Part shown: positions 1-64,000 of the stretch, one piece after another
Layout: every line of letters starts with the position of its first letter
Numbering within the stretch: the stretch's first letter is position 1
DNA from: Verrucomicrobiaceae bacterium
GTDB lineage: Bacteria > Verrucomicrobiota > Verrucomicrobiia > Verrucomicrobiales > Verrucomicrobiaceae
Direction of reading: 5' to 3'
Assembly (NCBI GenBank): GCA_016795485.1
Contig: JAEUHM010000043.1
Span: forward strand, 62,001 to 126,000
Length of the DNA stretch: 64,000 nucleotides
Notes under the pieces: generated by a model
Database searches by the model: none
What the model saw: the letters and a program-made list of their open reading frames with translations, nothing else
What the model was told of the DNA's origin: nothing
Position numbers and translations under genes: made by a program

Positions 1-612
1 AGAGCGACCTACTTTGAACTTGTGATCGCACTCAAAGCATTGCGCCTCCTTGAAATACTGCTGCCGATAGAAGCCTTGGTCCTTTAACCGCTGCATGCCC
101 GTAGCTGGCGCTTCTCGGCTGGGCTGGCTCGATAAGTTTTCGGGAATCTCGATAAAGTCAGGTGCCGTCTTTGCCTCTTCATCCGGGTCACCCTTTCCAG
201 CTGGGGCTTGTGGGTCCGCTGGTTTCCCTGCTTGAATCATCATGCCCAAACCAAACTCCTGCTGCACTTCCTTGCCCGTAGGTGGAGCGCTTGGCGCTTC
301 CTGAACGCCACTCACGGGCCGGTTGAGCGGGGCGGAAGGCGGGGCGGGAGGTGCCAAGGGTTTGCTCGGCGGGTTTGCAGCATCGCGCTTTGGTCGTAGG
401 TGTTCAGGGTTTCCGCCGGATTTGGAAACTTCTGATGCAATCACGCGCCGCTTTTCGATGCGCAGATGCACTCCGCACTCGCGACAGAACGTAGAAACAA
501 CAAGACGCGGCTCATACTGAGCCGCGCCGCACGCCGGGCACACTACTTCGATTTGGTTTTTCGGAGGAGTGGGCCCGTCTTTTTTGCCGAAACCTAGTAG
601 GCCTCTAAACAC
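1..612 (-). CDS. zinc-ribbon protein, probable second bactofilin (3' end cut off)
   Basis: An open frame of 204 codons runs from a GTG at 612 to the window edge without a stop. It lies 6 bp after the stop of the neighbouring bactofilin gene, so the two are probably co-transcribed. Seen: an N-terminal four-cysteine zinc ribbon (CPAC...CREC, about residues 25-48), a long Pro/Ala-rich low-complexity linker (about 70-165), then the start of a second cysteine knuckle (CFEC) close to the edge. Inference: zinc-ribbon proteins with this layout next to a bactofilin in this phylum often end in a polymer-forming bactofilin domain, which would lie outside the window. That domain is not visible here, so the family call rests on context. 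The frame, composition and position are convincing for a real gene. Confidence 0.72.
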   Translation of the reverse strand, partial: MFRGLLGFGKKDGPTPPKNQIEVVCPACGAAQYEPRLVVSTFCRECGVHLRIEKRRVIASEVSKSGGNPEHLRPKRDAANPPSKPLAPPAPPSAPLNRPVSGVQEAPSAPPTGKEVQQEFGLGMMIQAGKPADPQAPAGKGDPDEEAKTAPDFIEIPENLSSQPSREAPATGMQRLKDQGFYRQQYFKEAQCFECDHKFKVGRS

Positions 613-618
613 CTGGGG

Positions 619-1146
619 TTAGGGCTTTGGAGCCGATGACTTGGCTTGCTCAGCGCGCTTACCCACCAGGGATTGACCCATGAAGGTTGCGCCTTCTTCG
701 ATGGCAAGAGTACCAGCAGCAATGTCACCGACCATCACTGCATTGCTCTTCAGCTCACACCGCTCCTGGACCGTCACATTACCTTCGATCTTACCGAAAA
801 TGGTCACCGTGCGAGTCTTCACTTCGCCCTTGATGTGGGCATTCTCACCAACGGTCAGGCTGCCGTCAGACTGAACTTCACCGTCGATCTTTCCATCGAT
901 GATGAGGTCGTGGGAGAACTTGATGGAGCCTTTGATTTCAACATCATTGGCAAGGACGTTTTTGGTGGATGACATCATGGATGAAGGAGAAGAAGAAAAG
1001 CGTTGGGGTTGCGGGGCGGAAGTTGGTGCCACAGGTGCACGTTCCTGGGCCGGTGCCGCAGGCGCCGAAGTAGCGGCGGGGGCGGCGGGCTGAGGGGCGC
1101 GCTCTGGTGCTGGACTGCTTGATTGACCTATGATTTGACGGAGCAT
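619..1146 (-). CDS. bactofilin (polymer-forming cytoskeletal protein)
   Basis: The protein has 175 aa. Residues 1-55 are a disordered Pro/Ala/Ser-rich tail. Residues 65-160 form the bactofilin (DUF583) beta-helix, with the repeated hydrophobic/glycine pattern seen in EIKGSIKF, IIDGKIDGEV, VGENAHIKGEV and IFGKIEGNV. The C-terminus is short and charged. Bactofilins polymerise without nucleotide at the inner face of the membrane and serve in shape, stalk or cell-wall positioning. There is no transmembrane segment. The gene is followed after 6 bp by the zinc-ribbon gene on the same strand, so two cytoskeletal subunits may be made together. A more internal ATG (MMSSTKN) would remove the disordered tail. 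The in-frame upstream ATG is kept because its composition matches known bactofilin tails. Confidence 0.9.
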   Translation of the reverse strand: MLRQIIGQSSSPAPERAPQPAAPAATSAPAAPAQERAPVAPTSAPQPQRFSSSPSSMMSSTKNVLANDVEIKGSIKFSHDLIIDGKIDGEVQSDGSLTVGENAHIKGEVKTRTVTIFGKIEGNVTVQERCELKSNAVMVGDIAAGTLAIEEGATFMGQSLVGKRAEQAKSSAPKP

Positions 1147-1267
1147 TCGGAGATTCTACCGCCATCCCTCGGGGGGTGTCAACGGTAGCCTAATAAAAAT
1201 CCGACTGCGGTGAAACCATGCCGTGTAAGCCGCGAAATACCGAGCAAAATCGAGGTTTCCCAACGTA

Positions 1268-2173
1268 GTGGCTCGAGTGAAGTCACTTCGTTTACTCATT
1301 CTGTTTTTTGGTGTTTTTTCCATCACTTCTTTGGCCCAAGAAGCGGACCAAAAACTCCGCATCATCGTCTTTGGTGCTCATCCTGATGATGCGCAATACA
1401 AAGCAGGGGGCACTGCCGCCAAGTGGATCAAAGCAGGGCACAAAGTAAAGCTCGTCTCGGTGACCAATGGCGATATTGGGCATTGGCAGAGCGCCGGGGG
1501 GCCTCTCGCTCAGCGCCGTCTGGCGGAGGTGAAGAAGGCTGATGCCATCATTGGCGCATCCACTGAAGTTCTTGATATCCACGACGGTGAACTCATGCCC
1601 TCGCTTGAAAATCGCCAGAAAATCATCCGGCTCATTCGGGAGTGGCGGGCTGACATTGTCATTGGCCATCGACCTTGGGACTACCACCCTGATCACCGCT
1701 ACGTGGGTGTACTTCTTCAGGATGCAGCCTTCATGGTCGCGGTGCCCTTCATTTGCCCTGATGTGCCTCCGTTAAAGAAGAATCCACTGTTCCTTTATTC
1801 GAGTGACGGATTTCAGAAGCCGTATCCATTCAAGCCGGACATCGCGGTTTCTGTGGATGATGTCTTTGACCAAAAACTCACAGCGATTCACGAAATGCCT
1901 TCTCAACATTATGAGGGTGGTGCCAATGGGAGCGAGGAGCATGTAAAGTCCGTCCCTCCTGCTTCAGACGAACCTGGTCGCAAGAACTGGCTGAGACAAC
2001 GCTGGGAACGCCGCCAGGGTGGCGAGGCAGATCGCTTTCGTGAAACGTTGATCAAGCGTTACGGACAAGAGAAGGGCACCGCAGTAAAGTTTGCCGAAGC
2101 GTTTGAGATCTGTGAATACGGACGCCAACCGTCCGAGGCTGAGATACGGGTTCTTTTTCCGTTCTTCGACTGA
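1268..2173 (+). CDS. PIG-L family deacetylase, exported
   Basis: The product is a 301-aa LmbE/PIG-L zinc-dependent N-deacetylase. The sequence shows a signal peptide (residues 1-23), the metal-binding AHPDD motif at about 37-41, and a second motif, HPDHR, near residue 141, which supplies the third zinc ligand. Members remove acetyl groups from N-acetylglucosamine-type substrates; the substrate here is unknown. The start is GTG at 1268, with a further GTG three codons downstream. The signal peptide suggests action in the periplasm, a common form in Planctomycetes and Verrucomicrobia. It is divergent from the bactofilin gene across about 120 bp and convergent with the lactonase gene, with only 6 bp between the stops. 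Confidence 0.9.
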   Translation: MARVKSLRLLILFFGVFSITSLAQEADQKLRIIVFGAHPDDAQYKAGGTAAKWIKAGHKVKLVSVTNGDIGHWQSAGGPLAQRRLAEVKKADAIIGASTEVLDIHDGELMPSLENRQKIIRLIREWRADIVIGHRPWDYHPDHRYVGVLLQDAAFMVAVPFICPDVPPLKKNPLFLYSSDGFQKPYPFKPDIAVSVDDVFDQKLTAIHEMPSQHYEGGANGSEEHVKSVPPASDEPGRKNWLRQRWERRQGGEADRFRETLIKRYGQEKGTAVKFAEAFEICEYGRQPSEAEIRVLFPFFD

Positions 2174-2179
2174 TTTTCC

Positions 2180-3325
2180 TCAGTTCACAGGGACAAACCT
2201 CACACACACGCATCCGCCAACTTTATGTTCGCGGCCCGTTGGAGTCAGATCCCCAGTTTCTTCATTTACTTTGAAGAGCACCACATTGTGGCTGTTCTGA
2301 TGGGCTGCAAACAACCACTTGCCAGAGGGATCCATGTTGAAATTGCGAGGAATGTTCCCACCGCTTTTTGTGTTCCCGACCAAACGAAGCTTTCCAGACG
2401 CTTCATCGAACGCAAAGCGAGCAATGGTGTCATGCTGACGAAGCGAGCAGTAGACGAACTTGCCATTCGGATGCACACGAATCTCCGCCGTAGAATATTT
2501 GTCGCTGAACTCATCACCCGCCGGTAGACAGCTCACCGTCTCGATAGGATCCAGCTTTCCGTTTTCTGAGTCGTATCGAAAACTGGTTACGTTCAGAAGC
2601 ATCTCTCCGTTAGTGAACGCAAACTTCCCATTGGGATGGAAAGCAAAATGACGCGGCCCAGAACCAGGAGGCACGCCGACCGAGCCGTGGGACGTGGTTT
2701 TGCCGCCGACCCCTGTCTTGTAGATCATGACTTTGTCCAACCCGAGGTCCGCGATAAAGGCAAAGCACCCATCTGGACTAAAATTGGCACTGTGGGCATG
2801 AGGGCTTTTCTGTCGGCGCTCGTTAACGCTGCCGCCTTCATGCTGGTGAAAGCTCACAGCCTCGGACAATGAACCATCTGCCTTTACCTCATAAGAAGCC
2901 GCGCTCCCGCCGCCATAATTGGCCACCATGGCAAGCTTGGCATCTGGAGCGAGATTAATGTGACATGGCCCAGCCCCAACTGAGCTGACTTCATTGATCT
3001 TGCTCAACCTACCACTGCTTTTATCGATGCCCCATGCAGTCACCCCTCCGCCTGTTTGGCCGGGCACGCTCACTTCACCGACGGAATACAAGTGCTTACC
3101 ATCTGGATGCACTGCCAAGAAGCTCGGGCTGCCGGTTTCGCCTGCTAGTTCCGGTGCCGACCACTCGCCGTTATCGGAGTTGAAGCGTGAAACATAGATC
3201 CCCTTGCTGCCTGTTTTGTCTCCTGTGTAGCAACCGTAGTAGACAAAAAAATCGGCGGCAGATGCTGTCATGGTCGTTGCGAGTGCAGCCAGTGTAATGG
3301 TCAATTTCATCATTGGGTGGTTCAT
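2180..3325 (-). CDS. lactonase-family beta-propeller protein, exported
   Basis: The product is about 381 aa and resembles the YbhE / 6-phosphogluconolactonase (Lactonase, PF10282) seven-bladed propeller. It has a signal peptide (hydrophobic stretch followed by ASAA), then FFVYYGCYTG and repeats such as LAVHPDGKHLY, INLAPDAKLA, HSANFSPDGCFAF, FAFHPNGKFAF and IRVHPNGKFVY. The ATG at 3325 lies one base after the stop of the upstream dsbD-like gene, which points to translational coupling; an internal ATG pair at 3313/3310 is also possible. Because it is exported, it is less likely to be the cytoplasmic pentose-phosphate enzyme. A periplasmic lactonase or a carbohydrate-binding role is equally possible. 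Confidence 0.85.
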   Translation of the reverse strand: MNHPMMKLTITLAALATTMTASAADFFVYYGCYTGDKTGSKGIYVSRFNSDNGEWSAPELAGETGSPSFLAVHPDGKHLYSVGEVSVPGQTGGGVTAWGIDKSSGRLSKINEVSSVGAGPCHINLAPDAKLAMVANYGGGSAASYEVKADGSLSEAVSFHQHEGGSVNERRQKSPHAHSANFSPDGCFAFIADLGLDKVMIYKTGVGGKTTSHGSVGVPPGSGPRHFAFHPNGKFAFTNGEMLLNVTSFRYDSENGKLDPIETVSCLPAGDEFSDKYSTAEIRVHPNGKFVYCSLRQHDTIARFAFDEASGKLRLVGNTKSGGNIPRNFNMDPSGKWLFAAHQNSHNVVLFKVNEETGDLTPTGREHKVGGCVCVRFVPVN

Positions 3326-3326
3326 G

Positions 3327-5402
3327 CTAGAGCTTGGAGAGTGCATCCAGGATCTCGGAGGCAAAAAGGTTGTCTGTATTCACAATAATCGGCCCATCCG
3401 GTCCGTACAGAATATTCACGGGAACGGCTTCCTGATTGAAGGACTTCAGCACAGCTTTGATCTCTGGGTTCTCATCGGTCCAGTCAGCCTTTACGAGTTT
3501 CACATCGTGCTTTTTGAAGGCTGCTATGACCTGAGGATCGCTGTAAACGTGCTTGTTCACTTGGCAGGTCGCACACCAGCGTGCGGTGAAATCCACATAG
3601 ACGAGCTCACCTTGATCGGCGAGATCCGCCATCAGGGCAGGGGACCAAGCCGCCCACTCCAGCTTACTTGCGGTTTTTTTCTGAGGCCATCCAATCATCA
3701 GCGCCCCTGCAATGGCCGCGATTGCCGTGATTCCGCCGATTGTGCGCGCCTGCTTGCTCTTGTAGGGCAGACACCAGCGCCCATAAACCCAACATCCAAA
3801 CGCAACCATCACCGCACCGAAGGTCATGAGCAGGTGTTTTTGTTCATCCACCAACCCGGCAAGAGTCCACAGCAGCCATCCAGAGGTGGCAATGAGCAAA
3901 AAGGACATTCCCTGTTTAAAGCTTTCCATCCACGAACCTGGACGTGGCAGATATTTGACCAACTGCGGAAACGCCGACATCACAAGGTAGGGCGCACTTA
4001 GTCCCAAACCGATCACGCTGAAGACCAGTAGTGCCTGAACGGTGGACAGGGAGATGGCCCAAGCTAAGGCCGGCCCGAGAAAGGGTGCGGAACAAGGCGT
4101 GGCCACAACAGTTGCGAGCAGCCCGTCAAAGAATGATCTTCCCAGCCCGGACTTGTGCTGAACAGCGTTGGCCAGACCGACGGCACTCGCGCCAATCTCA
4201 AAGACACCGGCCATATTGAGGCCGAAGATCACAAAAAAGTAGCAGAGCCCGAGAACAAACGCCGCATTCTGCAACTGGCCGCCCCAACTGAGCCCAAGTA
4301 GCTTCACCAGCAGTGCTAACACCCAAAAACAAACCAAAACGCCCAGCGTGTAAGCTAGGCCGTGAAGAATGACTGCCTTTTTGTTCTCCCCAGCTTGCTG
4401 GACAAAACCCAGAATCTTTATCCCGATCACCGGAAAGACACAGGGCATGATGTTCAAGATCAATCCACCAAGAAACGCGAACAGCAGGAGCGATAGCGTG
4501 CCCTGTCCTGTGGTCGTGGGGGATACGTTCGCGGCAGGTGTAGCACTCGTTGGTTCTGCGGCAGCCGAGCCTACAGATCCGCCAAACTTTAGTTTCAGGT
4601 CGAAAGCCTTGACCTCGGGTTTGTTTTTGAGCCAACCTGACTCTGCGGTGATCACACCATCCAACCCTTCACCAAGCTTTGAATCCTCGACCGTTCCTAG
4701 TTCCAAGCGAAAAACCCCGCCCGACTTAACAGCAGTTTGCGCTTTTTGGGTGTCGATCTCCAAGGTCCGGGAGAAGAAGTAGATTTTGCCTGGCTCTGGA
4801 TTAGCACCCTCTCCAGGGGTTAGCTGGAGCACCGCTTTGCCGTTTTCTTGACTGGCGGCCACGGTCCAGTTGCTAAGTCCTACCGGAAGATTGGCTCTTG
4901 CCTGCTTGAACAAATCTTGGGTGCTTTCCTGTATGATTTCGGCTTCAACAACTGGAAGCCTCAGTGAGGCTTCTGCCTTCACAGGTTGGCAGTTATCTTT
5001 GCAAACCAAGGCGTTAACGATGACTGCTAAATCTACAGAGCTACCTACAGGCAACGTGGATGGAGTTTCCACCTTCACGAGGACCACGGCTTCTTTTTCG
5101 AACCCGTAGTTGATGGAATCAAAAAACTCCATGGCGTGAGGCGTTGGCCACTGTGGCTCCGAAGCCTTAAAGCCATCGGGAAGCTTCCAGTTCAATGCGG
5201 TCGGCTTTCCTGGTCCACCGGGGTTGACCCAGTAGGAGTGGCTGCCCTCTTCGTGCGTTAGTTTGATGCCGAGAGTCAATGACTTCCCCGGAACAATGCC
5301 TGTCAACTCAGCCAAAAGCTCAGCGGTGAGGGGTTTAGACGACTGAGCGAGCACAAACGAGCTACCCAGCGCCAACGTGAATAGGAGGGCGCGAAAATAC
5401 AT
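3327..5402 (-). CDS. DsbD-like thiol:disulfide interchange protein
   Basis: The protein has 691 aa. Order: signal peptide (1-20); periplasmic DsbD-alpha-like domain (about 25-160, with the pair CKDNC); a linker; eight or so membrane helices (about 300-560) containing the DsbD/CcdA signature NIMPCVFPVIG and a second conserved cysteine in VATPCSAPFLGP; and a C-terminal thioredoxin-like domain with WCATC (cysteines at about 610 and 613). The family carries electrons from cytoplasmic thioredoxin across the inner membrane to periplasmic proteins such as cytochrome c maturation factors. The length is somewhat above E. coli DsbD (~565 aa), mainly because of the larger N-terminal part. The window contains a thioredoxin gene and a c-type cytochrome that could be partners, but neither is adjacent. 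Confidence 0.92.
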   Translation of the reverse strand: MYFRALLFTLALGSSFVLAQSSKPLTAELLAELTGIVPGKSLTLGIKLTHEEGSHSYWVNPGGPGKPTALNWKLPDGFKASEPQWPTPHAMEFFDSINYGFEKEAVVLVKVETPSTLPVGSSVDLAVIVNALVCKDNCQPVKAEASLRLPVVEAEIIQESTQDLFKQARANLPVGLSNWTVAASQENGKAVLQLTPGEGANPEPGKIYFFSRTLEIDTQKAQTAVKSGGVFRLELGTVEDSKLGEGLDGVITAESGWLKNKPEVKAFDLKLKFGGSVGSAAAEPTSATPAANVSPTTTGQGTLSLLLFAFLGGLILNIMPCVFPVIGIKILGFVQQAGENKKAVILHGLAYTLGVLVCFWVLALLVKLLGLSWGGQLQNAAFVLGLCYFFVIFGLNMAGVFEIGASAVGLANAVQHKSGLGRSFFDGLLATVVATPCSAPFLGPALAWAISLSTVQALLVFSVIGLGLSAPYLVMSAFPQLVKYLPRPGSWMESFKQGMSFLLIATSGWLLWTLAGLVDEQKHLLMTFGAVMVAFGCWVYGRWCLPYKSKQARTIGGITAIAAIAGALMIGWPQKKTASKLEWAAWSPALMADLADQGELVYVDFTARWCATCQVNKHVYSDPQVIAAFKKHDVKLVKADWTDENPEIKAVLKSFNQEAVPVNILYGPDGPIIVNTDNLFASEILDALSKL

Positions 5403-5426
5403 GATGGGGATTCTAAGAGCGCCCGG

Positions 5427-5654
5427 TCAGGCGTTTTGTTCCAACGCGGGCTTGCTGTGGGTGCCATCGCAGTAGGGCGGATTGCCCGAGCGTTTGCAGT
5501 CGCACAGCCAGACTTTCTTGTCTTCGGCCAGATTGAACTTCAGCGGGCCTTTGCCGGTGCCTTTGTGCGATCCATCACACATGGGCTGGTTTCCGCTAAG
5601 TCCGCAAGAGCACCACCAATGGTCGCCAGCTTTGAGTTCGAGGGGTATAGGCAT
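5427..5654 (-). CDS. CDGSH iron-sulfur domain protein
   Basis: This is a small protein (75 aa from the ATG at 5654) with two CDGSH-type motifs in tandem: CSCGLS...MCDGSH at about residues 16-31 and CDCKRS...YCDGTH at about 52-67. Each supplies three Cys and one His to a 2Fe-2S cluster, as in the mitoNEET / type-3 CISD family. Tandem-motif bacterial forms are soluble and thought to act in redox or iron-sulfur handling. An upstream ATG at 5717 would add 21 hydrophobic residues that do not resemble family members, so the shorter form is preferred. It is divergent from the GbsR regulator gene, and the palindrome at 5730-5752 lies between them, so the regulator might control it too. Confidence 0.88.
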   Translation of the reverse strand: MPIPLELKAGDHWWCSCGLSGNQPMCDGSHKGTGKGPLKFNLAEDKKVWLCDCKRSGNPPYCDGTHSKPALEQNA

Positions 5655-5729
5655 AGGAAAGAAGTGGTAGCTTAGACCACGCAGAACGAAACGCGGCAAA
5701 GAAAATACCAGTTGCATGGACCTGTTTTG

Positions 5730-5752
5730 TCGGTTATTTCTGTCTTAACCGA
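5730..5752. promoter_or_regulatory. palindrome TCGGTTA-N9-TAACCGA, probable operator of the GbsR-like regulator
   Basis: A perfect 7-bp inverted repeat with a 9-bp spacer lies 12 bp before the regulator ATG, in the gap to the divergent CDGSH gene. Arms 16 bp centre to centre fit a dimeric winged-helix protein. The half-site and a nearby ACGACCGAT motif recur just before the next gene (6339-6353). The operator role is inferred. Confidence 0.55.
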
Positions 5753-5764
5753 AATAAACGACCG

Positions 5765-6304
5765 ATGCCCAACTTAAGCCCTGTTGCACGCAAATATATC
5801 CTCCACTGGGGAGAGTTGGGCACTCGCTGGGGCATTAACCGCACCATGGCTCAAATCCATGCGCTCCTTTACCTGAGCGACAAGCCCCTCAATGCCGAGG
5901 ACATCTGCGAAACTCTGGATCTAGCACGGTCAAACGTCAGCACCTCGCTCAAAGAGCTTCAGAACTGGGGAATTGTTCGTGTGGTTCACATTCTCGGTGA
6001 CCGCCGCGACCACTTTGAGTCGATGAAGGATGTGTTTGAGATGTTCCGCGTCATTATGACCGAGCGGAAGCGGCGGGAGATCGACCCCACATTGAAGCTG
6101 TTGAGGGAAGCCGTGGAACAGGCCGGAACTTCTGAGAGTGCAGCAGATGCGGTCACCAGACAGCGTCTCCAGGGCATGTTGGACTTCTTTGAACTAGCCA
6201 ATCAATGGGCTGAGGGCGCACAGAAGGTACCCACGGGTGCTTTGGTGAAGGCAGCTCGTATGGGAGAGAAGCTTTTCAAGCTTTTAGGCCTGTCGGGCAG
6301 CTAA
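5765..6304 (+). CDS. GbsR/MarR family transcriptional regulator
   Basis: The protein has 179 aa. The N-terminal half is a winged helix-turn-helix (recognition region about residues 45-75, with AEDICETLDLARSNVSTSLK followed by a wing containing GDRRDHF), typical of the GbsR branch of MarR regulators. The C-terminal half is helical and likely mediates dimerisation or ligand sensing. It is the first gene of a run (5765-9189) of membrane-protein genes on the same strand. A 23-bp palindrome directly upstream suggests autoregulation, and a related half-site before the next gene suggests it controls the rest of the run. The inducer is unknown; proteins of this branch are often linked to osmolytes or lipophilic compounds. 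Confidence 0.88.
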   Translation: MPNLSPVARKYILHWGELGTRWGINRTMAQIHALLYLSDKPLNAEDICETLDLARSNVSTSLKELQNWGIVRVVHILGDRRDHFESMKDVFEMFRVIMTERKRREIDPTLKLLREAVEQAGTSESAADAVTRQRLQGMLDFFELANQWAEGAQKVPTGALVKAARMGEKLFKLLGLSGS

Positions 6305-6338
6305 AACCGCTCTTTTTTAATCAAGCATTTCTCTTTTT

Positions 6339-6353
6339 ACCGAAACGACCGAT
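6339..6353 (+). promoter_or_regulatory. half-site ACCGAAA plus ACGACCGAT repeated from the regulator leader
   Basis: The bases just before the ATG at 6354 repeat the two blocks found before the regulator gene: ACCGAAA, then ACGACCGAT ending next to the start codon. In the regulator leader the blocks are separated by three extra bases. This shared leader suggests common transcriptional or translational control. No second full palindrome is seen here. Confidence 0.4.
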
Positions 6354-7187
6354 ATGAACGCAAAAAACCTCCTTCCCATCGGGCTCTCGGTCTCGGGTTT
6401 TGTCCTTCCGCAGTTCATGACCATGCCGAACTGGGCAGTGATGTGGCTCTATACAGCCGCCATGTTCTTCGCCCTCAAGTCATTCATCATGATCAAGGCT
6501 GGGAAAGGGGATTGGCGCTTCGTGCTGCTCTGGCCTGGCATGGACGTGCGGGCTTTTGAGCGTCGACATCACCATCAAGCCGACCAACTGCCAACCCAGT
6601 ATGCCCTCCGTGGCGTGGGGAATCTCATAGCTGCGTCTTTGATCTTAGTCGCTGCTGCTCTGTCGCCAAGTGCTGGGCCTTTCGCCACTACATGGCTATG
6701 CATCGTTGCGTTGATTCTCTCTTTGCATTGCGGAGTGTTCACCTTGCTGGCTGCATTCTGGCGGAAAGCTGGACGTGACGTGCGCCCGATCATGCACGCT
6801 CCACTCCTTGCCAGATCGGTGACTGAGTTTTGGGGGGAGCGATGGAATCTCGCTTTCAGTGATGGAGCGCTCCAACTGATTGTTCGCCCCCTCCATCGGC
6901 AACTAGGCAGACGTGGCGTGGTGGCTCTGGTATACGTGATCTCGGGGTTAGCGCACGAGCTTGCGATCTCGGTGCCTGCGGGAGCAGGCTATGGCCGACC
7001 ATTGGCTTACTTCCTGATCCAGGGGCTCGTTGTCTCGCTTGAGCAGGGCCGCCCGATTACAGCGCCCTGGTTCTGGCGACTTAGAGCATGGATCGCACTC
7101 ATCCTTCCGCTCCCGCTTCTGGTTCATGAGCCCTTTGTCATGGGTGTCATGCATCCCTTCTTCCAAGCCATCCGACTTTTGCCATGA
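6354..7187 (+). CDS. wax-synthase-like membrane-bound acyltransferase (MBOAT type)
   Basis: The protein has 277 aa and about seven or eight membrane helices. The segment SVTEFWGERWNLAF (about 156-169) and the later ISGLAHELAIS with a histidine in a membrane-embedded position (about 196-206) match the wax synthase domain (PF13813) of MBOAT-like acyltransferases, where Trp and His residues of this pattern are conserved. Such enzymes transfer an acyl group from acyl-CoA to an alcohol. The substrate here is unknown. The stop overlaps the next start by 4 bp (ATGA), so the genes are translationally coupled. It is the first structural gene after the GbsR-type regulator. Confidence 0.78.
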   Translation: MNAKNLLPIGLSVSGFVLPQFMTMPNWAVMWLYTAAMFFALKSFIMIKAGKGDWRFVLLWPGMDVRAFERRHHHQADQLPTQYALRGVGNLIAASLILVAAALSPSAGPFATTWLCIVALILSLHCGVFTLLAAFWRKAGRDVRPIMHAPLLARSVTEFWGERWNLAFSDGALQLIVRPLHRQLGRRGVVALVYVISGLAHELAISVPAGAGYGRPLAYFLIQGLVVSLEQGRPITAPWFWRLRAWIALILPLPLLVHEPFVMGVMHPFFQAIRLLP

Positions 7188-7591
7188 ACCTAAAACATGA
7201 CCTTCTTTTGCTCGCAGGCTGGGGCCACTTTGGCATCCTGCTGGCCAGTATCCAAGTCCCGCGCATTTTCGACTGGCGCGGAAGTCTTGCTAGTTTGCAT
7301 CCGTTTGTTCGGCAGCTCTTTTGGGTCTATGGAGTCTTTATTGTGATGACAATCGCTGGCCTGGGCACAATGACGCTGCTCAATCTGGACGCCTTTGTCG
7401 ATGGGCTGCCGCTCGCAAGATCACTTGCGGCGTTCATCGCCATCTTCTGGGGACTGCGACTCGCCGTTCAGTGCTTTGTGTTCGATGCGCGCCCCTTCCT
7501 TACCAATGCTTGGCGCAAAGTGGGCTACCACACTCTGACAGCGGCCTTCATTTACTTCACTGTTGTCTTCACCTGGGCCGCTGTCGGCTGA
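7184..7591 (+). CDS. four-helix membrane protein, unknown function
   Basis: The product is 135 aa with four predicted membrane helices (about 8-25, 45-70, 78-100, 112-135). No catalytic motif is seen. It overlaps the acyltransferase gene by 4 bp. It resembles the next gene product: both have a central FWGLR/FWALR-type helix start and end in a short VG/LG tail after an aromatic final helix. I do not recognise a named family. Its place in the operon suggests a partner or subunit of the acyltransferase. Confidence 0.75.
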   Translation: MNLKHDLLLLAGWGHFGILLASIQVPRIFDWRGSLASLHPFVRQLFWVYGVFIVMTIAGLGTMTLLNLDAFVDGLPLARSLAAFIAIFWGLRLAVQCFVFDARPFLTNAWRKVGYHTLTAAFIYFTVVFTWAAVG

Positions 7592-7604
7592 TTCCATTTT
7601 CCTT

Positions 7605-8030
7605 ATGAAAACCATGCTCCTCCAACACCTCGAAACGCTGCTTCAAATCGTAGCCTGCGGCCAACTCTTCATCGCAACGCTCAATCTTTTCCTGGAGCGC
7701 ATCCTCGGATGGAAGCCAGCACTGGATGCGATGCCGCTTCTGGTGCGGGAAGTATTCAAGATTCACTCTTGGTTCATCACCCTGACTTGTGGGATCTTTG
7801 GCGTGCTGACTTTTCGCTTTGCGGGAGCCATAGCACGCCACGAGCACCCGATGTTGGCTTGGTTCGCCGCAGCGGTGGGCTTCTTTTGGGCCTTACGTTG
7901 TGTGATGCAGTGGACTCACTACAGTCAGAGCCACTGGAAGGGCATTCTGCGGGAGACGATCATTCATTGGACGCTGTTTATCGGCTACGGTCTTTGGGCC
8001 AGCGTCTACTTTTTTGCCGCGTTGGGGTAA
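7605..8030 (+). CDS. four-helix membrane protein, probable paralogue of the preceding gene
   Basis: The product is 141 aa (ATG at 7605, 13 bp after the previous stop). It has four hydrophobic segments placed as in the preceding protein and shares the pattern FFWALRCVMQ (against FWGLRLAVQC) and the ending FFAALG (against TWAAVG). This looks like a tandem duplication followed by strong divergence. It has no known domain. An upstream TTG in frame would add 14 residues overlapping the previous gene and is less likely. The stop TAA shares its last base with the ATG of the next gene. Confidence 0.75.
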   Translation: MKTMLLQHLETLLQIVACGQLFIATLNLFLERILGWKPALDAMPLLVREVFKIHSWFITLTCGIFGVLTFRFAGAIARHEHPMLAWFAAAVGFFWALRCVMQWTHYSQSHWKGILRETIIHWTLFIGYGLWASVYFFAALG

Positions 8031-8758
8031 TGAGACCTACCAGTCAGAGCGCACGGGAAGCGATGGAGTCCGAGAGGGGCGAACCTTGGTTTCTCGCTGG
8101 ATGGAAGGATGTGCTGATGATGCACTTCGAGGTGCCGCCGGAGATTCTACAGCCCCTTGTGCCGTTCGAGCTCGATACCTGGGCGGGAAAGGCGTTTGTT
8201 AGTTTGGTAGGTTTCAAACTCGACCGATTGCGGCCCCGAAAAGCGCCAGCGTTGCTTCTTGCGCCAATCGCCACTCATGAGTTTCTCAACGTCCGCACTT
8301 ATGTGAAGCATAGAGGTGAAACAGGCATCTACTTCTTAGCAGAATGGCTGCCCAATTGGCTCAGTGTAGCGATGGGCAGGCCTTTGTTCGGGCTTCCGTA
8401 TCGCCTTGGAGTGTTGGAGTATGATCACGCGAATCCTTCGGCACTCACAGGTCGCGTCACGAGCAAAGACTTGATCTCGTGGACGGCTAAGGGCGAAGGA
8501 AAACTCCAATCCGCAGAGAAAGGAACACTGACAGAGTGGCTGATGGAGCGCTACACGGCATTTACTTACTGGTTAGGCATCAAACGACGATTCCGTGTCT
8601 GGCATCCACCGTGGCCACAGATCCCTGTGCAAGCTAAAGTGATCAACGAAGGCCTGTTGGACGAGACTGGTCGTTGGTTTGAGCACGCACGATTCGTCGG
8701 AGCCAACTGGTCTCCCGGTTTCGACGATGTCTGGATGGGAGCCCCTCGATTTCTATGA
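8030..8758 (+). CDS. DUF2071 (YqjF-like) protein
   Basis: The product is 242 aa. The ATG at 8030 overlaps the previous stop (TAATG), which supports this start over upstream ones. It has the DUF2071 layout: an N-terminal WFLAGWKDVLMMHFEVPPE, then FELDTWAGKAFVSLVGF and the typical LNVRTYVKHRGETGIYFLAEWL core (quoted in parts). The fold is related to the acetoacetate decarboxylase-like group, but biochemical function is unknown. It often sits beside DoxX-like genes, as it does here. The 3' end overlaps the next gene by 4 bp. A membrane-associated role is suggested only by neighbours; the protein itself has no clear membrane helix. Confidence 0.85.
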   Translation: MRPTSQSAREAMESERGEPWFLAGWKDVLMMHFEVPPEILQPLVPFELDTWAGKAFVSLVGFKLDRLRPRKAPALLLAPIATHEFLNVRTYVKHRGETGIYFLAEWLPNWLSVAMGRPLFGLPYRLGVLEYDHANPSALTGRVTSKDLISWTAKGEGKLQSAEKGTLTEWLMERYTAFTYWLGIKRRFRVWHPPWPQIPVQAKVINEGLLDETGRWFEHARFVGANWSPGFDDVWMGAPRFL

Positions 8759-9189
8759 ATACACAACACACCACCGCCACTTCTCACGAACTCCATCTGC
8801 TCAAGCTCGCAGCGAGATCCTCTGTCGCGTTCGTGTGGCTGTACGAAGGTCTCGTGCCCAAGATCTTGTTTCCAAGCCAACTCCAGATCGACATGGTGCA
8901 ACGTTCCGGCTGGTGGTGGGGCTCGCCGGAGCTGACCCTTCAATGGCTGGGTGTAGGTATGATTGCCGCGAGCATCGTGCTTTTCATCGGATGGATGGAA
9001 CGACTCGCTCAACTGGCAGCGACCATCGCTGTGCTAGTGCTCATGGTGCTAGTCGCCTCCACGCATCCCGCAGCGATGTACGATCCCTTTGGGGGACTCG
9101 CCAAAGATGCGTGCTTATTTGCGTGTTCTTGGGTGGTGTGGGTTTTGGGACGAACTCAACGAGCTGGCGGGAGCTTGCCGGGATCATAA
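8755..9189 (+). CDS. DoxX-like membrane protein
   Basis: The product is 144 aa with four membrane helices (about 20-40, 58-80, 85-105, 115-133). The segment FVWLYEGLVPKILFPSQLQ followed by GSPELTLQWLGVG matches the DoxX-like family (PF13781). The ATGA overlap with the DUF2071 gene ties it to the operon and it is the last gene of the run. Its 3' end overlaps the end of the convergent secreted-protein gene by 34 bp. DoxX-like proteins are small inner-membrane proteins; some relatives take part in redox or detoxification complexes. The exact function is not known. Confidence 0.82.
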   Translation: MNTQHTTATSHELHLLKLAARSSVAFVWLYEGLVPKILFPSQLQIDMVQRSGWWWGSPELTLQWLGVGMIAASIVLFIGWMERLAQLAATIAVLVLMVLVASTHPAAMYDPFGGLAKDACLFACSWVVWVLGRTQRAGGSLPGS

Positions 9190-9740
9190 ACTGCGCCCTT
9201 GGACACTTGAATGAGTGTCATTCGTACCTTGGTGGGAAAGAACTTACCGGGGTCTGGCAGTTTGTGCGCGTGGGTGTTCCTGTCGTCCTTTAATACAAGA
9301 TGCATTTCTTTGATTCCTTCGGTCCAGACGATGTCGTTGTTTTGCCAAAATGAGGTCATGGAGATGTCTTTCTCGATGACGCCCTTCTCGCGGTAAGCAC
9401 CTGTGCCAATACAACCATAACCATGTCCCTGACCCTTGAACGGGATGTAGCAAACGCTCCAACTCGTGGGCTGGCCTCCTGCGGGCTTGTCGAGTACTTC
9501 CAGCCGCAGGTGGACGGCGCCATTTCGATAGTCGATGGGCGAAACCCAGTTCTTGGGCCGTTCAGCGTTGAGTTGTTCGCCCTTCAAGTAAACGTGCGAC
9601 TGACTCGGCTTGGAGTTGATCGCGTCTTCATGCGTGAACGTGAAAGTGGTATCAAAAAGCACAAACTGCTCACCAGCAGCTCGTGTAGGCGAGCTTACAA
9701 CGACCAGCAGGAGGAGAAAAGCACGGACAGAGAACGTCAT
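9156..9740 (-). CDS. exported protein of unknown function
   Basis: The product is 194 aa from the ATG at 9740, with a clear signal peptide (SVRAFLLLLVVVSSPTRAAG). An upstream ATG at 9776 would spoil the signal sequence. The mature part is beta-rich, containing VHLRLEVLDKPAG and KEMHLVLKDDRN, which suggests a jelly-roll or lipocalin-like domain, but I do not recognise a family. Two cysteines (VCYIP and GCIG) could form a disulfide in the periplasm. It is convergent with the DoxX-like gene, overlapping by 34 bp, and has no obvious operon partner. Confidence 0.78.
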   Translation of the reverse strand: MTFSVRAFLLLLVVVSSPTRAAGEQFVLFDTTFTFTHEDAINSKPSQSHVYLKGEQLNAERPKNWVSPIDYRNGAVHLRLEVLDKPAGGQPTSWSVCYIPFKGQGHGYGCIGTGAYREKGVIEKDISMTSFWQNNDIVWTEGIKEMHLVLKDDRNTHAHKLPDPGKFFPTKVRMTLIQVSKGAVYDPGKLPPAR

Positions 9741-9842
9741 GGAAACAAGTGTGGTTGGTTGATCGATTAACGTCAAGGCGTGGCCATGACATCCGACTAA
9801 AGTCGTTTGTGAGCAACGGTGGTGACAAGTAGAGTTCGAGCG

Positions 9843-10984
9843 ATGAACATCATTCAGAAATCTCGCGCGGCCATTCGGAGTGAGCTTGAGGTCGCCCCTG
9901 CACTACGTCGATTCGGCAGCGGTTGGATCAGCGGTGTTTTGGGTCTAGTGCTCGGTATAGCGAGTCTGTCACTCGTGCTTTCCATCCGTTACCCTGGGAT
10001 TTTGGGTGCTGTCGAACTGAATGCGTTCAAATCAGCGACGTGGTTTCGAGTTGTTCTGTTGCTCATTATGCTCGCGGCCTACGTCAGTGCAGTGCTGAGC
10101 TTGATTGTGCGGGAAAATCGAACGCTCGGCACTGCTGGATTGATCGTGACGTTGCTCGCCTCATTGCTGGGCGGCTCTCGTGCGAATGAAGCACTGCCAG
10201 ACTACACATCTGCTTATGCGGGTTTGGACTTTTTGTGCTCAATGTGCTGTTCACCGGTGTGCTTTTTGTTCCGCTGGAGACCATCTTCCCCAAACGGGCA
10301 GATCAACCCCTGTTCCGCACTGAGTGGCGCGAGGATCTGTTTTACTACCTCGTCAGTAGCATGGCGGTGCAGTTGATCACTTGGCTGGCGTTTATGCCGG
10401 CGAGGACTCTTTTTGCGGCGACTTCTTGGACAGATTTCCGCGCCTGGGTAGCTGGGCTGCCTTTTCTGATTCAAGTCGTAGCGATCATGTTTCTCACGGA
10501 TCTCGTTCAATACTGGGTGCATCGTGCCTTCCACCGCATCCCGTTCCTCTGGAGGTTCCACGCAGTCCACCACTCCGCAAAAGCCATGGACTGGATCGCC
10601 GGAGCTCGGATGCACTTTCTGGAAATCCTGGCGCTCCGTGGCACCACCGTGTTCCCCATGATGCTCCTTGGCTTTCACCAGAACGCCGTTGGGGCCTATA
10701 TTTTCATGGTCTACCTGTGGTCTACTTTTGTACATGCCAACATAGGCTGGAAACTGAAGTGGATGGAGCCTTGGCTCGTCACCCCTCGGTTTCATCACTG
10801 GCATCATGGGATTGAGAAGGAGGCCATCGATGTGAACTTCTCCATTCACTTCCCTTGGCTGGACAAAGTGTTCGGCACCCATCACATGCCGGATGACCGT
10901 TGGCCCGAGGGGTACGGCATAGGCGGTCACCCCGTGCCCACCGGCTATTGGAAGCAGCTTTTGTATCCGTTTCGCAAGAAGTAG
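9843..10984 (+). pseudogene. fatty acid hydroxylase / sterol desaturase family gene with a frameshift
   Basis: Two frames join into one family member. The first (9843 to about 10234) has an N-terminal membrane part ending at TSAYAGLD. The second (from about 10235) continues with VLNVLFTGVLFVPLE and carries the three histidine clusters of the di-iron hydroxylase family: HRAFHR, HAVHH and HHWHH. A single missing T in the run TTTTT at 10230-10234 explains the break: with six T the codons read LDFFVLNVL without interruption. Members hydroxylate or desaturate lipids at the membrane. The gene may be a real pseudogene, a slippage-decoded gene, or the victim of a homopolymer sequencing error. Everything downstream, including all iron ligands, is intact, so the loss is recent or artificial. 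Confidence 0.82.
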
Positions 10985-11067
10985 TGAGGGATCCCTTGGT
11001 GGGCAAAAGGGTTGCTTTTGCCCCACCCGTGTGCTCCGGTCTTGTCTCATTAGTTTTATTAAAACCC

Positions 11068-11733
11068 ATGTCTGCTGCACACCCCAGTCCCTCTGAAGAG
11101 TCCGGTTCCTTCTGGTCAGTCATTAACCTCGTCATCGGAGCCGCTTTGGCTCTCTTTGCCGGATTCTGGGGCCTTGCATTGGTCTTCGGTGGCATCCAAG
11201 CAGCGCAAAAGATCCGCGCTCCGAAGGAAGTAGCCGCTCCGGCAGCTGCTGCTGCACCCGCCGCGACACCCGCTCCAGCTCCTGCGGCTCCTGCCGCTGA
11301 GTCAAAGGCCGCCGCCGCCCCTGCAGCAGCATCCGCACCCGCCGCTGGTGCACAAGAGCTGAGCCTCGGGCCTGATGCCGTTCAGCCGATGGCCTACAAT
11401 AAGAAAGCTTTCACCGTGAAGGCTGGCCAACCCGTGAAGTTGACCTTTGCCAATGTTGGAGCCGCAGCACCGCTTCAGCACAACGTGGTTGTGGGTAAGG
11501 TAGGTAGCAAAGCCGCTCTCACAGCGGCCGCGGTGGCCATGATGACCGATCCACAGGGCATGTCGAAACAGTTCGTCCCCGCCGACCCAAGCGTCCTCGC
11601 TGCTACAAAGCTGGTGAACCCTGGCCAGAGCGAAACCATCACGTTCACCCCAGAGACTCCAGGTGAGTATCCGTTCTTCTGCACCTTCCCTGGGCACTAC
11701 ATCATGATGAACGGCACAATCACTGCTCAATAA
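11068..11733 (+). CDS. membrane-anchored cupredoxin (azurin/plastocyanin-like)
   Basis: The product is 221 aa from the ATG at 11068. It has an N-terminal hydrophobic helix (about 15-45), an Ala/Pro-rich linker (about 55-95), then a type-1 copper domain (about 97-221). The ligand set is visible: His in LQHNVVV, and Cys, His and Met in FFCTFPGHYIMM near the C-terminus. This arrangement fits azurin-like electron carriers tethered to the outer face of the inner membrane by a flexible arm. It would shuttle electrons between respiratory complexes and oxidases or cytochromes. The upstream in-frame extension back to 10900 lies in the preceding hydroxylase gene and is not used. The thioredoxin gene follows 54 bp downstream. 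Confidence 0.9.
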   Translation: MSAAHPSPSEESGSFWSVINLVIGAALALFAGFWGLALVFGGIQAAQKIRAPKEVAAPAAAAAPAATPAPAPAAPAAESKAAAAPAAASAPAAGAQELSLGPDAVQPMAYNKKAFTVKAGQPVKLTFANVGAAAPLQHNVVVGKVGSKAALTAAAVAMMTDPQGMSKQFVPADPSVLAATKLVNPGQSETITFTPETPGEYPFFCTFPGHYIMMNGTITAQ

Positions 11734-11787
11734 GCATCTCAGGGCCCCCAAGCCTCGTAACCTCTCCTACTTCACACATTTTTCGCC

Positions 11788-12111
11788 ATGTCCGACAACC
11801 TTGTCACTCTCACCGAAGCCAATTTCCAAGACGAAATCGAAAACTCGATGGTCCCCTTCGTGGTGGACTTCTGGGCTGAATGGTGCGGTCCCTGCAAAAT
11901 GCTCACTCCTACGCTTGAAGCACTCGCTGGCGAGCTAAGCGGCAAGGCGAAGATCGGCAAAGTCAACGTCGACGAGAATCCAAACTTGGCCGCTCAGTTT
12001 GGAGTCCGCAGCATCCCCATGCTCGTGTTCTTCAAGGACGGGCAGCAAAAAGACGTCGTAGTAGGCCTGCAGAGCAAAGACGCACTCCTTCGTAAAATCG
12101 AGGCGCTGTAA
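11788..12111 (+). CDS. trxA: thioredoxin
   Basis: The product is 107 aa, the usual length. It has the active site WCGPC (Cys33 and Cys36) within FWAEWCGPCKM, the cis-proline region RSIPML, and the typical VDENPNLAAQFGV segment. It is cytoplasmic with no signal peptide. It reduces protein disulfides and could feed electrons to the DsbD-like protein at 3327-5402. The ATG at 11788 follows a short leader, and the upstream cupredoxin gene on the same strand may share its transcript. The convergent papain-like gene ends 5 bp away. Confidence 0.95.
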   Translation: MSDNLVTLTEANFQDEIENSMVPFVVDFWAEWCGPCKMLTPTLEALAGELSGKAKIGKVNVDENPNLAAQFGVRSIPMLVFFKDGQQKDVVVGLQSKDALLRKIEAL

Positions 12112-12132
12112 GCAAGTCAGCGGGTTTGCTTA
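12109..12132. terminator. weak bidirectional hairpin between convergent genes
   Basis: TAAGCAA (12109-12115) and TTGCTTA (12126-12132) form a perfect 7-bp stem around a 10-base loop, spanning the stop codons of trxA and the convergent gene. The stem is AT-rich and no strong U-tract follows, so terminator function is tentative. Confidence 0.35.
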
Positions 12133-12752
12133 ACTTTTGCTGAGGCGATGTTATGCCGTAAAAGCGGCAAGACCTGTTTCAGTTGGTGCGCTGCTGCTAG
12201 GTCCCTCGGTGTAATCATCAATCGCTGCAGGGGCAGCTCTCCAGCGATTGCGCGGATCACAGCTTCATGTGGCTTCCAGTCCAACTGGCCAAGCTTCACC
12301 AGCTTGCCCATTTCCTCCCCGGTGGCGGACTTCCACGCTTTGTAGATGAGTTCGGAGCAATAGATTTTGGCATCGTCCAACTCATACTGAATGTCGTACG
12401 GCCTTCCGAGAAACTCACGCGCCGCACGGAGCATGTCGGGTACTTTTGGCTGAAGGTTCTTGTGTAAACGGTAAACCGCAAACTTCGCCTCTCGGCCCTG
12501 AACGATCCAGTGCCCCAGGGGTATTTCTTGGACAGGCCCAATCGCCTCCAAGACCCGCCATCCCCTCCGAGAATGCGTTACGATCCCACAATGAGAGAAC
12601 GGTGACCGCGTAGACCCTTCAATGGCATCAATGAGGGGGTTGTGCGCAAGCGACTGAAACAGAATGTCTCCTTCTTTAGGCTCATACGCCACCTCGGCAG
12701 AAGTGGAAGAAAGACAAAGGCCGACGGATAATGCAAACAACACGCCCTTCAT
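12117..12752 (-). CDS. YiiX-like permuted papain-like amidase/peptidase, exported
   Basis: The product is 211 aa with a signal peptide (1-19). It shows the two blocks of the YiiX/YebB (DUF830) permuted NlpC/P60 fold: GDILFQSL...PFSHCGIV (catalytic His about residue 53) and IYCSELIYKAW (catalytic Cys about residue 132). The order His then Cys is the permuted one. Members are thought to hydrolyse amide bonds in peptidoglycan peptides or lipids. It would act in the periplasm. It is convergent with trxA and upstream of nothing obvious on its strand, standing 42 bp after the VIT-domain gene end would place the two in separate or loosely linked units. Confidence 0.85.
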   Translation of the reverse strand: MKGVLFALSVGLCLSSTSAEVAYEPKEGDILFQSLAHNPLIDAIEGSTRSPFSHCGIVTHSRRGWRVLEAIGPVQEIPLGHWIVQGREAKFAVYRLHKNLQPKVPDMLRAAREFLGRPYDIQYELDDAKIYCSELIYKAWKSATGEEMGKLVKLGQLDWKPHEAVIRAIAGELPLQRLMITPRDLAAAHQLKQVLPLLRHNIASAKVKQTR

Positions 12753-12794
12753 GAAGGTGATGGTCCACCCAAACCCTAGTCATGCAAGCGGCAA

Positions 12795-15101
12795 TCAGCG
12801 TCTCCGCCTACTCACCAACCATAGCAACGCTAATGCCACCAATAGGGCTGGTGAGGGTTCTGGCACATTCGAGACACCAGGAACCATAGCAGAGTCTGCT
12901 TGTTTGAGTCCTGCTTTCTCGTACTGGGTTTTCGTCTCCAGCACGACTGCGCCTGAAACTGGTGTGACAATCTGATAACGGGCAGCAAGTGACGCATCAC
13001 GTGTTTTGTGGACTTCTTGAGACGCCCAGTATCGGGCAAGCTGATCACTTACCTTCTTTCCGGTCGTCGGCAAGGTCGAGGACCTCTCGTATTTCCAAAC
13101 GCCCCGGCGGGATGGCTCCACGATCTCTTTGATCACCTTGGTAAAGGAGCCGTCCGTCTGATACCAACTCACTGCTTGAAGGCGGTCATTATCTGGAAAC
13201 CACTCAAGTAGTCGGTTCGGCCCTGGCACTACCTCGATGGCGTAGAGCCGTCCAGTGAAAAGGGGTATCGTCGTTGTAGACAACAGCTTTGACTTGTTCG
13301 GCTGCGGTCCATGGATCCACAAGTGGGTTGCTTTATCGTGATCGTGGAGCGCTTGGATCAGTGCCGGGGCACTGTCGCGTCCACCGACAAAACCAATTTC
13401 GTTTAGCACTTGCTGCACGTTTGCTCGATCGGCACGAATCCACCCATCATCCGAGGCGAGATAGAAACTAACTGGCACGCCACTGGGGAGTTGTTTGATG
13501 GCTTGCTGGAGTTGTTCGCGGCTGGCGCCGACCTGCTTTGATGTATCCACAATCACCACAAGGTCTGATGGTATCTCAGATTCGATCATTTCAGTTCTTC
13601 GGATGAGGAATGACGATTCCTTTGGAGCGAAAGGATCTGACGTCCAGACGACCTCGCTTGCCCTCGGGCTCATGATCAGTCTCGTCTGCCTCCATTGCTC
13701 GGGATTGAGCTTCTTATCGAATATCCATTGCCCTCCATGGCGTTGAGCGCCCTCGAAATCTTGATCGCTCACTGTCTTCAAGCGATGAGAAAAGTTCGAT
13801 GCGAGGCTGAAGTTGCGTTCGAGGAGAATAGGAACTCTGATCTCGCTGTGAACAGGGACTGTCATTCCGAGGCGAACCTTCATTTTGCCCCCTTTTGCAG
13901 GGACAGGAAAACATTGCATCATCACGCGATCAGGACCCACGTGGTTAACGAGCACGGGATCACGACGTTCAACTTTCACTACCTGTCGATAGGCTGCTGT
14001 TACCACCGCTTTGGCAGCGAAAGCAGCTTCCTCTGGCTTATCGTTCACCCAAAGCGTCAAACGCGACACAACGCCGCCCGCAGGAAGTAGGATCTGACAC
14101 CGCGCTTCCTGCTCTCTATTTCCATGGTTATCAAATACCAAGGTCCACTCGCCGTATGCTAAGGCGGCATCAGATTCGATGGTCCATTTCGTAGACGACT
14201 CAGTGAGATACAAACCCGCAAGTCTTACTCCAACAGCCTCACCTGCGCGTTCTTGATCCCACGTCCAGTCCGCAAAATCGTCAGAGAAGGCGGACGACCC
14301 AAAGGTGCGTCGTGTGGACGGCCTGACTGTGTCAAACGATTCACCTGTCACCCGAAAGTAGAGCTCCCTTGCGTCCTCAGCCTTGATAGACATGGAACGC
14401 AGAAACCTCCCTGCCATGTCAGAACCGAACCGAGTGCCGACGATCCAGGTACCAGGACTTCGTCGCGCCAGTACGCCCTGTTCCCGATAACACAGGTCTG
14501 CAAGAACTCCGCTTGAGCCGAATCGTCTGAGCTTTTGGAGAGCTTGAACATCACCCGCAGCGGCAGGTTTCACGTAGAACACCGTCACGAGGGTGGATAC
14601 TTCGCTAATGACAATGCCCAAAAAGGCGACTCCAACACCCAGCCACATCCATAGATTGCTACACGTGACTTTTTCACGGCGAAGTTTGGCAAATGCCGAG
14701 AACCACGAAAGCCATGCAAGCACCGGTGCCGAGCCAAGTAAGCACAAGGGAATCGGCAACACGAAGATCACCAAGACAAAGCTGTACAGACCGATGAGCC
14801 AAGTGGCGAGAAGGTAAAACGTGCTTGTGGCAATCGCTAACCCGGCACCGAACCATAGCCACTGCCGTCCAGGGGACGAAAGCCCTCTCAAGTGGCGGTA
14901 AACCACTAGATTCCAAGTCGGAATGCTCAGCAGCAGCAGCAAATGCCCAACCGTTGGAATGGGATCAAAGAATACACTCGCGCATGGCTTGAAGAGTACC
15001 TCCGCCGCCATTGCGAGTAGCGGTATCACCACACCCCAGGTCAGAAATACCTTCGGCCAAGTAAACTTCACTCTGGGTTCCGGCTGGCTGGCGGTATTCA
15101 T
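12795..15101 (-). CDS. polytopic membrane protein with VIT and vWA-like domains and a PEP-CTERM tail
   Basis: The product is 768 aa. The first 195 residues hold about six membrane helices. A VIT (vault/inter-alpha-trypsin) domain follows (about 310-450, with WTLVFDNHGNREQEARCQILLPAGG in parts and AYRQVVKVERRDPVLV), then a von Willebrand A-like region (from about 545, DLVVIVDTSKQVGASREQLQ; the MIDAS is partial). The end is a textbook PEP-CTERM signal: VPEPSPALL, a hydrophobic helix and RRRR at the C-terminus. Such tails are cut and processed by an exosortase (EpsH/Xrt). No exosortase gene is in the window. The layout is like the MSEP-CTERM / XrtN VIT families, but I cannot assign it to one. 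It probably anchors an extracytoplasmic VIT/vWA module linked to exopolysaccharide export. Confidence 0.8.
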   Translation of the reverse strand: MNTASQPEPRVKFTWPKVFLTWGVVIPLLAMAAEVLFKPCASVFFDPIPTVGHLLLLLSIPTWNLVVYRHLRGLSSPGRQWLWFGAGLAIATSTFYLLATWLIGLYSFVLVIFVLPIPLCLLGSAPVLAWLSWFSAFAKLRREKVTCSNLWMWLGVGVAFLGIVISEVSTLVTVFYVKPAAAGDVQALQKLRRFGSSGVLADLCYREQGVLARRSPGTWIVGTRFGSDMAGRFLRSMSIKAEDARELYFRVTGESFDTVRPSTRRTFGSSAFSDDFADWTWDQERAGEAVGVRLAGLYLTESSTKWTIESDAALAYGEWTLVFDNHGNREQEARCQILLPAGGVVSRLTLWVNDKPEEAAFAAKAVVTAAYRQVVKVERRDPVLVNHVGPDRVMMQCFPVPAKGGKMKVRLGMTVPVHSEIRVPILLERNFSLASNFSHRLKTVSDQDFEGAQRHGGQWIFDKKLNPEQWRQTRLIMSPRASEVVWTSDPFAPKESSFLIRRTEMIESEIPSDLVVIVDTSKQVGASREQLQQAIKQLPSGVPVSFYLASDDGWIRADRANVQQVLNEIGFVGGRDSAPALIQALHDHDKATHLWIHGPQPNKSKLLSTTTIPLFTGRLYAIEVVPGPNRLLEWFPDNDRLQAVSWYQTDGSFTKVIKEIVEPSRRGVWKYERSSTLPTTGKKVSDQLARYWASQEVHKTRDASLAARYQIVTPVSGAVVLETKTQYEKAGLKQADSAMVPGVSNVPEPSPALLVALALLWLVSRRRR

Positions 15102-15141
15102 GGTGCAGCGTAAGATCGACCGACTACCGCTTCCATTCCAG

Positions 15142-15546
15142 CTATTCTTGGCCTACCTGACGAAGCCAGTCTTGGAGGTTGTAGTAGTTGGTGACTCTGG
15201 CGACCTTATTCTCTCGGATCTCGAAGAATGCGCCCACACGCAGCCTGTAGGTCTGGCCTTTTGCTGGGGGTAATCCTTCGTCAGTTTGCAGGTATTTGCC
15301 AACAATGTAGAACTCAGCCGCCGCGCGCGCGCCATCTGCGCCTGTCATGACCACTAGCTCCTCGACTTGCTCGGAATAGGAGCGGTCCATGCGCTGCAAA
15401 AATGCTCGAAATGCATCCACGCCAACCTCGCTTCCGCCTTGGTTGATGTCATGAATGACATCCTCAGTGAGCAAAGCCAGAAAAGCCTCGCGGTCACCTG
15501 AGTTGAAGAGCGAGTAATAGTTTCGAATGAGTTCAGAGGGGGTCAT
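15142..15546 (-). CDS. SnoaL-like / ketosteroid isomerase-related protein
   Basis: The product is 134 aa with the NTF2-like cone fold: SELIRNYYSLFNSGDREAFLALLTEDV (quoted in parts as YYSLFNSGDREAF and LLTEDV) at the N-terminus and EIRENKVARVTNYYNLQDWLRQ at the end. The pattern matches the SnoaL/ketosteroid isomerase family, whose members bind small hydrophobic ligands and catalyse isomerisation, hydrolysis or cyclisation. Substrate is unknown. It is divergent from mutS, 150 bp apart, and lies 41 bp upstream of the VIT-domain gene on the same strand, so the two could share a transcript. Confidence 0.85.
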   Translation of the reverse strand: MTPSELIRNYYSLFNSGDREAFLALLTEDVIHDINQGGSEVGVDAFRAFLQRMDRSYSEQVEELVVMTGADGARAAAEFYIVGKYLQTDEGLPPAKGQTYRLRVGAFFEIRENKVARVTNYYNLQDWLRQVGQE

Positions 15547-15695
15547 GAATGCTCAGCTTGGAATCAGAACAAGATTTCGTCAATGAAGGCTGCAACGTGA
15601 GCCGGGAGTTTGCGCTGACGTCGTGAAACAACCAACAGATCTGGGAAAGACCATATCCTGCATGATCTCTCGACAGCAAGGCCTTCCCGCTCATC

Positions 15696-18215
15696 ATGCC
15701 GGGCCAGATGTCGTCCGATGCAGCCATGACACCGATGATGAAGCAGTACACCGCCATGCGGCGGGAGCTGCCCGAAGACGTGTTGCTGTTTTTCAGGTTG
15801 GGTGACTTCTATGAGCTCTTTTTTGAAGATGCTAAGACGGCTGCTCCGTTATTGAACGTGGCTTTGACCAAGCGCGGAGGTATCCCCATGTGCGGCGTGC
15901 CGCACCACGCGTCCCAGGGTTATATCGCTAAGTTGGTGACCCATGGAAAGCGGGTGGCGATTGCAGAGCAAAGGGGTGATGTAGTGCCTGGCAAGCTAGT
16001 GGAGCGCGAGATCGCGCAGATCATTAGCGCCGGCACCGTAAATGACCTCAATCTGCTCGACAGCTCACGGCCTAACTATCTTGTGTCGGTCTATCAAGTG
16101 GGCAAGAGGCTTGGGTTAGCTTGTGTGGATCATACCACGGGTGAGTTTGAGGTCTCTGAGTATGGCGAAATAGCTGAGTTGGTCGATGAACTGCAGCGCC
16201 TTGGCGCATCAGAGATCATTTTTAGCGAAGCTCAGCGAGATTTTGCGGCTCAAGCCGGGCTATCCACAGCTCTCGCGTGCGAGGACTATCTGTTTCTTTT
16301 CGATCAGGGAGTCCATAGCCTAACACAGCACTTTAAGGTGCAGTCCCTTGATGGATTTGGATGTTCGGGAATGAACGCGGCGATTTGTGCGGCTGGAGCG
16401 ATTTTGCAGTATCTACAATTTCAACTCCGCCGAAGTGTGGATCACATCCGCCGACTGCGTGTGGCTCAGCCTGGGGACTGTGTGCTGATTGATGCCGCAA
16501 GCCAAGGGCACCTGGAATTGGTCACATGCCGCGGTGGCAGTCAGCATACGTTGTTGGCTTCATTGGACCGCACTTGTACGCCGATGGGTGCTCGTAAGTT
16601 GCGGCACTGGCTCTTGCATCCGCTTCGGGATCTCGAGAAGCTCAATCATAGACAGGAAGCCATAGCCGCGTTTTTGAATGAAGCACCAGTTCTTGGACAA
16701 ATCCGCTCGCTGTTAAAGGACATTCGTGACCTTGAGCGGACGAGTGGTCGTCTCAGCCAGGGTAGTGGAAACGGGCGTGATTTGCAGATGCTGGCGAGCT
16801 CGTTGGAGATCATTCCTGGACTGAGGACGATGCTGGAGACGCTGGAGCAGGATTGCTCTCAACTGCGGGCGATTCGTGAAGGTCTCCGTGACCTAAACGA
16901 GATTGCCGGTGAGATACAGCGGGCGATTGCTGACGAGCCACCGATTCAAATCAAGGAAGGCGGCGTTTTTCGCATCGGCTATCACGAGACGCTCGACGAA
17001 CTACGCAACGCCTCCTCGCTTGGTCGCCAATGGATCGCTGATCTTCAGAACCGCGAGATTGAGCGTACTGGTATCAAGAGCCTCAAGATAAAATACAACG
17101 CGGTGTTCGGTTACTTCATCGAGATCACCAAGGCAAATCTCGAGTCCGTGCCGACAGATTACCATCGAAAGCAAACGACGGTGAACGGCGAGCGCTTCAT
17201 CACGGATGAGCTGAAGAAGATGGAGGACAAGATCTTGGGCGCTGAAGAAAGGAGCAAAGCGCTAGAGTATGAACTGTTTGTGGCGCTCCGGAGCAAGGTG
17301 CTCGAGCATCTTGAGGCGATCCAAGAGACAGCTGAGTCCGTGGGCGTTTTGGATGCGCTCTGTAGTCTTGCAGAGACAGCGAGGCTTTACAATTACGTGC
17401 GTCCAACGCTGAATGAGACGCGAAACCTTTTCATTCGGGAAGGGAGGCATCCAGTTCTTGATCAAACACTGACTGGAGGAGAGCGTTTCGTCCCCAACGA
17501 CGTGACTTTGGAACCGGAGCAGAATCGGCTGATCTTGATTACAGGTCCTAACATGGCGGGCAAGAGCACTTATTTGCGTCAGGTTGCGCTGTTAACCCTC
17601 ATGGCTCAGATGGGTAGTTATGTGCCTGCAGCGAGCGCTGAGATTGGACTGGTGGATCGCATTTTCACCCGGATCGGAGCCAGTGACGACATCGCCCGAG
17701 GCCAGAGCACCTTTATGGTGGAGATGAATGAAACGGCGCTCATTCTAAACAATGCCACGGAGCGGAGTCTGGTGATTTTGGACGAGATTGGTCGTGGGAC
17801 AAGCACCTTTGACGGTCTGAGCATCGCCTGGAGCGTGGCCGAACATCTCCACGATGCCATCGGAGCCCGTTGTCTCTTTGCAACACACTACCACGAGATT
17901 ACCGCCCTAGCTCAAAGTCGATCCGCTGTTCAGAACTACAACGTGGCGGTCAAAGAGTGGAATCATCAGATCATCTTCTTGAGGAAGATCGTGCCAGGCA
18001 GTGCTGAAAAGAGTTACGGCATCCAAGTGGCGCGTTTGGCCGGTCTCCCCGAAGGAGTGATTGCACGAGCAAGAGAGGTGCTAAGCGAGTTGGAGGCGGG
18101 CCATCAACCAGTAGACAGCGTCAAGGATGTGCCTGTGGCGAAGTCAGTGCCTTCGAGTTCCCGCAGACGAAAGGGCAGGGATATTGACGACCGACAGATG
18201 GATTTGTTTGGTTGA
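15696..18215 (+). CDS. mutS: DNA mismatch repair protein MutS
   Basis: The product is 839 aa, close to the usual 850. Seen in order: the mismatch-reading motif DFYELF (Phe-x-Glu) near residue 37; connector, core and clamp domains; the ATPase with Walker A GPNMAGKST at about 622; the signature STFMVEMNE; Walker B VILDEIGRGTSTFDG; and the helix-turn-helix at the end of the ATPase (HYHEITAL). The C-terminus has the basic tail before a short beta-clamp-like end (MDLFG). MutS recognises mispaired or looped bases and recruits MutL. ATG at 15696 is used; MSSDAAM at 15708 is an alternative. No mutL lies in the window. Confidence 0.97.
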   Translation: MPGQMSSDAAMTPMMKQYTAMRRELPEDVLLFFRLGDFYELFFEDAKTAAPLLNVALTKRGGIPMCGVPHHASQGYIAKLVTHGKRVAIAEQRGDVVPGKLVEREIAQIISAGTVNDLNLLDSSRPNYLVSVYQVGKRLGLACVDHTTGEFEVSEYGEIAELVDELQRLGASEIIFSEAQRDFAAQAGLSTALACEDYLFLFDQGVHSLTQHFKVQSLDGFGCSGMNAAICAAGAILQYLQFQLRRSVDHIRRLRVAQPGDCVLIDAASQGHLELVTCRGGSQHTLLASLDRTCTPMGARKLRHWLLHPLRDLEKLNHRQEAIAAFLNEAPVLGQIRSLLKDIRDLERTSGRLSQGSGNGRDLQMLASSLEIIPGLRTMLETLEQDCSQLRAIREGLRDLNEIAGEIQRAIADEPPIQIKEGGVFRIGYHETLDELRNASSLGRQWIADLQNREIERTGIKSLKIKYNAVFGYFIEITKANLESVPTDYHRKQTTVNGERFITDELKKMEDKILGAEERSKALEYELFVALRSKVLEHLEAIQETAESVGVLDALCSLAETARLYNYVRPTLNETRNLFIREGRHPVLDQTLTGGERFVPNDVTLEPEQNRLILITGPNMAGKSTYLRQVALLTLMAQMGSYVPAASAEIGLVDRIFTRIGASDDIARGQSTFMVEMNETALILNNATERSLVILDEIGRGTSTFDGLSIAWSVAEHLHDAIGARCLFATHYHEITALAQSRSAVQNYNVAVKEWNHQIIFLRKIVPGSAEKSYGIQVARLAGLPEGVIARAREVLSELEAGHQPVDSVKDVPVAKSVPSSSRRRKGRDIDDRQMDLFG

Positions 18216-18245
18216 ACCAGTGTATGCTCCACAGCCTGCTATAAT

Positions 18246-18265
18246 TACAATATCTTGTTATTGTA
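18246..18265. terminator. AT-rich hairpin between convergent mutS and aroC
   Basis: TACAATA (18246-18252), a 6-base loop and TATTGTA (18259-18265) form a 7-bp stem directly next to the aroC stop codon. It lies in the only gap between two convergent genes. The stem is weak and there is no clear U-run, so the call is tentative. Confidence 0.3.
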
Positions 18266-19363
18266 TCATGCTACATTATCCATAATCTGGGCTCGCTGGC
18301 GTAGAAAGTGGTCAACAATCACCAAGTGGACCATCGCTTCCACAATGGGCACGGCCCGCGGAAGAACACAGGGATCATGGCGTCCCCTAGCGGCCAAAGT
18401 GGTGTCAGTGCCTGCAGCTGAGACAGTCTTTTGCTCCTGCAAAATGGTCGCGGTGGGCTTAAAGGCCACGCGGAAAATGATCGTCTCTCCATTGCTAATG
18501 CCGCCCTGGATACCACCGCTTCGATTGGTCCGGGTCCGAACTTTGTCGCCATCCATGTAGAACTCGTCGTTGTGCTCGCGGCCAGTCAGAAGTGTCCCTG
18601 AAAACCCTGACCCCAACTCGAATCCTTTTGTCGCTGGCAGCGAAAGCATCGCCTTGGCGAGGTCAGCTTCCAGTTTATCAAAAACAGGTTCGCCGAGGCC
18701 TGGTGGAACCCCGCGGACTACGCATTCGATCACTCCACCCACGGAATCGCCCTCAGATCGGACTTTCTCGATCAACTGAATCATTTTCTCCGCTGCGGCG
18801 GGGTCACAGGTGCGGACGATGTTTGATTCAATGACGTCTGGATCTGGGTTTTGGCAGATAGTCTCTGCGGCCGAGATGTGCTGGACGGATTTGACAAAGG
18901 CAACGCACTGGTAGGCCGGGATGGCTGCCCGGATCACTTTTTTGGCGATAGCTCCGGCTGCCACCCGTCCGATAGTTTCGCGTGCCGATGCTCTGCCGCC
19001 CCCACTGATCGCCCGAACGCCGTATTTGGCATCGTAGGTGTAATCGGCATGAGATGGCCGATAGGCGGCTTCCATCTCTTTGTAGGCTGAAGGTCGTTGG
19101 TCCGTGTTTTGGACGACAACCGCAATGGGGGTTCCTAAAGTTTGACCATCGACCACGCCACTGAGGATCGAAGCACTGTCCGGCTCTTTGCGAGGTGTGA
19201 CAATCTTACTCTGGCCCGGTTTCCGGCGATCCAGTTCAGCCTGGAGGTCCTCGACCGTTAGTGGGATTCGTGGAGGGCAGCCATCCACAATGACTCCGAT
19301 CGCGGGTCCATGGGACTCGCCGAAGGTGCTGATGCGAAAAAGGGTGCCGAAGGTGCTGGCCAT
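18266..19363 (-). CDS. aroC: chorismate synthase
   Basis: The product is 365 aa, typical for the family. It starts [26 protein letters not shown] (parts FGESHG and VDGCPP are the first signature) and has the second signature [25 protein letters not shown] around residues 117-141 and the third, [12 protein letters not shown], near 290. These bind reduced FMN and the substrate. The enzyme converts 5-enolpyruvylshikimate-3-phosphate to chorismate, the branch point of aromatic amino acid synthesis. No other shikimate gene is near. It is convergent with mutS and divergent from the small lipoprotein gene. Confidence 0.97.
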
Positions 19364-19467
19364 ACGTTGTTCATTGGGGGAACAGCGTCATGGTCGCAAG
19401 AGATTTTAGTTTTTCGATTTGAGATTTTGGGTTTGGCGGCCCGCATGGTATATTTTGGCGTTATTTC

Positions 19468-19776
19468 ATGAAAACGCTCCCTCGCCTTCTGGCCCTTTTT
19501 GGGCTGGTATTGACTTTGTCGTCTTGCTCGTTGATCAAGGCACCGTTCCAGCTGCTTAACAGGGCGGCTAGTGCTGTCCTTGCTCCTGTCGGGGGTCTTG
19601 GAGGTGCGGCACAGCTTGCTCCTTTGCTTCTGGATGCCAAGGATGGGCAACGTAAGCCGATCAAGGGGATGGAGCGGTCATTGGATGACGGTAGCGCGCC
19701 ATCTCAGCAGCCATTCAGTGAGACCCAAATGGCCCGTTCCACTCCCGCTAAGTCTTCTAGCGGCGCCGAAGGATAA
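19468..19776 (+). CDS. small lipoprotein
   Basis: The product is 102 aa. The signal sequence MKTLPRLLALFGLVLTLSSC ends in a lipobox (LSSC, Cys20), so signal peptidase II cleavage and lipid anchoring are expected. The mature part has a glycine-rich stretch (LAPVGGLGGAAQLAP) and a low-complexity Ser/Ala tail. No family is recognised. It overlaps the 3' end of the convergent methyltransferase gene by 20 bp. The start codon and lipobox make it a convincing small gene. Confidence 0.75.
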   Translation: MKTLPRLLALFGLVLTLSSCSLIKAPFQLLNRAASAVLAPVGGLGGAAQLAPLLLDAKDGQRKPIKGMERSLDDGSAPSQQPFSETQMARSTPAKSSSGAEG

Positions 19777-20536
19777 GCACGACATCGGAATACGAATCAT
19801 CGAGTTCCCGTGTCTGCCGGATGTCATGCTGAAAGTCATGACAGGCCACGAGTTCAAGGTCAGGCGAGACTTTCTTTATCAGGTCTTTGACTTGTTTCGC
19901 GTTGTAGGTGCGGAATGCCCAATGAGTTTCCTGAAGTTCGCTGCGGCCGTTTTGTGTGATCTTTAGACGCGTTCTTATTTTCTCAAGCCGTGTTCGGCGA
20001 TCCGGCGGCCATGTTCGTGTGTTGCACACGACCTGCCGACCATCGCGTTCTCCTACCCAGCGCTCATGTTCACAACGCTCATTTGAGTAGTCAGTGAGGT
20101 GGATTCCGAGGACGTAGATTCCGCCTGACCTTAAATGACTCGCAACGCACATCAGGTGGCTTCGTGCGTCCACCTCAGTGAGCAAATACTTGAATGTGCT
20201 CACAAGACAATGAGCTAACTCGTAACCTTTGAGCGGACAATTAAAGGACTCCATCCGATCCTTCCAGACGTTTGCCTCTGGCACTCGATGTGAAGCGTAC
20301 TCGACCATTGCATCACTGAGATCGAAGCCATGGACACGACAGCCTTCGTTCGCAAGGGCTTTGAGGAGTCTACCCGATCCACATGCAGGCTCGATCACGG
20401 TTGGCATTCCTTTTTGTCCATGCGCATAGGTGGCGTAAGCATCGAGGATGAATCTGGCCTCCTGCGCTGTGTCCGCATCGAAGATGATGTCGTAGTCGTG
20501 AGGCGTGTCGTACCAGTCGCGCAGAGATGTTTGCAT
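19757..20536 (-). CDS. class I SAM-dependent methyltransferase
   Basis: The product is 259 aa from the ATG at 20536. The Rossmann SAM-binding motif I is VIEPACGSGRLLKAL, followed by the acidic residue of motif II in VHGFDLSDAMVEYA. The family transfers methyl groups to small molecules or macromolecules; the substrate is not evident. In-frame starts further up (20593 and 20644) would overlap the divergent thioesterase gene and add a basic, non-conserved stretch, so the shorter form is preferred. That leaves a 55-bp divergent promoter region. It may be regulated together with the thioesterase/metallopeptidase pair across that gap. Confidence 0.85.
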   Translation of the reverse strand: MQTSLRDWYDTPHDYDIIFDADTAQEARFILDAYATYAHGQKGMPTVIEPACGSGRLLKALANEGCRVHGFDLSDAMVEYASHRVPEANVWKDRMESFNCPLKGYELAHCLVSTFKYLLTEVDARSHLMCVASHLRSGGIYVLGIHLTDYSNERCEHERWVGERDGRQVVCNTRTWPPDRRTRLEKIRTRLKITQNGRSELQETHWAFRTYNAKQVKDLIKKVSPDLELVACHDFQHDIRQTRELDDSYSDVVLILRRR

Positions 20537-20591
20537 TTTCTTTGCTGCTCGTTGTAGACGCAGATGGTGGTCTCGTCGAGGGATACCCGGC

Positions 20592-21011
20592 ATGGATGAG
20601 CGCACGAGAATCGAAACCAGAGAAGAAGTTATGTTCTTTGACACCGATGCTGGTGGTGTCGTGCATAATCTGGCCTACCTCAGAATGATCGAAACGGCTC
20701 GGACAAGACTTGGAGCGAGATTGGGTCTATCACTTCGTGAGATGGCTGAAAGTGGTCTCTTCGCGGTGGTGGTGCGGACAGAGATCGATTACCGCCGACC
20801 AGGTAAATTGGGCGATTGGGTCACGGTTGTTGGCCGCCTGGAGAGTATTGAGAGAGCCCGGTTTTGGTGCGCCTTTGAGATGAGACGTGATAGTGATCAA
20901 ACGTTGTTAGTGACGTGTCGTCAGCAACTGGCCATGGTTCAGATGCCAGAGGGAAAACCAGCTCGGTTGCCTGAGGTCTGGAGATCTGAGTTTGCTTACC
21001 TTGTGAAATGA
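20592..21011 (+). CDS. acyl-CoA thioesterase (YbgC/FadM-like, hotdog fold)
   Basis: The product is 139 aa with the 4HBT hotdog fold. The catalytic segment FFDTDAGGVVHNLAYLR (about 15-31) contains the Asp and the His/Asn typical of YbgC and 4-hydroxybenzoyl-CoA thioesterases, and IDYRRPGKLGDWVTV is the usual central strand. The enzyme cleaves acyl-CoA thioesters in the cytoplasm. The start at ATG 20592 is immediately before the family's first strand. The stop overlaps the next gene start (ATGA), so the metallopeptidase is co-translated. Confidence 0.88.
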   Translation: MDERTRIETREEVMFFDTDAGGVVHNLAYLRMIETARTRLGARLGLSLREMAESGLFAVVVRTEIDYRRPGKLGDWVTVVGRLESIERARFWCAFEMRRDSDQTLLVTCRQQLAMVQMPEGKPARLPEVWRSEFAYLVK

Positions 21012-21388
21012 ATCGCCCGCCACTTCCCATCAATCGTGCTCGGATCAGCAGGATCGCCGAAGGCGTGGTTGCCCACACCCTCCGAAAGCTTCCAAAGAAT
21101 GTTGGCGATGCTGCACAAAACTGTGCAATCAACCTTGTATGGTCAGGAGATGACGTTTGTGAGGGAAGTGGGGATGACCTTCTTGGCTGGTTTGATGGAG
21201 TCAGCGTCAAAGAAACGGATGGGACTGAGTTTCCGCCAAAAATCTTTCTTGTGTTAGATCGTTTGTGGGAGTTTTCCGAGCGGCGGCCGGCTTTGTTTGA
21301 GCAAGAAGTCGCAGTCACTCTGTTGCATGAGTTGGGGCACTATCTTGGTCTCGACGAGGACGAGATTGCCGATCGCGGTCTGGCCTGA
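21008..21388 (+). CDS. small zincin metallopeptidase (PF06262-like)
   Basis: The product is 126 aa, the usual size of this minimal metallopeptidase family. The zinc motif is HELGHYLGLDEDE at the C-terminal end (HExxHxxGxxE/D, about residues 107-119). There is no signal peptide, so it is cytoplasmic. Family members are conserved across bacteria but largely uncharacterised. It overlaps the thioesterase gene by 4 bp and the dipeptidase gene follows 42 bp later. A small intracellular peptidase next to a thioesterase and a dipeptidase has no obvious shared pathway. Confidence 0.85.
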   Translation: MNRPPLPINRARISRIAEGVVAHTLRKLPKNVGDAAQNCAINLVWSGDDVCEGSGDDLLGWFDGVSVKETDGTEFPPKIFLVLDRLWEFSERRPALFEQEVAVTLLHELGHYLGLDEDEIADRGLA

Positions 21389-21430
21389 TTTCAAGTTGTC
21401 ATCGGGAACGAGTGTGAACTATCGGTGGCG

Positions 21431-22522
21431 ATGCGCACGCCACTGATTTTTGATTGCCACCTGGACCTCAGCCTCAACGGAATGGAGTACAATCGCGATC
21501 TCCGCCTTCCGATGAAAGAGATCCGGACGAGGGAAACCGGTATGAGCGATCTCAAGGGCAGGGGATGCGGGACAACAGCTCTACCTGACATGCGTGCTGG
21601 GCGAGTCGGCATCTGTGTTGCCACGCAGCTCGCTGGTTGCATGAAGGGTGCACGCCCTTTCGCAAACTGGATGTCTCCAGAGCAAGCCTGGGCTCAAACT
21701 CAGGGTCAGCTGGCATGGTATCGCGCTCTGGAAGATGATGGCCAAATGAAACAGATTTTCGGCTCGGCTGACTTAGAGGCTGCGATCCGACACTGGGAGG
21801 ACGACAGTGATGACAGTTCGAAGCCCATTTACTATGTGTTGAGTCTTGAAGGGGCAGATTCTATTCGTTCCGTTGGGCACCTTGAGAAGGCTTGGGCAAA
21901 TGGCCTGCGTGCTATGGGACCCGCTCACTATGGAGTGGGGCGGTGGGCACTCGGGCACGATCAGGTAGGTCCGTTGAGCAATGCCGGCAAAGAACTGGTG
22001 AAGGAGATGAGCAAGCTGGGGATGATCCTTGATGTCACGCATTTGAGTGATGGCTGCTTTTGGGATGCCTTGGAGATCCATGAGGGCGCGGTTTGGGCAA
22101 GTCACTCGAACTGTCGGGCTTTAGTTCCTGATCCGCGGCAGTTTGCCGATGAACAAATACAGGCGATCATTGAGCGGGGTGGCGTAGTCGGTGCTGCTTT
22201 GGATGCTTGGATGATGATTCCTGGATGGGTGAGGGGCAAAACGACGCCCCAAGAAGCGGGTCTAAAGTTGGAAGTGGTCGTGGACCATATTGATCATGTC
22301 TGCCAGTTGGCAGGAAACTCAAACCATGCAGGGATCGGCACTGACCTTGACGGCGGGTATGGCACTGAACAGACGCCGGCTGATCTGGACACGATTGCCG
22401 ATTTGGCCAGGATCCCTGATATGCTTCGTCAGAGAGGCTACACAGAACAGGATGTGCGAAACATTATGTCGGAGAACTACTTCCAACTGATGCGCACAGC
22501 ATGGGCGAGACTTGGTATTTAA
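21431..22522 (+). CDS. membrane dipeptidase family (M19) amidohydrolase
   Basis: The product is about 363 aa. It starts with the metal-binding DCHLD (family form HxD), has the bridging glutamate in LSLEGADSI (about residue 135), a histidine in LDVTHLSD, and the conserved SHSNCRAL segment, all typical of peptidase family M19 (renal dipeptidase). The C-terminal GIGTDLDGGYG is the last metal/substrate loop. There is no signal peptide, so this form is cytoplasmic, as in many bacterial members that act on L-Xaa-D-Ala-type or other dipeptides. The ATG at 21431 is chosen; a GTG two codons upstream (21425) is possible. Confidence 0.9.
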   Translation: MRTPLIFDCHLDLSLNGMEYNRDLRLPMKEIRTRETGMSDLKGRGCGTTALPDMRAGRVGICVATQLAGCMKGARPFANWMSPEQAWAQTQGQLAWYRALEDDGQMKQIFGSADLEAAIRHWEDDSDDSSKPIYYVLSLEGADSIRSVGHLEKAWANGLRAMGPAHYGVGRWALGHDQVGPLSNAGKELVKEMSKLGMILDVTHLSDGCFWDALEIHEGAVWASHSNCRALVPDPRQFADEQIQAIIERGGVVGAALDAWMMIPGWVRGKTTPQEAGLKLEVVVDHIDHVCQLAGNSNHAGIGTDLDGGYGTEQTPADLDTIADLARIPDMLRQRGYTEQDVRNIMSENYFQLMRTAWARLGI

Positions 22523-22757
22523 GTTGTCTCAAGTTTGAGTTTATTCGCACTACTGATAGTACGATTTGAGATTTGGCTGGATTATCTATTATCAGTAAGG
22601 GCTGTTGATATGTGAACTGCCCTGTTCCCCGCTTATTTAGCAGACGTTCCACTGTCAAATTGCGTGTGGGCAACTTTGGGAATGATTTCGACCGCATCGC
22701 CAATAAGACGCACAAGTGAGAAGTTTCTCAGATATGCCCCTTTATTTGGGCAGATGT

Positions 22758-23507
22758 TCACGAGTTATTCTGAACCTCTCGCTTGAGTTGTTCGAGAAGT
22801 GGACTTGCCAACGCGGCTGTCGCGGCAGCTGTCTCGGCTAGCTTTTTCGTTGATCCTTCTCCTGTCCCAAGTTGGACATCACCCCAGGACACGATGGCAC
22901 GGAAATGCCTTGCGTGAGGTGGCCCAGCCTCCTCAACAATATGGTAACTTGGAAGTGTCGCAGACTGTCCCTGAATGAGCTCTTGAAGGTGGCCTTTTGG
23001 GTTGGTTGTAGCCTCTGATGCGCCTACTTGAATCGTACAAATGGAAGGCTCGAAAAGATGATGCACCACTTGATGCAGTGCCTTGGGCCCTCCATCGAGA
23101 TAAACTGCACCGAGGAGTGCTTCGAGAGCGTCGGCGAGATTTGATGGGCGCGAGCGACCTCCGCTCGTGTCCTCGCCTCTTCCTAGAGTCAGATAAGTGC
23201 CGAGTTCAAGTTGGGTGGCTGCACGGGCAAGCGCCTTGGTTGAGACGATGGACGCTCGGATTTTGGTGAGTTGGCCTTCATCAGCTTCTGGGTAACGATC
23301 AAATAGAAGAGATGAGAGTGCCAGCTGAAGGGCCGCATCACCCAAGTATTCAAGTCGCTGGTTGTTTCTCGGACAGTTGGACGTGTCGGACGATACGCTT
23401 GGGTGTGTCAGGGCTTGGCGAAGCAAGTTGATGTTCTTGAACTGATAACTGATCCGCTGTTCTAGGCGGGAGTAGCTTGCAGCGAGCGTCCGATTATCCT
23501 TTAGCAT
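22758..23507 (-). CDS. rnc: ribonuclease III
   Basis: The product is 249 aa. The RNase III signature NQRLEYLGDAALQ (about 48-60) and the second acidic cluster ADALEALLGAVYLDGG give the two-metal active site. The C-terminal third is a double-stranded RNA-binding domain (GHLQELIQGQ to GSTKKLAETAAATAAL). It processes rRNA precursors and double-stranded RNA. The start is ATG at 23507. A 235-bp gap separates its stop from the dipeptidase gene. In that gap I see only one small inverted repeat and no gene. tRNA-His lies 31 bp upstream on the same strand. Confidence 0.96.
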   Translation of the reverse strand: MLKDNRTLAASYSRLEQRISYQFKNINLLRQALTHPSVSSDTSNCPRNNQRLEYLGDAALQLALSSLLFDRYPEADEGQLTKIRASIVSTKALARAATQLELGTYLTLGRGEDTSGGRSRPSNLADALEALLGAVYLDGGPKALHQVVHHLFEPSICTIQVGASEATTNPKGHLQELIQGQSATLPSYHIVEEAGPPHARHFRAIVSWGDVQLGTGEGSTKKLAETAAATAALASPLLEQLKREVQNNS

Positions 23508-23538
23508 CCGAGGGAACAGAATCTTTGATGGACAAAGA

Positions 23539-23614
23539 TGGGGTGATCGACGGGACTCGAACCCGCAACAACCAGAACCACAATCTGGGGCTCTACCATT
23601 GAGCTACGACCACC
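23539..23614 (-). tRNA. tRNA-His (anticodon GTG)
   Basis: The reverse strand folds into a full cloverleaf. The acceptor pairs GTGGTCG with CGATCAC; the D arm contains AGCTC...GAGC; the anticodon stem CCAGA/TCTGG holds the loop TTGTGGT, giving anticodon GTG; and the T arm is GCGGG TTCGAGT CCCGT. An extra G before the acceptor pairs with the discriminator C, the identity element for tRNA-His. CCA is encoded at the 3' end. Confidence 0.95.
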
Positions 23615-23673
23615 ATAACGAGAAGGGCGGTGAAACTAAGGCAGGTTGGCGAAAACGCCAGAGGTTTTTATCG

Positions 23674-24753
23674 TCAGTCGTTGAAGAAGTGCCGACCGGT
23701 CTGTCCCGCAGTCGTTTGGTTATCCACTTCCCAATAGACATGATCGAAGATCGTAGATGGTTCGGGATAGGGGCTGTTGTCGGCAAAAACAGCTGCGGAT
23801 TCTGCTTCCTGTTGGGCTGCTTTCTCGATGGCTTTCGCATCGGTCTCGGATAGCACGTTCTCGGTGATCAGGTGCTGGCGCCAAACATTGACTGGGTCAT
23901 GCTCGCGCTGGTAGCGCTCGATCTCCTCTTTGGTTCTGTAGACAGTCTTCATTGCGTCTGCCACAGAGTGCCCCTCATAACGATAGGTAGCGATTTCGAT
24001 GATACTGGGCCTACTTTCTTCGTGAGCCCGCTTCAATGCTTTGGCCGTGTGGGCGCGAACTTCGTAAAGATCGGAGCCATTGAAGTGATCCCAGTCAATG
24101 CCATAGGCTTCGGCCCGCTGTGCAAGGCAACCCGAGTAAGCTGAAGACCGCTGTTGGCTGGTGCCCATGGAGTAACCATTGTTTTCAATGACGTAGATGA
24201 CGGGTAGATCCCAGAGACCAGCTAGGTTGAGCGATTCATGAAAAGCCCCCTGATTGACAGCACCATCTCCCAGATAACAGAGCGCGGCTCCTTTTTGGCC
24301 CCTATACTTTAGGGCGTAGGCAAGACCAAGACCAAGGGGAGTTTGACCGGCAACGATGCCGTGCCCCCCCCAGTATCGTTTGTCGGGAGCAAAATAGTGC
24401 ATTGAGCCGCCTTTCCCCGAGGAGCAGCCGGTGGCTTTTCCGTAAAGCTCGGCCATGCACTCGTCCATGGTCATTCCAGCAGCAAGCGCATGACCATGGT
24501 CGCGGTAGGCGGTGATCACGTGATCATTTTCGCCAAGCAGTGACATTGTGCCGACGGCTACGGCTTCTTGCCCAATATAGAGGTGAAGAAAGCCACCCAT
24601 CTTACCCCCTTGATACTTTGTCAGAGAAGCCTGCTCGAACCTCCTGATACGAACCATCTTCCTGAAGAGTTCGATTTTGTCTTGAGCGGACAGGGATGAG
24701 TTCACCGGATCGTCGCGGTGAGATTGGGGCGAGGAGGAAGTCTTTTTGGCCAT
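23674..24753 (-). CDS. pdhA: pyruvate dehydrogenase E1 component, alpha subunit
   Basis: The product is 359 aa from the ATG at 24753. It has the thiamine diphosphate motif GDGAVNQGAFHESLN ending in ENNGYSM (about 190-225), and the typical GKMGGFLHLYIGQEA and GKGGSMHYF segments of the two-chain (alpha2beta2) E1. The region around the regulatory loop, TYRYEGHSVAD, is also conserved. It decarboxylates pyruvate and passes the acetyl group to E2. Unusually, no E1 beta or E2 gene is adjacent: downstream is tRNA-His and upstream is a parS site, so the subunits must be encoded elsewhere. A longer start at 24792 would add 13 residues. Confidence 0.93.
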   Translation of the reverse strand: MAKKTSSSPQSHRDDPVNSSLSAQDKIELFRKMVRIRRFEQASLTKYQGGKMGGFLHLYIGQEAVAVGTMSLLGENDHVITAYRDHGHALAAGMTMDECMAELYGKATGCSSGKGGSMHYFAPDKRYWGGHGIVAGQTPLGLGLAYALKYRGQKGAALCYLGDGAVNQGAFHESLNLAGLWDLPVIYVIENNGYSMGTSQQRSSAYSGCLAQRAEAYGIDWDHFNGSDLYEVRAHTAKALKRAHEESRPSIIEIATYRYEGHSVADAMKTVYRTKEEIERYQREHDPVNVWRQHLITENVLSETDAKAIEKAAQQEAESAAVFADNSPYPEPSTIFDHVYWEVDNQTTAGQTGRHFFND

Positions 24754-24813
24754 CGATAAGGGGTTCTGTCTGTGTAGCATAGCTAGTGCCACGCTTCCGG
24801 CAAGCGGTTGAAA

Positions 24814-24829
24814 TGTTCCACGTGGAACA
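24814..24829. other. parS centromere-like site (TGTTCCACGTGGAACA)
   Basis: A perfect 16-bp palindrome matches the ParB-binding parS consensus (variants of TGTTNCACGTGNAACA). It lies in the divergent gap between the PDH E1 alpha and mnmG genes. A second identical site is 842 bp further, inside mnmG. Confidence 0.85.
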
Positions 24830-24901
24830 CAAATGGCTACGTTTGCGACCGACGTTGCAGGTTCAACAAATTGGAGCTAGGAACGGGATTGTGACGACGG
24901 A

Positions 24902-26773
24902 ATGAGCGACTTTGAATACCCCAAGACTTACGATGTGATTGTCTGTGGCGCAGGGCACGCAGGCATCGAAGCCGCTCTTGCGTCTGCTAGGCTCGGTTGC
25001 CAAACTGCTGTTCTCACCCAGAATCTTGATACCATAGGCCAGATGTCGTGTAATCCCGCGATTGGTGGGTTAGCAAAGGGCCACGTCGTGCGGGAGATTG
25101 ATGCGCTCGGCGGGATGATGGGTCGCAATACAGACATGACGGGGATCCAGTTCCGGATGTTGAACGCCAAGAAAGGCCCGAGTGTTCAGGCGCCCCGTGC
25201 TCAATGTGACAAGAAGGCTTATCAATTTCGAGCGAAATGGGTGCTCGAGAACCAGCCCAATCTGGATCTGCACCAAGGCAACACCCAAGAGATTCTCGTT
25301 GAGGACGGAAGGGTGGTTGGCGTGCGAACCAGTCTCGGCGTGCGTTATCGAACCAAGTCCGTAGTGGTCGCCTCTGGCACCTTTATGAGGGGACTCATGC
25401 ACGTGGGTCACCAGAACGCCCCCGGCGGTCGCATGGGAGATACTATTTCAACCCTTTCTGATTCATTGCGGAAACATGGGTTTGAGGTAAGGCGGTTTAA
25501 AACTGGTACCCCATGCCGACTCAATGGACGAAGCATCGATTTGAGCCGTTGCGAGATACAGCCAGGAGACGAGCCACCACCTCGGTTTTCCTTCTTGAGC
25601 GGTAATGTTGAGGACGATGATTTTTGGTTTTCTCTTAACCGATGGAGGCCAAACATGTTCCACGTGGAACAAACTTCATGTTGGACAACCTACACGTCGA
25701 GCGCGACCCACGAGGTGATTCGTGAGAATCTCCACCTCTCATCGATGTATTCTGGCCGGATAGAAGGTGTTGGTCCACGTTACTGTCCTTCTATTGAGGA
25801 TAAAGTGGTTAGGTTTGCGGAGAAAGAACGGCATCAGGTCTTTCTGGAACCAGAGGGCAGGGGAACCAATGAGTTTTACGTCAATGGGGTTTCGACCTCG
25901 CTTCCGTTTGATGTTCAGTATCGGTTCATTCGCTCCATACCCGGTCTTGAAGCAGCTGAAATCATTCGGCCAGGATACGCGGTTGAGTATGACTATTGCC
26001 CACCGACCCAGCTTTACCCGACTCTGGAGACGAGATTGATCTCCGGTCTGTACTTTGCAGGGCAGATTAACGGAACTTCGGGCTATGAAGAGGCGGGTGG
26101 ACAGGGACTAATCGCTGGAGCAAACGCCGCCTTAAAAACTCAATCACGTCCACCGCTCATGCTTGATCGAGCTGAGTCGTACATCGCGGTTATGATTGAC
26201 GACTTAGTCACCAAAGGAACCAGTGAACCCTATCGACTGTTCACGAGTCGGGCAGAGCACCGATTGTTGTTGAGACAGGACAACTGCGACTTGAGGCTCA
26301 CGCCATTAGCTCAACGTGTCGGTTTGGTGGACGAGGCTAGAGCTTGTTTGTTGAAGGATAAGCAAGACAGGCTCGGTGAGGCACTCGATTTTGCCAACTC
26401 CACTGTTTGTGAGGGCATCCGTCTGGAGAAATGGCTCAGACGCCCTGAGAACGAGCCGTGCAACTTGCCGCAAGAGATCAAAACAAAGTTTAGTTCGGAG
26501 ATTTGGTCACTTCTTGCCACGGATTTGAAATACGCTGGCTATATCTCGCGGCAGGAAACCCTTGTGGCGAGAACCGCCAAAATGGAAAACCGGATGCTGC
26601 CTCCTGACCTGGACTACTCCTCCATAAGGGGGCTGAAGAAGGAAGCACAGTTGAGGCTCTCAACAGCCAGACCGGCCACTCTTGGTCAGGCTGCACGACT
26701 CCAAGGGGTGACGCCAGCGGACATCGCACTGTTGACGATTTTGTTGCGAAAAGGCGAGGTAAGCGACGAGTGA
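24902..26773 (+). CDS. mnmG: tRNA uridine 5-carboxymethylaminomethyl modification enzyme MnmG
   Basis: The product is 623 aa, the usual length. The FAD-binding motif GAGHAGIEAALASARLG is at about 15-31, and the family signatures GPSVQAPRAQCDKKAY and SGYEEAGGQGLIAGANAAL are present. The C-terminal helical MnmE/tRNA-binding domain is complete. With MnmE it modifies the wobble uridine (U34) of tRNAs. The gene carries a perfect parS site in its coding sequence at 25656-25671, encoding the segment MFHVEQ. In many bacteria mnmG is the first gene of an mnmE-mnmG-rsmG-parA-parB group near the origin. Here the next gene is instead a phosphatase overlapping by 4 bp, so the parAB genes are not linked in this window. 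Confidence 0.96.
   Translation: MSDFEYPKTYDVIVCGAGHAGIEAALASARLGCQTAVLTQNLDTIGQMSCNPAIGGLAKGHVVREIDALGGMMGRNTDMTGIQFRMLNAKKGPSVQAPRAQCDKKAYQFRAKWVLENQPNLDLHQGNTQEILVEDGRVVGVRTSLGVRYRTKSVVVASGTFMRGLMHVGHQNAPGGRMGDTISTLSDSLRKHGFEVRRFKTGTPCRLNGRSIDLSRCEIQPGDEPPPRFSFLSGNVEDDDFWFSLNRWRPNMFHVEQTSCWTTYTSSATHEVIRENLHLSSMYSGRIEGVGPRYCPSIEDKVVRFAEKERHQVFLEPEGRGTNEFYVNGVSTSLPFDVQYRFIRSIPGLEAAEIIRPGYAVEYDYCPPTQLYPTLETRLISGLYFAGQINGTSGYEEAGGQGLIAGANAALKTQSRPPLMLDRAESYIAVMIDDLVTKGTSEPYRLFTSRAEHRLLLRQDNCDLRLTPLAQRVGLVDEARACLLKDKQDRLGEALDFANSTVCEGIRLEKWLRRPENEPCNLPQEIKTKFSSEIWSLLATDLKYAGYISRQETLVARTAKMENRMLPPDLDYSSIRGLKKEAQLRLSTARPATLGQAARLQGVTPADIALLTILLRKGEVSDE
25656..25671. other. parS site inside mnmG coding sequence
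   Basis: An identical copy of the 16-bp parS palindrome lies within the mnmG reading frame and reads as codons for about Met-Phe-His-Val-Glu-Gln. Its perfect match indicates selection for ParB binding beyond the protein code. Confidence 0.82.
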
Positions 26774-27531
26774 CAAACCTTGAACAAATAAATCGTGAGT
26801 CTCAGGGCACCACTTGGGTAATCGGAGATGTTCATGGCTGCTTCACGGCACTGACTACCCTTGTTGAGAGAGTGGGAATCAGCCCTGGGGATACGATCAT
26901 CACGCTGGGTGATTATGTTGATCGCGGTCCGCAGTCCAGGGATGTCATTGAATGGTTGATAGAGAGGGAACGAACAAGTCGGCTGATCCCATTGATCGGG
27001 AATCACGAAATCATGATGCTTAAGGCCCTTGAAGACTCTATCTCGCAAAAGGCTTGGGAGTCGATGTACGTCGGTGGACATGCCACGCTGGAGTCCTACG
27101 GTAGTGAAGGCAGCCCTGCCAAAATCACACAGATTCCTGACGAGCATTGGGATTTCATGATTCGCCGTCTACGGCGCTATCATGAGAACGAGAAGTTCAT
27201 CTTTGCTCATGCGAGCGTCGACCCATTTGTCGAACTGGAAGCACAGACTGACATTGCGCTTTTGTGGTCAATTTTCGAGCCCCAAGCACTTCATCAGTCT
27301 GGGCGACCGATCATCTGTGGTCACAGCGAACAACGAAGCGGACTTCCCTCAATGTTGGCTCACGGTGTCTGCATCGACACCGGTGCCTTTCGGCCCTCCG
27401 GTTGGCTAACATGCTTGAATATCGAAACGGGTGAGTTTGGTCAGGCGAATCAAAAAGGTGAGTTTCGCACGGATGAGCTGCCGATAGCTCCCAGCCTGCT
27501 GTTTCAGGGTCCTTCTGGCGCAAAGTCGTAG
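26770..27531 (+). CDS. metallophosphatase, serine/threonine protein phosphatase type
   Basis: The product is 253 aa. The three calcineurin-like metal motifs are clear: GDVHG (about 18-22), GDYVDRG (about 47-53) and GNHE (about 79-82), followed by the family's later histidines in FAHASV and CGHSEQ. The family includes the PP1/PrpA-type bacterial serine/threonine phosphatases and ApaH-like enzymes. The exact substrate is not evident. The start is GTG at 26770, overlapping the mnmG stop by 4 bp (GTGA), so it is translationally coupled to mnmG. Its 3' end overlaps the convergent secreted-protein gene by 28 bp. Confidence 0.88.
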   Translation: MTNLEQINRESQGTTWVIGDVHGCFTALTTLVERVGISPGDTIITLGDYVDRGPQSRDVIEWLIERERTSRLIPLIGNHEIMMLKALEDSISQKAWESMYVGGHATLESYGSEGSPAKITQIPDEHWDFMIRRLRRYHENEKFIFAHASVDPFVELEAQTDIALLWSIFEPQALHQSGRPIICGHSEQRSGLPSMLAHGVCIDTGAFRPSGWLTCLNIETGEFGQANQKGEFRTDELPIAPSLLFQGPSGAKS

Positions 27532-28760
27532 GCTCGTCCCGGCTGGTCTCCCGGTTGCTTGATTTCTGCTAGGCGCCCAGATGCATCACGGGAAATGGCG
27601 ATACCGAGCCATTCAGCAGTCAGCTTATCGCCTACCCGTTTCAGTACTAGCCGTGATGGCTTTGGCTTTGAGGCAATGATGTCCTGCACCAACGCGGCAC
27701 TGAAATCGTAAAAGGACAATACTTCCGGATCTTCATTCGAGCGTTCGAGAACGTAGGTTGCAACCGCCTGACCCTGCTTGTCCTTCTCGCCATGAATCAC
27801 TTTGAGAGGAATCTGAACCCGCAACTCCTCACCCTCTTTGTTCCGCTCAATGAACTCGCATGGGGCGTCTAGCCCCCGGAATACGATGGCAAATCTTTTC
27901 CCCACGTCCTTGCTTCTCCACATCCCGTCAAGGTCTTGCCATGCAATCTTTGGCACATGTAGGGTCTTAGCAACACCCAGCCAGGGAACGATCGTGCTCT
28001 CCGAGTCACCTAAGCCGGGAACCACAGCACCGCCATTGCTCTCAACCCAGACCTTGATTCGTGAAAACAGTCGTTTCCACAGATCACTAGACTGATCTGC
28101 CAAAGCACGCTCGTCCGTAGGAGATGGTGCATCGTACGCTCTCAGCGCTGCTCTGGTGTACAGAATGCACCCCTCCATGGGTAAGGCCGAGGCGACGCCT
28201 ACCTTGCGATTGCCCGAGTATGGATTTTTGGCCGGCGTTGCACCACCGACCTGCACAGCTGTCATCAACCACTCGTCACGCTTTACCCCGGTGACCAGCC
28301 AGGCTGATTGACGGTTGTCTATGCCCTGAGTCGATGTCAGCTCCACGACGGCGTTTGAAGGAGACTCGGTCTCCCAATGTTGACGGTCCTCATCTGTGAC
28401 AGGCCCAAACTTAACCCCTTCTCCATCAAGAAACATCGAGAGATTTCGTCTAACAAATGCAAGCAAACCTTGAGGCGTGAGCACTTTGCCTCCAACAGCG
28501 GGAAGTTTTGTCACCACTAGTGCTTGAGACTCAAGCAGGACATCTCCCCGGGCACGCTCCAGCTTCTGAATATGCCAAGAGTCTTGGCCGGGCTCGACTT
28601 TTCGATTTAGCAGTTTGGTCTGAGCGGCCTCGTCTGGCCGATAACTCAGAAGCTCGCCCCAATCCCCGATGTCAACAGCCGAAGCCGACCCGCCTACGAA
28701 TACGAAACATCCCAAAGCTATTGTACAGACACTAATCTGACGAACAAAACAAGATCCCAT
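27504..28760 (-). CDS. exported protein of unknown function
   Basis: The product is 418 aa, with a signal peptide (VCTIALGCFVFVGGSASA). The mature part is rich in beta-strand-like segments and has no recognised domain; it shares general features with verrucomicrobial secreted proteins of unknown role. The start at 28760 is preferred because a GGAG lies 6 bases before it; the ATG at 28772 is an alternative. It is convergent with the phosphatase gene (28-bp overlap) and divergent from the Pur gene across about 175 bp. It could be a periplasmic substrate-binding or structural protein; nothing in the sequence decides. Confidence 0.72.
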   Translation of the reverse strand: MGSCFVRQISVCTIALGCFVFVGGSASAVDIGDWGELLSYRPDEAAQTKLLNRKVEPGQDSWHIQKLERARGDVLLESQALVVTKLPAVGGKVLTPQGLLAFVRRNLSMFLDGEGVKFGPVTDEDRQHWETESPSNAVVELTSTQGIDNRQSAWLVTGVKRDEWLMTAVQVGGATPAKNPYSGNRKVGVASALPMEGCILYTRAALRAYDAPSPTDERALADQSSDLWKRLFSRIKVWVESNGGAVVPGLGDSESTIVPWLGVAKTLHVPKIAWQDLDGMWRSKDVGKRFAIVFRGLDAPCEFIERNKEGEELRVQIPLKVIHGEKDKQGQAVATYVLERSNEDPEVLSFYDFSAALVQDIIASKPKPSRLVLKRVGDKLTAEWLGIAISRDASGRLAEIKQPGDQPGRAYDFAPEGP

Positions 28761-28936
28761 GGCCAACTCCATTCCCCTTAAGTAATCCAGGGAGCAACAT
28801 AAAAATGAAACCGTTACCGTTCACCGACAGCAGGATTGACTTCCCTGCCCAGTTTTCTAGAATCCGTGGCCTAAAATCAAACCAAGCATAACATTTGCCC
28901 GGACGGGCGAGAGAGAAACGAGCAGAGGAAACGGAT

Positions 28937-29176
28937 ATGAGAGACTTTGATCAAGGTGAAGACCGTCGGCAGCACAATGTATTGCACTCTGAGAAAATCG
29001 TTAGTGATCGCAAGATCTTCTTCCTCGATCTCAAGGAGAACGAGCGTGGTCGCTTCATCAAGATAACTGAAGATGTGCGTGGGCGGCGCGACACGATCAT
29101 GCTTCCGATCGAGACGGCACTCGATTTCACCGAGGCGCTTCAGCGCATCCTCGATGCAGAATCGCAAATGGAGTGA
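28937..29176 (+). CDS. bacterial PUR-alpha-like nucleic acid-binding protein (DUF3276)
   Basis: The product is 79 aa from the ATG at 28937, preceded by a good ribosome site (GAGGAAA). The sequence holds one complete PUR repeat: VSDRKIFFLDLKENERGRF followed by IKITEDVRGRRDTIMLP and a C-terminal helix. This matches the bacterial PUR family (Borrelia BpuR, Bacteroidetes DUF3276), which binds single-stranded DNA and RNA as a dimer and can regulate translation or transcription. An upstream GTG/ATG start at 28895 would add 14 basic residues and lacks a ribosome site. A perfect hairpin lies just after the gene (29208-29224). Confidence 0.85.
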   Translation: MRDFDQGEDRRQHNVLHSEKIVSDRKIFFLDLKENERGRFIKITEDVRGRRDTIMLPIETALDFTEALQRILDAESQME

Positions 29177-29207
29177 CCGGCTTCGTCTCGTCAGCGGGCA
29201 CACTAGT

Positions 29208-29224
29208 TCTGTGAGAATCACAGA
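29208..29224. terminator. hairpin TCTGTGA-GAA-TCACAGA after the PUR gene
   Basis: A perfect 7-bp stem with a three-base loop starts 31 bp after the stop codon of the PUR gene. No U-tract follows, so it may be a weak terminator, an mRNA-stabilising hairpin or a protein-binding palindrome. Confidence 0.35.
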
Positions 29225-29331
29225 CCAAAGGTAACGGCTAAACAAGATGCCTTGGCAGAAAGTTTCTTATCGACATTGCGCCTCACCCTGGGCAACTTTC
29301 CATCAGCAAGGCAAAGACATTACCATCTCCT

Positions 29332-29829
29332 ATGGAATCCCACGAAGTTCTAAGAAAGGCCATCGATAAGGCAAGTCCGAAGGAGATCGCTGCTGAACTG
29401 GGCGTCTCGTTATCACTGGTGTACAAATGGTCGCAACCCTCAGACGAGGAAGGTGGCAGTGGAACGACCAACCCGCTTGACCGTGTCGTTGAACTCTTTC
29501 GGCTGACTCAGGACGACTTTATCATTCAGTGGCTCTGTCGCAAATCAGGCGGGTTCTTTGTGAAGAATCCGAACCCTACCAAAGGCAACTTTGACTTGAT
29601 GCCCACCACTCAATCCATCGTGCAGATGTTTGCCGAGTTGCTGTCAGCCATCAGTCGCGCTGCATCTGATCATCAAATCTCAGAAAAAGAGGCATCCGAG
29701 ATCCGGCACGAATGGGATGAACTCAAACGCTTCACTGAGGGCTTTGTTCACTGCTGTGAAAAAGGGGACTTCGCGGGAATGGAACGCATGCAGCATGAAC
29801 TTGAGAAGCGCTGGCCTGCCCACAGATAG
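29332..29829 (+). CDS. helix-turn-helix protein, phage CII-like regulator
   Basis: The product is 165 aa. The N-terminus has a helix-turn-helix (SPKEIAAELGVSLSLVYKWSQ in the first 35 residues, quoted in parts as KEIAAELGVSLSLVYKW), the rest is helical and acidic with a cysteine pair (HCCEKGDF) at the end. It resembles the Phage_CP76/CII-like regulatory family found in chromosomes without a prophage. No integrase, lysis or structural phage gene is nearby, so a chromosomal regulator is more likely. The target is unknown. Its neighbours on the same strand are a lipoprotein and a STAS protein. Confidence 0.72.
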   Translation: MESHEVLRKAIDKASPKEIAAELGVSLSLVYKWSQPSDEEGGSGTTNPLDRVVELFRLTQDDFIIQWLCRKSGGFFVKNPNPTKGNFDLMPTTQSIVQMFAELLSAISRAASDHQISEKEASEIRHEWDELKRFTEGFVHCCEKGDFAGMERMQHELEKRWPAHR

Positions 29830-29922
29830 ATTTGCTCACTGAGCAGCAGTCAAAAGATGTGCTGAAGGAGTCACTTCAACTGATTGACATCCCGGCTTCT
29901 GTTCTGATAGTGCAAGAATACC

Positions 29923-30414
29923 ATGATCCAGTCGGCGCGACTCTTTTCCACTCTCGGATGCTTGGCCATCGTACTGATGACGGCCACTTCCTGCACATCC
30001 ACCATCCGCGGAAATGGCGGTGCAGTTAAGAAGGTCAAAACCTACCATTTGCAGCCAAATCAAAGGGTTCAGGGCAATGATCCCGCAGTTAACTTTGAGC
30101 GCTCCTATTATCTTCATGGCGCTGTCACGATGGCAGAGCAGATGGAGCGTGCGGGGCAGTATTACACCTTCTTTTGGAAGGTCGATGATCGCAGCCAGCC
30201 GGTGACTTTGCGTTTTGAGTACCGTCAGCAGAAGACTGGATTGACCACCAAGATCAAAGAAGAACAGGTCAGCGACATAAGCCGTACCAACATCGCGCGC
30301 TTCAATGTCACGGGGCCAGAGTATCAGGCGGATGGTCCTGTCACCTCCTGGCGGCTGATCGTTCTCCGCGGCAAAGAAGAGCTAGTTCAAGCTAACTCTT
30401 ACCTGTGGAAGTGA
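29923..30414 (+). CDS. lipoprotein, unknown function
   Basis: The product is 163 aa with a lipobox at the end of the signal sequence (ATSC, Cys24). The mature part looks like an immunoglobulin-like beta-sandwich: YYTFFWKVDDRSQPVTLRFEYRQ and SWRLIVLRGKEELVQ. It would be anchored to a membrane from the periplasmic side. No family name is certain. It stands between the HTH gene and the STAS gene on the same strand; the 25-bp spacing to the STAS gene suggests a shared transcript. Confidence 0.75.
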   Translation: MIQSARLFSTLGCLAIVLMTATSCTSTIRGNGGAVKKVKTYHLQPNQRVQGNDPAVNFERSYYLHGAVTMAEQMERAGQYYTFFWKVDDRSQPVTLRFEYRQQKTGLTTKIKEEQVSDISRTNIARFNVTGPEYQADGPVTSWRLIVLRGKEELVQANSYLWK

Positions 30415-30439
30415 ACGCTGAACATCACAGGAGGGGAGC

Positions 30440-30967
30440 ATGACAACACCGGCGGCAGTCCTGGTTGGAAAGATTGGAAGCCTGTTTTGGCTTCGTGTGG
30501 AGGGAAAGGGCTGTTTTCAGAACAGTGTGCATCTCAAGCAGGCCATTAAGTCGGTGCTTGAGCGTGGGATGCGCAGTTTTGCGGTCGATCTTGAGCGCTG
30601 CCCCACCATGGATTCTACGTTTCTGGGCACCCTTACTGGAGTTGCGCTGGAACTCAAACAAGTGGGTGGTGGAACGCTTACCGTGATCAACGCCAACGCA
30701 CGCAATCAGCAGTTGCTCAACAGCCTTGGTCTCAACCATATCTTGGAAGTCGATACAGCAGGTGAGGCGTGGAAAGAAGAGCGTAGGATGGCGGCCGCTG
30801 CTTTGGCAGAGTGTGAGCAAGCAGCCAGTCTTTGCAAATCACAGCAGGCAGAGCATGTCCTGGAAGCTCATCAGGCGTTGACGCGGGCTAACGCCGAAAA
30901 TGAGTGCCGCTTCCGTGACGTGATTGAGTTTCTCGAAAAGGAAGTGGCCCAGCGGACTGCGAGCTAG
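30440..30967 (+). CDS. STAS-domain protein (anti-sigma factor antagonist-like)
   Basis: The product is 175 aa. Residues 5-105 form a STAS domain with the phosphoacceptor-like DST (Asp58-Ser59-Thr60) in CPTMDSTFLGTL, where SpoIIAA-type antagonists have a phosphorylated serine. A helical coiled tail (about 115-170) follows. Such proteins switch partner kinases or sigma factors by phosphorylation. The ATG at 30440 follows an ideal ribosome site (AGGAGGGG), which is rare in this window and suggests strong translation. No partner kinase or sigma factor gene is adjacent. Confidence 0.85.
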   Translation: MTTPAAVLVGKIGSLFWLRVEGKGCFQNSVHLKQAIKSVLERGMRSFAVDLERCPTMDSTFLGTLTGVALELKQVGGGTLTVINANARNQQLLNSLGLNHILEVDTAGEAWKEERRMAAAALAECEQAASLCKSQQAEHVLEAHQALTRANAENECRFRDVIEFLEKEVAQRTAS

Positions 30968-31045
30968 CGATCTTCCGCAGACTAAGCTTCTTGTCAGACG
31001 CTTGTTCTTGCAGAACTGAAGGATAAGTGTTTTGACTTGGGCGTA

Positions 31046-32584
31046 ATGGTTACGCGCACATACTCTGCGGCCCTCGTCGGTGTCGATGCAGTCGAAATCG
31101 AAGTCGAATCGCATGACGGTTTTGGCAATGGACCGAAGATCGTTGTTGTTGGCCTCCCGGACACGGCGGTTAAAGAGAGCCGCGAGCGAGTGATGGCGGC
31201 TCTCATCAGCAACGGGTTTCAACCCCACAGCGGTGTGACCACCGTCAACCTTGCTCCAGCAGACATCAAAAAAGAAGGCCCCTCATTTGACCTTCCCATT
31301 GCAATCTCTCTGCTCGCCCGGAAGCAAAACTTCGGAGAGGATCGCCTTGCGGAGATTTGTATGGTGGGGGAGTTAGCACTTAACGGTGAGTTGCGGCCAA
31401 TCAGAGGCCTTCTTGCTATCGCCCAGGCGGCTAAAGCCGCTGGCCGAAAGCAGTTGATCGTTCCCAAGCGTGTGGCGGCCGAAGCAAGTGTGATCCAGGA
31501 CCTCGAAATCATCGGAGCAGAGAACCTTCGAGATGTTGTCGCTCACTTGAACTGCGAAAAAATCATTCCTCCCGAACCGTGTCGAGCTGCTGAGTTCTTC
31601 TCCAACGCTCCCAACTACGGAGTCGACTTCGTTGACGTCAAAGGGCAGGTTCAGGCAAAAAGAGCGATCGAAGTCGCTGTCTCAGGAGGCCACAATCTAC
31701 TCATGATTGGCCCACCGGGCACGGGCAAGAGCATGCTCGCCAAGCGCATCCCAACAATCATTCCCGGAATGAATGAGGACGAAGCTGTCGAGACGACGAA
31801 GATTCACAGCGCGGGTGGGCTACTTGGAGAGTCCGTGGCGTTCATCGCGACACGGCCGTTCCGATCTCCCCATCACACCATCAGTGACGCCGGGCTTCTT
31901 GGTGGTGGCAGCAATCCAGGTCCCGGAGAGGTCAGCTTGGCCCACAATGGAGTTCTTTTTCTCGATGAGTTGCCCGAGTTCCGCCGCAGCACGTTGGAAG
32001 TGCTCCGCCAACCTCTCGAAGATCATAAAGTCACCATTTCGCGCGCTGCCGGCAGCCTCACATTTCCTGCGCAATTCATGCTCGTCGCTGCTATGAACCC
32101 GTGTCCTTGTGGCTACTTTGGAGACGTGAAGCGAGAATGTCGCTGTGGGCCAAATGTCATTCAAAAGTATCGCCAGCGCATCAGTGGGCCGCTTTTGGAT
32201 CGCATCGACCTCCATGTGGAAGTGCCCTTGGTAGAGTATAAAGACCTCGCGTCCAAAGAGAGCGGAGAGTCTTCTGCGATGATTCGAGCCAGAGTAGAAG
32301 CTTGTCGACTGGTGCAAGCCGAGCGATTCAAAAAGGAGAAGGGCGTGCACTCCAATAGCGCAATGACTCCACGACTGATCAAAAAGCATTGTGAACTCGA
32401 TGCTGAGAGCTCCGGCTACCTCGCTCATGCCATGGGAGAAATGAACTTCAGTGCCCGAGCGCATGATCGAATAGTCAAAGTGGCTCGGACTCACGCGGAC
32501 TTGGCTGGGCGTGAGAAAATCGTCGCGGATGACATCCTCCAATCCATCGGCTATCGCACCCTCGATCGCACGTTGTGGGTGTAG
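31046..32584 (+). CDS. comM: YifB family Mg-chelatase-like AAA+ ATPase (ComM)
   Basis: The product is 512 aa. The N-terminal Lon-like/ChlI_C domain leads into an AAA+ core with Walker A (GPPGTGKSMLAKR, about residue 216), Walker B-like LFLDELPEFRR and the downstream sensor loops, then a C-terminal Mg-chelatase domain. ComM is a hexameric helicase that promotes branch migration during natural transformation. The ATG at 31046 gives the family N-terminus MVTRTYSAALVG; a TTG nine bases upstream is possible. The gene ends at the border of a 343-bp region with DnaA-box-like sites. Confidence 0.93.
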   Translation: MVTRTYSAALVGVDAVEIEVESHDGFGNGPKIVVVGLPDTAVKESRERVMAALISNGFQPHSGVTTVNLAPADIKKEGPSFDLPIAISLLARKQNFGEDRLAEICMVGELALNGELRPIRGLLAIAQAAKAAGRKQLIVPKRVAAEASVIQDLEIIGAENLRDVVAHLNCEKIIPPEPCRAAEFFSNAPNYGVDFVDVKGQVQAKRAIEVAVSGGHNLLMIGPPGTGKSMLAKRIPTIIPGMNEDEAVETTKIHSAGGLLGESVAFIATRPFRSPHHTISDAGLLGGGSNPGPGEVSLAHNGVLFLDELPEFRRSTLEVLRQPLEDHKVTISRAAGSLTFPAQFMLVAAMNPCPCGYFGDVKRECRCGPNVIQKYRQRISGPLLDRIDLHVEVPLVEYKDLASKESGESSAMIRARVEACRLVQAERFKKEKGVHSNSAMTPRLIKKHCELDAESSGYLAHAMGEMNFSARAHDRIVKVARTHADLAGREKIVADDILQSIGYRTLDRTLWV

Positions 32585-32927
32585 AACATCGGATCTGAGT
32601 GTGTGAAAAAGCCAAGGGTCGCCGGAGCACCATTCCACGAGGCGTTCCACACTTCCTCACAGGTTATTCACAAGATGTGCGGATGTGGAACGGCTGTGTT
32701 GCGGTAAGTTGTTCACAAAGCCCGAGTATACAGTGGAACGGGCCTAAATACTCGTTCTCTTCGCCCTGCAACCGTTGATTTATCAGGGTTCTGGACACCG
32801 CGTTAGCGAACTGCTTCTGCATCCATGCTGATCTTAGTGTCACGGAAAACACGTCAGTATGTGACGGAGCTGTTACGATGCCCACCCCCAAGGCGTCTAC
32901 GGGTTTGAAGTTGTTAACACCCCCTCA
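32585..32927. other. gene-free 343-bp region with DnaA-box-like cluster
   Basis: No convincing gene lies in this gap between two convergent genes. It holds TTATTCACA (32664-32672), TTGTTCACA (32709-32717) and TTTTTCACA on the reverse strand (32602-32610); the first and third fit the relaxed DnaA-box pattern TTWTNCACA, the second differs at one base. A pair CGTTCCACA (32643-32651) and TGTGGAACG (32684-32692) forms an inverted repeat around the first box. No long AT-rich unwinding stretch is obvious. Confidence 0.45.
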
Positions 32928-35498
32928 TTATTCGCCGGAAGATGCTGGGAATCGTCGTTCAAAATCGCGCCAGAGTCTCTCAATCGCTTCCTCGGGCTGT
33001 TCAAGCATTAGACTCTCGCGAATCTTGGATGCGTAGATCCCAAATGAAAACGGACTGACCACCGGGACTTTCATGAGCCGCCATTCCATCGCGGCGCAAT
33101 CAGCGAGAAAACTCAAGGCACGGTTGGTATCGAGAAATGTGTGTGTTGCTTCCTTGATGGCCTGAACCATTACTGGATGCTCAGGCTCATGGTCTCTCAG
33201 CACATTGAATAGTATGTCCGCGCTAAAGCGCAGTTGTTTGATCTTCCGCTGCTGACCGGGGAGTTGACGTGGAACCATCAGAGCTGTTTGGGCAACCCCC
33301 CGGAACTGCCACCGGACGAGATCGCTTTCGTCCAGAGCTGCTTTGAGGCTAGAGAGGGCATTTTCGGCGATAAACAAGTCCTGCCAGCCATCGAGTTCCA
33401 GGTCCTGAAAGTCCTTCACGGTCAACATGAAGCCGTAGTCATCAACGGTGACCAATGCGTTGCCGCCAACCATTAGTTTAAGTCTGTGGGCGATGATGCG
33501 CGACAACGCATTGTTAGCACTGCGTCCAATCAGCGAATGAAAAAAGAAATGAATCAACTCCTCGCCATGTTCTTGGAATCGCTCAATGAGGAAAAGTCCA
33601 TCGCGCGGGATGAGCGAAACAAGCTTTTGGTGACGGCAATGCCGAACAATCGCTGCAGCGTTTGAAAGCGAGAGGTGGAGCGACTCAACCAGCCAGTCTG
33701 CAATCACCGAGTTGGGGTTGCCCTGCTCAAGCATCTCGGAGAGCCGAGTTCGCAACAACGTCACCTCGCGACACAAGCCAGATGATAGCGGCATCTTGTT
33801 CGCATTCCAGGCTGGCACTGTCGGCAGCATTCCACGCGCCTCTTGAACGTAGATCTCGCTCAAGCCCGTCTCCATGAGCCTTAAAGTGCGGCCAGCTAAC
33901 ACAAAGATGTCACCCAACTTGAGACCCTTAGCAAAACTCTCCTCAACCTGCCCTAGTCGACGATTGCCAAGCACAACATTCACCATTCCATCGCTGTGGA
34001 TGGTCCCAACGTTCACAAGATAGTCCCGCTGAACACGAGGGGATGGTATGGAGAGTAACTGAGTGGCCTCATCCAACACCACTTTGCCAAAAGTCTCTGC
34101 ATACTGCTGCTCAAGGGATTGACCGCCACCACGAAGATATCGGAGCACACGATCAAACTCTGCATCAGTCAGCGCTGAAAAAGGCGCGGCTCGTCTGACA
34201 GTCTCAAGCGCTCTAGTTTTGGTCCACGTGCCTTCGATCGCCATTCCGACCAAATGCTGAGCTAGCACATCCAGCGGCGCATCCATGATCCGCACTTCGT
34301 CTAGTTGATTACGGCGAGTCATCTCCGCACAGACCGCGCATTCCATGAGGTCGTTGATGTTGGTGGCGACCAGGACACCGTGGCTGTCCTCATGCACGCT
34401 ATGTCCGCTTCTTCCGATGCGCTGGAGAGCTCTTGAGATGCCCTTCGGCGTTGAAATCATTACCACGCCATCCACTGCACCAATATCGATGCCCAGTTCG
34501 AGACTAGTGCTGCAGACGACAGCGCGCAGTTGACCCATTTTGAGACGATCCTCAACATCTTGGCGCACTTCCCGATCCAGCGATGAGTGATGCGCTTCAA
34601 TCTGCGATGCGAGCTTTGGTAGTGCTCCCTTCAACCTCAGCGCTAGGCTCTCAGTGGTGCTCCGCGTGTTGCAGAAAATGATCACCGACTGCTTCTGCTC
34701 CACAAGTCTCGCGATATCGTCCAAGACGCGTGCGGCCGTCCATCCAGATGGCGGATACGGATCTCGCTTCAGCGGGGAGAGCACTTCAACTCGGCGTTTT
34801 CGTGGAGAACTCGCTTGGACAATCTCGCAAGACCTGCCATTTCCACAGAGAAGTCGCGCTAGCAGTCCCAGAGGTGCAGCTGTGGCGCTCAAGCCGATAC
34901 GAGTGAGTGGGTGACGTGCTTCCATCCGCTCCAACGAGATCGCTAGATGTGGGCCACGCTTGTTTTCGGCTATGGCGTGGAGCTCGTCGACGATGATGAA
35001 CCTCGTTTTTGACAGAGCCTCTTTCCATGAGAGCTGCGGGAGCAGTATCGCGAGTGACTCCGGCGTGGTCATCAGGATGTGCGGTGGCTTGCGGCGCATT
35101 TTGTCTCGCTCACTTGCAGTCGTGTCGCCAGTACGCAGCCCGATACGGATCACATCGCTCAATCCTAGCGCTTGAATGGGCCGCGCTAGGTTCTTCTCCA
35201 TGTCGTAAGTCAGTGCACGCAGCGGTGACACGTAGATCGCCCGAACGCCAGGAGTCTGGATCGTGTCCGTATCCACCTCACGCAGCAAGTGGTGCAGCAC
35301 GCCAAGAAAACCAGCCAACGTCTTGCCGCTGCCTGTCGGTGATGAAAGCAACACCGACCTACCCTGAATCACATGAGGAACACAGCCCAATTGGGCCTCT
35401 GTTGGAGCGGCAAACGTGCTCTGAAACCATTCCGCCAGCCGCGGATGGAGACACTCGCTGAGAGTCTGCACCAAATCTCCGCTGCTGCCAATTGGCAT
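32928..35498 (-). CDS. Lhr-type ATP-dependent DEAD/DEAH helicase
   Basis: The product is 856 aa from the ATG at 35498. Motifs run in order: Q-motif region PTEAQ, Walker A SSPTGSGKTLAG (about 52-63), TPESLAI, VDELHAIAENKRG (DEVH-like box), SATAAP, and motif VI IGRSGHS. The C-terminal half (beyond about residue 430) has the winged-helix and Lhr-core beta-barrel domains and the Leu-rich terminal region. Lhr-core helicases unwind RNA:DNA hybrids and are linked to DNA repair; several are called ligase-associated. No ligase or exonuclease partner is in the window. The start overlaps the stop of the sugar isomerase gene (TGATG), so the two are coupled. Confidence 0.92.
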   Translation of the reverse strand: MPIGSSGDLVQTLSECLHPRLAEWFQSTFAAPTEAQLGCVPHVIQGRSVLLSSPTGSGKTLAGFLGVLHHLLREVDTDTIQTPGVRAIYVSPLRALTYDMEKNLARPIQALGLSDVIRIGLRTGDTTASERDKMRRKPPHILMTTPESLAILLPQLSWKEALSKTRFIIVDELHAIAENKRGPHLAISLERMEARHPLTRIGLSATAAPLGLLARLLCGNGRSCEIVQASSPRKRRVEVLSPLKRDPYPPSGWTAARVLDDIARLVEQKQSVIIFCNTRSTTESLALRLKGALPKLASQIEAHHSSLDREVRQDVEDRLKMGQLRAVVCSTSLELGIDIGAVDGVVMISTPKGISRALQRIGRSGHSVHEDSHGVLVATNINDLMECAVCAEMTRRNQLDEVRIMDAPLDVLAQHLVGMAIEGTWTKTRALETVRRAAPFSALTDAEFDRVLRYLRGGGQSLEQQYAETFGKVVLDEATQLLSIPSPRVQRDYLVNVGTIHSDGMVNVVLGNRRLGQVEESFAKGLKLGDIFVLAGRTLRLMETGLSEIYVQEARGMLPTVPAWNANKMPLSSGLCREVTLLRTRLSEMLEQGNPNSVIADWLVESLHLSLSNAAAIVRHCRHQKLVSLIPRDGLFLIERFQEHGEELIHFFFHSLIGRSANNALSRIIAHRLKLMVGGNALVTVDDYGFMLTVKDFQDLELDGWQDLFIAENALSSLKAALDESDLVRWQFRGVAQTALMVPRQLPGQQRKIKQLRFSADILFNVLRDHEPEHPVMVQAIKEATHTFLDTNRALSFLADCAAMEWRLMKVPVVSPFSFGIYASKIRESLMLEQPEEAIERLWRDFERRFPASSGE

Positions 35499-36310
35499 CA
35501 CGCCATGACTTTTTTCAGGTACTCGATGCTTCTTTGGGCGATGACATCCGGGCCGAGATCATACTTGAATACCTCGGTGCTAAGCCACCCTGAATAGCCT
35601 GACTTTCGGAGAGCAGCGATGATAGGCTCGTATTTCACCTCACCCATGCCAGGCCCCAGGAGATTGGGATCGTTGGTGTGGAAGTGCACGGTCCAGTCTT
35701 TGCTTTCTTCAATGATCTGAGGAATCGGTTTTGGCTCGTCGGACATCGCCTTTACGTCCAGGTGAAGCTTGCAGGCGGGATGGTCCACTAGTTTGCAGAA
35801 TCGGATCGTCTCCTCCGCGGTGTTGAGAAAGTTCGTTTCCGTACGACCCAGAGGCTCCATAGCAATCGTGACGCCGTATTTTCCTGCCTCCTCGGCCACC
35901 GCGCGCACTACCTCAGCTCCACGGGCAAAAGCCTCCTCATACGGCCACTCCGGGAGCGTCGTCCGTGCCTTGGGGCTGCCCCAGACCATGATCTTCCCGC
36001 CAGCCATGCCGCAAAGGCGAGCTAGCTTCTGGCCCAACTTTGCTGACTCACGACGTTGCACCGCATCCGGCGAGGTAATGTGCAGGAATGTGGGCCTTGA
36101 GAGAATCCAGTGGAAGCCGATGACTTCAATGCCGGCGTCTTTGGCTCCTTTGACCACGGAAATCATATCCGCATCCGTGAGTTGCCGAGGGTCCTCATGC
36201 AGGGTGAATGGGGCGATCTCCACGCCTTCAAAACCGGCAGCGGCGATTCGTTCGCACGTTTGGGCAAAGGGCAACTGGCCCCAGTGTTCATTGCAAATAG
36301 CGTAGCGCAT
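35498..36310 (-). CDS. sugar phosphate isomerase/epimerase (TIM barrel)
   Basis: The product is 270 aa. The family (AP endonuclease 2-like TIM barrel) is shown by FEGVEIAPF, GFHWILS, IAMEPLGRTETNFLNT with a metal-binding glutamate (about 150), LHLDVKAMSD (Asp/His) and the final WLSTEVFKYD (Glu). Such enzymes isomerise or epimerise sugars or cyclitols. It has no signal peptide. The gene lies upstream of the helicase gene with overlapping stop and start codons, an unexpected pairing that probably reflects genome economy. An ATG at 36322 would add four residues. Confidence 0.88.
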   Translation of the reverse strand: MRYAICNEHWGQLPFAQTCERIAAAGFEGVEIAPFTLHEDPRQLTDADMISVVKGAKDAGIEVIGFHWILSRPTFLHITSPDAVQRRESAKLGQKLARLCGMAGGKIMVWGSPKARTTLPEWPYEEAFARGAEVVRAVAEEAGKYGVTIAMEPLGRTETNFLNTAEETIRFCKLVDHPACKLHLDVKAMSDEPKPIPQIIEESKDWTVHFHTNDPNLLGPGMGEVKYEPIIAALRKSGYSGWLSTEVFKYDLGPDVIAQRSIEYLKKVMA

Positions 36311-36400
36311 AGCGGAGCGCATCTAAGGCCGGACTGCGTGACTGAAAAGCAGATTTGCACAGACAGCGGCCCCGGCTAGCCTCCGGCACGACACGCCACC

Positions 36401-37876
36401 ATGCCCAAGTACATCGTCACCATCGGTCTGGAAGTACACGCCCAGCTCAACACGCGCTCCAAAATGTTCTGTGCGTGTCCCGTCGGCTATGGCGCTGAAC
36501 CCAATACCCAGACTTGCCCCGTTTGCCTTGGGCTGCCTGGTGCCTTGCCTGTGCTAAATATTGGCGCGATCGAGAAAACGATTCTCACCGGCCTGATGCT
36601 CGACTGCCGCACCCCAGAGATCAGCAAATGGGATCGGAAGAACTACTTCTATCCCGACATGCCGAAGAACTATCAGACGAGCCAGTTTGATCTGCCTTTG
36701 TGCATTGGTGGAGGTGTGCCGCTGTATGATTTCGCGTATCCAAAAGACGCACAAAAGACCATCGCCAAACCAGGCAAGGTCGTGAATCTCACGCGTATCC
36801 ATTTGGAGGAAGACGTTGGCAAGAGCACGCACCATGAGAAGTTCACCACCCTCGACTTCAATCGAGCAGGCTCGCCCCTGATGGAAATCGTCAGCGAGCC
36901 TGAGATCGACAGTGCGGAAGAAGCGGTGGCTTATCTCAACAGCCTGCGGCAAATCTTGATTTACGGCGGTGTGAGCGATGCTGACATGGAGAAAGGTCAG
37001 ATGCGCGCCGACGTGAACATTTCCGTGCGGCCTGAGGGACAAAAAGAGCTTGGGGTCAAAATCGAGCTCAAGAACATCAACTCCATGAGTGCCATCCGCC
37101 GTGCGATCAAAGCAGAGACGGAGCGCCAGATCGATGTGCTGGAAGGACGTCATCCTACAGACAAGGCGCTCGTGCAAAGCACTCGGCGTTGGAACGACGA
37201 CACCGGAGAAACCGAACTGATGCGCTCGAAAGAAGATGCGCACGATTATCGCTACTTCCCGTGCCCCGATCTCATTCCGGTCAAGACGGCGCCCATCATT
37301 GAGCGCATGAAGTCGCTACGTCCGGAGTTGCCCCACGAGAAGTGTGCGCGTTTCGAGAAGGATTTCGGCCTTACAGCATACGATTCGAACGTTCTTGCGA
37401 GCGAACAAGCACTTGCGGCTTATTTTGAGAAGTCCGTCAGTGCTGCACCCGATGCTCCCGCCAAAAAGATCGCCAACTGGATCATCAACGAGCTTCTTGG
37501 CCGCTTGAATGAGGCAGGTCAAACCATCACCGAGTGCACATTGGAGCCCGGCAACATTGGCGAGCTGGTAGCGCTCGTAGAAGCTGGTAAAATCAGCAGC
37601 AATCAGGCCAAGGAAGTCTTCGGTGAGCTATTCACGAACGGTGGCACGCCGGCGGAAATCGTTAAGGCCAAAGGATTTGAGCAAGTCAGTGATACCGGAG
37701 CCCTCGAGGCCATGGTGGATCAGATTCTCGCCAGCGCTCCGGACAAAGTGGCCGAAGTCAAAGGCGGCAATGAGAAAGCACTGAACTGGTTTACGGGTCA
37801 GGCCATGAAGATGAGCGGCGGTAAGGCGAATCCCAAGCTCGTTACTGAGATCGTGCGGAAAAAAGTGCTCGGTTGA
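36401..37876 (+). CDS. gatB: Asp-tRNA(Asn)/Glu-tRNA(Gln) amidotransferase subunit B
   Basis: The product is 491 aa, the usual length. It has the GatB signatures GLEVHAQLNTRSKMFC at the start, DRKNYFYPDMPKNYQ near residue 80, and GSPLMEIVSEPE near residue 165, plus the C-terminal YqeY-like tail. Together with GatA and GatC it converts Glu-tRNA(Gln) and Asp-tRNA(Asn) to the amide forms. gatA and gatC are not next to it. The gene is divergent from the sugar isomerase and convergent with the enolase-like gene, ending 3 bp before that gene's stop. Confidence 0.97.
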   Translation: MPKYIVTIGLEVHAQLNTRSKMFCACPVGYGAEPNTQTCPVCLGLPGALPVLNIGAIEKTILTGLMLDCRTPEISKWDRKNYFYPDMPKNYQTSQFDLPLCIGGGVPLYDFAYPKDAQKTIAKPGKVVNLTRIHLEEDVGKSTHHEKFTTLDFNRAGSPLMEIVSEPEIDSAEEAVAYLNSLRQILIYGGVSDADMEKGQMRADVNISVRPEGQKELGVKIELKNINSMSAIRRAIKAETERQIDVLEGRHPTDKALVQSTRRWNDDTGETELMRSKEDAHDYRYFPCPDLIPVKTAPIIERMKSLRPELPHEKCARFEKDFGLTAYDSNVLASEQALAAYFEKSVSAAPDAPAKKIANWIINELLGRLNEAGQTITECTLEPGNIGELVALVEAGKISSNQAKEVFGELFTNGGTPAEIVKAKGFEQVSDTGALEAMVDQILASAPDKVAEVKGGNEKALNWFTGQAMKMSGGKANPKLVTEIVRKKVLG

Positions 37877-37879
37877 CGC

Positions 37880-39172
37880 TTACGGCAGCGAGATACCGGC
37901 CTCTGCAAAGAGCTTTGCGCCTTTGAACCTCGCGCTGCTTCCGAGTTGACGCTGGATGCGGAGCACTTCGTTCCACTTGGCCATGCGCTCACTGCGACTG
38001 AACGATCCCACCTTCAACTGGCCCGCGTTGGTCGCTACAGCGAGGTGGGAAATGAACGCGTCCTCGGTCTCACCGGAGCGTGCAGAAACCACCGGTAGCC
38101 AGCCAGCCCTCTGCGTGCACTCGATGGCACGGAGTGTCTCGGTCACCGTGCCGATTTGGTTCAGCTTGATGAGCACCGCGTTGGCAGTTTGCTCGGCAAC
38201 ACCACGCTCGATCCGCTGAAGATTGGTGGTGAAGTGATCGTCGCCAATCAACTGACAACGGCTTCCGATAGCCCCACGCACTTGCTTCCAGCCTTCCCAG
38301 TCATCTTCAGCCATGGGATCCTCAATGGACACAATGGGGTAGTTCTGCACCCAGTTGATCATGAGTTCAGCAAACTCATGCGAGCGAAACCGCCGTTGCT
38401 CTAACCCGAGGGTGTAGAATCCGCCTTCGTATAAGTCCGTAGCAGCAATGTCCAACGAGATGCCCACGTCTTTGCCAGGTGCATAACCGACGAGTTCAAT
38501 CGCTGCCAGTAGAGCCTCAAAAACATCTTCATTGCGATCAAAAACAGGCCAGTAGCCACCTTCGTCTGCTACTCCGGCCAGCAGGCCGCGTTTCCGCATC
38601 ACGTCTCCAGCCGCGTGGAAGACATTGAATGTCATCTCCAGTGTTTCCTCGTAGCTGGAGGCCGATAGCGCCATGATCATGAAGTCTTGGATGTCGATCC
38701 TGCCTTGAGCGTGCTTGCCGCCGCCGAAAATCTGAATCTCAGGCAGTGGAAGCAGTGTTCCGGTACCTCCTGTGAGCGATTCATGAAGCGGAATGCCCCG
38801 CACTTTGGCCGCTGCATTTGCAACACTCATGCTGACACCGAGAATCGCATTTGCGCCGAGCCTCGATTTGCCTGGTGTGCTATCCAAACGAATCATTGCT
38901 TCATCGAGACCTGTTTGGTCAAAAACATCACGCCCCACCACAGCGTCAGCGATCTCATGTTTCACGTGGGACAATGCGTTCAGCACGGACTTGCCGCGAA
39001 ACCGACTGCGATCTCCATCCCTTAGTTCGAGCGCTTCGTGATGTCCTGTGGAAGCACCCGAAGGAACGAGACCGTGGCCGCTAATCCCATTCTCAACAGT
39101 TGCGATGACCTCAAGCGTGGGATTTCCACGGCTATCAAAAATCTGAAGAGCGTCCAGCGAGGTGATTTTCAT
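37880..39172 (-). CDS. enolase-like paralogue with altered active site
   Basis: The product is 430 aa and aligns along its whole length with enolase. Conserved: SGAST (Ser39-type loop), the HA of the substrate loop (His154), DEGGY (Glu204), metal ligands Asp241, Glu284 and Asp311, catalytic Lys336 (LIKLNQIG), Arg365 and Lys387. Altered: the loop SHRSGETED of enolases reads SARSGETED (Ala364 replaces the active-site histidine) and QEFM reads QDFM (Asp163 replaces the glutamate). The missing histidine binds the phosphorylated substrate in true enolases, so the substrate may differ. It is the last gene of a four-gene minus-strand operon with two oxidoreductases and a kinase, and overlaps the kinase gene by 38 bp. 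A moonlighting second enolase remains possible. Confidence 0.88.
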   Translation of the reverse strand: MKITSLDALQIFDSRGNPTLEVIATVENGISGHGLVPSGASTGHHEALELRDGDRSRFRGKSVLNALSHVKHEIADAVVGRDVFDQTGLDEAMIRLDSTPGKSRLGANAILGVSMSVANAAAKVRGIPLHESLTGGTGTLLPLPEIQIFGGGKHAQGRIDIQDFMIMALSASSYEETLEMTFNVFHAAGDVMRKRGLLAGVADEGGYWPVFDRNEDVFEALLAAIELVGYAPGKDVGISLDIAATDLYEGGFYTLGLEQRRFRSHEFAELMINWVQNYPIVSIEDPMAEDDWEGWKQVRGAIGSRCQLIGDDHFTTNLQRIERGVAEQTANAVLIKLNQIGTVTETLRAIECTQRAGWLPVVSARSGETEDAFISHLAVATNAGQLKVGSFSRSERMAKWNEVLRIQRQLGSSARFKGAKLFAEAGISLP

Positions 39173-40112
39173 AGAGATGAAGGAGTGCCGCAATGTTCTG
39201 TGGCGGCTTCGGCAGATGAGCAAGGCAGAACTCAGTAATGATGCCCTGCTGTCTGGCATCAAGATACTCCACTGGACTCTTTCCATGCACACGAGCCAAC
39301 ATCAGGCATAGAACGAGCAGCACAGTTCTCTCACTGGTGTCCTCAGTCACTTGCGCGTGATACGAGTTCCAAAAAGACTCCACCAGCTTTGCTGTCTCCG
39401 AGTGAAGTAGCGCCTTGAGAAACAAATGGGTTAGCAGAAACGCTGTATCAAACGCAGGATCACCATACCAAGCGCACTCCGCATCGAGAACGACCAAGCG
39501 CTCGCGATTCACGAGAAGATTCTTTGGGCTGAAGTCGCCATGCACGAGTGCCACTTTGGTTTCGCTCAACCGACGTGCTTCCGCTTGAAGAATCGCGGCA
39601 ACTTCAGGCACTCGCTCGGCTGTCTTGAGCAGGTATGGCTCGATTCGCAGTGAGTGAAAATTGTCGTCGGTTGCAAATCGACCCGCGAGTTCACGATGGC
39701 ACCATGATGCAGCATGCAGGCGGCCCAGAACTTCACCCGCCTGCTCAGCGATTGCCACATCCCACGTGCCATTCATCAACTCCGACTTCCAGACACGGAG
39801 TTCATTACCGAGATACTCCATCGCAAACCAATCTTCCCCCGTTGCGATCACTTGTGGTACCGATTCGGGCACAATCGTTGCAGCGAACTCCAGGTAGGCC
39901 TGCTCTACTTTGTTACGACCCACATCGGCGAACCAGTCGTCCCTCACTTTGAGCTTCGGCAGCGCTGCTTTGATGACCAAGTCGACGCTTGTTGTTGTGA
40001 CTCGCACGATGTCGCTGGAAACTCCACCACTAAGCGGCTGGACCGCTGCTGTTTCACCCGGTTTTAGCAAGCCGACGGAAACGAGACGAGACAGATAATC
40101 GTCAGTGCTCAC
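39135..40112 (-). CDS. APH/choline-kinase-fold phosphotransferase
   Basis: The product is 325 aa from a GTG at 40112. The kinase core is clear: LVHGDFSPKNLLV (catalytic Asp/Asn loop HGDxxxxN, about residue 205-217) and VLDAECAWYGDPAFD (metal-binding IDxE-like segment, about 222-236). The family phosphorylates small molecules such as choline, methylthioribose, homoserine or aminoglycosides. It is the third gene of the operon; seven bases separate its start from the upstream oxidoreductase stop. Context suggests a sugar or sugar-acid kinase whose product passes to the enolase-like enzyme. An antibiotic-modifying role is unlikely because there is no mobile-element context. Confidence 0.85.
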   Translation of the reverse strand: MSTDDYLSRLVSVGLLKPGETAAVQPLSGGVSSDIVRVTTTSVDLVIKAALPKLKVRDDWFADVGRNKVEQAYLEFAATIVPESVPQVIATGEDWFAMEYLGNELRVWKSELMNGTWDVAIAEQAGEVLGRLHAASWCHRELAGRFATDDNFHSLRIEPYLLKTAERVPEVAAILQAEARRLSETKVALVHGDFSPKNLLVNRERLVVLDAECAWYGDPAFDTAFLLTHLFLKALLHSETAKLVESFWNSYHAQVTEDTSERTVLLVLCLMLARVHGKSPVEYLDARQQGIITEFCLAHLPKPPQNIAALLHLYENHLAGRSSDF

Positions 40113-40119
40113 TAGCGGC

Positions 40120-41070
40120 TCAAATCTCAGCGAGAATGTTCTTCACATGAACGATCTCACCTTCGCGTTCGCGGCTGCGGATGCCGGCGATGATGACCGC
40201 CATCAGCTCCACCGTTTCCTCGAAGGGCAGGGGACGTTCACCTGTGTGGAGCATCTCCACGAACGCCACTAACTGCCCGCGGAATGCGTTGTAGGTGTCG
40301 CAAAGCTTCAGCGCTAGGTCGCCCTTCGTGCCATAAAGATGAACGGCACCAAAGCTACCGTAAGCGTCATGCACCGCACCGATCGTCAATCTCACTCCAG
40401 AACGGTGCGTGATGTGCATGATAACACCGCCTGCGTCTGAAAGTGCCTGCACGGTGAGAAACCCTTGCCCAAGAAGTGGTTCTACTGCTTCAAGAGCGTG
40501 GATTCCGTATCGCTCCCACGTCTTGCAGGTGAAACTCGTGATCCAGCGCAAGTCACCAAGATGCGCCATTTGGTCAGCGCTCAATCGCATCTCGGGAGCG
40601 TATCTCATGCCACTCGTGGAGAGCAGCGTGTGTCCCTCTGCGTGCCATTTCACAAACTGTCGCAACTCGTCAATGGTGGTGGCCATCGGCTTATCCACAA
40701 AAACGGGCAAGCCCGCTTCAATAAAAGGTTTGGTGCGGCGGACGTGATCTGTGCCGTCGTCAGTGGCGATCACCACCGCATCGACATGCCCAATAACGTC
40801 TTCTGGCCTTGGCACCACGTGCTCGATAAGGCTTGCAGCAGCGACCTTGGGCGCGTCTTCTGGATCATCTGTCCAAATGTGGGTCACCCGTGCTCCTTGG
40901 ATGCGAATGCTCTCCAAGGGTTGCTTTCCCATGTAAGTAATGATGCCTGCGTAAGGGCACAAGGCAGCCATCTGAGCTGGATCGTAGCCATTGATGATGC
41001 CGCTCCACGAGTAAGGGTGACCATTGCCCTCAATCATGCCTAACATGGCAAGTCGGAAATCCTTCTTCAT
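40120..41070 (-). CDS. Gfo/Idh/MocA family oxidoreductase
   Basis: The product is 316 aa. The N-terminal Rossmann part contains LAMLGMIEGNGHPYSW, an unusual start without the strict GxGxxG, and AVVIATDDGTDHV; the conserved catalytic lysine is in VFVDKPMA (family EKP). The C-terminal alpha/beta domain has the usual YGIHALEAVEPLL with the histidine of the family active site. It oxidises or reduces a sugar or cyclitol with NAD(P). The ATG overlaps the stop of the other oxidoreductase gene by 4 bp. Two different Gfo/Idh enzymes in a row suggest successive oxidation or epimerisation steps. Confidence 0.86.
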   Translation of the reverse strand: MKKDFRLAMLGMIEGNGHPYSWSGIINGYDPAQMAALCPYAGIITYMGKQPLESIRIQGARVTHIWTDDPEDAPKVAAASLIEHVVPRPEDVIGHVDAVVIATDDGTDHVRRTKPFIEAGLPVFVDKPMATTIDELRQFVKWHAEGHTLLSTSGMRYAPEMRLSADQMAHLGDLRWITSFTCKTWERYGIHALEAVEPLLGQGFLTVQALSDAGGVIMHITHRSGVRLTIGAVHDAYGSFGAVHLYGTKGDLALKLCDTYNAFRGQLVAFVEMLHTGERPLPFEETVELMAVIIAGIRSREREGEIVHVKNILAEI

Positions 41071-42044
41071 GCTAGTTGAATGAGCTCGTGGGTTCGCACT
41101 GACTCAAGCGCTGCTTGATTGAACTTGAGGGTTTGTGCGGCTTCGTCGAACGAACTCAACGCATGAGGTTTACCCTCTAGAGCGTCGAGGAACGCGTTGG
41201 CCTGCTGGGTGAATAACTCGTCGCGTTCAAGGGGTTCGGTCGTATGCCATTCCCATGTCGTTTGTCCTCGCAGCATGCTGCCCCACCGCTGAAGGTGGCT
41301 TTCGATCACCACGCTGCCTTTTTCTCCGTGGAAGTGGAACACGGTCTCGCTTGGAGTTTGAAACTGATTCAGCGCGTAGTTCACGAGCACATCTCCATGC
41401 CGTGCCGCTACGTTAACTGTGTCCTCTACGGTGACGCCCTCCAGCACTTGGTGACTGGCATCGGCGAACAACTGAGAGCACGGACCGATGATCCATTCCA
41501 TAACGTTAGCCACATGAGTGAGTGCATCTTGGATAGCACCACCGCCGTGATCATGCCTTGCGTAGTAGATCTCTCGATATGCGGGCCTGAAGGTCGGAAA
41601 ATGTTGTCCACAGACAATGCTGGCATGTTTGATAGCTCCAATGGCGCCTGAGCGCACAAACTCACGCGCCTCTGCCACCCAAGGCATCATATGGTAGACA
41701 TAGGCAACACAAACAACTCGGTCTCCGATCGCCTCGCGGACCTCGGGCACCATGCTGGTGTCGATAGCGAGTGGCTTCTCAATGAGGAGGTGCTTTCCTT
41801 GCCGAAGCAAGGTCAGCGCCATCGCCAAGTGGAGATGAGCCGGTGTGCAGATCACGACGGCGTCTACCTCGGACGATGCTTCTTGCATGGATGAGTGAGT
41901 GGGAACGCCGTAGCGTTCCCTCATGGTCGCAAGCAGCGCCTCATTCGTGTCGCAGGCACTGACAGTGCAGCGTTTGGTGTTCAAAAAGCAGCGCAAGTGG
42001 CGTTCGCCAATGCTGCCGCAGCCGATAACGAGAATGGATGGCAT
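41067..42044 (-). CDS. Gfo/Idh/MocA family oxidoreductase
   Basis: The product is 325 aa. The NAD(P)-binding motif GCGSIGERH starts at residue 8, the catalytic lysine is in LLIEKPLAID (about 95), and HDHGGGAIQDALTHVANVMEW carries the family's later Asp and His (about 172-192). It is the first gene of the operon, 77 bp downstream of the giant dehydrogenase gene on the same strand. The substrate is likely a sugar or inositol derivative. It differs clearly from the second oxidoreductase and is not a recent duplicate. Confidence 0.9.
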   Translation of the reverse strand: MPSILVIGCGSIGERHLRCFLNTKRCTVSACDTNEALLATMRERYGVPTHSSMQEASSEVDAVVICTPAHLHLAMALTLLRQGKHLLIEKPLAIDTSMVPEVREAIGDRVVCVAYVYHMMPWVAEAREFVRSGAIGAIKHASIVCGQHFPTFRPAYREIYYARHDHGGGAIQDALTHVANVMEWIIGPCSQLFADASHQVLEGVTVEDTVNVAARHGDVLVNYALNQFQTPSETVFHFHGEKGSVVIESHLQRWGSMLRGQTTWEWHTTEPLERDELFTQQANAFLDALEGKPHALSSFDEAAQTLKFNQAALESVRTHELIQLA

Positions 42045-42120
42045 GGAATGTGAAGCGGTTAAGCCAAAGAAGGCTCAAGATCAAACGCACCCCGTGCCGG
42101 ATTCCATCGCTGCCCTTGCT

Positions 42121-45100
42121 CTACTTCAAACTCATCAAATACGTGAGTAGATCACGGGCTTGCTCATCAGTGAGCGCATCAAGCAGTCCCTCTGGCATGA
42201 GACTCCGGCGGATGTAGCTAGTGCGCCGCACTTCTTGCTTGGGAATGCGGCGGTCAGATGCGCCCGGTTGGCGCACGATGAATGCGCTCTTGTCCTCACT
42301 CACAAAGAATCCATCCACAAGGTCGCCGTTCTCCAGCTCAACACGGAAAATGCGGTAACCTGGCTCCATGGCCGCGTTTGGGGTCAGGATGTTACGGAGA
42401 ACGGCTTCTAGTCCCATCGCGCCAGCACTGCTCAAGTTGGGGCCGATTTGACCTCCGGTGTTTCCAATCTGATGGCACGCGATGCAGATGGCGCTCAATG
42501 CTTTGCCTTTGGCAATGTCGCCGGGTGTTTTGACCAAATCGGTGAGGTGGTGAAACTTTTTGTCCAACGCAGCAGCTTGCTCGGCACTGAGGATGGGTGG
42601 GTAGTCCGTGGTCTTGGCGAGTCGGACACCTTTCTGGAAGGTTTTGCTATCGGTGGCAAAGGTTTCGCGGCTACGATCGAACGAGCTGCGGATCTCTCCT
42701 GCGGTCCGTTCCACTCTCCAAACACGAAACTCAGCCATCATGCCCGCAGTGCCTTTTTTCGGGCCGCTCCAGCCGATTCGGCAGTTCTCCCACTTCAGCG
42801 GTGCCGGTACCGTTGAGACGGCGTCCTGCTCACCGTTTTGGTAGATCTTGATGATGCCCTTTGCATCGCGAGTTACGGCAAGGTGAGTCCAAAGCTCTGG
42901 CGTCATTGGCTTATTTGCTACCGCCACATCATGCAGTTCACGTCCAGCGAACACACGGAACTTTGATTGGAAGAAGTTCATCTCACAGCCCCCTGGCACA
43001 CCGAGGATGTCATCTTCATTCCCGATGCCTGGGGCGAGTTTGACCCAGGTTTCTACGGTGAATGGACCATCAAGTGTGATCTTCGAGTCAATCCAAGCTT
43101 CTTCACTGCCATCAAAGGCAAGAACATCATGAAACACATGGCCCAGACTGGACATGAGCTTGTTTAGTTCGGAATCGTTGCCGAGCACTAACGACAATCT
43201 TTCTGCCGTGGGGCCGTCAAGGTCACTGGTGGGGAGTCGTTTTTCAGCAAGAGCCGCCACGATCGCTTTGGCACCGGGTTTGGTGGCAGAAAGAGTGTTC
43301 AATGCTGAGCGCTGTTGAGCGCTTGTTAGGCTAGAGTAGAGCTTGAAGAGCTGCTCCGAAGCGTTCGGGTTCTTGGAGGCTGTCAGTGCTGCTAGGGCGT
43401 CATCTCGAAGCAATGTTGGACCCGATTGAACGATCTCACTGAACAAATCGGTGGCACTGCTCCGCAACTCACGAAGCGCAAGCAACAGCGAACGGGTGCT
43501 TTCCATCGCTGCGGGCGTTTCTTTATCTGCCTTTCTCGCCATCGCTACGAGATCGTCCTCCAAAGATGTGAGTTGGAACTCACCGATCAGTCGCACGCTC
43601 AACTCACGCTCATCATTACTGCCGTTCAGCAGGTTCTTGGCGGCGTCACTGATCAAAGCTGAGATTTTGGCAGGATCGAGCTTGGTCCTCTGGGCGAGCA
43701 ACTTCTCTGCAATGACAGCCCGCGACTTGGGGTTCGATAGCAGCGCCTTCAAGGCATCTCCGCAGCCAATTTCGCTGGGAAACTGAGCAAGACGGAGAAG
43801 CTCCTCGTCATTGGGCGCACGATCTAGTTGAGGAAGGAGTTTGGCTACTCGTGAGGCGCTGCTCTTTGGTTCTAGAGCAAGAGATGCAAGCACCAAGGCT
43901 TCCACAGGCAATTTCGCGGCGGCTTGGGAATCCAGGAACTTTGCGACGACATCGGGATGACGCTCCAGGAACATGCGGACGAGAAAGCGCTCGAACTCGC
44001 GGTCATAGGCCTCGCGCACGGGGAGCTGCTTGTTGCCACGCGTGGAGGCGATGGTGAGGCCGTTGGTGAGGCTCGGTTTGGCGAAGGCGAGGAGTGTGGA
44101 GATGTTTTGATCGGACAGATTCCGACCGATCTGACTGATCTGAGCGAACTTACTGGTGGCGAGATACTCCTGTGCAGCAAAATGAGTCTGCGGGAGTTGT
44201 TTGCGGTCTTGAAGCTCCTGCCATGCGAGATGCGCCCTCCCAACAGGCTCAGCGCCAAGCATCGCGACGAGTGTGTCCGTGGCCTGCTTCGTGAAATCGG
44301 GGATTTCGTTTGTAGTTCGGGCTTTAGCCTGCGCTTCGACGCTCTCGGAACGGGCTGAAGCCCGAACTACGAACTTTGGCTTCACGCGCCAGATGCGGCC
44401 ACGGGTCTTGTCGCGGTCAGGATGCGCACGCGGCACCTCGTTGTGGGAGATGATCTTGTTGTACCAATCAACGATATAGATGCAGCCATCTGGGCCATTG
44501 GTAAGGGCGACAGGGCGGAAAAAGGGATCCTCGCAGGTGACCAGATCAGCAAGCTGGGCAAGCTTCCAATAGGCACCATCGCGTTGCATGGCGATGGTTT
44601 GAATCTTCGAGATGATGGGATTGGCGACGGCCATGGTGAGGTCGCTCGTAGTTCGGGCTTTAGCCCGTCCATCGTCGCTTTCAGAACGGGCTGAAGCCCG
44701 AACTACAAGCGATCCTGATTCGATAAACGCTAACCCACTCAATCCCGTGCCGCCCATGCGGAACTCGGCCTGGGGTGGGAAGTCGGGTTGGTAGCTTTTC
44801 TTCAGCGCCTCCATTCCGCCTGGGTAGTAGGCGTATTCGTGGAAGGGCATGACTGGATAGCCGTAGTCGTTCGCTTCTTGGATGAAGCACTCGCCTTCAC
44901 CTGAGATGACCAGGCCCCAAATGTTGTTTGGGCCGAGGCTGGTCATTTCAAAGTCGCTGCCATCAGGACGGAAGCGGGCCATGCCGCATTTTGGGTACTC
45001 GACGACGACATCGCTGCCGGGTTTGTGGACCTTACTAGTGTTGAAAAGGCCCTGCGCCATCCAGATCCAGCCGCCGGGGGCTCGTGTGAACTGATGCGGA

Positions 45101-46293
45101 AACAAATGTGAGTCCTGCACGCCAAATCCAGTGAGGATGACGTCAAACGTGTCCGCCTTGCCATCGCCATTGGTGTCTTTGTAGAGCTTCAAATCGTGGC
45201 CGTGCTGGACGTAGCAGGTGTCGCCATTGCCCCAGGGCAGGATGCCGAGCGGGATGGCTAGGCCGTCTGCGAAAACGGTCGGATTCGTGAGTCCACCCGC
45301 GGGAATCGGTCCATTCACCGACTCTCGCGGATAGACGAGCACTTTGTCTTTACCCTTGCTGGCATAGATCGCCTCAGCAGCAGCGGGGTTCTCGTTTGCA
45401 TCAATGGGATATTCGAGTGCGGTTTGCGTCCACATCCGCCCACGTTGATCGAAGTTGACGCTTACAAACTTTCCCAAGCCGTCACTCTCCTGGACCACCA
45501 GCTCGATCTCGTAGCCCTCTGGCAGATGGAAGAGCTTCTGTTGCTCGGCTGCGGTTCTTGCAGTGCCTTGCACGTTGTTGTAGCTGATATCGCGCTTGGG
45601 ATTGGCTGGCTTCTGCTTGTTCTGGTGAATGGGCTTTACCGTCTTCCAAGTCGGCACACCAGGTGTCGGAGGCAGTTCCTCAATCGTCACATCCTTCACC
45701 TGCACAAGGCAAATGCCACCGCTGTGGACTTGAGGCGCGATCTGGCCATCAAGCGCTATGTTTCCATCCGCTTCGGTGTAGTCGATGCACTTCACACCAT
45801 TGATCCAGGTCTGAATGCGCGGTCCCTCTGCGCGGATGCGATACTCATTCCAGCCAAAGACATCCACAGCCTTGTCCAAAGCGGCTTGTTGCTGAGGTGT
45901 GGGTGCCCAGATGACTTTATTGCGACGATGTTCGTCATAGATCTTGCCGAACCAGCCTGCTCCGCAGTCGATCTGATAGCCACTCATGGCAGCTCCCTGC
46001 CGAATAGAACGGATCTGGATGCCTGAGTTGATCATTCCGGTCTTCGGGTCGCCAGAGCACTTGATCTTGAGGTTGAGCTCGAAGTTTTGGAACGACTTCT
46101 TGGTGCTGATGAAGTAGTTCCTGTCGATTTTCTGAGTGGTAGAGCCTCCCGTGATTACGCCGTCCTCGACCCGCCAGATCTTCGGGTCGAACTCCCATCC
46201 ATCGAGCGTTTTTCCGTCGAATAAAGCAGTGGGTTCTGCCATGACGAACGTTGTCATGCAGGAAAAGATAGCGAGGAGTGTGGTGCGCATCAT
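42121..46293 (-). CDS. giant exported DUF1080 / PVC-type dehydrogenase / HEAT / LamG / cytochrome c protein
   Basis: The product is 1390 aa from the ATG at 46293, with a signal peptide. Order: DUF1080 jelly roll (LFDGKTLDGW, about 20-215); PVC-type membrane-bound dehydrogenase beta-propeller (from about LPEGYEIELVV, 260-690); HEAT-like helices (700-1090); a LamG/concanavalin-like domain (about 1095-1230, VETWVKLAPG); and a C-terminal c-type cytochrome with CIACHQ (about 1275) and a distal-ligand Met region. This is a hallmark PVC secreted enzyme for sugar or polysaccharide derivatives. Two ~59-bp palindromes (44312-44370, 44648-44706) interrupt it in frame, each adding about 20 residues (VVRASARSES...ARTT). 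It stands upstream of the oxidoreductase/kinase/enolase operon and downstream of an AraC regulator. Confidence 0.92.
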   Translation of the reverse strand: MMRTTLLAIFSCMTTFVMAEPTALFDGKTLDGWEFDPKIWRVEDGVITGGSTTQKIDRNYFISTKKSFQNFELNLKIKCSGDPKTGMINSGIQIRSIRQGAAMSGYQIDCGAGWFGKIYDEHRRNKVIWAPTPQQQAALDKAVDVFGWNEYRIRAEGPRIQTWINGVKCIDYTEADGNIALDGQIAPQVHSGGICLVQVKDVTIEELPPTPGVPTWKTVKPIHQNKQKPANPKRDISYNNVQGTARTAAEQQKLFHLPEGYEIELVVQESDGLGKFVSVNFDQRGRMWTQTALEYPIDANENPAAAEAIYASKGKDKVLVYPRESVNGPIPAGGLTNPTVFADGLAIPLGILPWGNGDTCYVQHGHDLKLYKDTNGDGKADTFDVILTGFGVQDSHLFPHQFTRAPGGWIWMAQGLFNTSKVHKPGSDVVVEYPKCGMARFRPDGSDFEMTSLGPNNIWGLVISGEGECFIQEANDYGYPVMPFHEYAYYPGGMEALKKSYQPDFPPQAEFRMGGTGLSGLAFIESGSLVVRASARSESDDGRAKARTTSDLTMAVANPIISKIQTIAMQRDGAYWKLAQLADLVTCEDPFFRPVALTNGPDGCIYIVDWYNKIISHNEVPRAHPDRDKTRGRIWRVKPKFVVRASARSESVEAQAKARTTNEIPDFTKQATDTLVAMLGAEPVGRAHLAWQELQDRKQLPQTHFAAQEYLATSKFAQISQIGRNLSDQNISTLLAFAKPSLTNGLTIASTRGNKQLPVREAYDREFERFLVRMFLERHPDVVAKFLDSQAAAKLPVEALVLASLALEPKSSASRVAKLLPQLDRAPNDEELLRLAQFPSEIGCGDALKALLSNPKSRAVIAEKLLAQRTKLDPAKISALISDAAKNLLNGSNDERELSVRLIGEFQLTSLEDDLVAMARKADKETPAAMESTRSLLLALRELRSSATDLFSEIVQSGPTLLRDDALAALTASKNPNASEQLFKLYSSLTSAQQRSALNTLSATKPGAKAIVAALAEKRLPTSDLDGPTAERLSLVLGNDSELNKLMSSLGHVFHDVLAFDGSEEAWIDSKITLDGPFTVETWVKLAPGIGNEDDILGVPGGCEMNFFQSKFRVFAGRELHDVAVANKPMTPELWTHLAVTRDAKGIIKIYQNGEQDAVSTVPAPLKWENCRIGWSGPKKGTAGMMAEFRVWRVERTAGEIRSSFDRSRETFATDSKTFQKGVRLAKTTDYPPILSAEQAAALDKKFHHLTDLVKTPGDIAKGKALSAICIACHQIGNTGGQIGPNLSSAGAMGLEAVLRNILTPNAAMEPGYRIFRVELENGDLVDGFFVSEDKSAFIVRQPGASDRRIPKQEVRRTSYIRRSLMPEGLLDALTDEQARDLLTYLMSLK
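44312..44370. repeat. REP palindrome, copy A, in frame inside the giant gene
   Basis: A 59-bp imperfect palindrome begins GTAGTTCGGGCTTTAGCC and ends with its inverted partner GGGCTGAAGCCCGAACTAC. It lies in frame and encodes a VVRASARSES...ARTT-like peptide. It is the same family as copies at 44648, 53175 and 53926. Confidence 0.9.
44648..44706. repeat. REP palindrome, copy B, in frame inside the giant gene
   Basis: A second 59-bp copy of the family, 336 bp from copy A. Its arms GTAGTTCGGGCTTTAGCC and GGGCTGAAGCCCGAACTAC are perfectly complementary over most of their length. It encodes a peptide nearly identical in its ends to that of copy A. Confidence 0.92.
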
Positions 46294-46364
46294 CGGGATA
46301 AGAACGCTGCGGATTGCAGCAGGTTCGCAGCACGATGTCCACACTCGGGTGACTAAAACCCACC

Positions 46365-47207
46365 TCAGCTCCGGGCGCGGTAGTCAGATGGGAAACAGCC
46401 TGTCCAGCGCCTGAAGGCGCGCGCGAAAGCCGTCGGGTTGCCGTAACCGACGAGTGTGGCCACGACCTCCAGTTTGTCTTGAGTGTTAGCGAGCAAGTCT
46501 TGCGCGGCTTGCATGCGCAAAGACGTCAGATGAGCGATGGGACTTCTACCGAGCTCCCGCCAGCAGAGTCGGCGGAAGTGTTCTTCGCTCACATGGGCCT
46601 CATGCGCCAGACTGGCTACGCTCCAATCGTGCTCGATCGTTTTCTGCACCTTTTCCCAAAGCGAACGCAGTCGCTCATCACGTCGCCATGGCTCAGCTAG
46701 GCGCCTCGCGTGATGCTGAATGAGTTCAACCCAATGGTGCACGGCTCTGGCGTCACGCGTGGTCTCCCACTCGTGTTTCAAGCCCTCCCATAGGCGCTGA
46801 AGATGCTTGGTATCCACCTTCAGTTTCACGGGAGAAGATGCGCTGACAAGCGGAGCTACGAATGCGGGTTCGTCATATCTCAGCCACAGAAACTTCCACG
46901 ATTTTCCCGGAAGAGCATGAAACGCGTTGGGCACTCGTGGTGGAGCCATGCAGGCCATGCCACGGCCCACCGTTTGCCAGCGGCCATCCAGAAGCATTCG
47001 GCCGCTTCCCTCGACGCAAATGAGAATGAAACTCCCCTTTGGCTGAAGCCGCACTCGCTCGTATGGAGCAACGGCATCATCAATGCCCAGTCTCGCCATG
47101 CGGTGGATAGCCAGTGCCTTGCAGTCGGCTGCTTCTAACACCCACCGGACCGTTCTTGGTCCATCCACAGAAGAATCAGACGATGGCCAAGTTGTTTGCA
47201 TCGCCAT
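46365..47207 (-). CDS. AraC family transcriptional regulator
   Basis: The product is 280 aa from the ATG at 47207. The N-terminal part is a cupin-like sensor domain (about 10-140, with FILICVEGSGRMLLDGRW). The C-terminal 100 residues form two helix-turn-helix motifs: WSVASLAHEAHVSEEHFRRL and KLEVVATLVGYGNPTAFARAFRRWTGCFPSDYR, given here in parts as LEVVATLVGYGNPTAFARAF. Such regulators respond to sugars and activate adjacent genes. It lies 71 bp upstream of the giant DUF1080 protein gene on the same strand, so it is the likely regulator of that gene and perhaps of the operon beyond. A TTG at 47249 overlapping the opgH stop is a possible longer start. Confidence 0.88.
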   Translation of the reverse strand: MAMQTTWPSSDSSVDGPRTVRWVLEAADCKALAIHRMARLGIDDAVAPYERVRLQPKGSFILICVEGSGRMLLDGRWQTVGRGMACMAPPRVPNAFHALPGKSWKFLWLRYDEPAFVAPLVSASSPVKLKVDTKHLQRLWEGLKHEWETTRDARAVHHWVELIQHHARRLAEPWRRDERLRSLWEKVQKTIEHDWSVASLAHEAHVSEEHFRRLCWRELGRSPIAHLTSLRMQAAQDLLANTQDKLEVVATLVGYGNPTAFARAFRRWTGCFPSDYRARS

Positions 47208-47245
47208 GAAGTGAAGGAACCGCTGCGGGCCGTATTGAGCTGAAA

Positions 47246-49417
47246 TCAATCCGCCTTCGGCTCATCGTTTTGCGAGAGCAAATACGTGAAGGGATGGGAT
47301 TTGGCGAGGTTGTACTGTTTGATCGCCTGGGACCAGAATGGAGCTAGGTTTTCTTCAGACTCAGACCACAACTGATAGTGCAGGCTGGACACTGTTTCAG
47401 TGTCGTTCATCAAGGCATTCATCTCCCGCTGGCTAAGAGATTGTGGTCCCTTCGAGATGAGCTTCTGAGCCAACTCCTCCATGTACTCACGGGAGTCCCT
47501 AGCGTTCTTTCTTCTGCGGAGGAGGCTGACGTGGAGCCCATTCACATACGGATCGAGACATACCTGCATCAGCCCGTAGTTTTTCTCGATGTCAGGGGGC
47601 AACTGCATGCGCCCCTTCACTTCAGCGAGACGATCTTCAAGGGAAGTGAGCACGCTGGGCGGCTCGAGCTCAGCCGGGGTGAGGAATAAGCCAAATCGAA
47701 GTCCCGACTTGTAGCTGGAGAGCCAGATCGCCACCGGAATGGCTCCAAGAAGCGACACAAGGATGGGGCTGATCCAAATGAGGAAACCATACTGACCACC
47801 TAACCCTCCAGAACGCACAAACTGGCTCTGGGACACGAACCATGCAATCACCGTCCACACCGCGCCTAGGCTCGTTACGCCACCAAATGTGAGGATGACC
47901 TCCCGCCAGTCCACACCGCCGCCAGCTTTGCGCTGTTGGGCCACCCAGGAGACCCCTTGCCCCAAGATGATCTTGATGACGAACCGCATGTGGAACCACA
48001 TCATCACCGGGGCCATGAGGGTGAAGATAAATGTGTCCAGCAAGCTGCTGATCAGAGTCAGGAAACGCATCTTGAGCGGCTTGAACAAGCGCCCGGTGAG
48101 CATTTCGTCGAACAAGATCACCGTTTTCGGCAAGAAGATGAGCACTCCAGTCATCCACAGGAGCAGCTCGCCCGCCAGCTTCTGCTGGGCTGTCAGTGCT
48201 GCACCCGGTATTGCTGCGAGGTAGGTCGAAAGCACCAAAAAGATGAACCACAGCAGCGAGCTGACGTAACTGAGGATGCCGTGGAAGAAATTGAGCCGAC
48301 TCATGAAGTGCCATCCTTTGGCAAACAAGAGCCAGAAGTGTTGCATGTTCCCCTGGCACCAGCGGCGGTCACGTTTGAGCGTGTCAATCAACGTTGGTGG
48401 GCCTTCCTCGTAGCTACCCCGGTTTGTGGGCAATAGACGGACGGCAAACCCAGCCTTTCGCATCAGAGCGGCTTCCACGAAGTCGTGACTGAGGATGTGC
48501 CCGCCAAACGGCACTGTTTTTGGCAGAGGTGGCAGCGCGCAGAACTTGATGAATGGCTCCAAGCGAATGATGGCGTTGTGCCCCCAGAAGTTAGCCTCAC
48601 CTCCTTGCCAGTAGTTGATGCCTGCCATGAATGCCGGACCGTACAGCGCTTGGGCAAACTGCATCAAACGGCCAAGCATCGTCTCGGACGCCACTTGTTG
48701 CGGGAACGTCTGTAAGATGCCGATGCCCGGATTTTTCTCCATGATCCGGGTCATGGCCACCATCAGCCCGCCAGACATGAGACTGTCGGCGTCAAAGACG
48801 ATCATGTAACGGTAGCGCTTGCCCCAGCGGCGGCAGAAGTCGGAGACGTTACCGCTTTTGCGATTGATGGGCTTGCGGCGCTTCCGGTAGAAGATTTTGC
48901 CGAAGGCATTGAGTTGACGGCATAGCTCCAACCACGCGGTTTCTTCCTCTACCCACTTGTTGGTGTTGTCACTGTCACTGAGAACAAAGAAGTCAAAGTT
49001 CTCCAACTCTCCCGTTTTCTCCAAAGAGAGATAAGTCGCGCGTAATCCCTCCCAGACCCGCGTAACGTCTTCGTTGTAAACGGGAATGATGATCGCAGTA
49101 CTGGCATTGATGGCCGAGTCATCGTCCGCGATGGTCTTCCAGAGGTCGATCGGGTCTTTGGCGGCTCGATTTTGCAGCCACACCCCGATAAGCGCCGTCC
49201 AGAAGCCCACATTGAGCTGATAGTAGAGGGGCACGAACACCATCAGTAGAAGGATCTCTGCCTTCCTCCAGCCTCCGGTGGACAAGTATTTCCCCAGGAG
49301 CCAAGTGCCGAGGATCGTGCCGAGGCCCACGAGCACGAGGAATGTGATGCGGCGAGTGCGAGCGATACCTTGTGGAGGAATGCCGGCGAGACGTGCGGTG
49401 GTTGCCTGCTGTGTCAT
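47246..49417 (-). CDS. opgH: glucan glucosyltransferase OpgH (MdoH)
   Basis: The product is 723 aa. It has about eight membrane helices around a family 2 glycosyltransferase loop with the nucleotide-binding DxD (VFDADSLMSG, about 218), TED-like acidic site and the processive signature KRDRRWCQGNMQHFW (QxxRW type, about 353-367). OpgH builds the beta-1,2-linked backbone of osmoregulated periplasmic glucans. The length is shorter than the E. coli protein (847 aa), mostly at the N-terminus. The usual partner opgG is absent from the window. The gene is preceded by a small membrane protein gene (8 bp upstream) that may substitute or assist. Confidence 0.93.
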   Translation of the reverse strand: MTQQATTARLAGIPPQGIARTRRITFLVLVGLGTILGTWLLGKYLSTGGWRKAEILLLMVFVPLYYQLNVGFWTALIGVWLQNRAAKDPIDLWKTIADDDSAINASTAIIIPVYNEDVTRVWEGLRATYLSLEKTGELENFDFFVLSDSDNTNKWVEEETAWLELCRQLNAFGKIFYRKRRKPINRKSGNVSDFCRRWGKRYRYMIVFDADSLMSGGLMVAMTRIMEKNPGIGILQTFPQQVASETMLGRLMQFAQALYGPAFMAGINYWQGGEANFWGHNAIIRLEPFIKFCALPPLPKTVPFGGHILSHDFVEAALMRKAGFAVRLLPTNRGSYEEGPPTLIDTLKRDRRWCQGNMQHFWLLFAKGWHFMSRLNFFHGILSYVSSLLWFIFLVLSTYLAAIPGAALTAQQKLAGELLLWMTGVLIFLPKTVILFDEMLTGRLFKPLKMRFLTLISSLLDTFIFTLMAPVMMWFHMRFVIKIILGQGVSWVAQQRKAGGGVDWREVILTFGGVTSLGAVWTVIAWFVSQSQFVRSGGLGGQYGFLIWISPILVSLLGAIPVAIWLSSYKSGLRFGLFLTPAELEPPSVLTSLEDRLAEVKGRMQLPPDIEKNYGLMQVCLDPYVNGLHVSLLRRRKNARDSREYMEELAQKLISKGPQSLSQREMNALMNDTETVSSLHYQLWSESEENLAPFWSQAIKQYNLAKSHPFTYLLSQNDEPKAD

Positions 49418-49424
49418 GTGTCTG

Positions 49425-50000
49425 TTAGCGCAGCAGTTGGTAGACGTAACTCAGAACCCCGATCACCAGCAAGGCGAGCAGCAGGTAACGGATGAAGGCG
49501 TATTTTCCCAGCCCTTCGAATGTACCCTCTGCCACCTCTGCAAGCCCGAGGTCAATGTCGCGCGGAGTCATTTTTGACACGTCTAGCCGTGGGCCGGAAG
49601 CCGTGACGGCCGCACGCATGGCCTGGGCCATGGCTTTCGGGATCTTCCGCTTGTCCAAAAAGGACTCAGACCAGCGCTCCGGGCCAGCCGAGAGGTGAAA
49701 ACCCACGCGCCCGGTGACTTCGATCTGCTCCGGGGTCATCTCCAGGTTATCGTAAATGCCTGACAGCCACTCTTGCATGGCCTCCCGCGCTTTCTCGATA
49801 GCCAAGGCAGTCGGTTTGCGTGTTGGATCAAGTTCATGAGCCTTGGCAGCTTTGTTCAGCGTCTCCAGGATCAACTGGGTTCTGCGGATTCGATTGTGAA
49901 TCCGGAAGGAGCGAAAGTAGTCCGCTAGACGCGCATACGCTTCGTTCCACTCGTCAGCCGTGCCGGTGGCGGGCGCGAACTGGATGTTAATAGCTTCCAT
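49425..50000 (-). CDS. membrane protein upstream of opgH, unknown function
   Basis: The product is 191 aa from the ATG at 50000, or 208 aa from a TTG at 50051. It is mostly helical and charged, ending in one C-terminal membrane helix (YLLLALLVIGVLSYVYQLL) that would leave the body in the cytoplasm. I recognise no domain. It ends 7 bp before the opgH start on the same strand, so the two should be co-transcribed. A cytoplasmic, tail-anchored partner of the glucan synthase is a reasonable inference. Confidence 0.75.
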   Translation of the reverse strand: MEAINIQFAPATGTADEWNEAYARLADYFRSFRIHNRIRRTQLILETLNKAAKAHELDPTRKPTALAIEKAREAMQEWLSGIYDNLEMTPEQIEVTGRVGFHLSAGPERWSESFLDKRKIPKAMAQAMRAAVTASGPRLDVSKMTPRDIDLGLAEVAEGTFEGLGKYAFIRYLLLALLVIGVLSYVYQLLR

Positions 50001-50115
50001 GAAGTTTGATAAAAACGACTCGTAGAATGCGTAGGGGCGGCCCTTTGCCAAGGGGTTTCAGATGCTCTTTACCTCGTGTCACTGCCTGCTAACATCCCGG
50101 CCCCATTTCCGTCCC

Positions 50116-53100
50116 ATGATGACCAGCGCCCAGATCCGCCAATCGTTTCTCGACTTCTTCAAAGAGAAGCAGCACACCATCGTGCCCAGTGACAACGTCG
50201 GCTACACCAGCCGTGACGGTGCGCGCATCTTCACCAATGCTGGGATGAACCAGTTCGTGCCCATCTTCCTTGGCGAGCGTCCGGCAGATGTGGATACTTG
50301 GCCCGGAGTGCTGCACAAAGGACTGCCCACTCGCGCTGCTGATACCCAGAAGTGCATTCGTGCCGGCGGCAAGCACAACGACTTGGAGGACGTGGGTCTC
50401 GATACTTACCACCACACGCTTTTCGAGATGCTGGGGAACTGGTCGTTTGGCGACTACTTCAAAAAGGAAGCCATTTCCTGGGCCTGGGAGCTGGTGATTG
50501 AGCGCTGGAAGTTCCCACCCACACGCGTTTACGCCACCATCTACCAGCCAGATCCGTCCAAGGGCGATCCCGCTGATCGTGACCAGGAAGCCTGGGAAAT
50601 CTGGGCCGAGAAGTTCCGCAGCATCGGCCTCGATCCCGACATCCACATCGTCAATGGCAACAAGAAGGACAACTTCTGGATGATGGGTGACACCGGTCCC
50701 TGTGGACCCTGCACGGAAATCCACATCGACCTCACCCCTGGCCCACCTAATCTCGATGAAGACCGTCAGCGCGAGGGCCGCAAGCTGGTGAATGGCAGTG
50801 ATGCGAGCTGCATCGAGATCTGGAACAACGTGTTCATCCAGTACAACGCCAATCCCGACGGCACCTTCAGTCCGCTGCCTGCCAAGCATGTCGATACAGG
50901 CATGGGCTTCGAGCGCGTGTGCAGCATCATCCAAGGCACAAAAAACTTCACCGACTTTGAGAACGCCAAGATCAGCAACTACGACACGGACGTGTTCAAG
51001 CCGATCTTCGATGAGCTAACCAAGCTCTCTGGCAAAACATACGCCAGCACGCTGCCCAAGGCCAACGCCCAGGGCAATGTCGTGCCTGTCACCGAGCAAG
51101 AAAAGATCGACGTGGCTTTCCGCGTCATTGCCGACCATATCCGCACTCTGTCGTTCGCCATTGCGGACGGCATCCAGCCTGGCAACAGCGATCGCAATTA
51201 CACCCTCCGCCGCATTCTCCGCCGGGCAGTCAAATATGGCCGCACGCTCGACTTCAAAGAGCCCTTCTTCTACAAACTCGTCGATGTACTCGCCGCTCAA
51301 ATGGGCGACGTGTTCCCCGAGTTGCGCGCCAAGAAGGAGCAGGTCAAATCGGTGCTGAAACTGGAGGAGGAGGCGTTTAACCGCACTCTCGACCGCGGCA
51401 TGGCACTCTTTGAAGAAGCCGCAACGTTCATCCCGAAAATGGATGCGTTAGTTGACCACGTTGATGTGACACTTGCCAAATTCGAAGGCACGGATCAGGA
51501 GCTAATGGAATACTTTGGAGATATTCTTTGGCCTGACACAACTTACGACCACAAGAACACTAACATCATGTATCCGGTCTATCTCGGCGCAGCCGAGTAT
51601 GGAACGCCTGCGCAAGACAAGTTTGCAGATGCTGTGCGCGAGTTGGTCGATGTTTCCTCTGAGAATGTTGGCGCTGACAAATTCACCGCAGTTTATCTCT
51701 CGGATGTTCGTGAATATTTACCGAAGGTCCGTGCTTCGAAGGGAGTCGTGAGCGCAGAGTTTGCCTTCCAGCTCTACGACACCTACGGCTTCCCGCTCGA
51801 CCTTACCGAGCTGATGGCCCGCGAGCGTGGTCTTACCGTTGACACTTCTGGCTTCGAGAAGCTCATGGACGAGCAGAAGGAACGCGCCCGTGCTGCAATG
51901 AAAAAGAACGTGGTCGCTCTCAGCGAGATCGAAACCAAGACGCCGACCAAGTTCATTGGTTATGACGCGCTGGATGCTGAGGTGAAGGTGCTTGAGGTCG
52001 TGTCGATGAAGGACAAGACCGCCATCGTGCTGGATGCTTCTTCTTGCTATGCCGAGATGGGCGGACAGGTGGGAGACACCGCTCAGTTCATCGTCGGAGC
52101 CAACACGTTCGTGATTGGCAACACCACCAAGGTGGGCAATACCTGGCTGCATTTCGTCGAGGGTGAAGATGCTCCGACAGTAGGCACTAGCGGTCGTTTG
52201 GCAGTCGATCCAGCGCGCCGTCACGCCATCGAGCGTCACCACACCGTCACCCACATCCTGCACTGGGCTTTGCATGAAGTGGTCAGCCACGAAGCCACGC
52301 AGAAGGGGTCCAATGTCGGTCCGGACAAGCTCAGCTTTGACTTCAACAGCGCCGCTCTTACCGCCCAGCAACTCGCCGACATTGAGCGGCTGGTGAACGA
52401 GCGCATTGTGGACAATGCACCCGTTTCCTGGACAGAAGTTCCTTACAAGGACGTGCAGACCCGGAAGGACATCATGCAGCTCTTCGGCGAGAAATACCCG
52501 GAGAACGTCCGCGTGGTGCAGATCGGTGGCGCGGCTGGTTCATTGAGCGGCTACAGCATGGAACTCTGTGGTGGCACGCACACCCGCCACACAGGCGAGA
52601 TTGGCCTCTTCCGCCTCTCCAGCGAGAGCGCGGTGGCGGCAGGCATTCGTCGTATCGAAGGCATCGCGGGACTGGAAGCCTACAACCTCGCCCGCGCAGA
52701 ATCCGATTTGCTCAAAGCACTGGCTGGGAAAGTCTCCGCTCAAGGCATGCACGACATCGAGAAGAAGATCGAGTCCCTCCTAGATCAGCAGAAGGCGCTG
52801 GAGAAAGCGCTGAAGGCCGCCCAACAGCGCGAAGCTTCCGGGCGCGCCAAAGACCTTCTCGCTAAGGCTGAAAACAACGCCATCATCGTCAATCTCGGCG
52901 ATGTGGATGCGGATTACGCCGTGGCCGTGAGCGATGCACTGAAGGGCAACTTCAACGGAGTCATCGTCCTCGCAGCAACCGCTGGTGGCAGCGTGGCGCT
53001 CATCGCCAGCGTGGCAAAAGACCTCCAGGCTAAAGTCCAAGCCGGCAAGATCATCCAGACCATAGCGCCTATCGTCGGAGGCAAAGGCGGCGGAAAGCCA

Positions 53101-53178
53101 GACTTTGCCCGCGGTGGCGGCAAGGATGTCAGCAAGGTGGATGCTGCCTTGGCGGAAGCGCGGAAGCTCTGCTCGTAG
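50116..53178 (+). CDS. alaS: alanyl-tRNA synthetase with internal insertion
   Basis: The product is 1020 aa, against about 875 in E. coli. Class II motifs appear in TSRDGARIFTNAGMNQFVP and the core continues normally to FEEAATFIPK. Then an insertion of roughly 95-100 residues (about 443-543; DNA 51440-51745) occurs before the standard FQLYDTYGFPLDLTE. The editing domain has HHTVTH and CGGTHTRHTGEIG (zinc/editing site). The C-Ala domain ends in a glycine-rich tail. The insertion is visibly less GC-biased in third positions (GTT, GAT, TTA, GAA codons) than flanking parts, so it may be of different origin. The stop codon TAG lies in the first bases of a REP palindrome at 53175. Confidence 0.95.
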   Translation: MMTSAQIRQSFLDFFKEKQHTIVPSDNVGYTSRDGARIFTNAGMNQFVPIFLGERPADVDTWPGVLHKGLPTRAADTQKCIRAGGKHNDLEDVGLDTYHHTLFEMLGNWSFGDYFKKEAISWAWELVIERWKFPPTRVYATIYQPDPSKGDPADRDQEAWEIWAEKFRSIGLDPDIHIVNGNKKDNFWMMGDTGPCGPCTEIHIDLTPGPPNLDEDRQREGRKLVNGSDASCIEIWNNVFIQYNANPDGTFSPLPAKHVDTGMGFERVCSIIQGTKNFTDFENAKISNYDTDVFKPIFDELTKLSGKTYASTLPKANAQGNVVPVTEQEKIDVAFRVIADHIRTLSFAIADGIQPGNSDRNYTLRRILRRAVKYGRTLDFKEPFFYKLVDVLAAQMGDVFPELRAKKEQVKSVLKLEEEAFNRTLDRGMALFEEAATFIPKMDALVDHVDVTLAKFEGTDQELMEYFGDILWPDTTYDHKNTNIMYPVYLGAAEYGTPAQDKFADAVRELVDVSSENVGADKFTAVYLSDVREYLPKVRASKGVVSAEFAFQLYDTYGFPLDLTELMARERGLTVDTSGFEKLMDEQKERARAAMKKNVVALSEIETKTPTKFIGYDALDAEVKVLEVVSMKDKTAIVLDASSCYAEMGGQVGDTAQFIVGANTFVIGNTTKVGNTWLHFVEGEDAPTVGTSGRLAVDPARRHAIERHHTVTHILHWALHEVVSHEATQKGSNVGPDKLSFDFNSAALTAQQLADIERLVNERIVDNAPVSWTEVPYKDVQTRKDIMQLFGEKYPENVRVVQIGGAAGSLSGYSMELCGGTHTRHTGEIGLFRLSSESAVAAGIRRIEGIAGLEAYNLARAESDLLKALAGKVSAQGMHDIEKKIESLLDQQKALEKALKAAQQREASGRAKDLLAKAENNAIIVNLGDVDADYAVAVSDALKGNFNGVIVLAATAGGSVALIASVAKDLQAKVQAGKIIQTIAPIVGGKGGGKPDFARGGGKDVSKVDAALAEARKLCS

Positions 53179-53233
53179 TTCGAGCTTCAGCTCGCTCCCT
53201 GTGCCTCCTGAAACGAGCTGAAGCTCGAACTAC
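53175..53233. repeat. REP palindrome, copy C
   Basis: A 59-bp copy with arms GTAGTTCGAGCTTCAGCTCG and CGAGCTGAAGCTCGAACTAC. Its bases GTAG supply the TAG stop codon of alaS. It lies 23 bp before the RAYT start. Confidence 0.92.
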
Positions 53234-53256
53234 AAACCTCACGCTCGAAGCCTGAA

Positions 53257-53856
53257 ATGTATCAATGGAGAAAAATGACGGCTGAGGAGAGGGAGTCGGT
53301 GTTGGCTCATCGAAAACAACTTCAGCGTCCGTGGCACACGCCACCACATCCTCTGGGCGGAGCGGGTGAGTATCATCTTACGGCAGCGTGTTATGAGCAT
53401 AAGGTGATCATTGGACTGTCACCCAAGCGGATGGATGAGTCTGTGGCGCAGATGTTCGAAGCTTTGGCTGATGTAGATGTCAAAGCCTGGTGTTTGTTGC
53501 GCAATCACTACCATCTCTTTGTTAAGGTCGAAGATTTGAGGGCCGCACTCTCCACTCTGGGCCGACTTCACGGACGAACTGCATTTGATTGGAATGGTTC
53601 AGACGGAACTCGTGGCCGTAGAGTCTGGCACAGCATCGCAGATCGACAGATTCGCAACGAAGCCCACGGTTGGGCCACTTTGAACTACATTCACCACAAT
53701 CCAGTGCGGCATGGATATGTGGAGAAGTGGCAGGATTGGGCGTGGTCGAGTGCGCGGGCCTACCTTGCCGAAGTAGGCCATCAAAAAGCCGCTCAGGCGT
53801 GGAGGGCGTATCCTGTGCTGGAATATGGTGCAGGCTGGGATGATGCCTGTTTGTAG
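53257..53856 (+). CDS. REP-associated tyrosine transposase (RAYT)
   Basis: The product is 199 aa, the normal RAYT size. It shows the IS200/Y1 (PF01797-like) fold: the HUH metal motif in LLRNHYHLFVK (His84, His86) and the catalytic tyrosine in NYIHHNPVRHGYVEKW (Tyr144), followed by DWAWSSARAYL, the RAYT family signature. Such enzymes nick and paste REP sequences through single-stranded DNA. Start ATG 53257 gives the YQWRK N-terminus. The flanking palindromes are its probable substrates. The TAG stop codon lies inside the truncated palindrome at 53853. Confidence 0.9.
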   Translation: MYQWRKMTAEERESVLAHRKQLQRPWHTPPHPLGGAGEYHLTAACYEHKVIIGLSPKRMDESVAQMFEALADVDVKAWCLLRNHYHLFVKVEDLRAALSTLGRLHGRTAFDWNGSDGTRGRRVWHSIADRQIRNEAHGWATLNYIHHNPVRHGYVEKWQDWAWSSARAYLAEVGHQKAAQAWRAYPVLEYGAGWDDACL

Positions 53857-53862
53857 TTCGAG
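53853..53862. repeat. truncated REP end at the RAYT stop codon
   Basis: GTAGTTCGAG matches the first ten bases of the palindrome family, and the RAYT stop TAG (53854-53856) is part of it. The rest of the palindrome is missing or diverged. Confidence 0.6.
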
Positions 53863-53925
53863 GTGCGCTCATGTTTTTTGGTGCGCCGCTTGGGGTTAGA
53901 GTTTGACCCCGAGGATAGAACGTTT

Positions 53926-53983
53926 GTAGTTCGAGCTTTAGCTCGCTTCCTGTGCCACAGAAACGAGCTAAAGCTCGAACTAC
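53926..53983. repeat. REP palindrome, copy D
   Basis: A 58-bp copy with perfectly complementary arms GTAGTTCGAGCTTTAGCTCG and CGAGCTAAAGCTCGAACTAC, 69 bp after the RAYT stop and 98 bp before hipB. Confidence 0.92.
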
Positions 53984-54003
53984 AAACTCGAAAAGATATA
54001 CGA

Positions 54004-54030
54004 TCGATTACAACACAATAAAGTAATCGA
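54004..54030. promoter_or_regulatory. palindrome TCGATTAC-N11-GTAATCGA, probable hipBA operator
   Basis: A perfect 8-bp inverted repeat with an 11-bp spacer lies in the AT-rich leader of hipBA. Overlapping it, CGAACG (54028-54033) and CGTTCG (54055-54060) form a second inverted pair. HipB proteins repress their own operon through such palindromes. The link is inferred. Confidence 0.55.
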
Positions 54031-54081
54031 ACGATAACAAAACAAACTTGTAAACGTTCGCTTTCATGGTAACATCCTGCC

Positions 54082-54381
54082 ATGAAACTCAGAACCCCTG
54101 TCGATATCGGCTACCTGATCCGTGATCAGCGGAAAAGCCGTGGCTGGACTCAGGCTGACCTTGCCGCGCGGCTGGGTGTCAGCCGCCTGTGGGTCGTGCA
54201 ATTGGAGCAGGGGAAAGACACGGCCCAGATTGGCCTCGTGATGCGAGTCTTCAATGAACTCGGGCTGCCATTACAGGTTGCCATCGGTGATACCGTGCTC
54301 AACGACAAGCCAGCCAACGCAGTGGATCAAATTGACCTCAATCAGTTCATGAACCGCTTCAAAGACTCCGTGAGAAGCTGA
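54082..54381 (+). CDS. hipB: HipB-type antitoxin, XRE helix-turn-helix
   Basis: The product is 99 aa. The XRE DNA-binding domain is at residues 10-65: SRGWTQADLAARLGVSRLWVVQLEQGK, given in parts as TQADLAARLGVSRLW, with a helix pair typical of HipB/y4mF antitoxins. The C-terminal tail (NDKPANAVDQIDLNQF) is the part that usually contacts HipA. It represses its own promoter and neutralises HipA. It is followed after 1 bp by hipA. Possible operator palindromes lie 52-78 bp upstream. Confidence 0.88.
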   Translation: MKLRTPVDIGYLIRDQRKSRGWTQADLAARLGVSRLWVVQLEQGKDTAQIGLVMRVFNELGLPLQVAIGDTVLNDKPANAVDQIDLNQFMNRFKDSVRS

Positions 54382-54382
54382 A

Positions 54383-55675
54383 ATGCTTGAGGAACTTCAT
54401 GCTTGGGTTGGAGATCGCCTTGTGGGCAAGGTGCTCCGAGATGCACGCCGAGACCGGATGACGTTTGAGTACGACGATGGCTGGCGGAAGGCCGAGCAGA
54501 GCTTCCCGCTTTCGTTGTCGATGCCCATGCTGGCACCCACGCATGGCCATGATCGCGTCTCACCGTTCCTGTGGGGGCTTTTGCCAGACAATGATGGTGT
54601 GCTGAGGCAATGGGGAATGCGTTTTCAGGTCTCACCGGGGAATGTATTTCGATTGTTAGAACATGTGGGCGAAGATTGTGCCGGAGCGGTCCAATTTGTG
54701 AAGCCAGGGCGCACGGATGCATGGTTTGCGGCCAATGCGGTGGATCATGTGCAGTGGCTTACAGACCAGGAGGTAGCAGATCGCCTTCAATTGCTGCTCA
54801 AAGACCACAGTGCTACTCGCGTGGGCAATGACCGCGGTCACTTCAGCTTAGCAGGTGCTCAGCCGAAGACCGCGTTTCACTTTGATCCGGTACAGAGCCG
54901 CTGGGGTGTTCCCTTCGGCCTAACGCCCACGACGCACATCTTTAAGCCGCCCACGGGAGACTTTGACGGGTACGCCGAGAATGAGCACTTTTGCCTGCGG
55001 TTGGCTAGGCGAGTGGGCTTGGCCACAGCGCCCTCCACCATCATGACATTTGGAGGTGTCACCACGATCGTGAGCGAGAGATACGATCGCTATCGAGTGG
55101 CTCAGCATGTGCGGCGAATGCACCAAGAAGACATGTGCCAGGCTCTGGCACGAATGCCGCAGAACAAGTATCAAAATGATGGCGGACCGTCACCCACTGA
55201 GATCATGGGGCTCATCAGGATGCACTCGAGCGCGAGAGATGAAGACGAAACACGGTTTGTTGACGCGCTGATCTTCAACTGGCTTATCAGCGGCACAGAC
55301 GCTCACGCCAAGAACTATGCCTTTCTGATAGCTCCAGGTGGGCAGACTCGTCTTGCGCCTTTGTACGATCTCGCAAGCGCACTGCCTTATCCGCAGCAGA
55401 TCTATCCACGCCATGCCACGCTCGCCATGAAGGTGGGCAATCATTACAAGTTGCGTGAGATCGGTATGCGGGAGTGGAAAAAGGCCGCCAAAGAACTTCG
55501 CTATGACGAAGACAAGCTCATCCAGCGCATCCGCAAAATTGCGACAGACTTACCCGCAGCAGCCTTGGACGTGGAAACTGAACTGAGCAAGTCAGGCATC
55601 CAGCATTCTGTGTGCAAACGCATGACTTTGGCCATCCGTGAGCGTGCGGAGGAGTGTGCTAGAGCCATGGCTTGA
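54383..55675 (+). CDS. hipA: HipA-type serine/threonine kinase toxin
   Basis: The product is 430 aa, the usual HipA length. The N-terminal HipA_N part is followed by the kinase core: the glycine-rich-like FSLAGAQPKTAFHF (about 155-168), the lysine region HIFKPPTGDF, and the catalytic loop ISGTDAHAKNYAF with the APLYDLASALPYP metal segment. The classic target is glutamyl-tRNA synthetase or another translation protein. One base separates hipB and hipA, so they are coupled. It forms a toxin-antitoxin pair that can bring on dormancy. The location next to a REP/RAYT element is typical of accessory DNA. Confidence 0.9.
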   Translation: MLEELHAWVGDRLVGKVLRDARRDRMTFEYDDGWRKAEQSFPLSLSMPMLAPTHGHDRVSPFLWGLLPDNDGVLRQWGMRFQVSPGNVFRLLEHVGEDCAGAVQFVKPGRTDAWFAANAVDHVQWLTDQEVADRLQLLLKDHSATRVGNDRGHFSLAGAQPKTAFHFDPVQSRWGVPFGLTPTTHIFKPPTGDFDGYAENEHFCLRLARRVGLATAPSTIMTFGGVTTIVSERYDRYRVAQHVRRMHQEDMCQALARMPQNKYQNDGGPSPTEIMGLIRMHSSARDEDETRFVDALIFNWLISGTDAHAKNYAFLIAPGGQTRLAPLYDLASALPYPQQIYPRHATLAMKVGNHYKLREIGMREWKKAAKELRYDEDKLIQRIRKIATDLPAAALDVETELSKSGIQHSVCKRMTLAIRERAEECARAMA

Positions 55676-55712
55676 GTGTTGCAAAGACGTAGGGCCAGCA
55701 GACTTTGCCGCC

Positions 55713-56564
55713 ATGCTCCGCCAACTCCTTCTTCTCACATTACTTTGTTCTACGATTCATGCCGAGCTTCCAAAATCATGGACGGAGGCATTCCCCGCAC
55801 ACAAGATTGCAGGCAATTTGTATTACGTAGGCTCTCGAGATTTGGCGTCTTACCTCATCACCAGCAAAGAGGGCCATATCTTGATCAACAGCAGCTTGGA
55901 GGAGTCCGTTCCGCTCATCAAAAACAGTGTAGAGCAGCTCGGATACAAGTTCAGCGACATCAAAATACTGTTGATCAGTCACGCGCATTCCGATCACTGT
56001 GCGGGCAGTGCGGAAATCATCCGACAAACAGGTGCAAAACACTTTGTCATGGAGCAAGATGCAGCAGCGGTGGAAAGTGGTGGTGGTGCGCCAAAGAGCC
56101 GACTCAACAAAGCTGATTACACGAAGTTTCCGCCCGCCAAAGTGGATCGAGGGCTCAAAGACGGCGAGGAAGTGAGGCTAGGCGATGCGACTCTCATCGC
56201 CCACCGTACGCCAGGGCACACTCCGGGGTGCACGACGTGGACCACGCGAGTACTAGACGGCGACAAAGTTTTAGACGCAGTGATCATCGGCAGTCCCAAT
56301 GTGAACCCTGGCTATATGCTAGTGAACAACAAGACATATCCAAACATCGCGACTGACTATGAGCAGTGTTTTCGAGTGTTGAAGTCACTGCCGTGCGATT
56401 TGTTCCTCGGCGCGCACGGTGGTTATTACGGCATGGAGGCCAAGCATCCGCTCCTCGGCACGAGCAAGACGAATCCGTTCGTCGATCCCGAAGGATATCG
56501 ACGATACGTCTCTGAAAAAGAAGACGCTTTCCGCAAAGAATGGGAGCGTCAGAAGAGTCGGTGA
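55713..56564 (+). CDS. subclass B3 metallo-beta-lactamase
   Basis: The product is 283 aa with a signal peptide ending near HA (residue 17). The zinc motif HAHSDH (His90, His92, Asp94, His95), the HTPGHTPGCTTW-like segment with His169 (RTPGHTPGCTTW) and His235 in FLGAHGGYYGM correspond to the B3 ligand set His/His/His and Asp/His/His. The B3 features SPNVNPGYMLV and YPNIATDYEQCFRVLKSLPCDLF are present. B3 enzymes hydrolyse a range of beta-lactams, including carbapenems; environmental relatives may be chromosomal and weakly active. The ATG at 55713 gives the signal peptide. It stands alone, 37 bp after hipA. Confidence 0.9.
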   Translation: MLRQLLLLTLLCSTIHAELPKSWTEAFPAHKIAGNLYYVGSRDLASYLITSKEGHILINSSLEESVPLIKNSVEQLGYKFSDIKILLISHAHSDHCAGSAEIIRQTGAKHFVMEQDAAAVESGGGAPKSRLNKADYTKFPPAKVDRGLKDGEEVRLGDATLIAHRTPGHTPGCTTWTTRVLDGDKVLDAVIIGSPNVNPGYMLVNNKTYPNIATDYEQCFRVLKSLPCDLFLGAHGGYYGMEAKHPLLGTSKTNPFVDPEGYRRYVSEKEDAFRKEWERQKSR

Positions 56565-56577
56565 TCTAGAGCGCATC

Positions 56578-57186
56578 ATGGACGTCCGCGCTTCACGCAC
56601 CAACAAGCCCGACACGTGGATGGACACATGCCCGGAGTTTTCGCGGCCCATTTGTGAGCAACTGAGAACCTGGGTGTTCCGTTGGCAGCCAGATTTGAAG
56701 GAGTCCATCAAGTGGAACATGCTCTGCTACTCTGGCCGCAAGCTCGTCGTGGCGATTGGTGGCTTCAAGAAGCACGCTCAGGTTGTCTTTTTTCGTGGAA
56801 CGGAGTTGGAAGATCCTGCGGCGCTTTTTTGTGGAGGAGAACAGAACACGAGCATCCGCAACGTCACGATCAAGAGTCTTGATGACTTCAACTCGCGTGC
56901 TTTGCGTGATCTGATTCAATCTGCGGTGCTTTTGGACGCCAACCCCGACCTTCCGCCGCCACCACCACGCAAACGAGAGGAGTGGCCGATGCCAGAAGCA
57001 CTGGAGAAGGCTCTCAAGAAGAACAAAAAGGCAGCGGACTTCTTTGCCAGCCTGAAACCCACCTATCAGCGAGAATACAAGGTCTGGATCAGCACAGCCA
57101 AACGTCCGGAGACGGTCAACAAGCGGCTGAGTGAAACGATCCTTGCGCTTGAGAACGGACGCAAGTGGGCTCAACGGAAGGTTTAG
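56578..57186 (+). CDS. DUF1801 / YdeI-OmpD-associated domain protein
   Basis: The product is 202 aa from the ATG at 56578. The N-terminal half has the DUF1801 (YdhG/frataxin-like) pattern, with ESIKWNMLCYSGRKLVVAIGGFKKHAQVVFF; the C-terminal half has the YdeI/OmdA pattern KAADFFASLKPTYQREYKVWISTAKRPETVNKRL (given as parts). A proline-rich bridge (PPPPPRKREEWPMP) separates them. The function of these small domains is not established; DUF1801 proteins are linked to iron or stress. It lies 13 bp after the metallo-beta-lactamase gene on the same strand. Confidence 0.82.
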   Translation: MDVRASRTNKPDTWMDTCPEFSRPICEQLRTWVFRWQPDLKESIKWNMLCYSGRKLVVAIGGFKKHAQVVFFRGTELEDPAALFCGGEQNTSIRNVTIKSLDDFNSRALRDLIQSAVLLDANPDLPPPPPRKREEWPMPEALEKALKKNKKAADFFASLKPTYQREYKVWISTAKRPETVNKRLSETILALENGRKWAQRKV

Positions 57187-57231
57187 CGCCTGGAGCTTGT
57201 CTTTTTGAATGGCGATGCCTTAAATGCAGCC

Positions 57232-58143
57232 ATGACCCGCGCACCGATAGCCCCTAAAGGCCCCACTTTTTCTCAACTCGTCTACGGCACTTGGCGTGTG
57301 CTCGATGATGCAGAGACAGCGACTCCTCAGAACTTGCTGACGCGCCTGGAAAAGTGTCTTGAGCTTGGCATTACCACCATCGACACAGCGGAGATTTACG
57401 GGCTCTATCGGGTGGAGGAGTTTGTCGGCAGTTCGTTAAAGTTACAGCCCGGATTGAGGGAGAAAATGGAGATCGTCACCAAGTGCGGCATTTATGTGCC
57501 GTGCGAGTTTCATCCAGATCGCAAGACCGCATTCTACAACGCAGAGTCGGCCCGCATCATGAAGAGCGCGGAGAAATCGCTGAAGTTTCTTGGCACCGAT
57601 TATATCGACTGCCTGCTTGTCCATCGTCCGGACTGGCTCACTAGCATTGATGAGACAGCAGACGGTCTCAATAAACTGCTCAAAGCTGGCAAAATCCGCA
57701 GTGCCGGCGTCTCTAACTACAATGTGCATCAATTTGAGGCCCTTAACTCGCGCATGGATCAGCCGCTGGTCACAAATCAGTTAGAGATGCACCTTTTGCA
57801 CATGGACGCGATCTACGATGGCACGCTGGATCAGGCTCAGCGTCTGCGTTTCAAGCCCATGGCCTGGAGTCCACTGGCCGGTGGTCGCTTGATGGATCCA
57901 AAGAATGAAGCAGGTCAGCGAATCGCTAAAGCAGCGGCAGGCATGAGTGCGAAATACGATGGTGCCACGGTGGACCAACTCGCTTATGCCTGGATCATGG
58001 CCCACCCGTCTGCTCCGTTACCGGTGATTGGCACCAACAAGCTCGACCGCCTCGTCCAAACAGCAAAGTCTGCGGAGATTAAGCTCGACCGTGAAGACTG
58101 GTATGCGCTTTGGACTGCTGCCAAAGGGCACGGCATTCCGTAA
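57232..58143 (+). CDS. aldo/keto reductase
   Basis: The product is 303 aa from the ATG at 57232. It has the AKR barrel signatures GITTIDTAEIYG (Asp and Tyr of the tetrad), IVTKCGIY (Lys), and LLVHRPDWL (His). The C-terminal NADPH-binding part is in WSPLAGGRLMD and PVIGTNKLDRL. It reduces aldehydes or ketones to alcohols with NADPH. A TTG at 57205 would extend it by nine residues. It resembles the YdhF-like branch. The natural substrate is unknown. Confidence 0.9.
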   Translation: MTRAPIAPKGPTFSQLVYGTWRVLDDAETATPQNLLTRLEKCLELGITTIDTAEIYGLYRVEEFVGSSLKLQPGLREKMEIVTKCGIYVPCEFHPDRKTAFYNAESARIMKSAEKSLKFLGTDYIDCLLVHRPDWLTSIDETADGLNKLLKAGKIRSAGVSNYNVHQFEALNSRMDQPLVTNQLEMHLLHMDAIYDGTLDQAQRLRFKPMAWSPLAGGRLMDPKNEAGQRIAKAAAGMSAKYDGATVDQLAYAWIMAHPSAPLPVIGTNKLDRLVQTAKSAEIKLDREDWYALWTAAKGHGIP

Positions 58144-58160
58144 AGAGCAGTGGTTACCTG

Positions 58161-58718
58161 TTAGCGACTGGGTTTTAGCTTACCAAGGTCGTAGCCCCTG
58201 TCTTTGTACCACTCTTTGGAGTGGTTGCCCTTGGGCATGTCTTTGTCGCGGCTGCTATAGCGGTAGAGTTTGTCTCCGTCGGAGTCACGGCGTTGGCTAC
58301 CTGAGCTACTGCTAGAACTCCTAGCCGTCTGGCCGAAACTCCTGCCGATAAGCCCGACATCACGATCCCTGCTGCTGGAAGAACTGCTGCGGTTCGCGCT
58401 GTGATGGTGTGAACTGTTGTTACTTGAGCTGTGATTGTGCGAAGAATGATTTCGGCAACAGCATGGGTTCCGATGGCATGTGGGGCAGAGGGAGCTGGAG
58501 TTGTAGCCATAGTATGGCCTCGGGCGGCTGTAGTATCCTCCGCCTCCGTAGTATCCTCCGTAACTGGGTGAACTGAAGTAGCTCGGCCCATCATAGTAGC
58601 TGCTTGAGTACCCGGAAGAATACCCCCCACCATAGTATGGGTCATCCCAAGCAACGCATTGGGTCAAAAGCGTGAGCGCACCAATGGCGCAGACGAGACG
58701 GAAAAGGGAGGCGTTCAT
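58161..58718 (-). CDS. Ser/Tyr/Gly-rich lipoprotein
   Basis: The product is 185 aa with a lipobox LTQC near residue 21. The mature part is low-complexity: a Gly/Tyr/Ser-rich stretch with PYYGGGYSS and SYGGYYGGGGYY, a Cys cluster LCPTCHRNPCCCR, then a His/Ser-rich run and a charged tail ending KEWYKDRGYDLGK. Such proteins are often surface-exposed and of no known family. The cysteine cluster may bind metal. The start at 58718 is chosen because it gives the lipobox; an ATG at 58763 is further up. It is convergent with the aldo/keto reductase gene. Confidence 0.78.
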   Translation of the reverse strand: MNASLFRLVCAIGALTLLTQCVAWDDPYYGGGYSSGYSSSYYDGPSYFSSPSYGGYYGGGGYYSRPRPYYGYNSSSLCPTCHRNPCCCRNHSSHNHSSSNNSSHHHSANRSSSSSSRDRDVGLIGRSFGQTARSSSSSSGSQRRDSDGDKLYRYSSRDKDMPKGNHSKEWYKDRGYDLGKLKPSR

Positions 58719-58805
58719 ACAGAAGAGGTAGCGAAGTATTGACTCAAACCGGCATGAGTTCATTCAAACTGTTTTGCAGTGTGTGAATCATCAAGAGACT
58801 ACTTT

Positions 58806-58833
58806 TTGACGACCCGAAATCGCAATTTATCAT
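58806..58833 (+). promoter_or_regulatory. sigma-70-like promoter of yceH
   Basis: TTGACG (58806-58811) and TATCAT (58828-58833) are separated by 16 bases and lie 26 bp before the ATG of yceH. Each box matches five of six consensus bases. A good candidate for a housekeeping-sigma promoter. Confidence 0.5.
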
Positions 58834-58859
58834 AAATAACTGTAACTTCTGCTGCCTAT

Positions 58860-59558
58860 ATGTCCGAGTCATCCATCGAAGCGCCTCTTTGTGACACTTC
58901 ACCTCTTGAGCCTCTTAGTCCAGAGCAGGTCCGCGTGCTCGGCTGCTTAATCGAGAAGGAACATACTACCCCAGACTACTATCCGTTGACCCTGAACGGG
59001 CTTGTCACGGCCTGCAATCAATCCACAAATCGTGAGCCAGTTGTGAACTATGATGAACGCACTGTCATGGAAGCGCTCGAGAGTCTCAAGAGTCGCCAGT
59101 TTGTCTATCAAGTCACGATGGCTGGAGCACGGGTGCAGAAGTTTAAGCACAACTTGGAGCGGAAGTTTCCATGGCTGGAGAAGCCAGAGTTGGCACTACT
59201 GACTGTCATGCTTTTACGCGGACCCCAGACGGTGGGAGAGCTCCGAGCGCGGTCAGAGCGCATTCAAATCTTTCCGGACCTGCCAGCAGTCGAGGCAGCT
59301 GTGCAAAAACTGGTCAACAACGAGCATGGCATGCCGCTAGCGGTGTATTTTCCGCCCGGAGCAGGCAGAAAGAGCGCGCTTTATATGCACACGCTGTGCG
59401 GGGTGCCGGAGGCCCCCACTTCTGGGATAAATGTTGTGCTTCCTCTGAGCAGTAGGCCCACTGAGCCAGCAGACTCTGAGTGGAAAGCAAAAATGGAGGC
59501 TGAAGTTGCCGCCTTACGCGCCGAAGTAGCTGAGCTGCGGGCGCTGCTAACCACTTAG
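58860..59558 (+). CDS. yceH: YceH family (UPF0502/DUF480) protein
   Basis: The product is 232 aa, the usual size. The two winged-helix units of the DUF480 family are clear: SPEQVRVLGCLIEKEHTTPDYYPLTLNGLVTACNQ (given in parts: EQVRVLGCLIEKEHTTPDYYP and LNGLVTACNQST) and the second helix pair in LLTVMLLRGPQTVGELRARSERI. The C-terminus is a coiled coil (EAEVAALRAEVAELRALL). The cellular role is unclear; DNA or protein interaction is suggested by the fold. The last 4 bp overlap the convergent isomerase gene. Confidence 0.88.
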   Translation: MSESSIEAPLCDTSPLEPLSPEQVRVLGCLIEKEHTTPDYYPLTLNGLVTACNQSTNREPVVNYDERTVMEALESLKSRQFVYQVTMAGARVQKFKHNLERKFPWLEKPELALLTVMLLRGPQTVGELRARSERIQIFPDLPAVEAAVQKLVNNEHGMPLAVYFPPGAGRKSALYMHTLCGVPEAPTSGINVVLPLSSRPTEPADSEWKAKMEAEVAALRAEVAELRALLTT

Positions 59559-60472
59559 GCCAGGGGAGCGTTGTGCTTCTTTAGCATCGCTTCCAGCATA
59601 CGGCCGTATTTGATGTAGCTGTCGTACTGCTCTTTGGCTTTTTCTTCTGGGCTGAGTGTGTCTGCTGCTCCTGCACCGTGAAAGACAACGGCTACGTGAG
59701 GCTCAATGCTGATGTAACCATTGTATCCCGTGGCTACGAGGTCAGCCATGATGCGATCTGTCTGGCCATCGCCTTCACCAGGGTAGGTGAAGACCTCTGA
59801 CTTCGTTTCAGCGATCCAACGGCCATCTTTCACATGGACGTGCACCATGTGCGGCTTGATCGCGTGATACATCTCCCATGCGTCTTGCTTGTGGCCGGGG
59901 CGCTTGCGGTCGTCGATGAAGACTGGGTTGCCCGTGTCGAAAACCCACTTCATGCCGGGCACGGCTTCGTTGATGCGGTGCACGTGGTCCACGCTCATGC
60001 CGCCCCAGTTCATGCAGTTTTCATGCACCATGGTAAGTCCAGCATCATCGAAGCGCTTCTTGATCTCGTTCATGCGCTTGAAGCGCTCCTGGACATGCTG
60101 CTCATCCAAGTCACAGCCTGCTTCGTCCTTGCAAACAGCATAAGACATCACGCGAATGAGCTTAGCACCCAAGCGCTGCATCCGTGGAATCGCGCGGTCA
60201 ATCTCAGCGGCGGTGATGGAGAAGTCCCCATCGATTTTTTTGGCCCAATTGCCGATCAATGAACCAAACCCGCAGACCGCCATGTTCTCAGCGGCAAGTT
60301 TTTCGCACACCTTCTCAAAGGTTTCCTCAGGAACTTCATGAAGGTTTCCCTTCACTCCGTCCAACTCGACGATACGCGACTCAATACTGTCCCAGCCCAG
60401 TTCCTTGTGAGCGCGGATTTGAACATCAAGCGGTGCTCCTGCTTCGTCGGCGATTCCTGTGAGTTTGATCAT
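59555..60472 (-). CDS. sugar phosphate isomerase/epimerase (TIM barrel)
   Basis: The product is 305 aa from the ATG at 60472. Conserved metal/active residues sit in HENCMNWGG (about 160), WVFDTGNPVF (Asp), HVHVKDG (His/His) and ISIEPHV (Glu). The start IKLTGIADEAGAPLDVQI is the usual first strand. It belongs to the same superfamily as the protein at 35498-36310 but is not a close copy. It lies 53 bp after the sulfatase gene on the same strand, so it is probably co-transcribed with it, and may process sugars released by the sulfatase. It is convergent with yceH. Confidence 0.88.
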   Translation of the reverse strand: MIKLTGIADEAGAPLDVQIRAHKELGWDSIESRIVELDGVKGNLHEVPEETFEKVCEKLAAENMAVCGFGSLIGNWAKKIDGDFSITAAEIDRAIPRMQRLGAKLIRVMSYAVCKDEAGCDLDEQHVQERFKRMNEIKKRFDDAGLTMVHENCMNWGGMSVDHVHRINEAVPGMKWVFDTGNPVFIDDRKRPGHKQDAWEMYHAIKPHMVHVHVKDGRWIAETKSEVFTYPGEGDGQTDRIMADLVATGYNGYISIEPHVAVVFHGAGAADTLSPEEKAKEQYDSYIKYGRMLEAMLKKHNAPLA

Positions 60473-60525
60473 GGCGTGGCTGTCAAGAAATGGCGTGTTG
60501 AGTGCATGCTGCAAGGAGAAGGTGC

Positions 60526-62106
60526 TCAGGCGGCCTTCTTCTTGGCTTTTGCTTTTCCCTTGGTCGCCCCTTTGGTTCTACGGACTTTTGCGGGAGGCGC
60601 GGTGGGATCTGTGTCCTTGTATTTCACCTGAAGTTCCTTCATTTGAATCAACAACGACTCCTGGATGCTCGCATAGTCCGCGCTTCCATAGACGCTCTTG
60701 ATCTCCAGCGGGTCTTTGTTCAGATCAAAAAGCTCCCACTCATTGCGATCATAGTAATGGATGAGCTTGTAGCCTGTCTCTGTCCGTACGCCAAAATGTG
60801 GAGCTACATGGTGCGGTGCTGGATACTCATAGTAGTGGTAGTAGTGGGCAGAGCGCCAGTCTGGCACCTTTTCTCCCTTCAGAAGAGGCACCATGCTGCG
60901 GCCTTGCATGTCCGACGGGATCTCCACGCCCGCCGCGTCCAGAAACGTCTCGGCAAAATCCAGCGTGCTCACCAAGTTGGTGTTCTCAGTGCCAGCTTTC
61001 ACCACACCAGGCCACTTGACGATCAGCGGAGTGTGCAGGCTCTCTTCATACATCCAGCGCTTATCAAACCAGCCGTGTTCACCAAGGTAAAAACCCTGGT
61101 CGCTGCTGTATACGACGATGGTGTTGTCTTCCTGCCCTGTTTCCTTCAGCCAATCCAGCACGCGGCCCACATTGCGATCCACCGCAGCGATGCAACTGAG
61201 GTAGTCCTTCATGTAGCGTTGGTACTTCCAGCGGATCAGATCCTTGCCAGAGAGGTTCGCTTTGCGGAAGGCTTCATTCTCAGGTCCATAGTGCGCATCC
61301 CATGTTTTTCTCTGACTCTCCGTCATTCGCAGATACCAGCCTGGTTTGTTCTTGTCTTCTGGGAAGACCAACTTGTTGTCGCTGGGCAGAGTCATCGTTT
61401 TCTCGATGCTCATGTCATTCTCACGTGCTGGAGACATGCGGTTGGCGTAGTCATCAAATAGCGTTTCTGGCTCGGGAATGGTGACGTCTTTGAACATCCC
61501 GAGCTCCTGCGGGCCTGGAGACCACTCGCGGTGAGGAGCTTTGTGCCAAAAGCAGAGCATAAATGGCTTTGACTGATCACGGCCTTCCTTGAGCCACTTC
61601 ATTGCTTTGTCGCCGATGATGTCGGTGCAATAGCCCTCAACTTGCTCACGTCCATTCTTGGTGACGAAGTCTGGGTTATAATAGTTCCCCTGGCCCGGCA
61701 GCACCGCCCATTCGTCAAAACCTGTGGGATCACTCTCCAGATGCCACTTACCGATCACGCAGGTCTGATAACCAGCTTTCTGGAGCAGCTTCGGATACGT
61801 TTGCTGGGTGTTGTCAAAGAACGAGGAGTTGTCTGGGAAACCGTTCAGGTGGTTGTATTTGCCTGTCAGCACGGTGGCTCTGCTTGGTCCACAAATGGAG
61901 TTTGTGACCAAACAATGGCGAAACAGCATTCCGTCCTTTGCTAGGCGATCCAGATTCGGCGTGCGTGCGGCCTTGGAGCCATACGCACCCACGCCCATCA
62001 GCGCATGGTCATCACTGAAAACGAAAAGGATGTTGGGCTGCTTGCGATCTGCTGCTGAGAGCAAGCCGGAGCAGGTGAGTAAGATAAGCAGGGCTAGGCG
62101 TGTCAT
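60526..62106 (-). CDS. formylglycine-dependent sulfatase, exported
   Basis: The product is 526 aa with a signal peptide (1-19) from the ATG at 62106. The sulfatase core starts [11 protein letters not shown] (metal Asp-Asp) and the active site is [11 protein letters not shown] (Cys72-Gly-Pro-Ser-Arg76), the cysteine converted to formylglycine. Later metal/substrate motifs include KWHLES (Lys/His) and [19 protein letters not shown] (Asp/Gln and His). The C-terminus ends in a Lys/Ala-rich tail. Such sulfatases of marine and PVC bacteria desulfate algal or animal polysaccharides. No sulfatase maturase is in the window. Downstream is the sugar isomerase gene. Confidence 0.93.
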
Positions 62107-62195
62107 GGACCGTTGAGAACGTGAAAGACAGCACTCGGCTATCAGGGGCATTCGGACTTGAATCCAAAGGCAATACGGGAGAAACTGTAGTCCTC

Positions 62196-64000
62196 ATGGA
62201 CAGGCTCCTCCTCCTGCTCTGCTTTATCAGCTGTGTGGCGGTTCCTTGCCTCACTGTGGCTGCCATACCCACTACCGGGATAGCAGTCCCGGAGTTGGCC
62301 ATCTTGGATGAAGAGATGGAGGACCTCATGACGACCAACAACATCAAGGCTGGCTCGATTGCGCTCTCGCGCAACGGCACGATCATCTTCTACCGCAACT
62401 ACGGCTGGATGAACCAGGCCAAGACGGTGCCCATCCGTGAAGATGTGATGATGCGGATAGCCAGTTGCACCAAACCACTGACTGCGGCTGGCATACGCAA
62501 GCTGATCACCGCCGGGCAGTTGAGTCTGACCACAAAAGTCTTCAGTCTTGGCACGCCGGGAGCCGGGGTGCTTGACCATGTGCCCTTTCGCACTGCTGAC
62601 TCGCGTTTGTCACAGATCACGATTCAACACCTGCTTCAACATCGCGGTGGGTGGGATAGAGACATCGCCGGAGACCTCACGTATATGGAGAAGACCATCG
62701 CTTCTGAAATGGGTGTCACAAGCCCACCCAGTCAGGACAACACGGTACGCTGGATCATGGGCGAGCCCCTTCAGTACGACCCAGGGTCCACGTATGCCTA
62801 CTCCAACATCGGCTATCTGTTGTTAGGGATGATCATCGAGAAAATCTCTGGCCAGAGCTGCCGGGATTATGTTTTGGATCAGGTGCTTAGCCCGCTCGGC
62901 GTGCAGTCAGCCGACTATTTGATGGGTCGTTCGTTCAAAGTCGATCAGAGTCCGAGGGAGCCGTTTTACGATGAGCCCACTCTGGGCACGAATGTCTTCT
63001 ATCCCACGCACAGCCCGAATCCGACGGTGGAGTTGCCGTACGGAGCCTTTGATATGGAAGCGCGCGTTGGACAGGGCAGAGTCGTGACCACTCCGCTGAC
63101 CATGGTGCGCTACATGGGAGCCTACATCATTTCGGGCAACTCGATAGGCCTTCCACGGCCTGCGCCAGGGACTTGGCGGGCAAATCACAGTGGCTCTCAG
63201 CGTGGTGCCAGCTCTATCAGCCGCGCTCGAGGTGATGGCATCAACTTTGCCGTCTTCTTCAACAAGCGCGCCCTGTCTGGCACCTCTTACACCACCCAAA
63301 TACTGACCACGATCGACAACATCATTGACACCGGCCTGATCACCACATGGCCTACGCGGGATGTTACGTTAATACCTGAGTTGAATGTGAAAGACCCAGC
63401 TAATCAAGAGATTCAGTCCGGGGTGGGTACCGTCACACTCGGCCAGGCACCCACAGATGGCTTCATCACCCGCACTTTCACCCTGCGTAATGACGGCAAT
63501 GGGCCTCTCGGAAATCTTGCTACAAGCATCACTGGAAGCACGGACTTCACGGTCAACAACTCCACGCCCACCAGTCTCGGCGTGGGTGGCAATCACGGAG
63601 TCGAAGTGAAGTTTCAGCCCACGAGTACCGGTGCAAAGAGCGCCGTCTTGACCATCACAAGCGCTGATGATGATGAGCCAACGTTCACGATTAACCTCAG
63701 TGCCACGGGAACCGATCAGGCAGGTGCTTTCCAAGTAGGTGCAGCCACCATTGCCGTGGCCGAGAGCGCGGGCGCGGTCGATATTCCGATCACTAGGATG
63801 CTGGGCACCTTTGGAAGTGTTTCTATTTCTGCCACACTGACGGATGGAACGGCAATACGTGGCGAGGACTATGATCTTCCCACCGCAGCAGCGACTTTCT
63901 CTGATGGCCAGACTCAGGGTACGCTGAGCATACCCATTCTCTTATCGACTGTGGCTGAGCCAGTAGAGACTTTCACCGTGACCTTAACCCTTTTGGGTCC
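62196..64000 (+). CDS. exported serine hydrolase (beta-lactamase/DD-peptidase class C family) with adhesion-type repeats, 3' end outside
   Basis: The reading frame runs 601 codons to the window edge. It has a signal peptide (about 1-24). The penicillin-binding class C domain (about 35-370) has the SxxK motif SCTK in IASCTKPLTAAG, the YxN in YAYSNIGYL, and the HSG-like NHSGSQRGAS. It is followed by a choice-of-anchor/Hydin-like beta-sandwich (RTFTLRNDGNGPLGNL...VEVKFQPTSTGAKSAVL) and a Calx-beta type domain beginning AAATIAVAESAGAVDIPITR, given in parts. A class C fold with extracellular repeats suggests a surface or secreted esterase/amidase. Divergent from the sulfatase, 89 bp apart. The repeat region likely continues beyond the window. 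Confidence 0.85.
   Translation, partial: MDRLLLLLCFISCVAVPCLTVAAIPTTGIAVPELAILDEEMEDLMTTNNIKAGSIALSRNGTIIFYRNYGWMNQAKTVPIREDVMMRIASCTKPLTAAGIRKLITAGQLSLTTKVFSLGTPGAGVLDHVPFRTADSRLSQITIQHLLQHRGGWDRDIAGDLTYMEKTIASEMGVTSPPSQDNTVRWIMGEPLQYDPGSTYAYSNIGYLLLGMIIEKISGQSCRDYVLDQVLSPLGVQSADYLMGRSFKVDQSPREPFYDEPTLGTNVFYPTHSPNPTVELPYGAFDMEARVGQGRVVTTPLTMVRYMGAYIISGNSIGLPRPAPGTWRANHSGSQRGASSISRARGDGINFAVFFNKRALSGTSYTTQILTTIDNIIDTGLITTWPTRDVTLIPELNVKDPANQEIQSGVGTVTLGQAPTDGFITRTFTLRNDGNGPLGNLATSITGSTDFTVNNSTPTSLGVGGNHGVEVKFQPTSTGAKSAVLTITSADDDEPTFTINLSATGTDQAGAFQVGAATIAVAESAGAVDIPITRMLGTFGSVSISATLTDGTAIRGEDYDLPTAAATFSDGQTQGTLSIPILLSTVAEPVETFTVTLTLLG

Follow-up and report, generated by a model that had tools for sequence, protein, structure and literature searches.

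Which of four closely spaced genes act together, and what reaction is carried out by an enolase that lacks part of the usual active site, are the questions raised by positions 37880–42044 of the window, a 64,000-nucleotide stretch of the genome of a Verrucomicrobiaceae bacterium. Few enzymes of central metabolism are regarded as being as uniform as enolase. The original prediction read the locus as a four-enzyme pathway, with two Gfo/Idh-type oxidoreductases feeding a kinase and an enolase-like protein. The features are as follows.

37880..39172, minus strand: altered enolase (Asp163, Ala364), 430 aa; proposed to dehydrate a 2-phospho-2,3-dihydroxy acid
38081..38083, minus strand: Ala364 codon (His in canonical enolases), computed from the ATG at 39172
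38684..38686, minus strand: Asp163 codon (Glu in canonical enolases), computed from the ATG at 39172
39135..40112, minus strand: APH-fold small-molecule kinase, 325 aa; the altered enolase's regular partner and a proposed hydroxy-acid 2-kinase
40120..41070, minus strand: short Gfo/Idh-type oxidoreductase Gfo2, 316 aa; judged to lie outside the kinase-enolase system
41067..42044, minus strand: Gfo/Idh-type oxidoreductase Gfo1, 325 aa; often adjoins Gfo2 in relatives and judged to lie outside the kinase-enolase system

The open reading frames confirm the four minus-strand genes and their predicted spacing, with a 4 bp overlap between Gfo1 and Gfo2, a 7 bp gap between Gfo2 and the kinase gene, and a 38 bp overlap of the kinase gene with an enolase gene that begins at the ATG at 39172. 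That ATG is the most likely start, giving the protein MKITSLDALQIFDSRGNPT, within a longer open reading frame at 37880-39292 on the minus strand; the position of the Ala364 codon is consistent with a motif match at G000:C26:100060-100086. A scan of 37500-42400 found no sigma-70-like promoter (1.8 expected in shuffles), a result that says little for this phylum.

The window enolase has the whole fold of enolase (TIGR01060; PF03952 plus PF00113). Both Pfam domains are present (Enolase_N, 160.8 bits; Enolase_C, 305.9 bits), and the predicted structure (mean pLDDT 92.4) superimposes on Mycobacterium tuberculosis enolase (7cll) with a Z score of 59.1 and an rmsd of 1.3 over 422 residues at 44% identity; among the 50 matches listed to known structures, identity is 40–49%. 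The lysine base and the metal, phosphate and carboxylate residues are the same as in enolase, with Lys336, Glu204, Asp241, Glu284, Asp311, Arg365, Ser366, Lys387 and His154 all retained. The full catalytic set of Glu163, Glu204, Lys336 and His364 is absent, as Asp163 and Ala364 replace two of its members, both at positions that are invariant in 31 canonical enolases. The alignment thus agrees with the residues, kept and substituted, that had been read from the sequence at the outset. Among the matches listed, Asp163 is present in 101 of 101 Ala-type enolases, and the other checked catalytic residues (metal, phosphate, carboxylate and base) are kept in 100–101 of them. The altered enolases differ from canonical ones by further shifts at positions 147, 150, 202, 208, 376 and 388, and loop-1 Ser38 is replaced by Ala in 58 of the 101 listed. 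This set was picked by a DNA pattern for VSARSGETED that yielded at least 116 loci, so that its members carry Ala364 by construction and Ser-type members are missed; one relative, in a kinase-bearing genome, has Ser at position 364.

The altered enolases also stand apart in phylogeny. A tree of 50 of the 101 Ala-type rows and the 31 canonical sequences, with the motif columns excluded, places the two sets on opposite sides of one branch (SH-aLRT 100; unrooted). Thirty of the canonical sequences come from carrier genomes and one from a contig in a viral collection, where a scan with the window enolase gave a single match, a canonical enolase. The original prediction had named two circumstances contrary to it, a sole enolase gene and an alanine common in housekeeping enolases, and neither holds: the genome has a second, canonical enolase at G000:C3:222059-222916 (436.6 bits, vs 307.5 for the window copy), and Ala364 occurs in 0 of the 31 canonical enolases compared. 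The window enolase is a member of a separate enolase subfamily and, as first suggested, a paralogue with a changed active site, which very likely serves another substrate.

The real partner of the altered enolase is the APH-fold kinase, and this pair, which occurs across many kinds of bacteria, among them the cultured Pelagimonas varians DSM 23678 and Variovorax sp. Root318D1, is the finding. Three lines of evidence bear out the proposal that the two proteins work together. First, of 92 testable loci among the matches listed, which come from several phyla, 78 have the kinase gene directly upstream of the altered enolase gene. The testable set comprises the 110 of at least 116 loci that have an Ala-enolase frame of more than 120 aa, plus L006 and minus 19 loci with fewer than 700 upstream bases; L025 and L070 were scored as adjacent from coordinates. 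Each locus was taken as a piece of up to 8 kb, many being truncated, and at 9 of these 92 listed loci the kinase was not found in the 8-kb piece. The long regions L132, L133 and L143 contain the kinase at a position not adjacent to the altered enolase. Second, the two genes are inherited together. Exactly one kinase match is present in 29 of 30 genomes chosen from the altered-enolase loci, and among 115 relatives, 17 have kinase and motif, 1 the kinase only, 2 the motif only and 95 neither (Fisher p 3e-17). The kinase-only relative is the one whose enolase has Ser at 364; of the motif-only relatives, one has an enolase that begins at a contig end, and the other has a 196-aa open frame and no kinase. 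G369 carries the kinase and the motif on separate contigs. Third, over 29 genomes, kinase distances follow those of the altered enolase (rho 0.87) and not those of the canonical enolase (rho 0.20); the partial correlation is 0.87, with 0 of 1000 permutations as high.

The window kinase matches the Pfam APH family (PF01636; 64.6 bits, cut-off 23.2) and shares with 5-methylthioribose kinase and other APH-fold kinases both the fold and the HGD-x-SPKN catalytic stretch. In a Foldseek search, its predicted structure (mean pLDDT 95.3) has these same enzymes as top hits (query TM 0.81, 18% identity). Unlike 5-methylthioribose kinase (TIGR01767), for which it scores 63.2 of 275 bits, far under the cut-off, it has its own invariant basic residues; R66, K109, R156, K233 and R274 are conserved throughout 25 sequences and may bind an acid. 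Glycerate kinases have been divided into classes that include a class III (PMC2063504). With class I (PF02595), class II/MOFRL (PF05161) and class III enzymes, the window kinase would have in common only the proposed ATP-dependent phosphorylation of glycerate, and it gives no match to the class I and MOFRL models at E 0.001.

It is quite probable that the kinase and then the altered enolase act on one hydroxy acid. We infer the order of the steps, the phosphorylation site, the substrate and the product as follows. The kinase would phosphorylate a small 2,3-dihydroxy acid at its C2 hydroxyl. The altered enolase retains both metal sites, the lysine base and the residues that grip phosphate and carboxylate, and it would dehydrate the phosphorylated acid to a phosphoenol acid. 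L-glycerate would be the simplest fit, yielding 2-phospho-L-glycerate and then phosphoenolpyruvate (PEP), and we tentatively propose that the pair forms a two-step catabolic unit of this kind. Where the cleavage of sugar acids by an aldolase or a diketo-acid hydrolase leaves L-glycerate or L-glyceraldehyde, such a unit would give it a mirror-image entry to lower glycolysis. The altered pocket could suit either inversion at C2 or a chain that extends past C3.

Gene neighborhoods place the pair in a catabolic setting. A sugar-acid family gene lies within 6.5 kb at 16 of 28 long altered-enolase loci vs 0 of 20 canonical-enolase loci, the former count being biased upward since the seeds of the screen were drawn from these same loci. 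Neighboring genes were called with a custom script rather than a standard gene finder, and many family labels come from seeds or by eye; NCBIfam or Pfam was used to check 40 proteins from other loci. A sugar-acid context outside the seed set is seen at L129, where the kinase adjoins a gene of the gluconate 2-dehydrogenase subunit 3 family. The recognized neighbors look catabolic (importers, LacI regulators, aldolases and hydrolases); where the original prediction had left sugar-acid degradation and the making of a metabolite as alternatives, they favor degradation. The commonest recognized neighbors other than the kinase are SDRs and D-2-hydroxyacid dehydrogenases, each at 21 of 110 loci among the matches listed. 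D-2-hydroxyacid dehydrogenases yield D-isomers, so that they do not point towards L-glycerate. A racemase gene occurs by the pair in two cases, too few to use: L006, labeled by eye, and L152, on the opposite strand (Pfam Lar_N, 72.2 bits).

A larger substrate is the strongest alternative, although we consider it somewhat unlikely. The pair would then be an ATP-driven sugar-acid dehydratase, in which a C4–C6 aldonate receives a phosphate at C2 and then loses water, giving a 2-keto-3-deoxy acid as its enol phosphate. This product would be either hydrolyzed and then cleaved by an HpaI aldolase, or oxidized and split by an FAH-type hydrolase. Ala364 and Asp163 would make space for C4 and beyond, and the smaller size of both side chains close to the departing hydroxyl could suit a larger substrate. 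Five operons (L136, L138, L140, L142 and L143) fit this alternative, as they contain an FAH hydrolase and SDRs and no recognized dehydratase. Against it, dedicated dehydratase genes accompany the pair at no fewer than 8 loci (IlvD-type at five, UxuA-like at L010 and L011, and MR/MLE-type at L025). At L125, L130, L131 and L151, the adjacent genes are unrelated ones (radical SAM, ABC-2, MreB, PNPOx, MgtC and one without a family), with no phosphatase or aldolase among those tested; phosphatases were sought among ten proteins. In 32 genomes, the kinase has no pyruvate kinase gene within 70 kb. These unrelated neighbors and the lack of a nearby pyruvate kinase gene suggest that the product would feed straight into central metabolism, which favors L-glycerate.

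The four-gene pathway, in which oxidations by the two Gfo/Idh proteins feed the kinase and enolase, is improbable. Both oxidoreductases have the Pfam GFO_IDH_MocA domain, the tight spacing means that the genes may be co-transcribed here, and L225 has Gfo genes ~10 kb from its kinase-enolase pair. However, the same four-gene order was not found elsewhere: the Gfo genes adjoin the pair in 0 of 12 regions taken from the 17 kinase-bearing relatives besides the genome itself, and a Gfo1- or Gfo2-like gene lies within 6.5 kb at 0 of 28 long altered-enolase loci of other genomes. Gfo2 (68–83% identity) is present in 45 of 114 other relatives, whereas the kinase is found in 17 of the same set. Gfo1 is recognized beside Gfo2 in 8 of 11 Gfo2-containing regions, and an HpaI-type aldolase and an SDR follow in 5 of the 11, with other genes in the remaining 6. 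The Gfo/Idh genes were therefore rejected as members of the system.

Decidedly improbable is a route from D-glycerate, in which the pair would be a non-homologous glycerate kinase and an enolase isozyme of altered kinetics. The NCBIfam phosphopyruvate hydratase equivalog model does accept the window enolase (519.9 bits, cut-off 300), 2-hydroxyacid dehydrogenases are often neighbors, and a match to a classical glycerate kinase is lacking in three of 32 carrier genomes (G292, G295 and G315), which gives this route some scope. However, a further enolase match is present in 32 of 32 carriers and a classical glycerate kinase (class I or MOFRL) coexists with the window-type kinase in 29, so that a second D-glycerate route is not needed, and the enolase has replacements at two residues invariant in the canonical set. 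Yeast enolase mutants at the positions matching 163 and 364 are nearly inactive, which also argues against this route. The model likewise accepts the other two altered enolases tested (521.4 and 403.4 bits), making misannotation likely.

Least probable is a biosynthetic role, in which the enolase homologue would supply a building block that is phosphorylated or a phosphonate. Phosphinothricin biosynthesis offers a parallel in its carboxyphosphonoenolpyruvate synthase, which is likewise homologous to enolase but acts on a different substrate, and an isocitrate-lyase/PEP-mutase superfamily gene adjoins the kinase at L074. However, the top-scoring family for that L074 gene is methylisocitrate lyase (207.8 bits, below the cut-off), and the recognized neighbors look catabolic.

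Searches of open-licence literature, by titles and the starts of abstracts of the papers listed, found no work on a kinase-enolase pair or an L-glycerate 2-kinase, a weak absence, and no paper on L-glycerate breakdown. It is conceivable, if rather less than even in our estimation, that many phyla contain a mirror-image lower glycolysis, in which an APH-fold L-glycerate 2-kinase and a second enolase acting on 2-phospho-L-glycerate lead to PEP, hidden because the annotation model takes the second protein for ordinary enolase. What sets the altered enolase apart from enolase is Asp163 and Ala364, the kinase with which it is regularly paired and its place across the dividing branch of the tree. 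With a sister subfamily this widespread, marked by a partner kinase and a fixed change in the active site, the true enolase family would gain a second function and L-glycerate a route of breakdown, and automatic annotation would be corrected.

The four minus-strand genes at 37880-42044 are spaced as originally described (overlaps of 4 and 38 bp and a 7-bp gap), and Pfam assigns them to the following families.

Genes at 37880-42044
37880-39172, minus strand: altered enolase, a full-length enolase
39135-40112, minus strand: kinase, APH family
40120-41070, minus strand: Gfo2, Gfo/Idh oxidoreductase
41067-42044, minus strand: Gfo1, Gfo/Idh oxidoreductase

As the original prediction held, the altered enolase retains Lys336 (the base), Glu204 and metal ligands (three of them) and carries Asp163 and Ala364; Arg365, Ser366, Lys387 and His154 are also retained. 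Its predicted structure (mean pLDDT 92.4) has the ordinary enolase fold, and the closest structure is 7cll (Z 59.1, rmsd 1.3 over 422 residues). The original prediction called for a check that an ordinary enolase exists elsewhere in the genome (6.5 Mb, 61 contigs), and a second enolase is present on another contig, scoring 436.6 bits versus 307.5 for the window copy.

The subfamily was sampled with a DNA pattern for the motif VSARSGETED, which recovered at least 116 stretches from bacterial genomes of several phyla. Among the matches listed, Asp163 is present in every one of 101 distinct proteins with 380 residues or more, whereas all 31 canonical enolases have Glu; Ala364 is shared by these 101 proteins by selection, being part of the pattern. 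Further shifts relative to canonical enolases occur at positions 147, 150, 202, 208, 376 and 388, and the loop 1 residue Ser38 is replaced by Ala in 58 of the 101. A tree of 50 Ala-type and 31 canonical enolases, built without the motif columns, divides the two sets at a single branch (SH-aLRT 100); the Ala-type enolases form a distinct subfamily. At least two enolase matches are found in each of the 32 carrier genomes searched, although the additional ones in G297 are fragmentary and sit on separate contigs. Position 364 is Ser in one relative that retains Asp163, and thus the sequence rule may be loss of the His rather than Ala itself. A canonical enolase gene also lies at the edge of a viral-collection contig (L005:1-1287), followed by genes that look prophage-like by eye.

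The kinase is the regular partner of the altered enolase. Among the matches listed, 111 loci contain an Ala-enolase frame, and 92 are testable after removal of 19 that are cut upstream. A homologue of the window kinase lies immediately upstream on the same strand in 78 of the 92 and elsewhere in the locus in five; none was found within the locus piece in nine. In L132, L133 and L143 the longer regions contain the kinase, though not adjacent to the altered enolase, and for L147 it lies on a different contig. Thirty genomes were selected from among these loci, and 29 of them contain exactly one kinase match. Kinase and motif occur together in 17 of 115 relatives of the window genome; one relative has the kinase only, two have the motif only and 95 neither (Fisher p 3e-17). 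The enolase of the kinase-only relative has Ser364. One motif-only relative has an enolase starting at a contig end; the other, G323, has a 196-aa open frame (L237:4337-4924) with no kinase near, possibly a remnant left after loss of the pair. Pairwise distances in 29 genomes correlate between kinase and altered enolase (rho 0.87), versus 0.20 between kinase and canonical enolase, and the partial correlation given the canonical enolase is 0.87 (reached by 0/1000 permutations). The two genes change together, independently of the species tree. Among known structures, the predicted kinase (mean pLDDT 95.3) comes closest to 5-methylthioribose kinase (TM 0.81 on query, 18% identity).

The two Gfo/Idh genes, originally included in a four-gene pathway, are bystanders. 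Gfo1-Gfo2 adjoins the pair in none of 12 relatives' kinase-enolase regions, and 28 long loci have nothing resembling Gfo1 or Gfo2 up to 6.5 kb from the altered enolase; thus, within these sets, the four-gene arrangement is seen in the window genome only, where the genes may be co-transcribed. A Gfo2 homologue (68-83% identity) occurs in 45 of 114 other relatives. Gfo1 was recognised beside Gfo2 in 8 of 11 Gfo2 regions read, and an HpaI-type aldolase and an SDR follow in five, the aldolase being checked by search in L225 and assigned by eye in the other four. L225 holds the pair and Gfo1-Gfo2 ~10 kb apart, and the HpaI-type protein of L225 has a 67% identical counterpart encoded on contig C14 of the window genome. 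A kelch mutarotase-like gene lies beside the Gfo1-Gfo2-HpaI-SDR cluster in L225 and L217, with a sodium/solute symporter also in L225; this is perhaps a separate catabolic cluster for a sugar. Near the window operon, 35498-36322 (minus strand) encodes an AP_endonuc_2 TIM-barrel protein whose best NCBIfam matches, keto-sugar epimerases, fall below cut-off; a homologue (69% identical) adjoins Gfo2 in L221.

Genes that accompany the pair in the nearest relatives encode an HpaI-type aldolase (complete or as a fragment), an aldo/keto reductase, a PhyH-type oxygenase or VOC proteins, with some of these families checked by search. Counted over 110 loci up to 6.5 kb from the altered enolase, neighbours include 2-hydroxyacid dehydrogenases (21 loci), SDRs (21), FAH-type hydrolases (17), HpaI (5) and IlvD-type dehydratases (5).

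Example neighbours of the altered enolase (NCBIfam)
2,4-didehydro-3-deoxy-L-rhamnonate hydrolase: 354.4 and 330.7 bits, cut-off 500
4-hydroxy-2-oxoheptanedioate aldolase: 291.8 bits, cut-off 368.8
L-arabinonate dehydratase: 859.6 bits, cut-off 882
UxuA-type dehydratases

At least one gene from nine sugar-acid families is present in 16/28 altered-enolase loci versus 0/20 canonical-enolase control loci, a comparison biased upward by seeds drawn from altered-enolase loci. Outside this count, SDR (12/28 versus 1/20) and LacI (8/28 versus 2/20) genes were recorded. From the 12 loci without a sugar-acid gene, ten neighbour proteins from eight loci were tested by Pfam; one in L152 is lactate-racemase-like, and all but this one and one in L129 belong to unrelated families or none. 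In L129 (Acidobacteriaceae; 10411-14666), a gluconate 2-dehydrogenase subunit 3 family gene adjoins the kinase (Pfam), with two 581-aa genes beyond, hinting at a sugar-acid oxidation context. In L124, from a close relative, the protein encoded just upstream of the kinase (L124:10010-10846, minus strand) scores as a subclass B3 metallo-beta-lactamase (NCBIfam 305.4 bits, cut-off 240), and proteins resembling it by eye precede the kinase in L227 and L230. Extradiol-dioxygenase-like genes follow the altered enolase in a Streptomyces (L133:17562-18563; HpaD 289.6 bits, below cut-off) and a Variovorax locus (L132:5599-6603; assigned by eye).

Since the phosphate, carboxylate and two-metal grips are unchanged, the expected ligand is a 2-phospho acid, whose 2-phosphate the kinase would supply. 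Residue 364 lies by the leaving hydroxyl. In M. tuberculosis enolase, Glu163, Glu204, Lys335 and His154 are named catalytic in a passage of PMC10619443. Tested genes adjoining the pair in L125, L130, L131 and L151 belong to unrelated families or, in one case, to none (Pfam), and across 32 genomes the kinase has no pyruvate kinase gene closer than 70 kb (nearest ~77 kb, G306); thus, the product should feed central metabolism directly, PEP being the obvious candidate. Phosphatases were looked for among the ten Pfam-tested neighbour proteins, and none of those from these four loci is one.

Glycerate kinases of class I (16/32) or MOFRL type (14/32), at least one of them in 29/32 carriers, already cater for D-glycerate, which leaves L-glycerate as the simplest candidate substrate of the pair. 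Diketo-acid hydrolase and aldolase routes can yield glycerate or glyceraldehyde, in the D or the L form according to the sugar. However, D-2-hydroxyacid dehydrogenases, common among the neighbours, run counter to L-glycerate, and a substrate larger than glycerate is possible. A second MOFRL-type glycerate kinase match lies ~6 kb from the kinase-enolase operon in one genome (G302:C17:66731-67036). For the L-glycerate reading, the intermediate would be 2-phospho-L-glycerate, which, in passages of PMC12275187 and PMC13228409, is an alternative substrate for a cytidylyltransferase; the passage of PMC13228409 names a supplier and states that cellular levels are unknown.

Among the open-licence papers listed by literature searches, judged by title and opening of the abstract, none describes an altered enolase with a regular partner kinase. 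The NCBIfam model would label the altered enolase as enolase. The enolase family as such is already known.

Follow-up and report, generated by a model that had tools for sequence, protein, structure and literature searches.

In-frame intragenic REPs with a GTAG head, present as hairpins or dimers that encode 20 to 30 amino acids, were reported in 2013 (Di Nocera et al., PMC3733652), and the phenomenon as such is already known from that work. The GTAG intragenic cases were most numerous in Opitutus terrae (also Verrucomicrobia), tolerance of the inserts in linkers was proposed, and two recB genes of Xanthomonas were described in which different REPs occupy roughly the same position (PMC3733652). 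More generally, REPs are recognized by a GT(A/G)G head, and RAYT genes are flanked by two inverted REPs (Nunvar et al., PMC2817692). An inverted REP doublet with a spacer is termed a REPIN (Bertels and Rainey, PMC3116915). Rickettsia palindromic elements, which are about 150 bp long, also lie in frame in unrelated ORFs and are fused into the product (reviewed in PMC10969869). Measured against the open-access literature, the new elements of this study are the family members described below, the repeated invasion of linkers by many REP families, several of which match RAYT-flanking REPs, and a test of pre-adaptation to coding DNA.

The window analyzed here, a 64,000-nucleotide stretch of a Verrucomicrobiaceae contig, contains an ORF on the minus strand (positions 42121 to 46344) that encodes 1407 amino acids and has no internal stops. 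Its product combines a DUF1080-type 3-keto-disaccharide hydrolase, a DUF7133/PVC-type dehydrogenase beta-propeller, LamG, and a CxxCH cytochrome c. Going by named orthologues, the host bacterium is kin of Prosthecobacter and Brevifollis. As the first-pass annotation had stated, two palindromes of 59 bp each lie in frame in this coding gene, both in the same phase: copy B (44648 to 44706, minus strand), which is upstream in gene order and encodes VVRASARSESDDGRAKARTT (residues 547 to 566), and copy A (44312 to 44370, minus strand), which is downstream and encodes VVRASARSESVEAQAKARTT (residues 659 to 678). Both had been assigned to the dehydrogenase part. This holds for B, which occupies a loop inside the propeller domain (Pfam DUF7133, residues 267 to 657), but A follows the domain at its boundary, in the linker directly behind the propeller. 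The AlphaFold model of residues 260 to 720 is a beta-propeller (mean pLDDT, 81.8) whose best PDB matches are PQQ-dependent sugar and glucose dehydrogenases. The insert peptides A and B appear in this model as low-confidence loops (pLDDT, about 50 to 60), a placement that fits tolerated loops.

Copies A and B are REPINs and are 83% identical across 72 nt. Each is built of two 20-nt units, GTAG-TT-CGGGCT-TY-AGCCCG, with a GTAG head, a CGGGCT/AGCCCG stem, and a 2-nt loop, inverted across a 19-nt spacer. In both copies, the GT(A/G)G head thus precedes an imperfect palindrome whose short middle part is unpaired, and the inverted doublet around the spacer is able to fold as one long hairpin. The arms (22 to 27 nt) are 91 to 93% complementary, and as RNA both copies are predicted to form long hairpins (−38 to −53 kcal/mol; z, −6.7 to −10.6). 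An alignment of 172 sampled copies gave the consensus G-Y-T-Y-GTAG-TT-CGRGCT-TY-AGCYCG; GYTY, which precedes GTAG in most of these copies, extends the conserved part to a whole unit of 66 to 67 bp, and no strong conservation was seen beyond it. Including the 4-nt GYTY flank on each side, the copies in the window measure 67 bp and extend from 44308 to 44374 (A) and from 44644 to 44710 (B).

The family is dispersed, restricted to this lineage, and mainly extragenic, with A and B as intragenic exceptions. Its 18-nt core, GTAGTTCGGGCTTTAGCC, had 8 matches with up to 3 mismatches in the window (0.03 expected). A sister subfamily has CGAGCT/AGCTCG stems and is represented in the window by a REPIN at 53175 to 53233, at the 3′ end of ORF 50062-53178, and by an intergenic 58-bp REPIN at 53926 to 53983. 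The TAG stop of ORF 50062-53178 is provided by the GTAG head of the former, and the latter is situated downstream of ORF 53257-53856, 751 bp from the former. The genome of the host contains only 6 exact copies of the CGGGCT subfamily and about 28 units in total. Exact copies were detected in 29 of 68 related family genomes, with a maximum of 58 in one of them (G030), while a reversed-pattern control gave a single match. At several loci (L366, L367, and L018 to L025), small mosaic clusters are made up of sister-subfamily REPINs and a second REP, GTAGCGGAACTCGCCAGAGTTCCG, in alternation.

Orthologues do not all carry the inserted segments; segment-free orthologues were found at both sites. Linkers of REP-free orthologues are mostly short (ESGPLKDKEAAHTMAVANPI at site B and GRIWRVKPKGAKTEVADF at site A), and median linker lengths with and without a REP were 37 versus 21 amino acids at site B and 31 versus 14 at site A. 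The addition of about 20 residues by each copy, as originally described, is correct for the encoded peptides, which are 20 amino acids long, but relative to orthologues lacking the inserts, the stretches are longer by 16 amino acids at B and 18 at A. This gain is smaller than the element length, which implies that some codons of the host gene have been replaced or have since been lost. A clean empty site for A or B was not found among the orthologues, the nearest of which are too distant for reading the exact junction or a target duplication such as marks MITEs. Copy A is shared, with the same left junction, by an orthologue in G030 (L115, identical to L039) whose protein identity is 76% across the gene; it has probably been inherited since the split from that orthologue, with its arms near-intact. 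The family of copy B occupies the same loop in two orthologues (L096 and L107).

To place these insertions in a wider context, REP-like units were sought with a head-plus-hairpin scan in 92 non-redundant orthologues, mostly from metagenome-assembled genomes; the scan took in open frames, so broken copies or gene-breaking insertions could be missed. It recovered 150 units, compared to 62 to 65 in synonymous shuffles, and at least one REP-like hairpin was present in 42 of the 92 orthologues. Ten 15-residue bins, equivalent to 150 of the 1407 positions, held 101 of the 150 units, where about 7 were expected. These define five hotspot linkers, around residues 240 to 248, 547 to 566, 655 to 684, 939 to 950, and 1221 to 1233 of the host protein. 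Site B has been occupied by the families GTAGTTCGGGC, GTGGCTTCGGC, GTAGTCCAGTTGCG, GTGGCCCACTTT, GTGGTCCGCACT, GTAGTCCCGGC, GTAGCGCAAGC, and GTGGACCTCTCT, and site A by about eight families. The hotspot families are unrelated in stem sequence. About half of them were also found elsewhere in the sampled DNA; the remaining palindromes were seen at hotspot sites only and are less certain, with GTAGCTCGACATTCC and GTAGCTCAGGATTTC, for example, each seen once. Control heads gave 44 to 136 matches (136 for G[CA][TC]G), which makes total counts alone weak, and the hotspot argument is carried by the clustering and the sequence families rather than by totals. The GTAG head, the hairpin, and the dimers inside ORFs are as described previously (PMC3733652); here, in contrast, one protein family has received many REP families in five linkers, several of them with RAYT-flank matches.

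Chance palindromes in coding DNA were rejected as the main cause, both by the excess of inverted (71) over mirror (38) and complement (33) matches and by the drop in REP-like units after synonymous shuffling. A single source for every hotspot palindrome was likewise rejected, as their stems, heads, and loops differ. Palindromes near residue 344 resemble conserved codons and were not regarded as elements. Two ORF breaks were inspected, and no hotspot-family REP was present at either. In L139 and L146, the palindrome at site B (GTGGCCCACTTTCTCCGAAAGTGG) overlaps host ESGPL codons that are conserved in REP-less orthologues; a local origin or an insertion at microhomology is possible for this palindrome.

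In relatives, inverted cognate REPs (GTAGTTTGGGCTTYAGCCCAA, GTGGCTTCGGCTTTAGCCGAA, GTAGCCCAGTTGCGCCGCAACTGG, GTAGAACGGGTTTTCCAACCCG, and GGAGCGCGGACACTCCTGTCCGC) border RAYT genes on both sides, and several of these RAYT-flanking REPs match hotspot families. In G016, a RAYT is flanked by GTAGYCCAGTTGCGCCGCAACTGG, and the same REP is present at site B (L052/L110). In G030, copies of GTGATGCGGGCACTCCTGCCCGC surround a further Y1 gene (L345/L363), and the GTGATGCGGGCACTCCTGCCCGC palindrome also lies in frame in the dehydrogenase gene, near residue 913. Each of these two genomes thus has a RAYT/Y1-REP unit together with an in-frame copy of its family in the dehydrogenase gene. The RAYT-flanking REP nearest to the family of the window is GTAGTTTGGGCTTYAGCCCAA, at L368/L369 in G064/G062. 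A RAYT flanked by exactly GTAGTTCGGGCTTYAGCCCG was not found, RAYTs of the L368/L369 type were absent at E ≤ 1e−40 from the host genome and from G030 with its 58 copies, and the Y1 transposases of the host genome are surrounded by other repeats or none, not by GTAGTTCGGGC REPs. The family of the window shares the inverted doublets with a spacer and the GT(A/G)G head with the REPIN/RAYT system, in which RAYTs are bordered by two inverted REPs, as are the RAYTs of the relatives (PMC3116915, PMC2817692); however, the copies in those studies were extragenic, whereas A and B lie in a reading frame and their exact cognate RAYT was not found. Judged by structure and close kin rather than by a transposase of its own, the family looks like part of a RAYT system. 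One Y1 transposase gene of the host genome (L031; G000 C7:81590-84931) has several copies of CCCAGGGCATCGCTACGCTCAGCCCTGGG around it, a palindrome without a GTAG head. Two RAYT genes (L342 and L341) run into their own flanking REPs, and their C termini are apparently REP encoded (e.g., ..KVVWASAQAFK..).

Other protein-coding insertions were found both in the host genome and in relatives. A survey of 1.26 Mb of the host genome yielded two more in-frame units, one in a second PVC dehydrogenase gene (VVRASARSGTSERAEARTT) and one in a serine dehydratase gene. An in-frame REP is also present in the L169 gene of a cultured relative, Brevifollis gellanilyticus. By a simple codon model fitted to sequence of the host genome, genes harbored 16 of the 57 clusters of G030 and 5 of the 38 of G064, far below the coding fraction. 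These included genes for isoleucyl-tRNA synthetase (IleRS), a squalene-hopene cyclase-like protein, a LutB-like protein, and several PSD1/DUF1553 proteins. The IleRS gene (L227; G030 C3:215300-222100) encodes a normally essential enzyme and contains in-frame REPs, with RSSGFSP at residue 220. PSD1/DUF1553 proteins have a second recurrent loop, in which the insert is placed between a QSS motif and DPxN; where both motifs were recognized, this loop had 19 to 24 residues with a REP pair and about 10 in REP-free paralogues. In one PSD1 paralogue of G030, the insert belongs to another family, GTAGAACGAGTTTTCC, and G030 also contains the RAYT-type unit of that family. The resemblance to Rickettsia palindromic elements drawn by the first-pass annotation extends to the outcome, namely in-frame insertion in unrelated ORFs (IleRS, PSD1, DUF7133, serine dehydratase, LutB-like, and others), but not to size, sequence, or host. 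Membership in that group was rejected, as these are GTAG REPINs of 59 to 67 bp in Verrucomicrobiaceae, compared to elements of about 150 bp in Rickettsia.

As REPINs, copies A and B very probably entered without regard to frame and survived in tolerant linkers where they left the frame open. A REPIN of two inverted GTAG REPs and a 19-nt spacer, of the kind mobilized by RAYT (Y1/HUH) transposases, would enter DNA and, within genes, would survive only where its phase is free of stops and the overall gain or loss of length leaves the downstream codons in register. Survival would also require that the 15 to 20 new residues be placed in a loop or interdomain linker, where the peptides, presumably expressed, would be harmless. 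Surviving copies would then pass on as ordinary coding sequence, as parts of apparently intact proteins. In this lineage, different REP families have repeatedly entered the same few linkers.

The first-pass annotation had instead proposed that the repeat is adapted, or preselected, to be tolerated in coding DNA, in which case selection acting between insertions would have shaped REPs so that either strand yields an open, harmless peptide. In line with this, A, B, and many genic copies read VVRA...ARTT, the peptide is independent of orientation through strand symmetry, and the CGG/CGA stem difference between the subfamilies is synonymous in the VVRA phase. Either orientation is indeed open, but for the 59-bp unit in one of three phases only; the 58-bp unit has two open phases per strand, and both open phases, VVRA.. 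and SSGFSP.., are used in genes. Across 28 REPs (26 from RAYT flanks), an average of 4.75 of the 6 phases were open, compared to 4.71 after stem permutation and 4.81 after full shuffling, so that the open phases match those of randomized palindromes. The GTAG head carries a stop (TAG) in one phase, and genic copies are depleted. Pre-adaptation of REPs to coding DNA is therefore not supported, and selection of this kind is very improbable; the pattern arises because survivors were selected.

Target preference of the RAYTs for a DNA sequence or single-stranded structure could generate hotspots independently of protein tolerance, as different families recur in the five linkers and in the loop of PSD1. 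We consider this improbable, since left junctions differ by several codons within a linker, host sequences differ, the sites are common to families with different RAYTs, and strong conservation ends at GYTY. The recurrence of the same linkers, together with a net gain below the element length that implies replacement of host or older sequence, might also reflect a single ancient invasion that seeded later families, with new REPs replacing older ones by palindrome recombination. However, the linker is short, conserved, and free of REPs in many orthologues (KDKEAAH; GAKTE), with no palindrome remnant visible, and such a succession is unlikely. The strong hairpins and the probable inheritance of copy A with near-intact arms since the split from L115 would agree with retention as a useful peptide or mRNA hairpin, acting through linker extension, mRNA stability, or translational pausing. 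As the same linkers are filled by unrelated families with unrelated peptides and about half of the orthologues have no REP at all, there is little reason to expect that the inserts are kept for such a benefit. Entry without regard to frame, followed by survival in tolerant linkers, remains the preferred explanation.

It is conceivable, if rather unlikely, that RAYT/REP systems repeatedly provide Verrucomicrobiaceae with interdomain linkers, unrelated REP families supplying new linker peptides at fixed positions of the dehydrogenase and PSD1 proteins, and that some of these have been retained as useful. The part played by mobile palindromes in protein evolution has so far been judged from isolated examples. 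A single protein family with numerous orthologues, sites both with and without inserts, a wide range of REP families, and RAYT genes within one bacterial group make this question testable, including target choice versus survival, frame use, and the effect on the protein.
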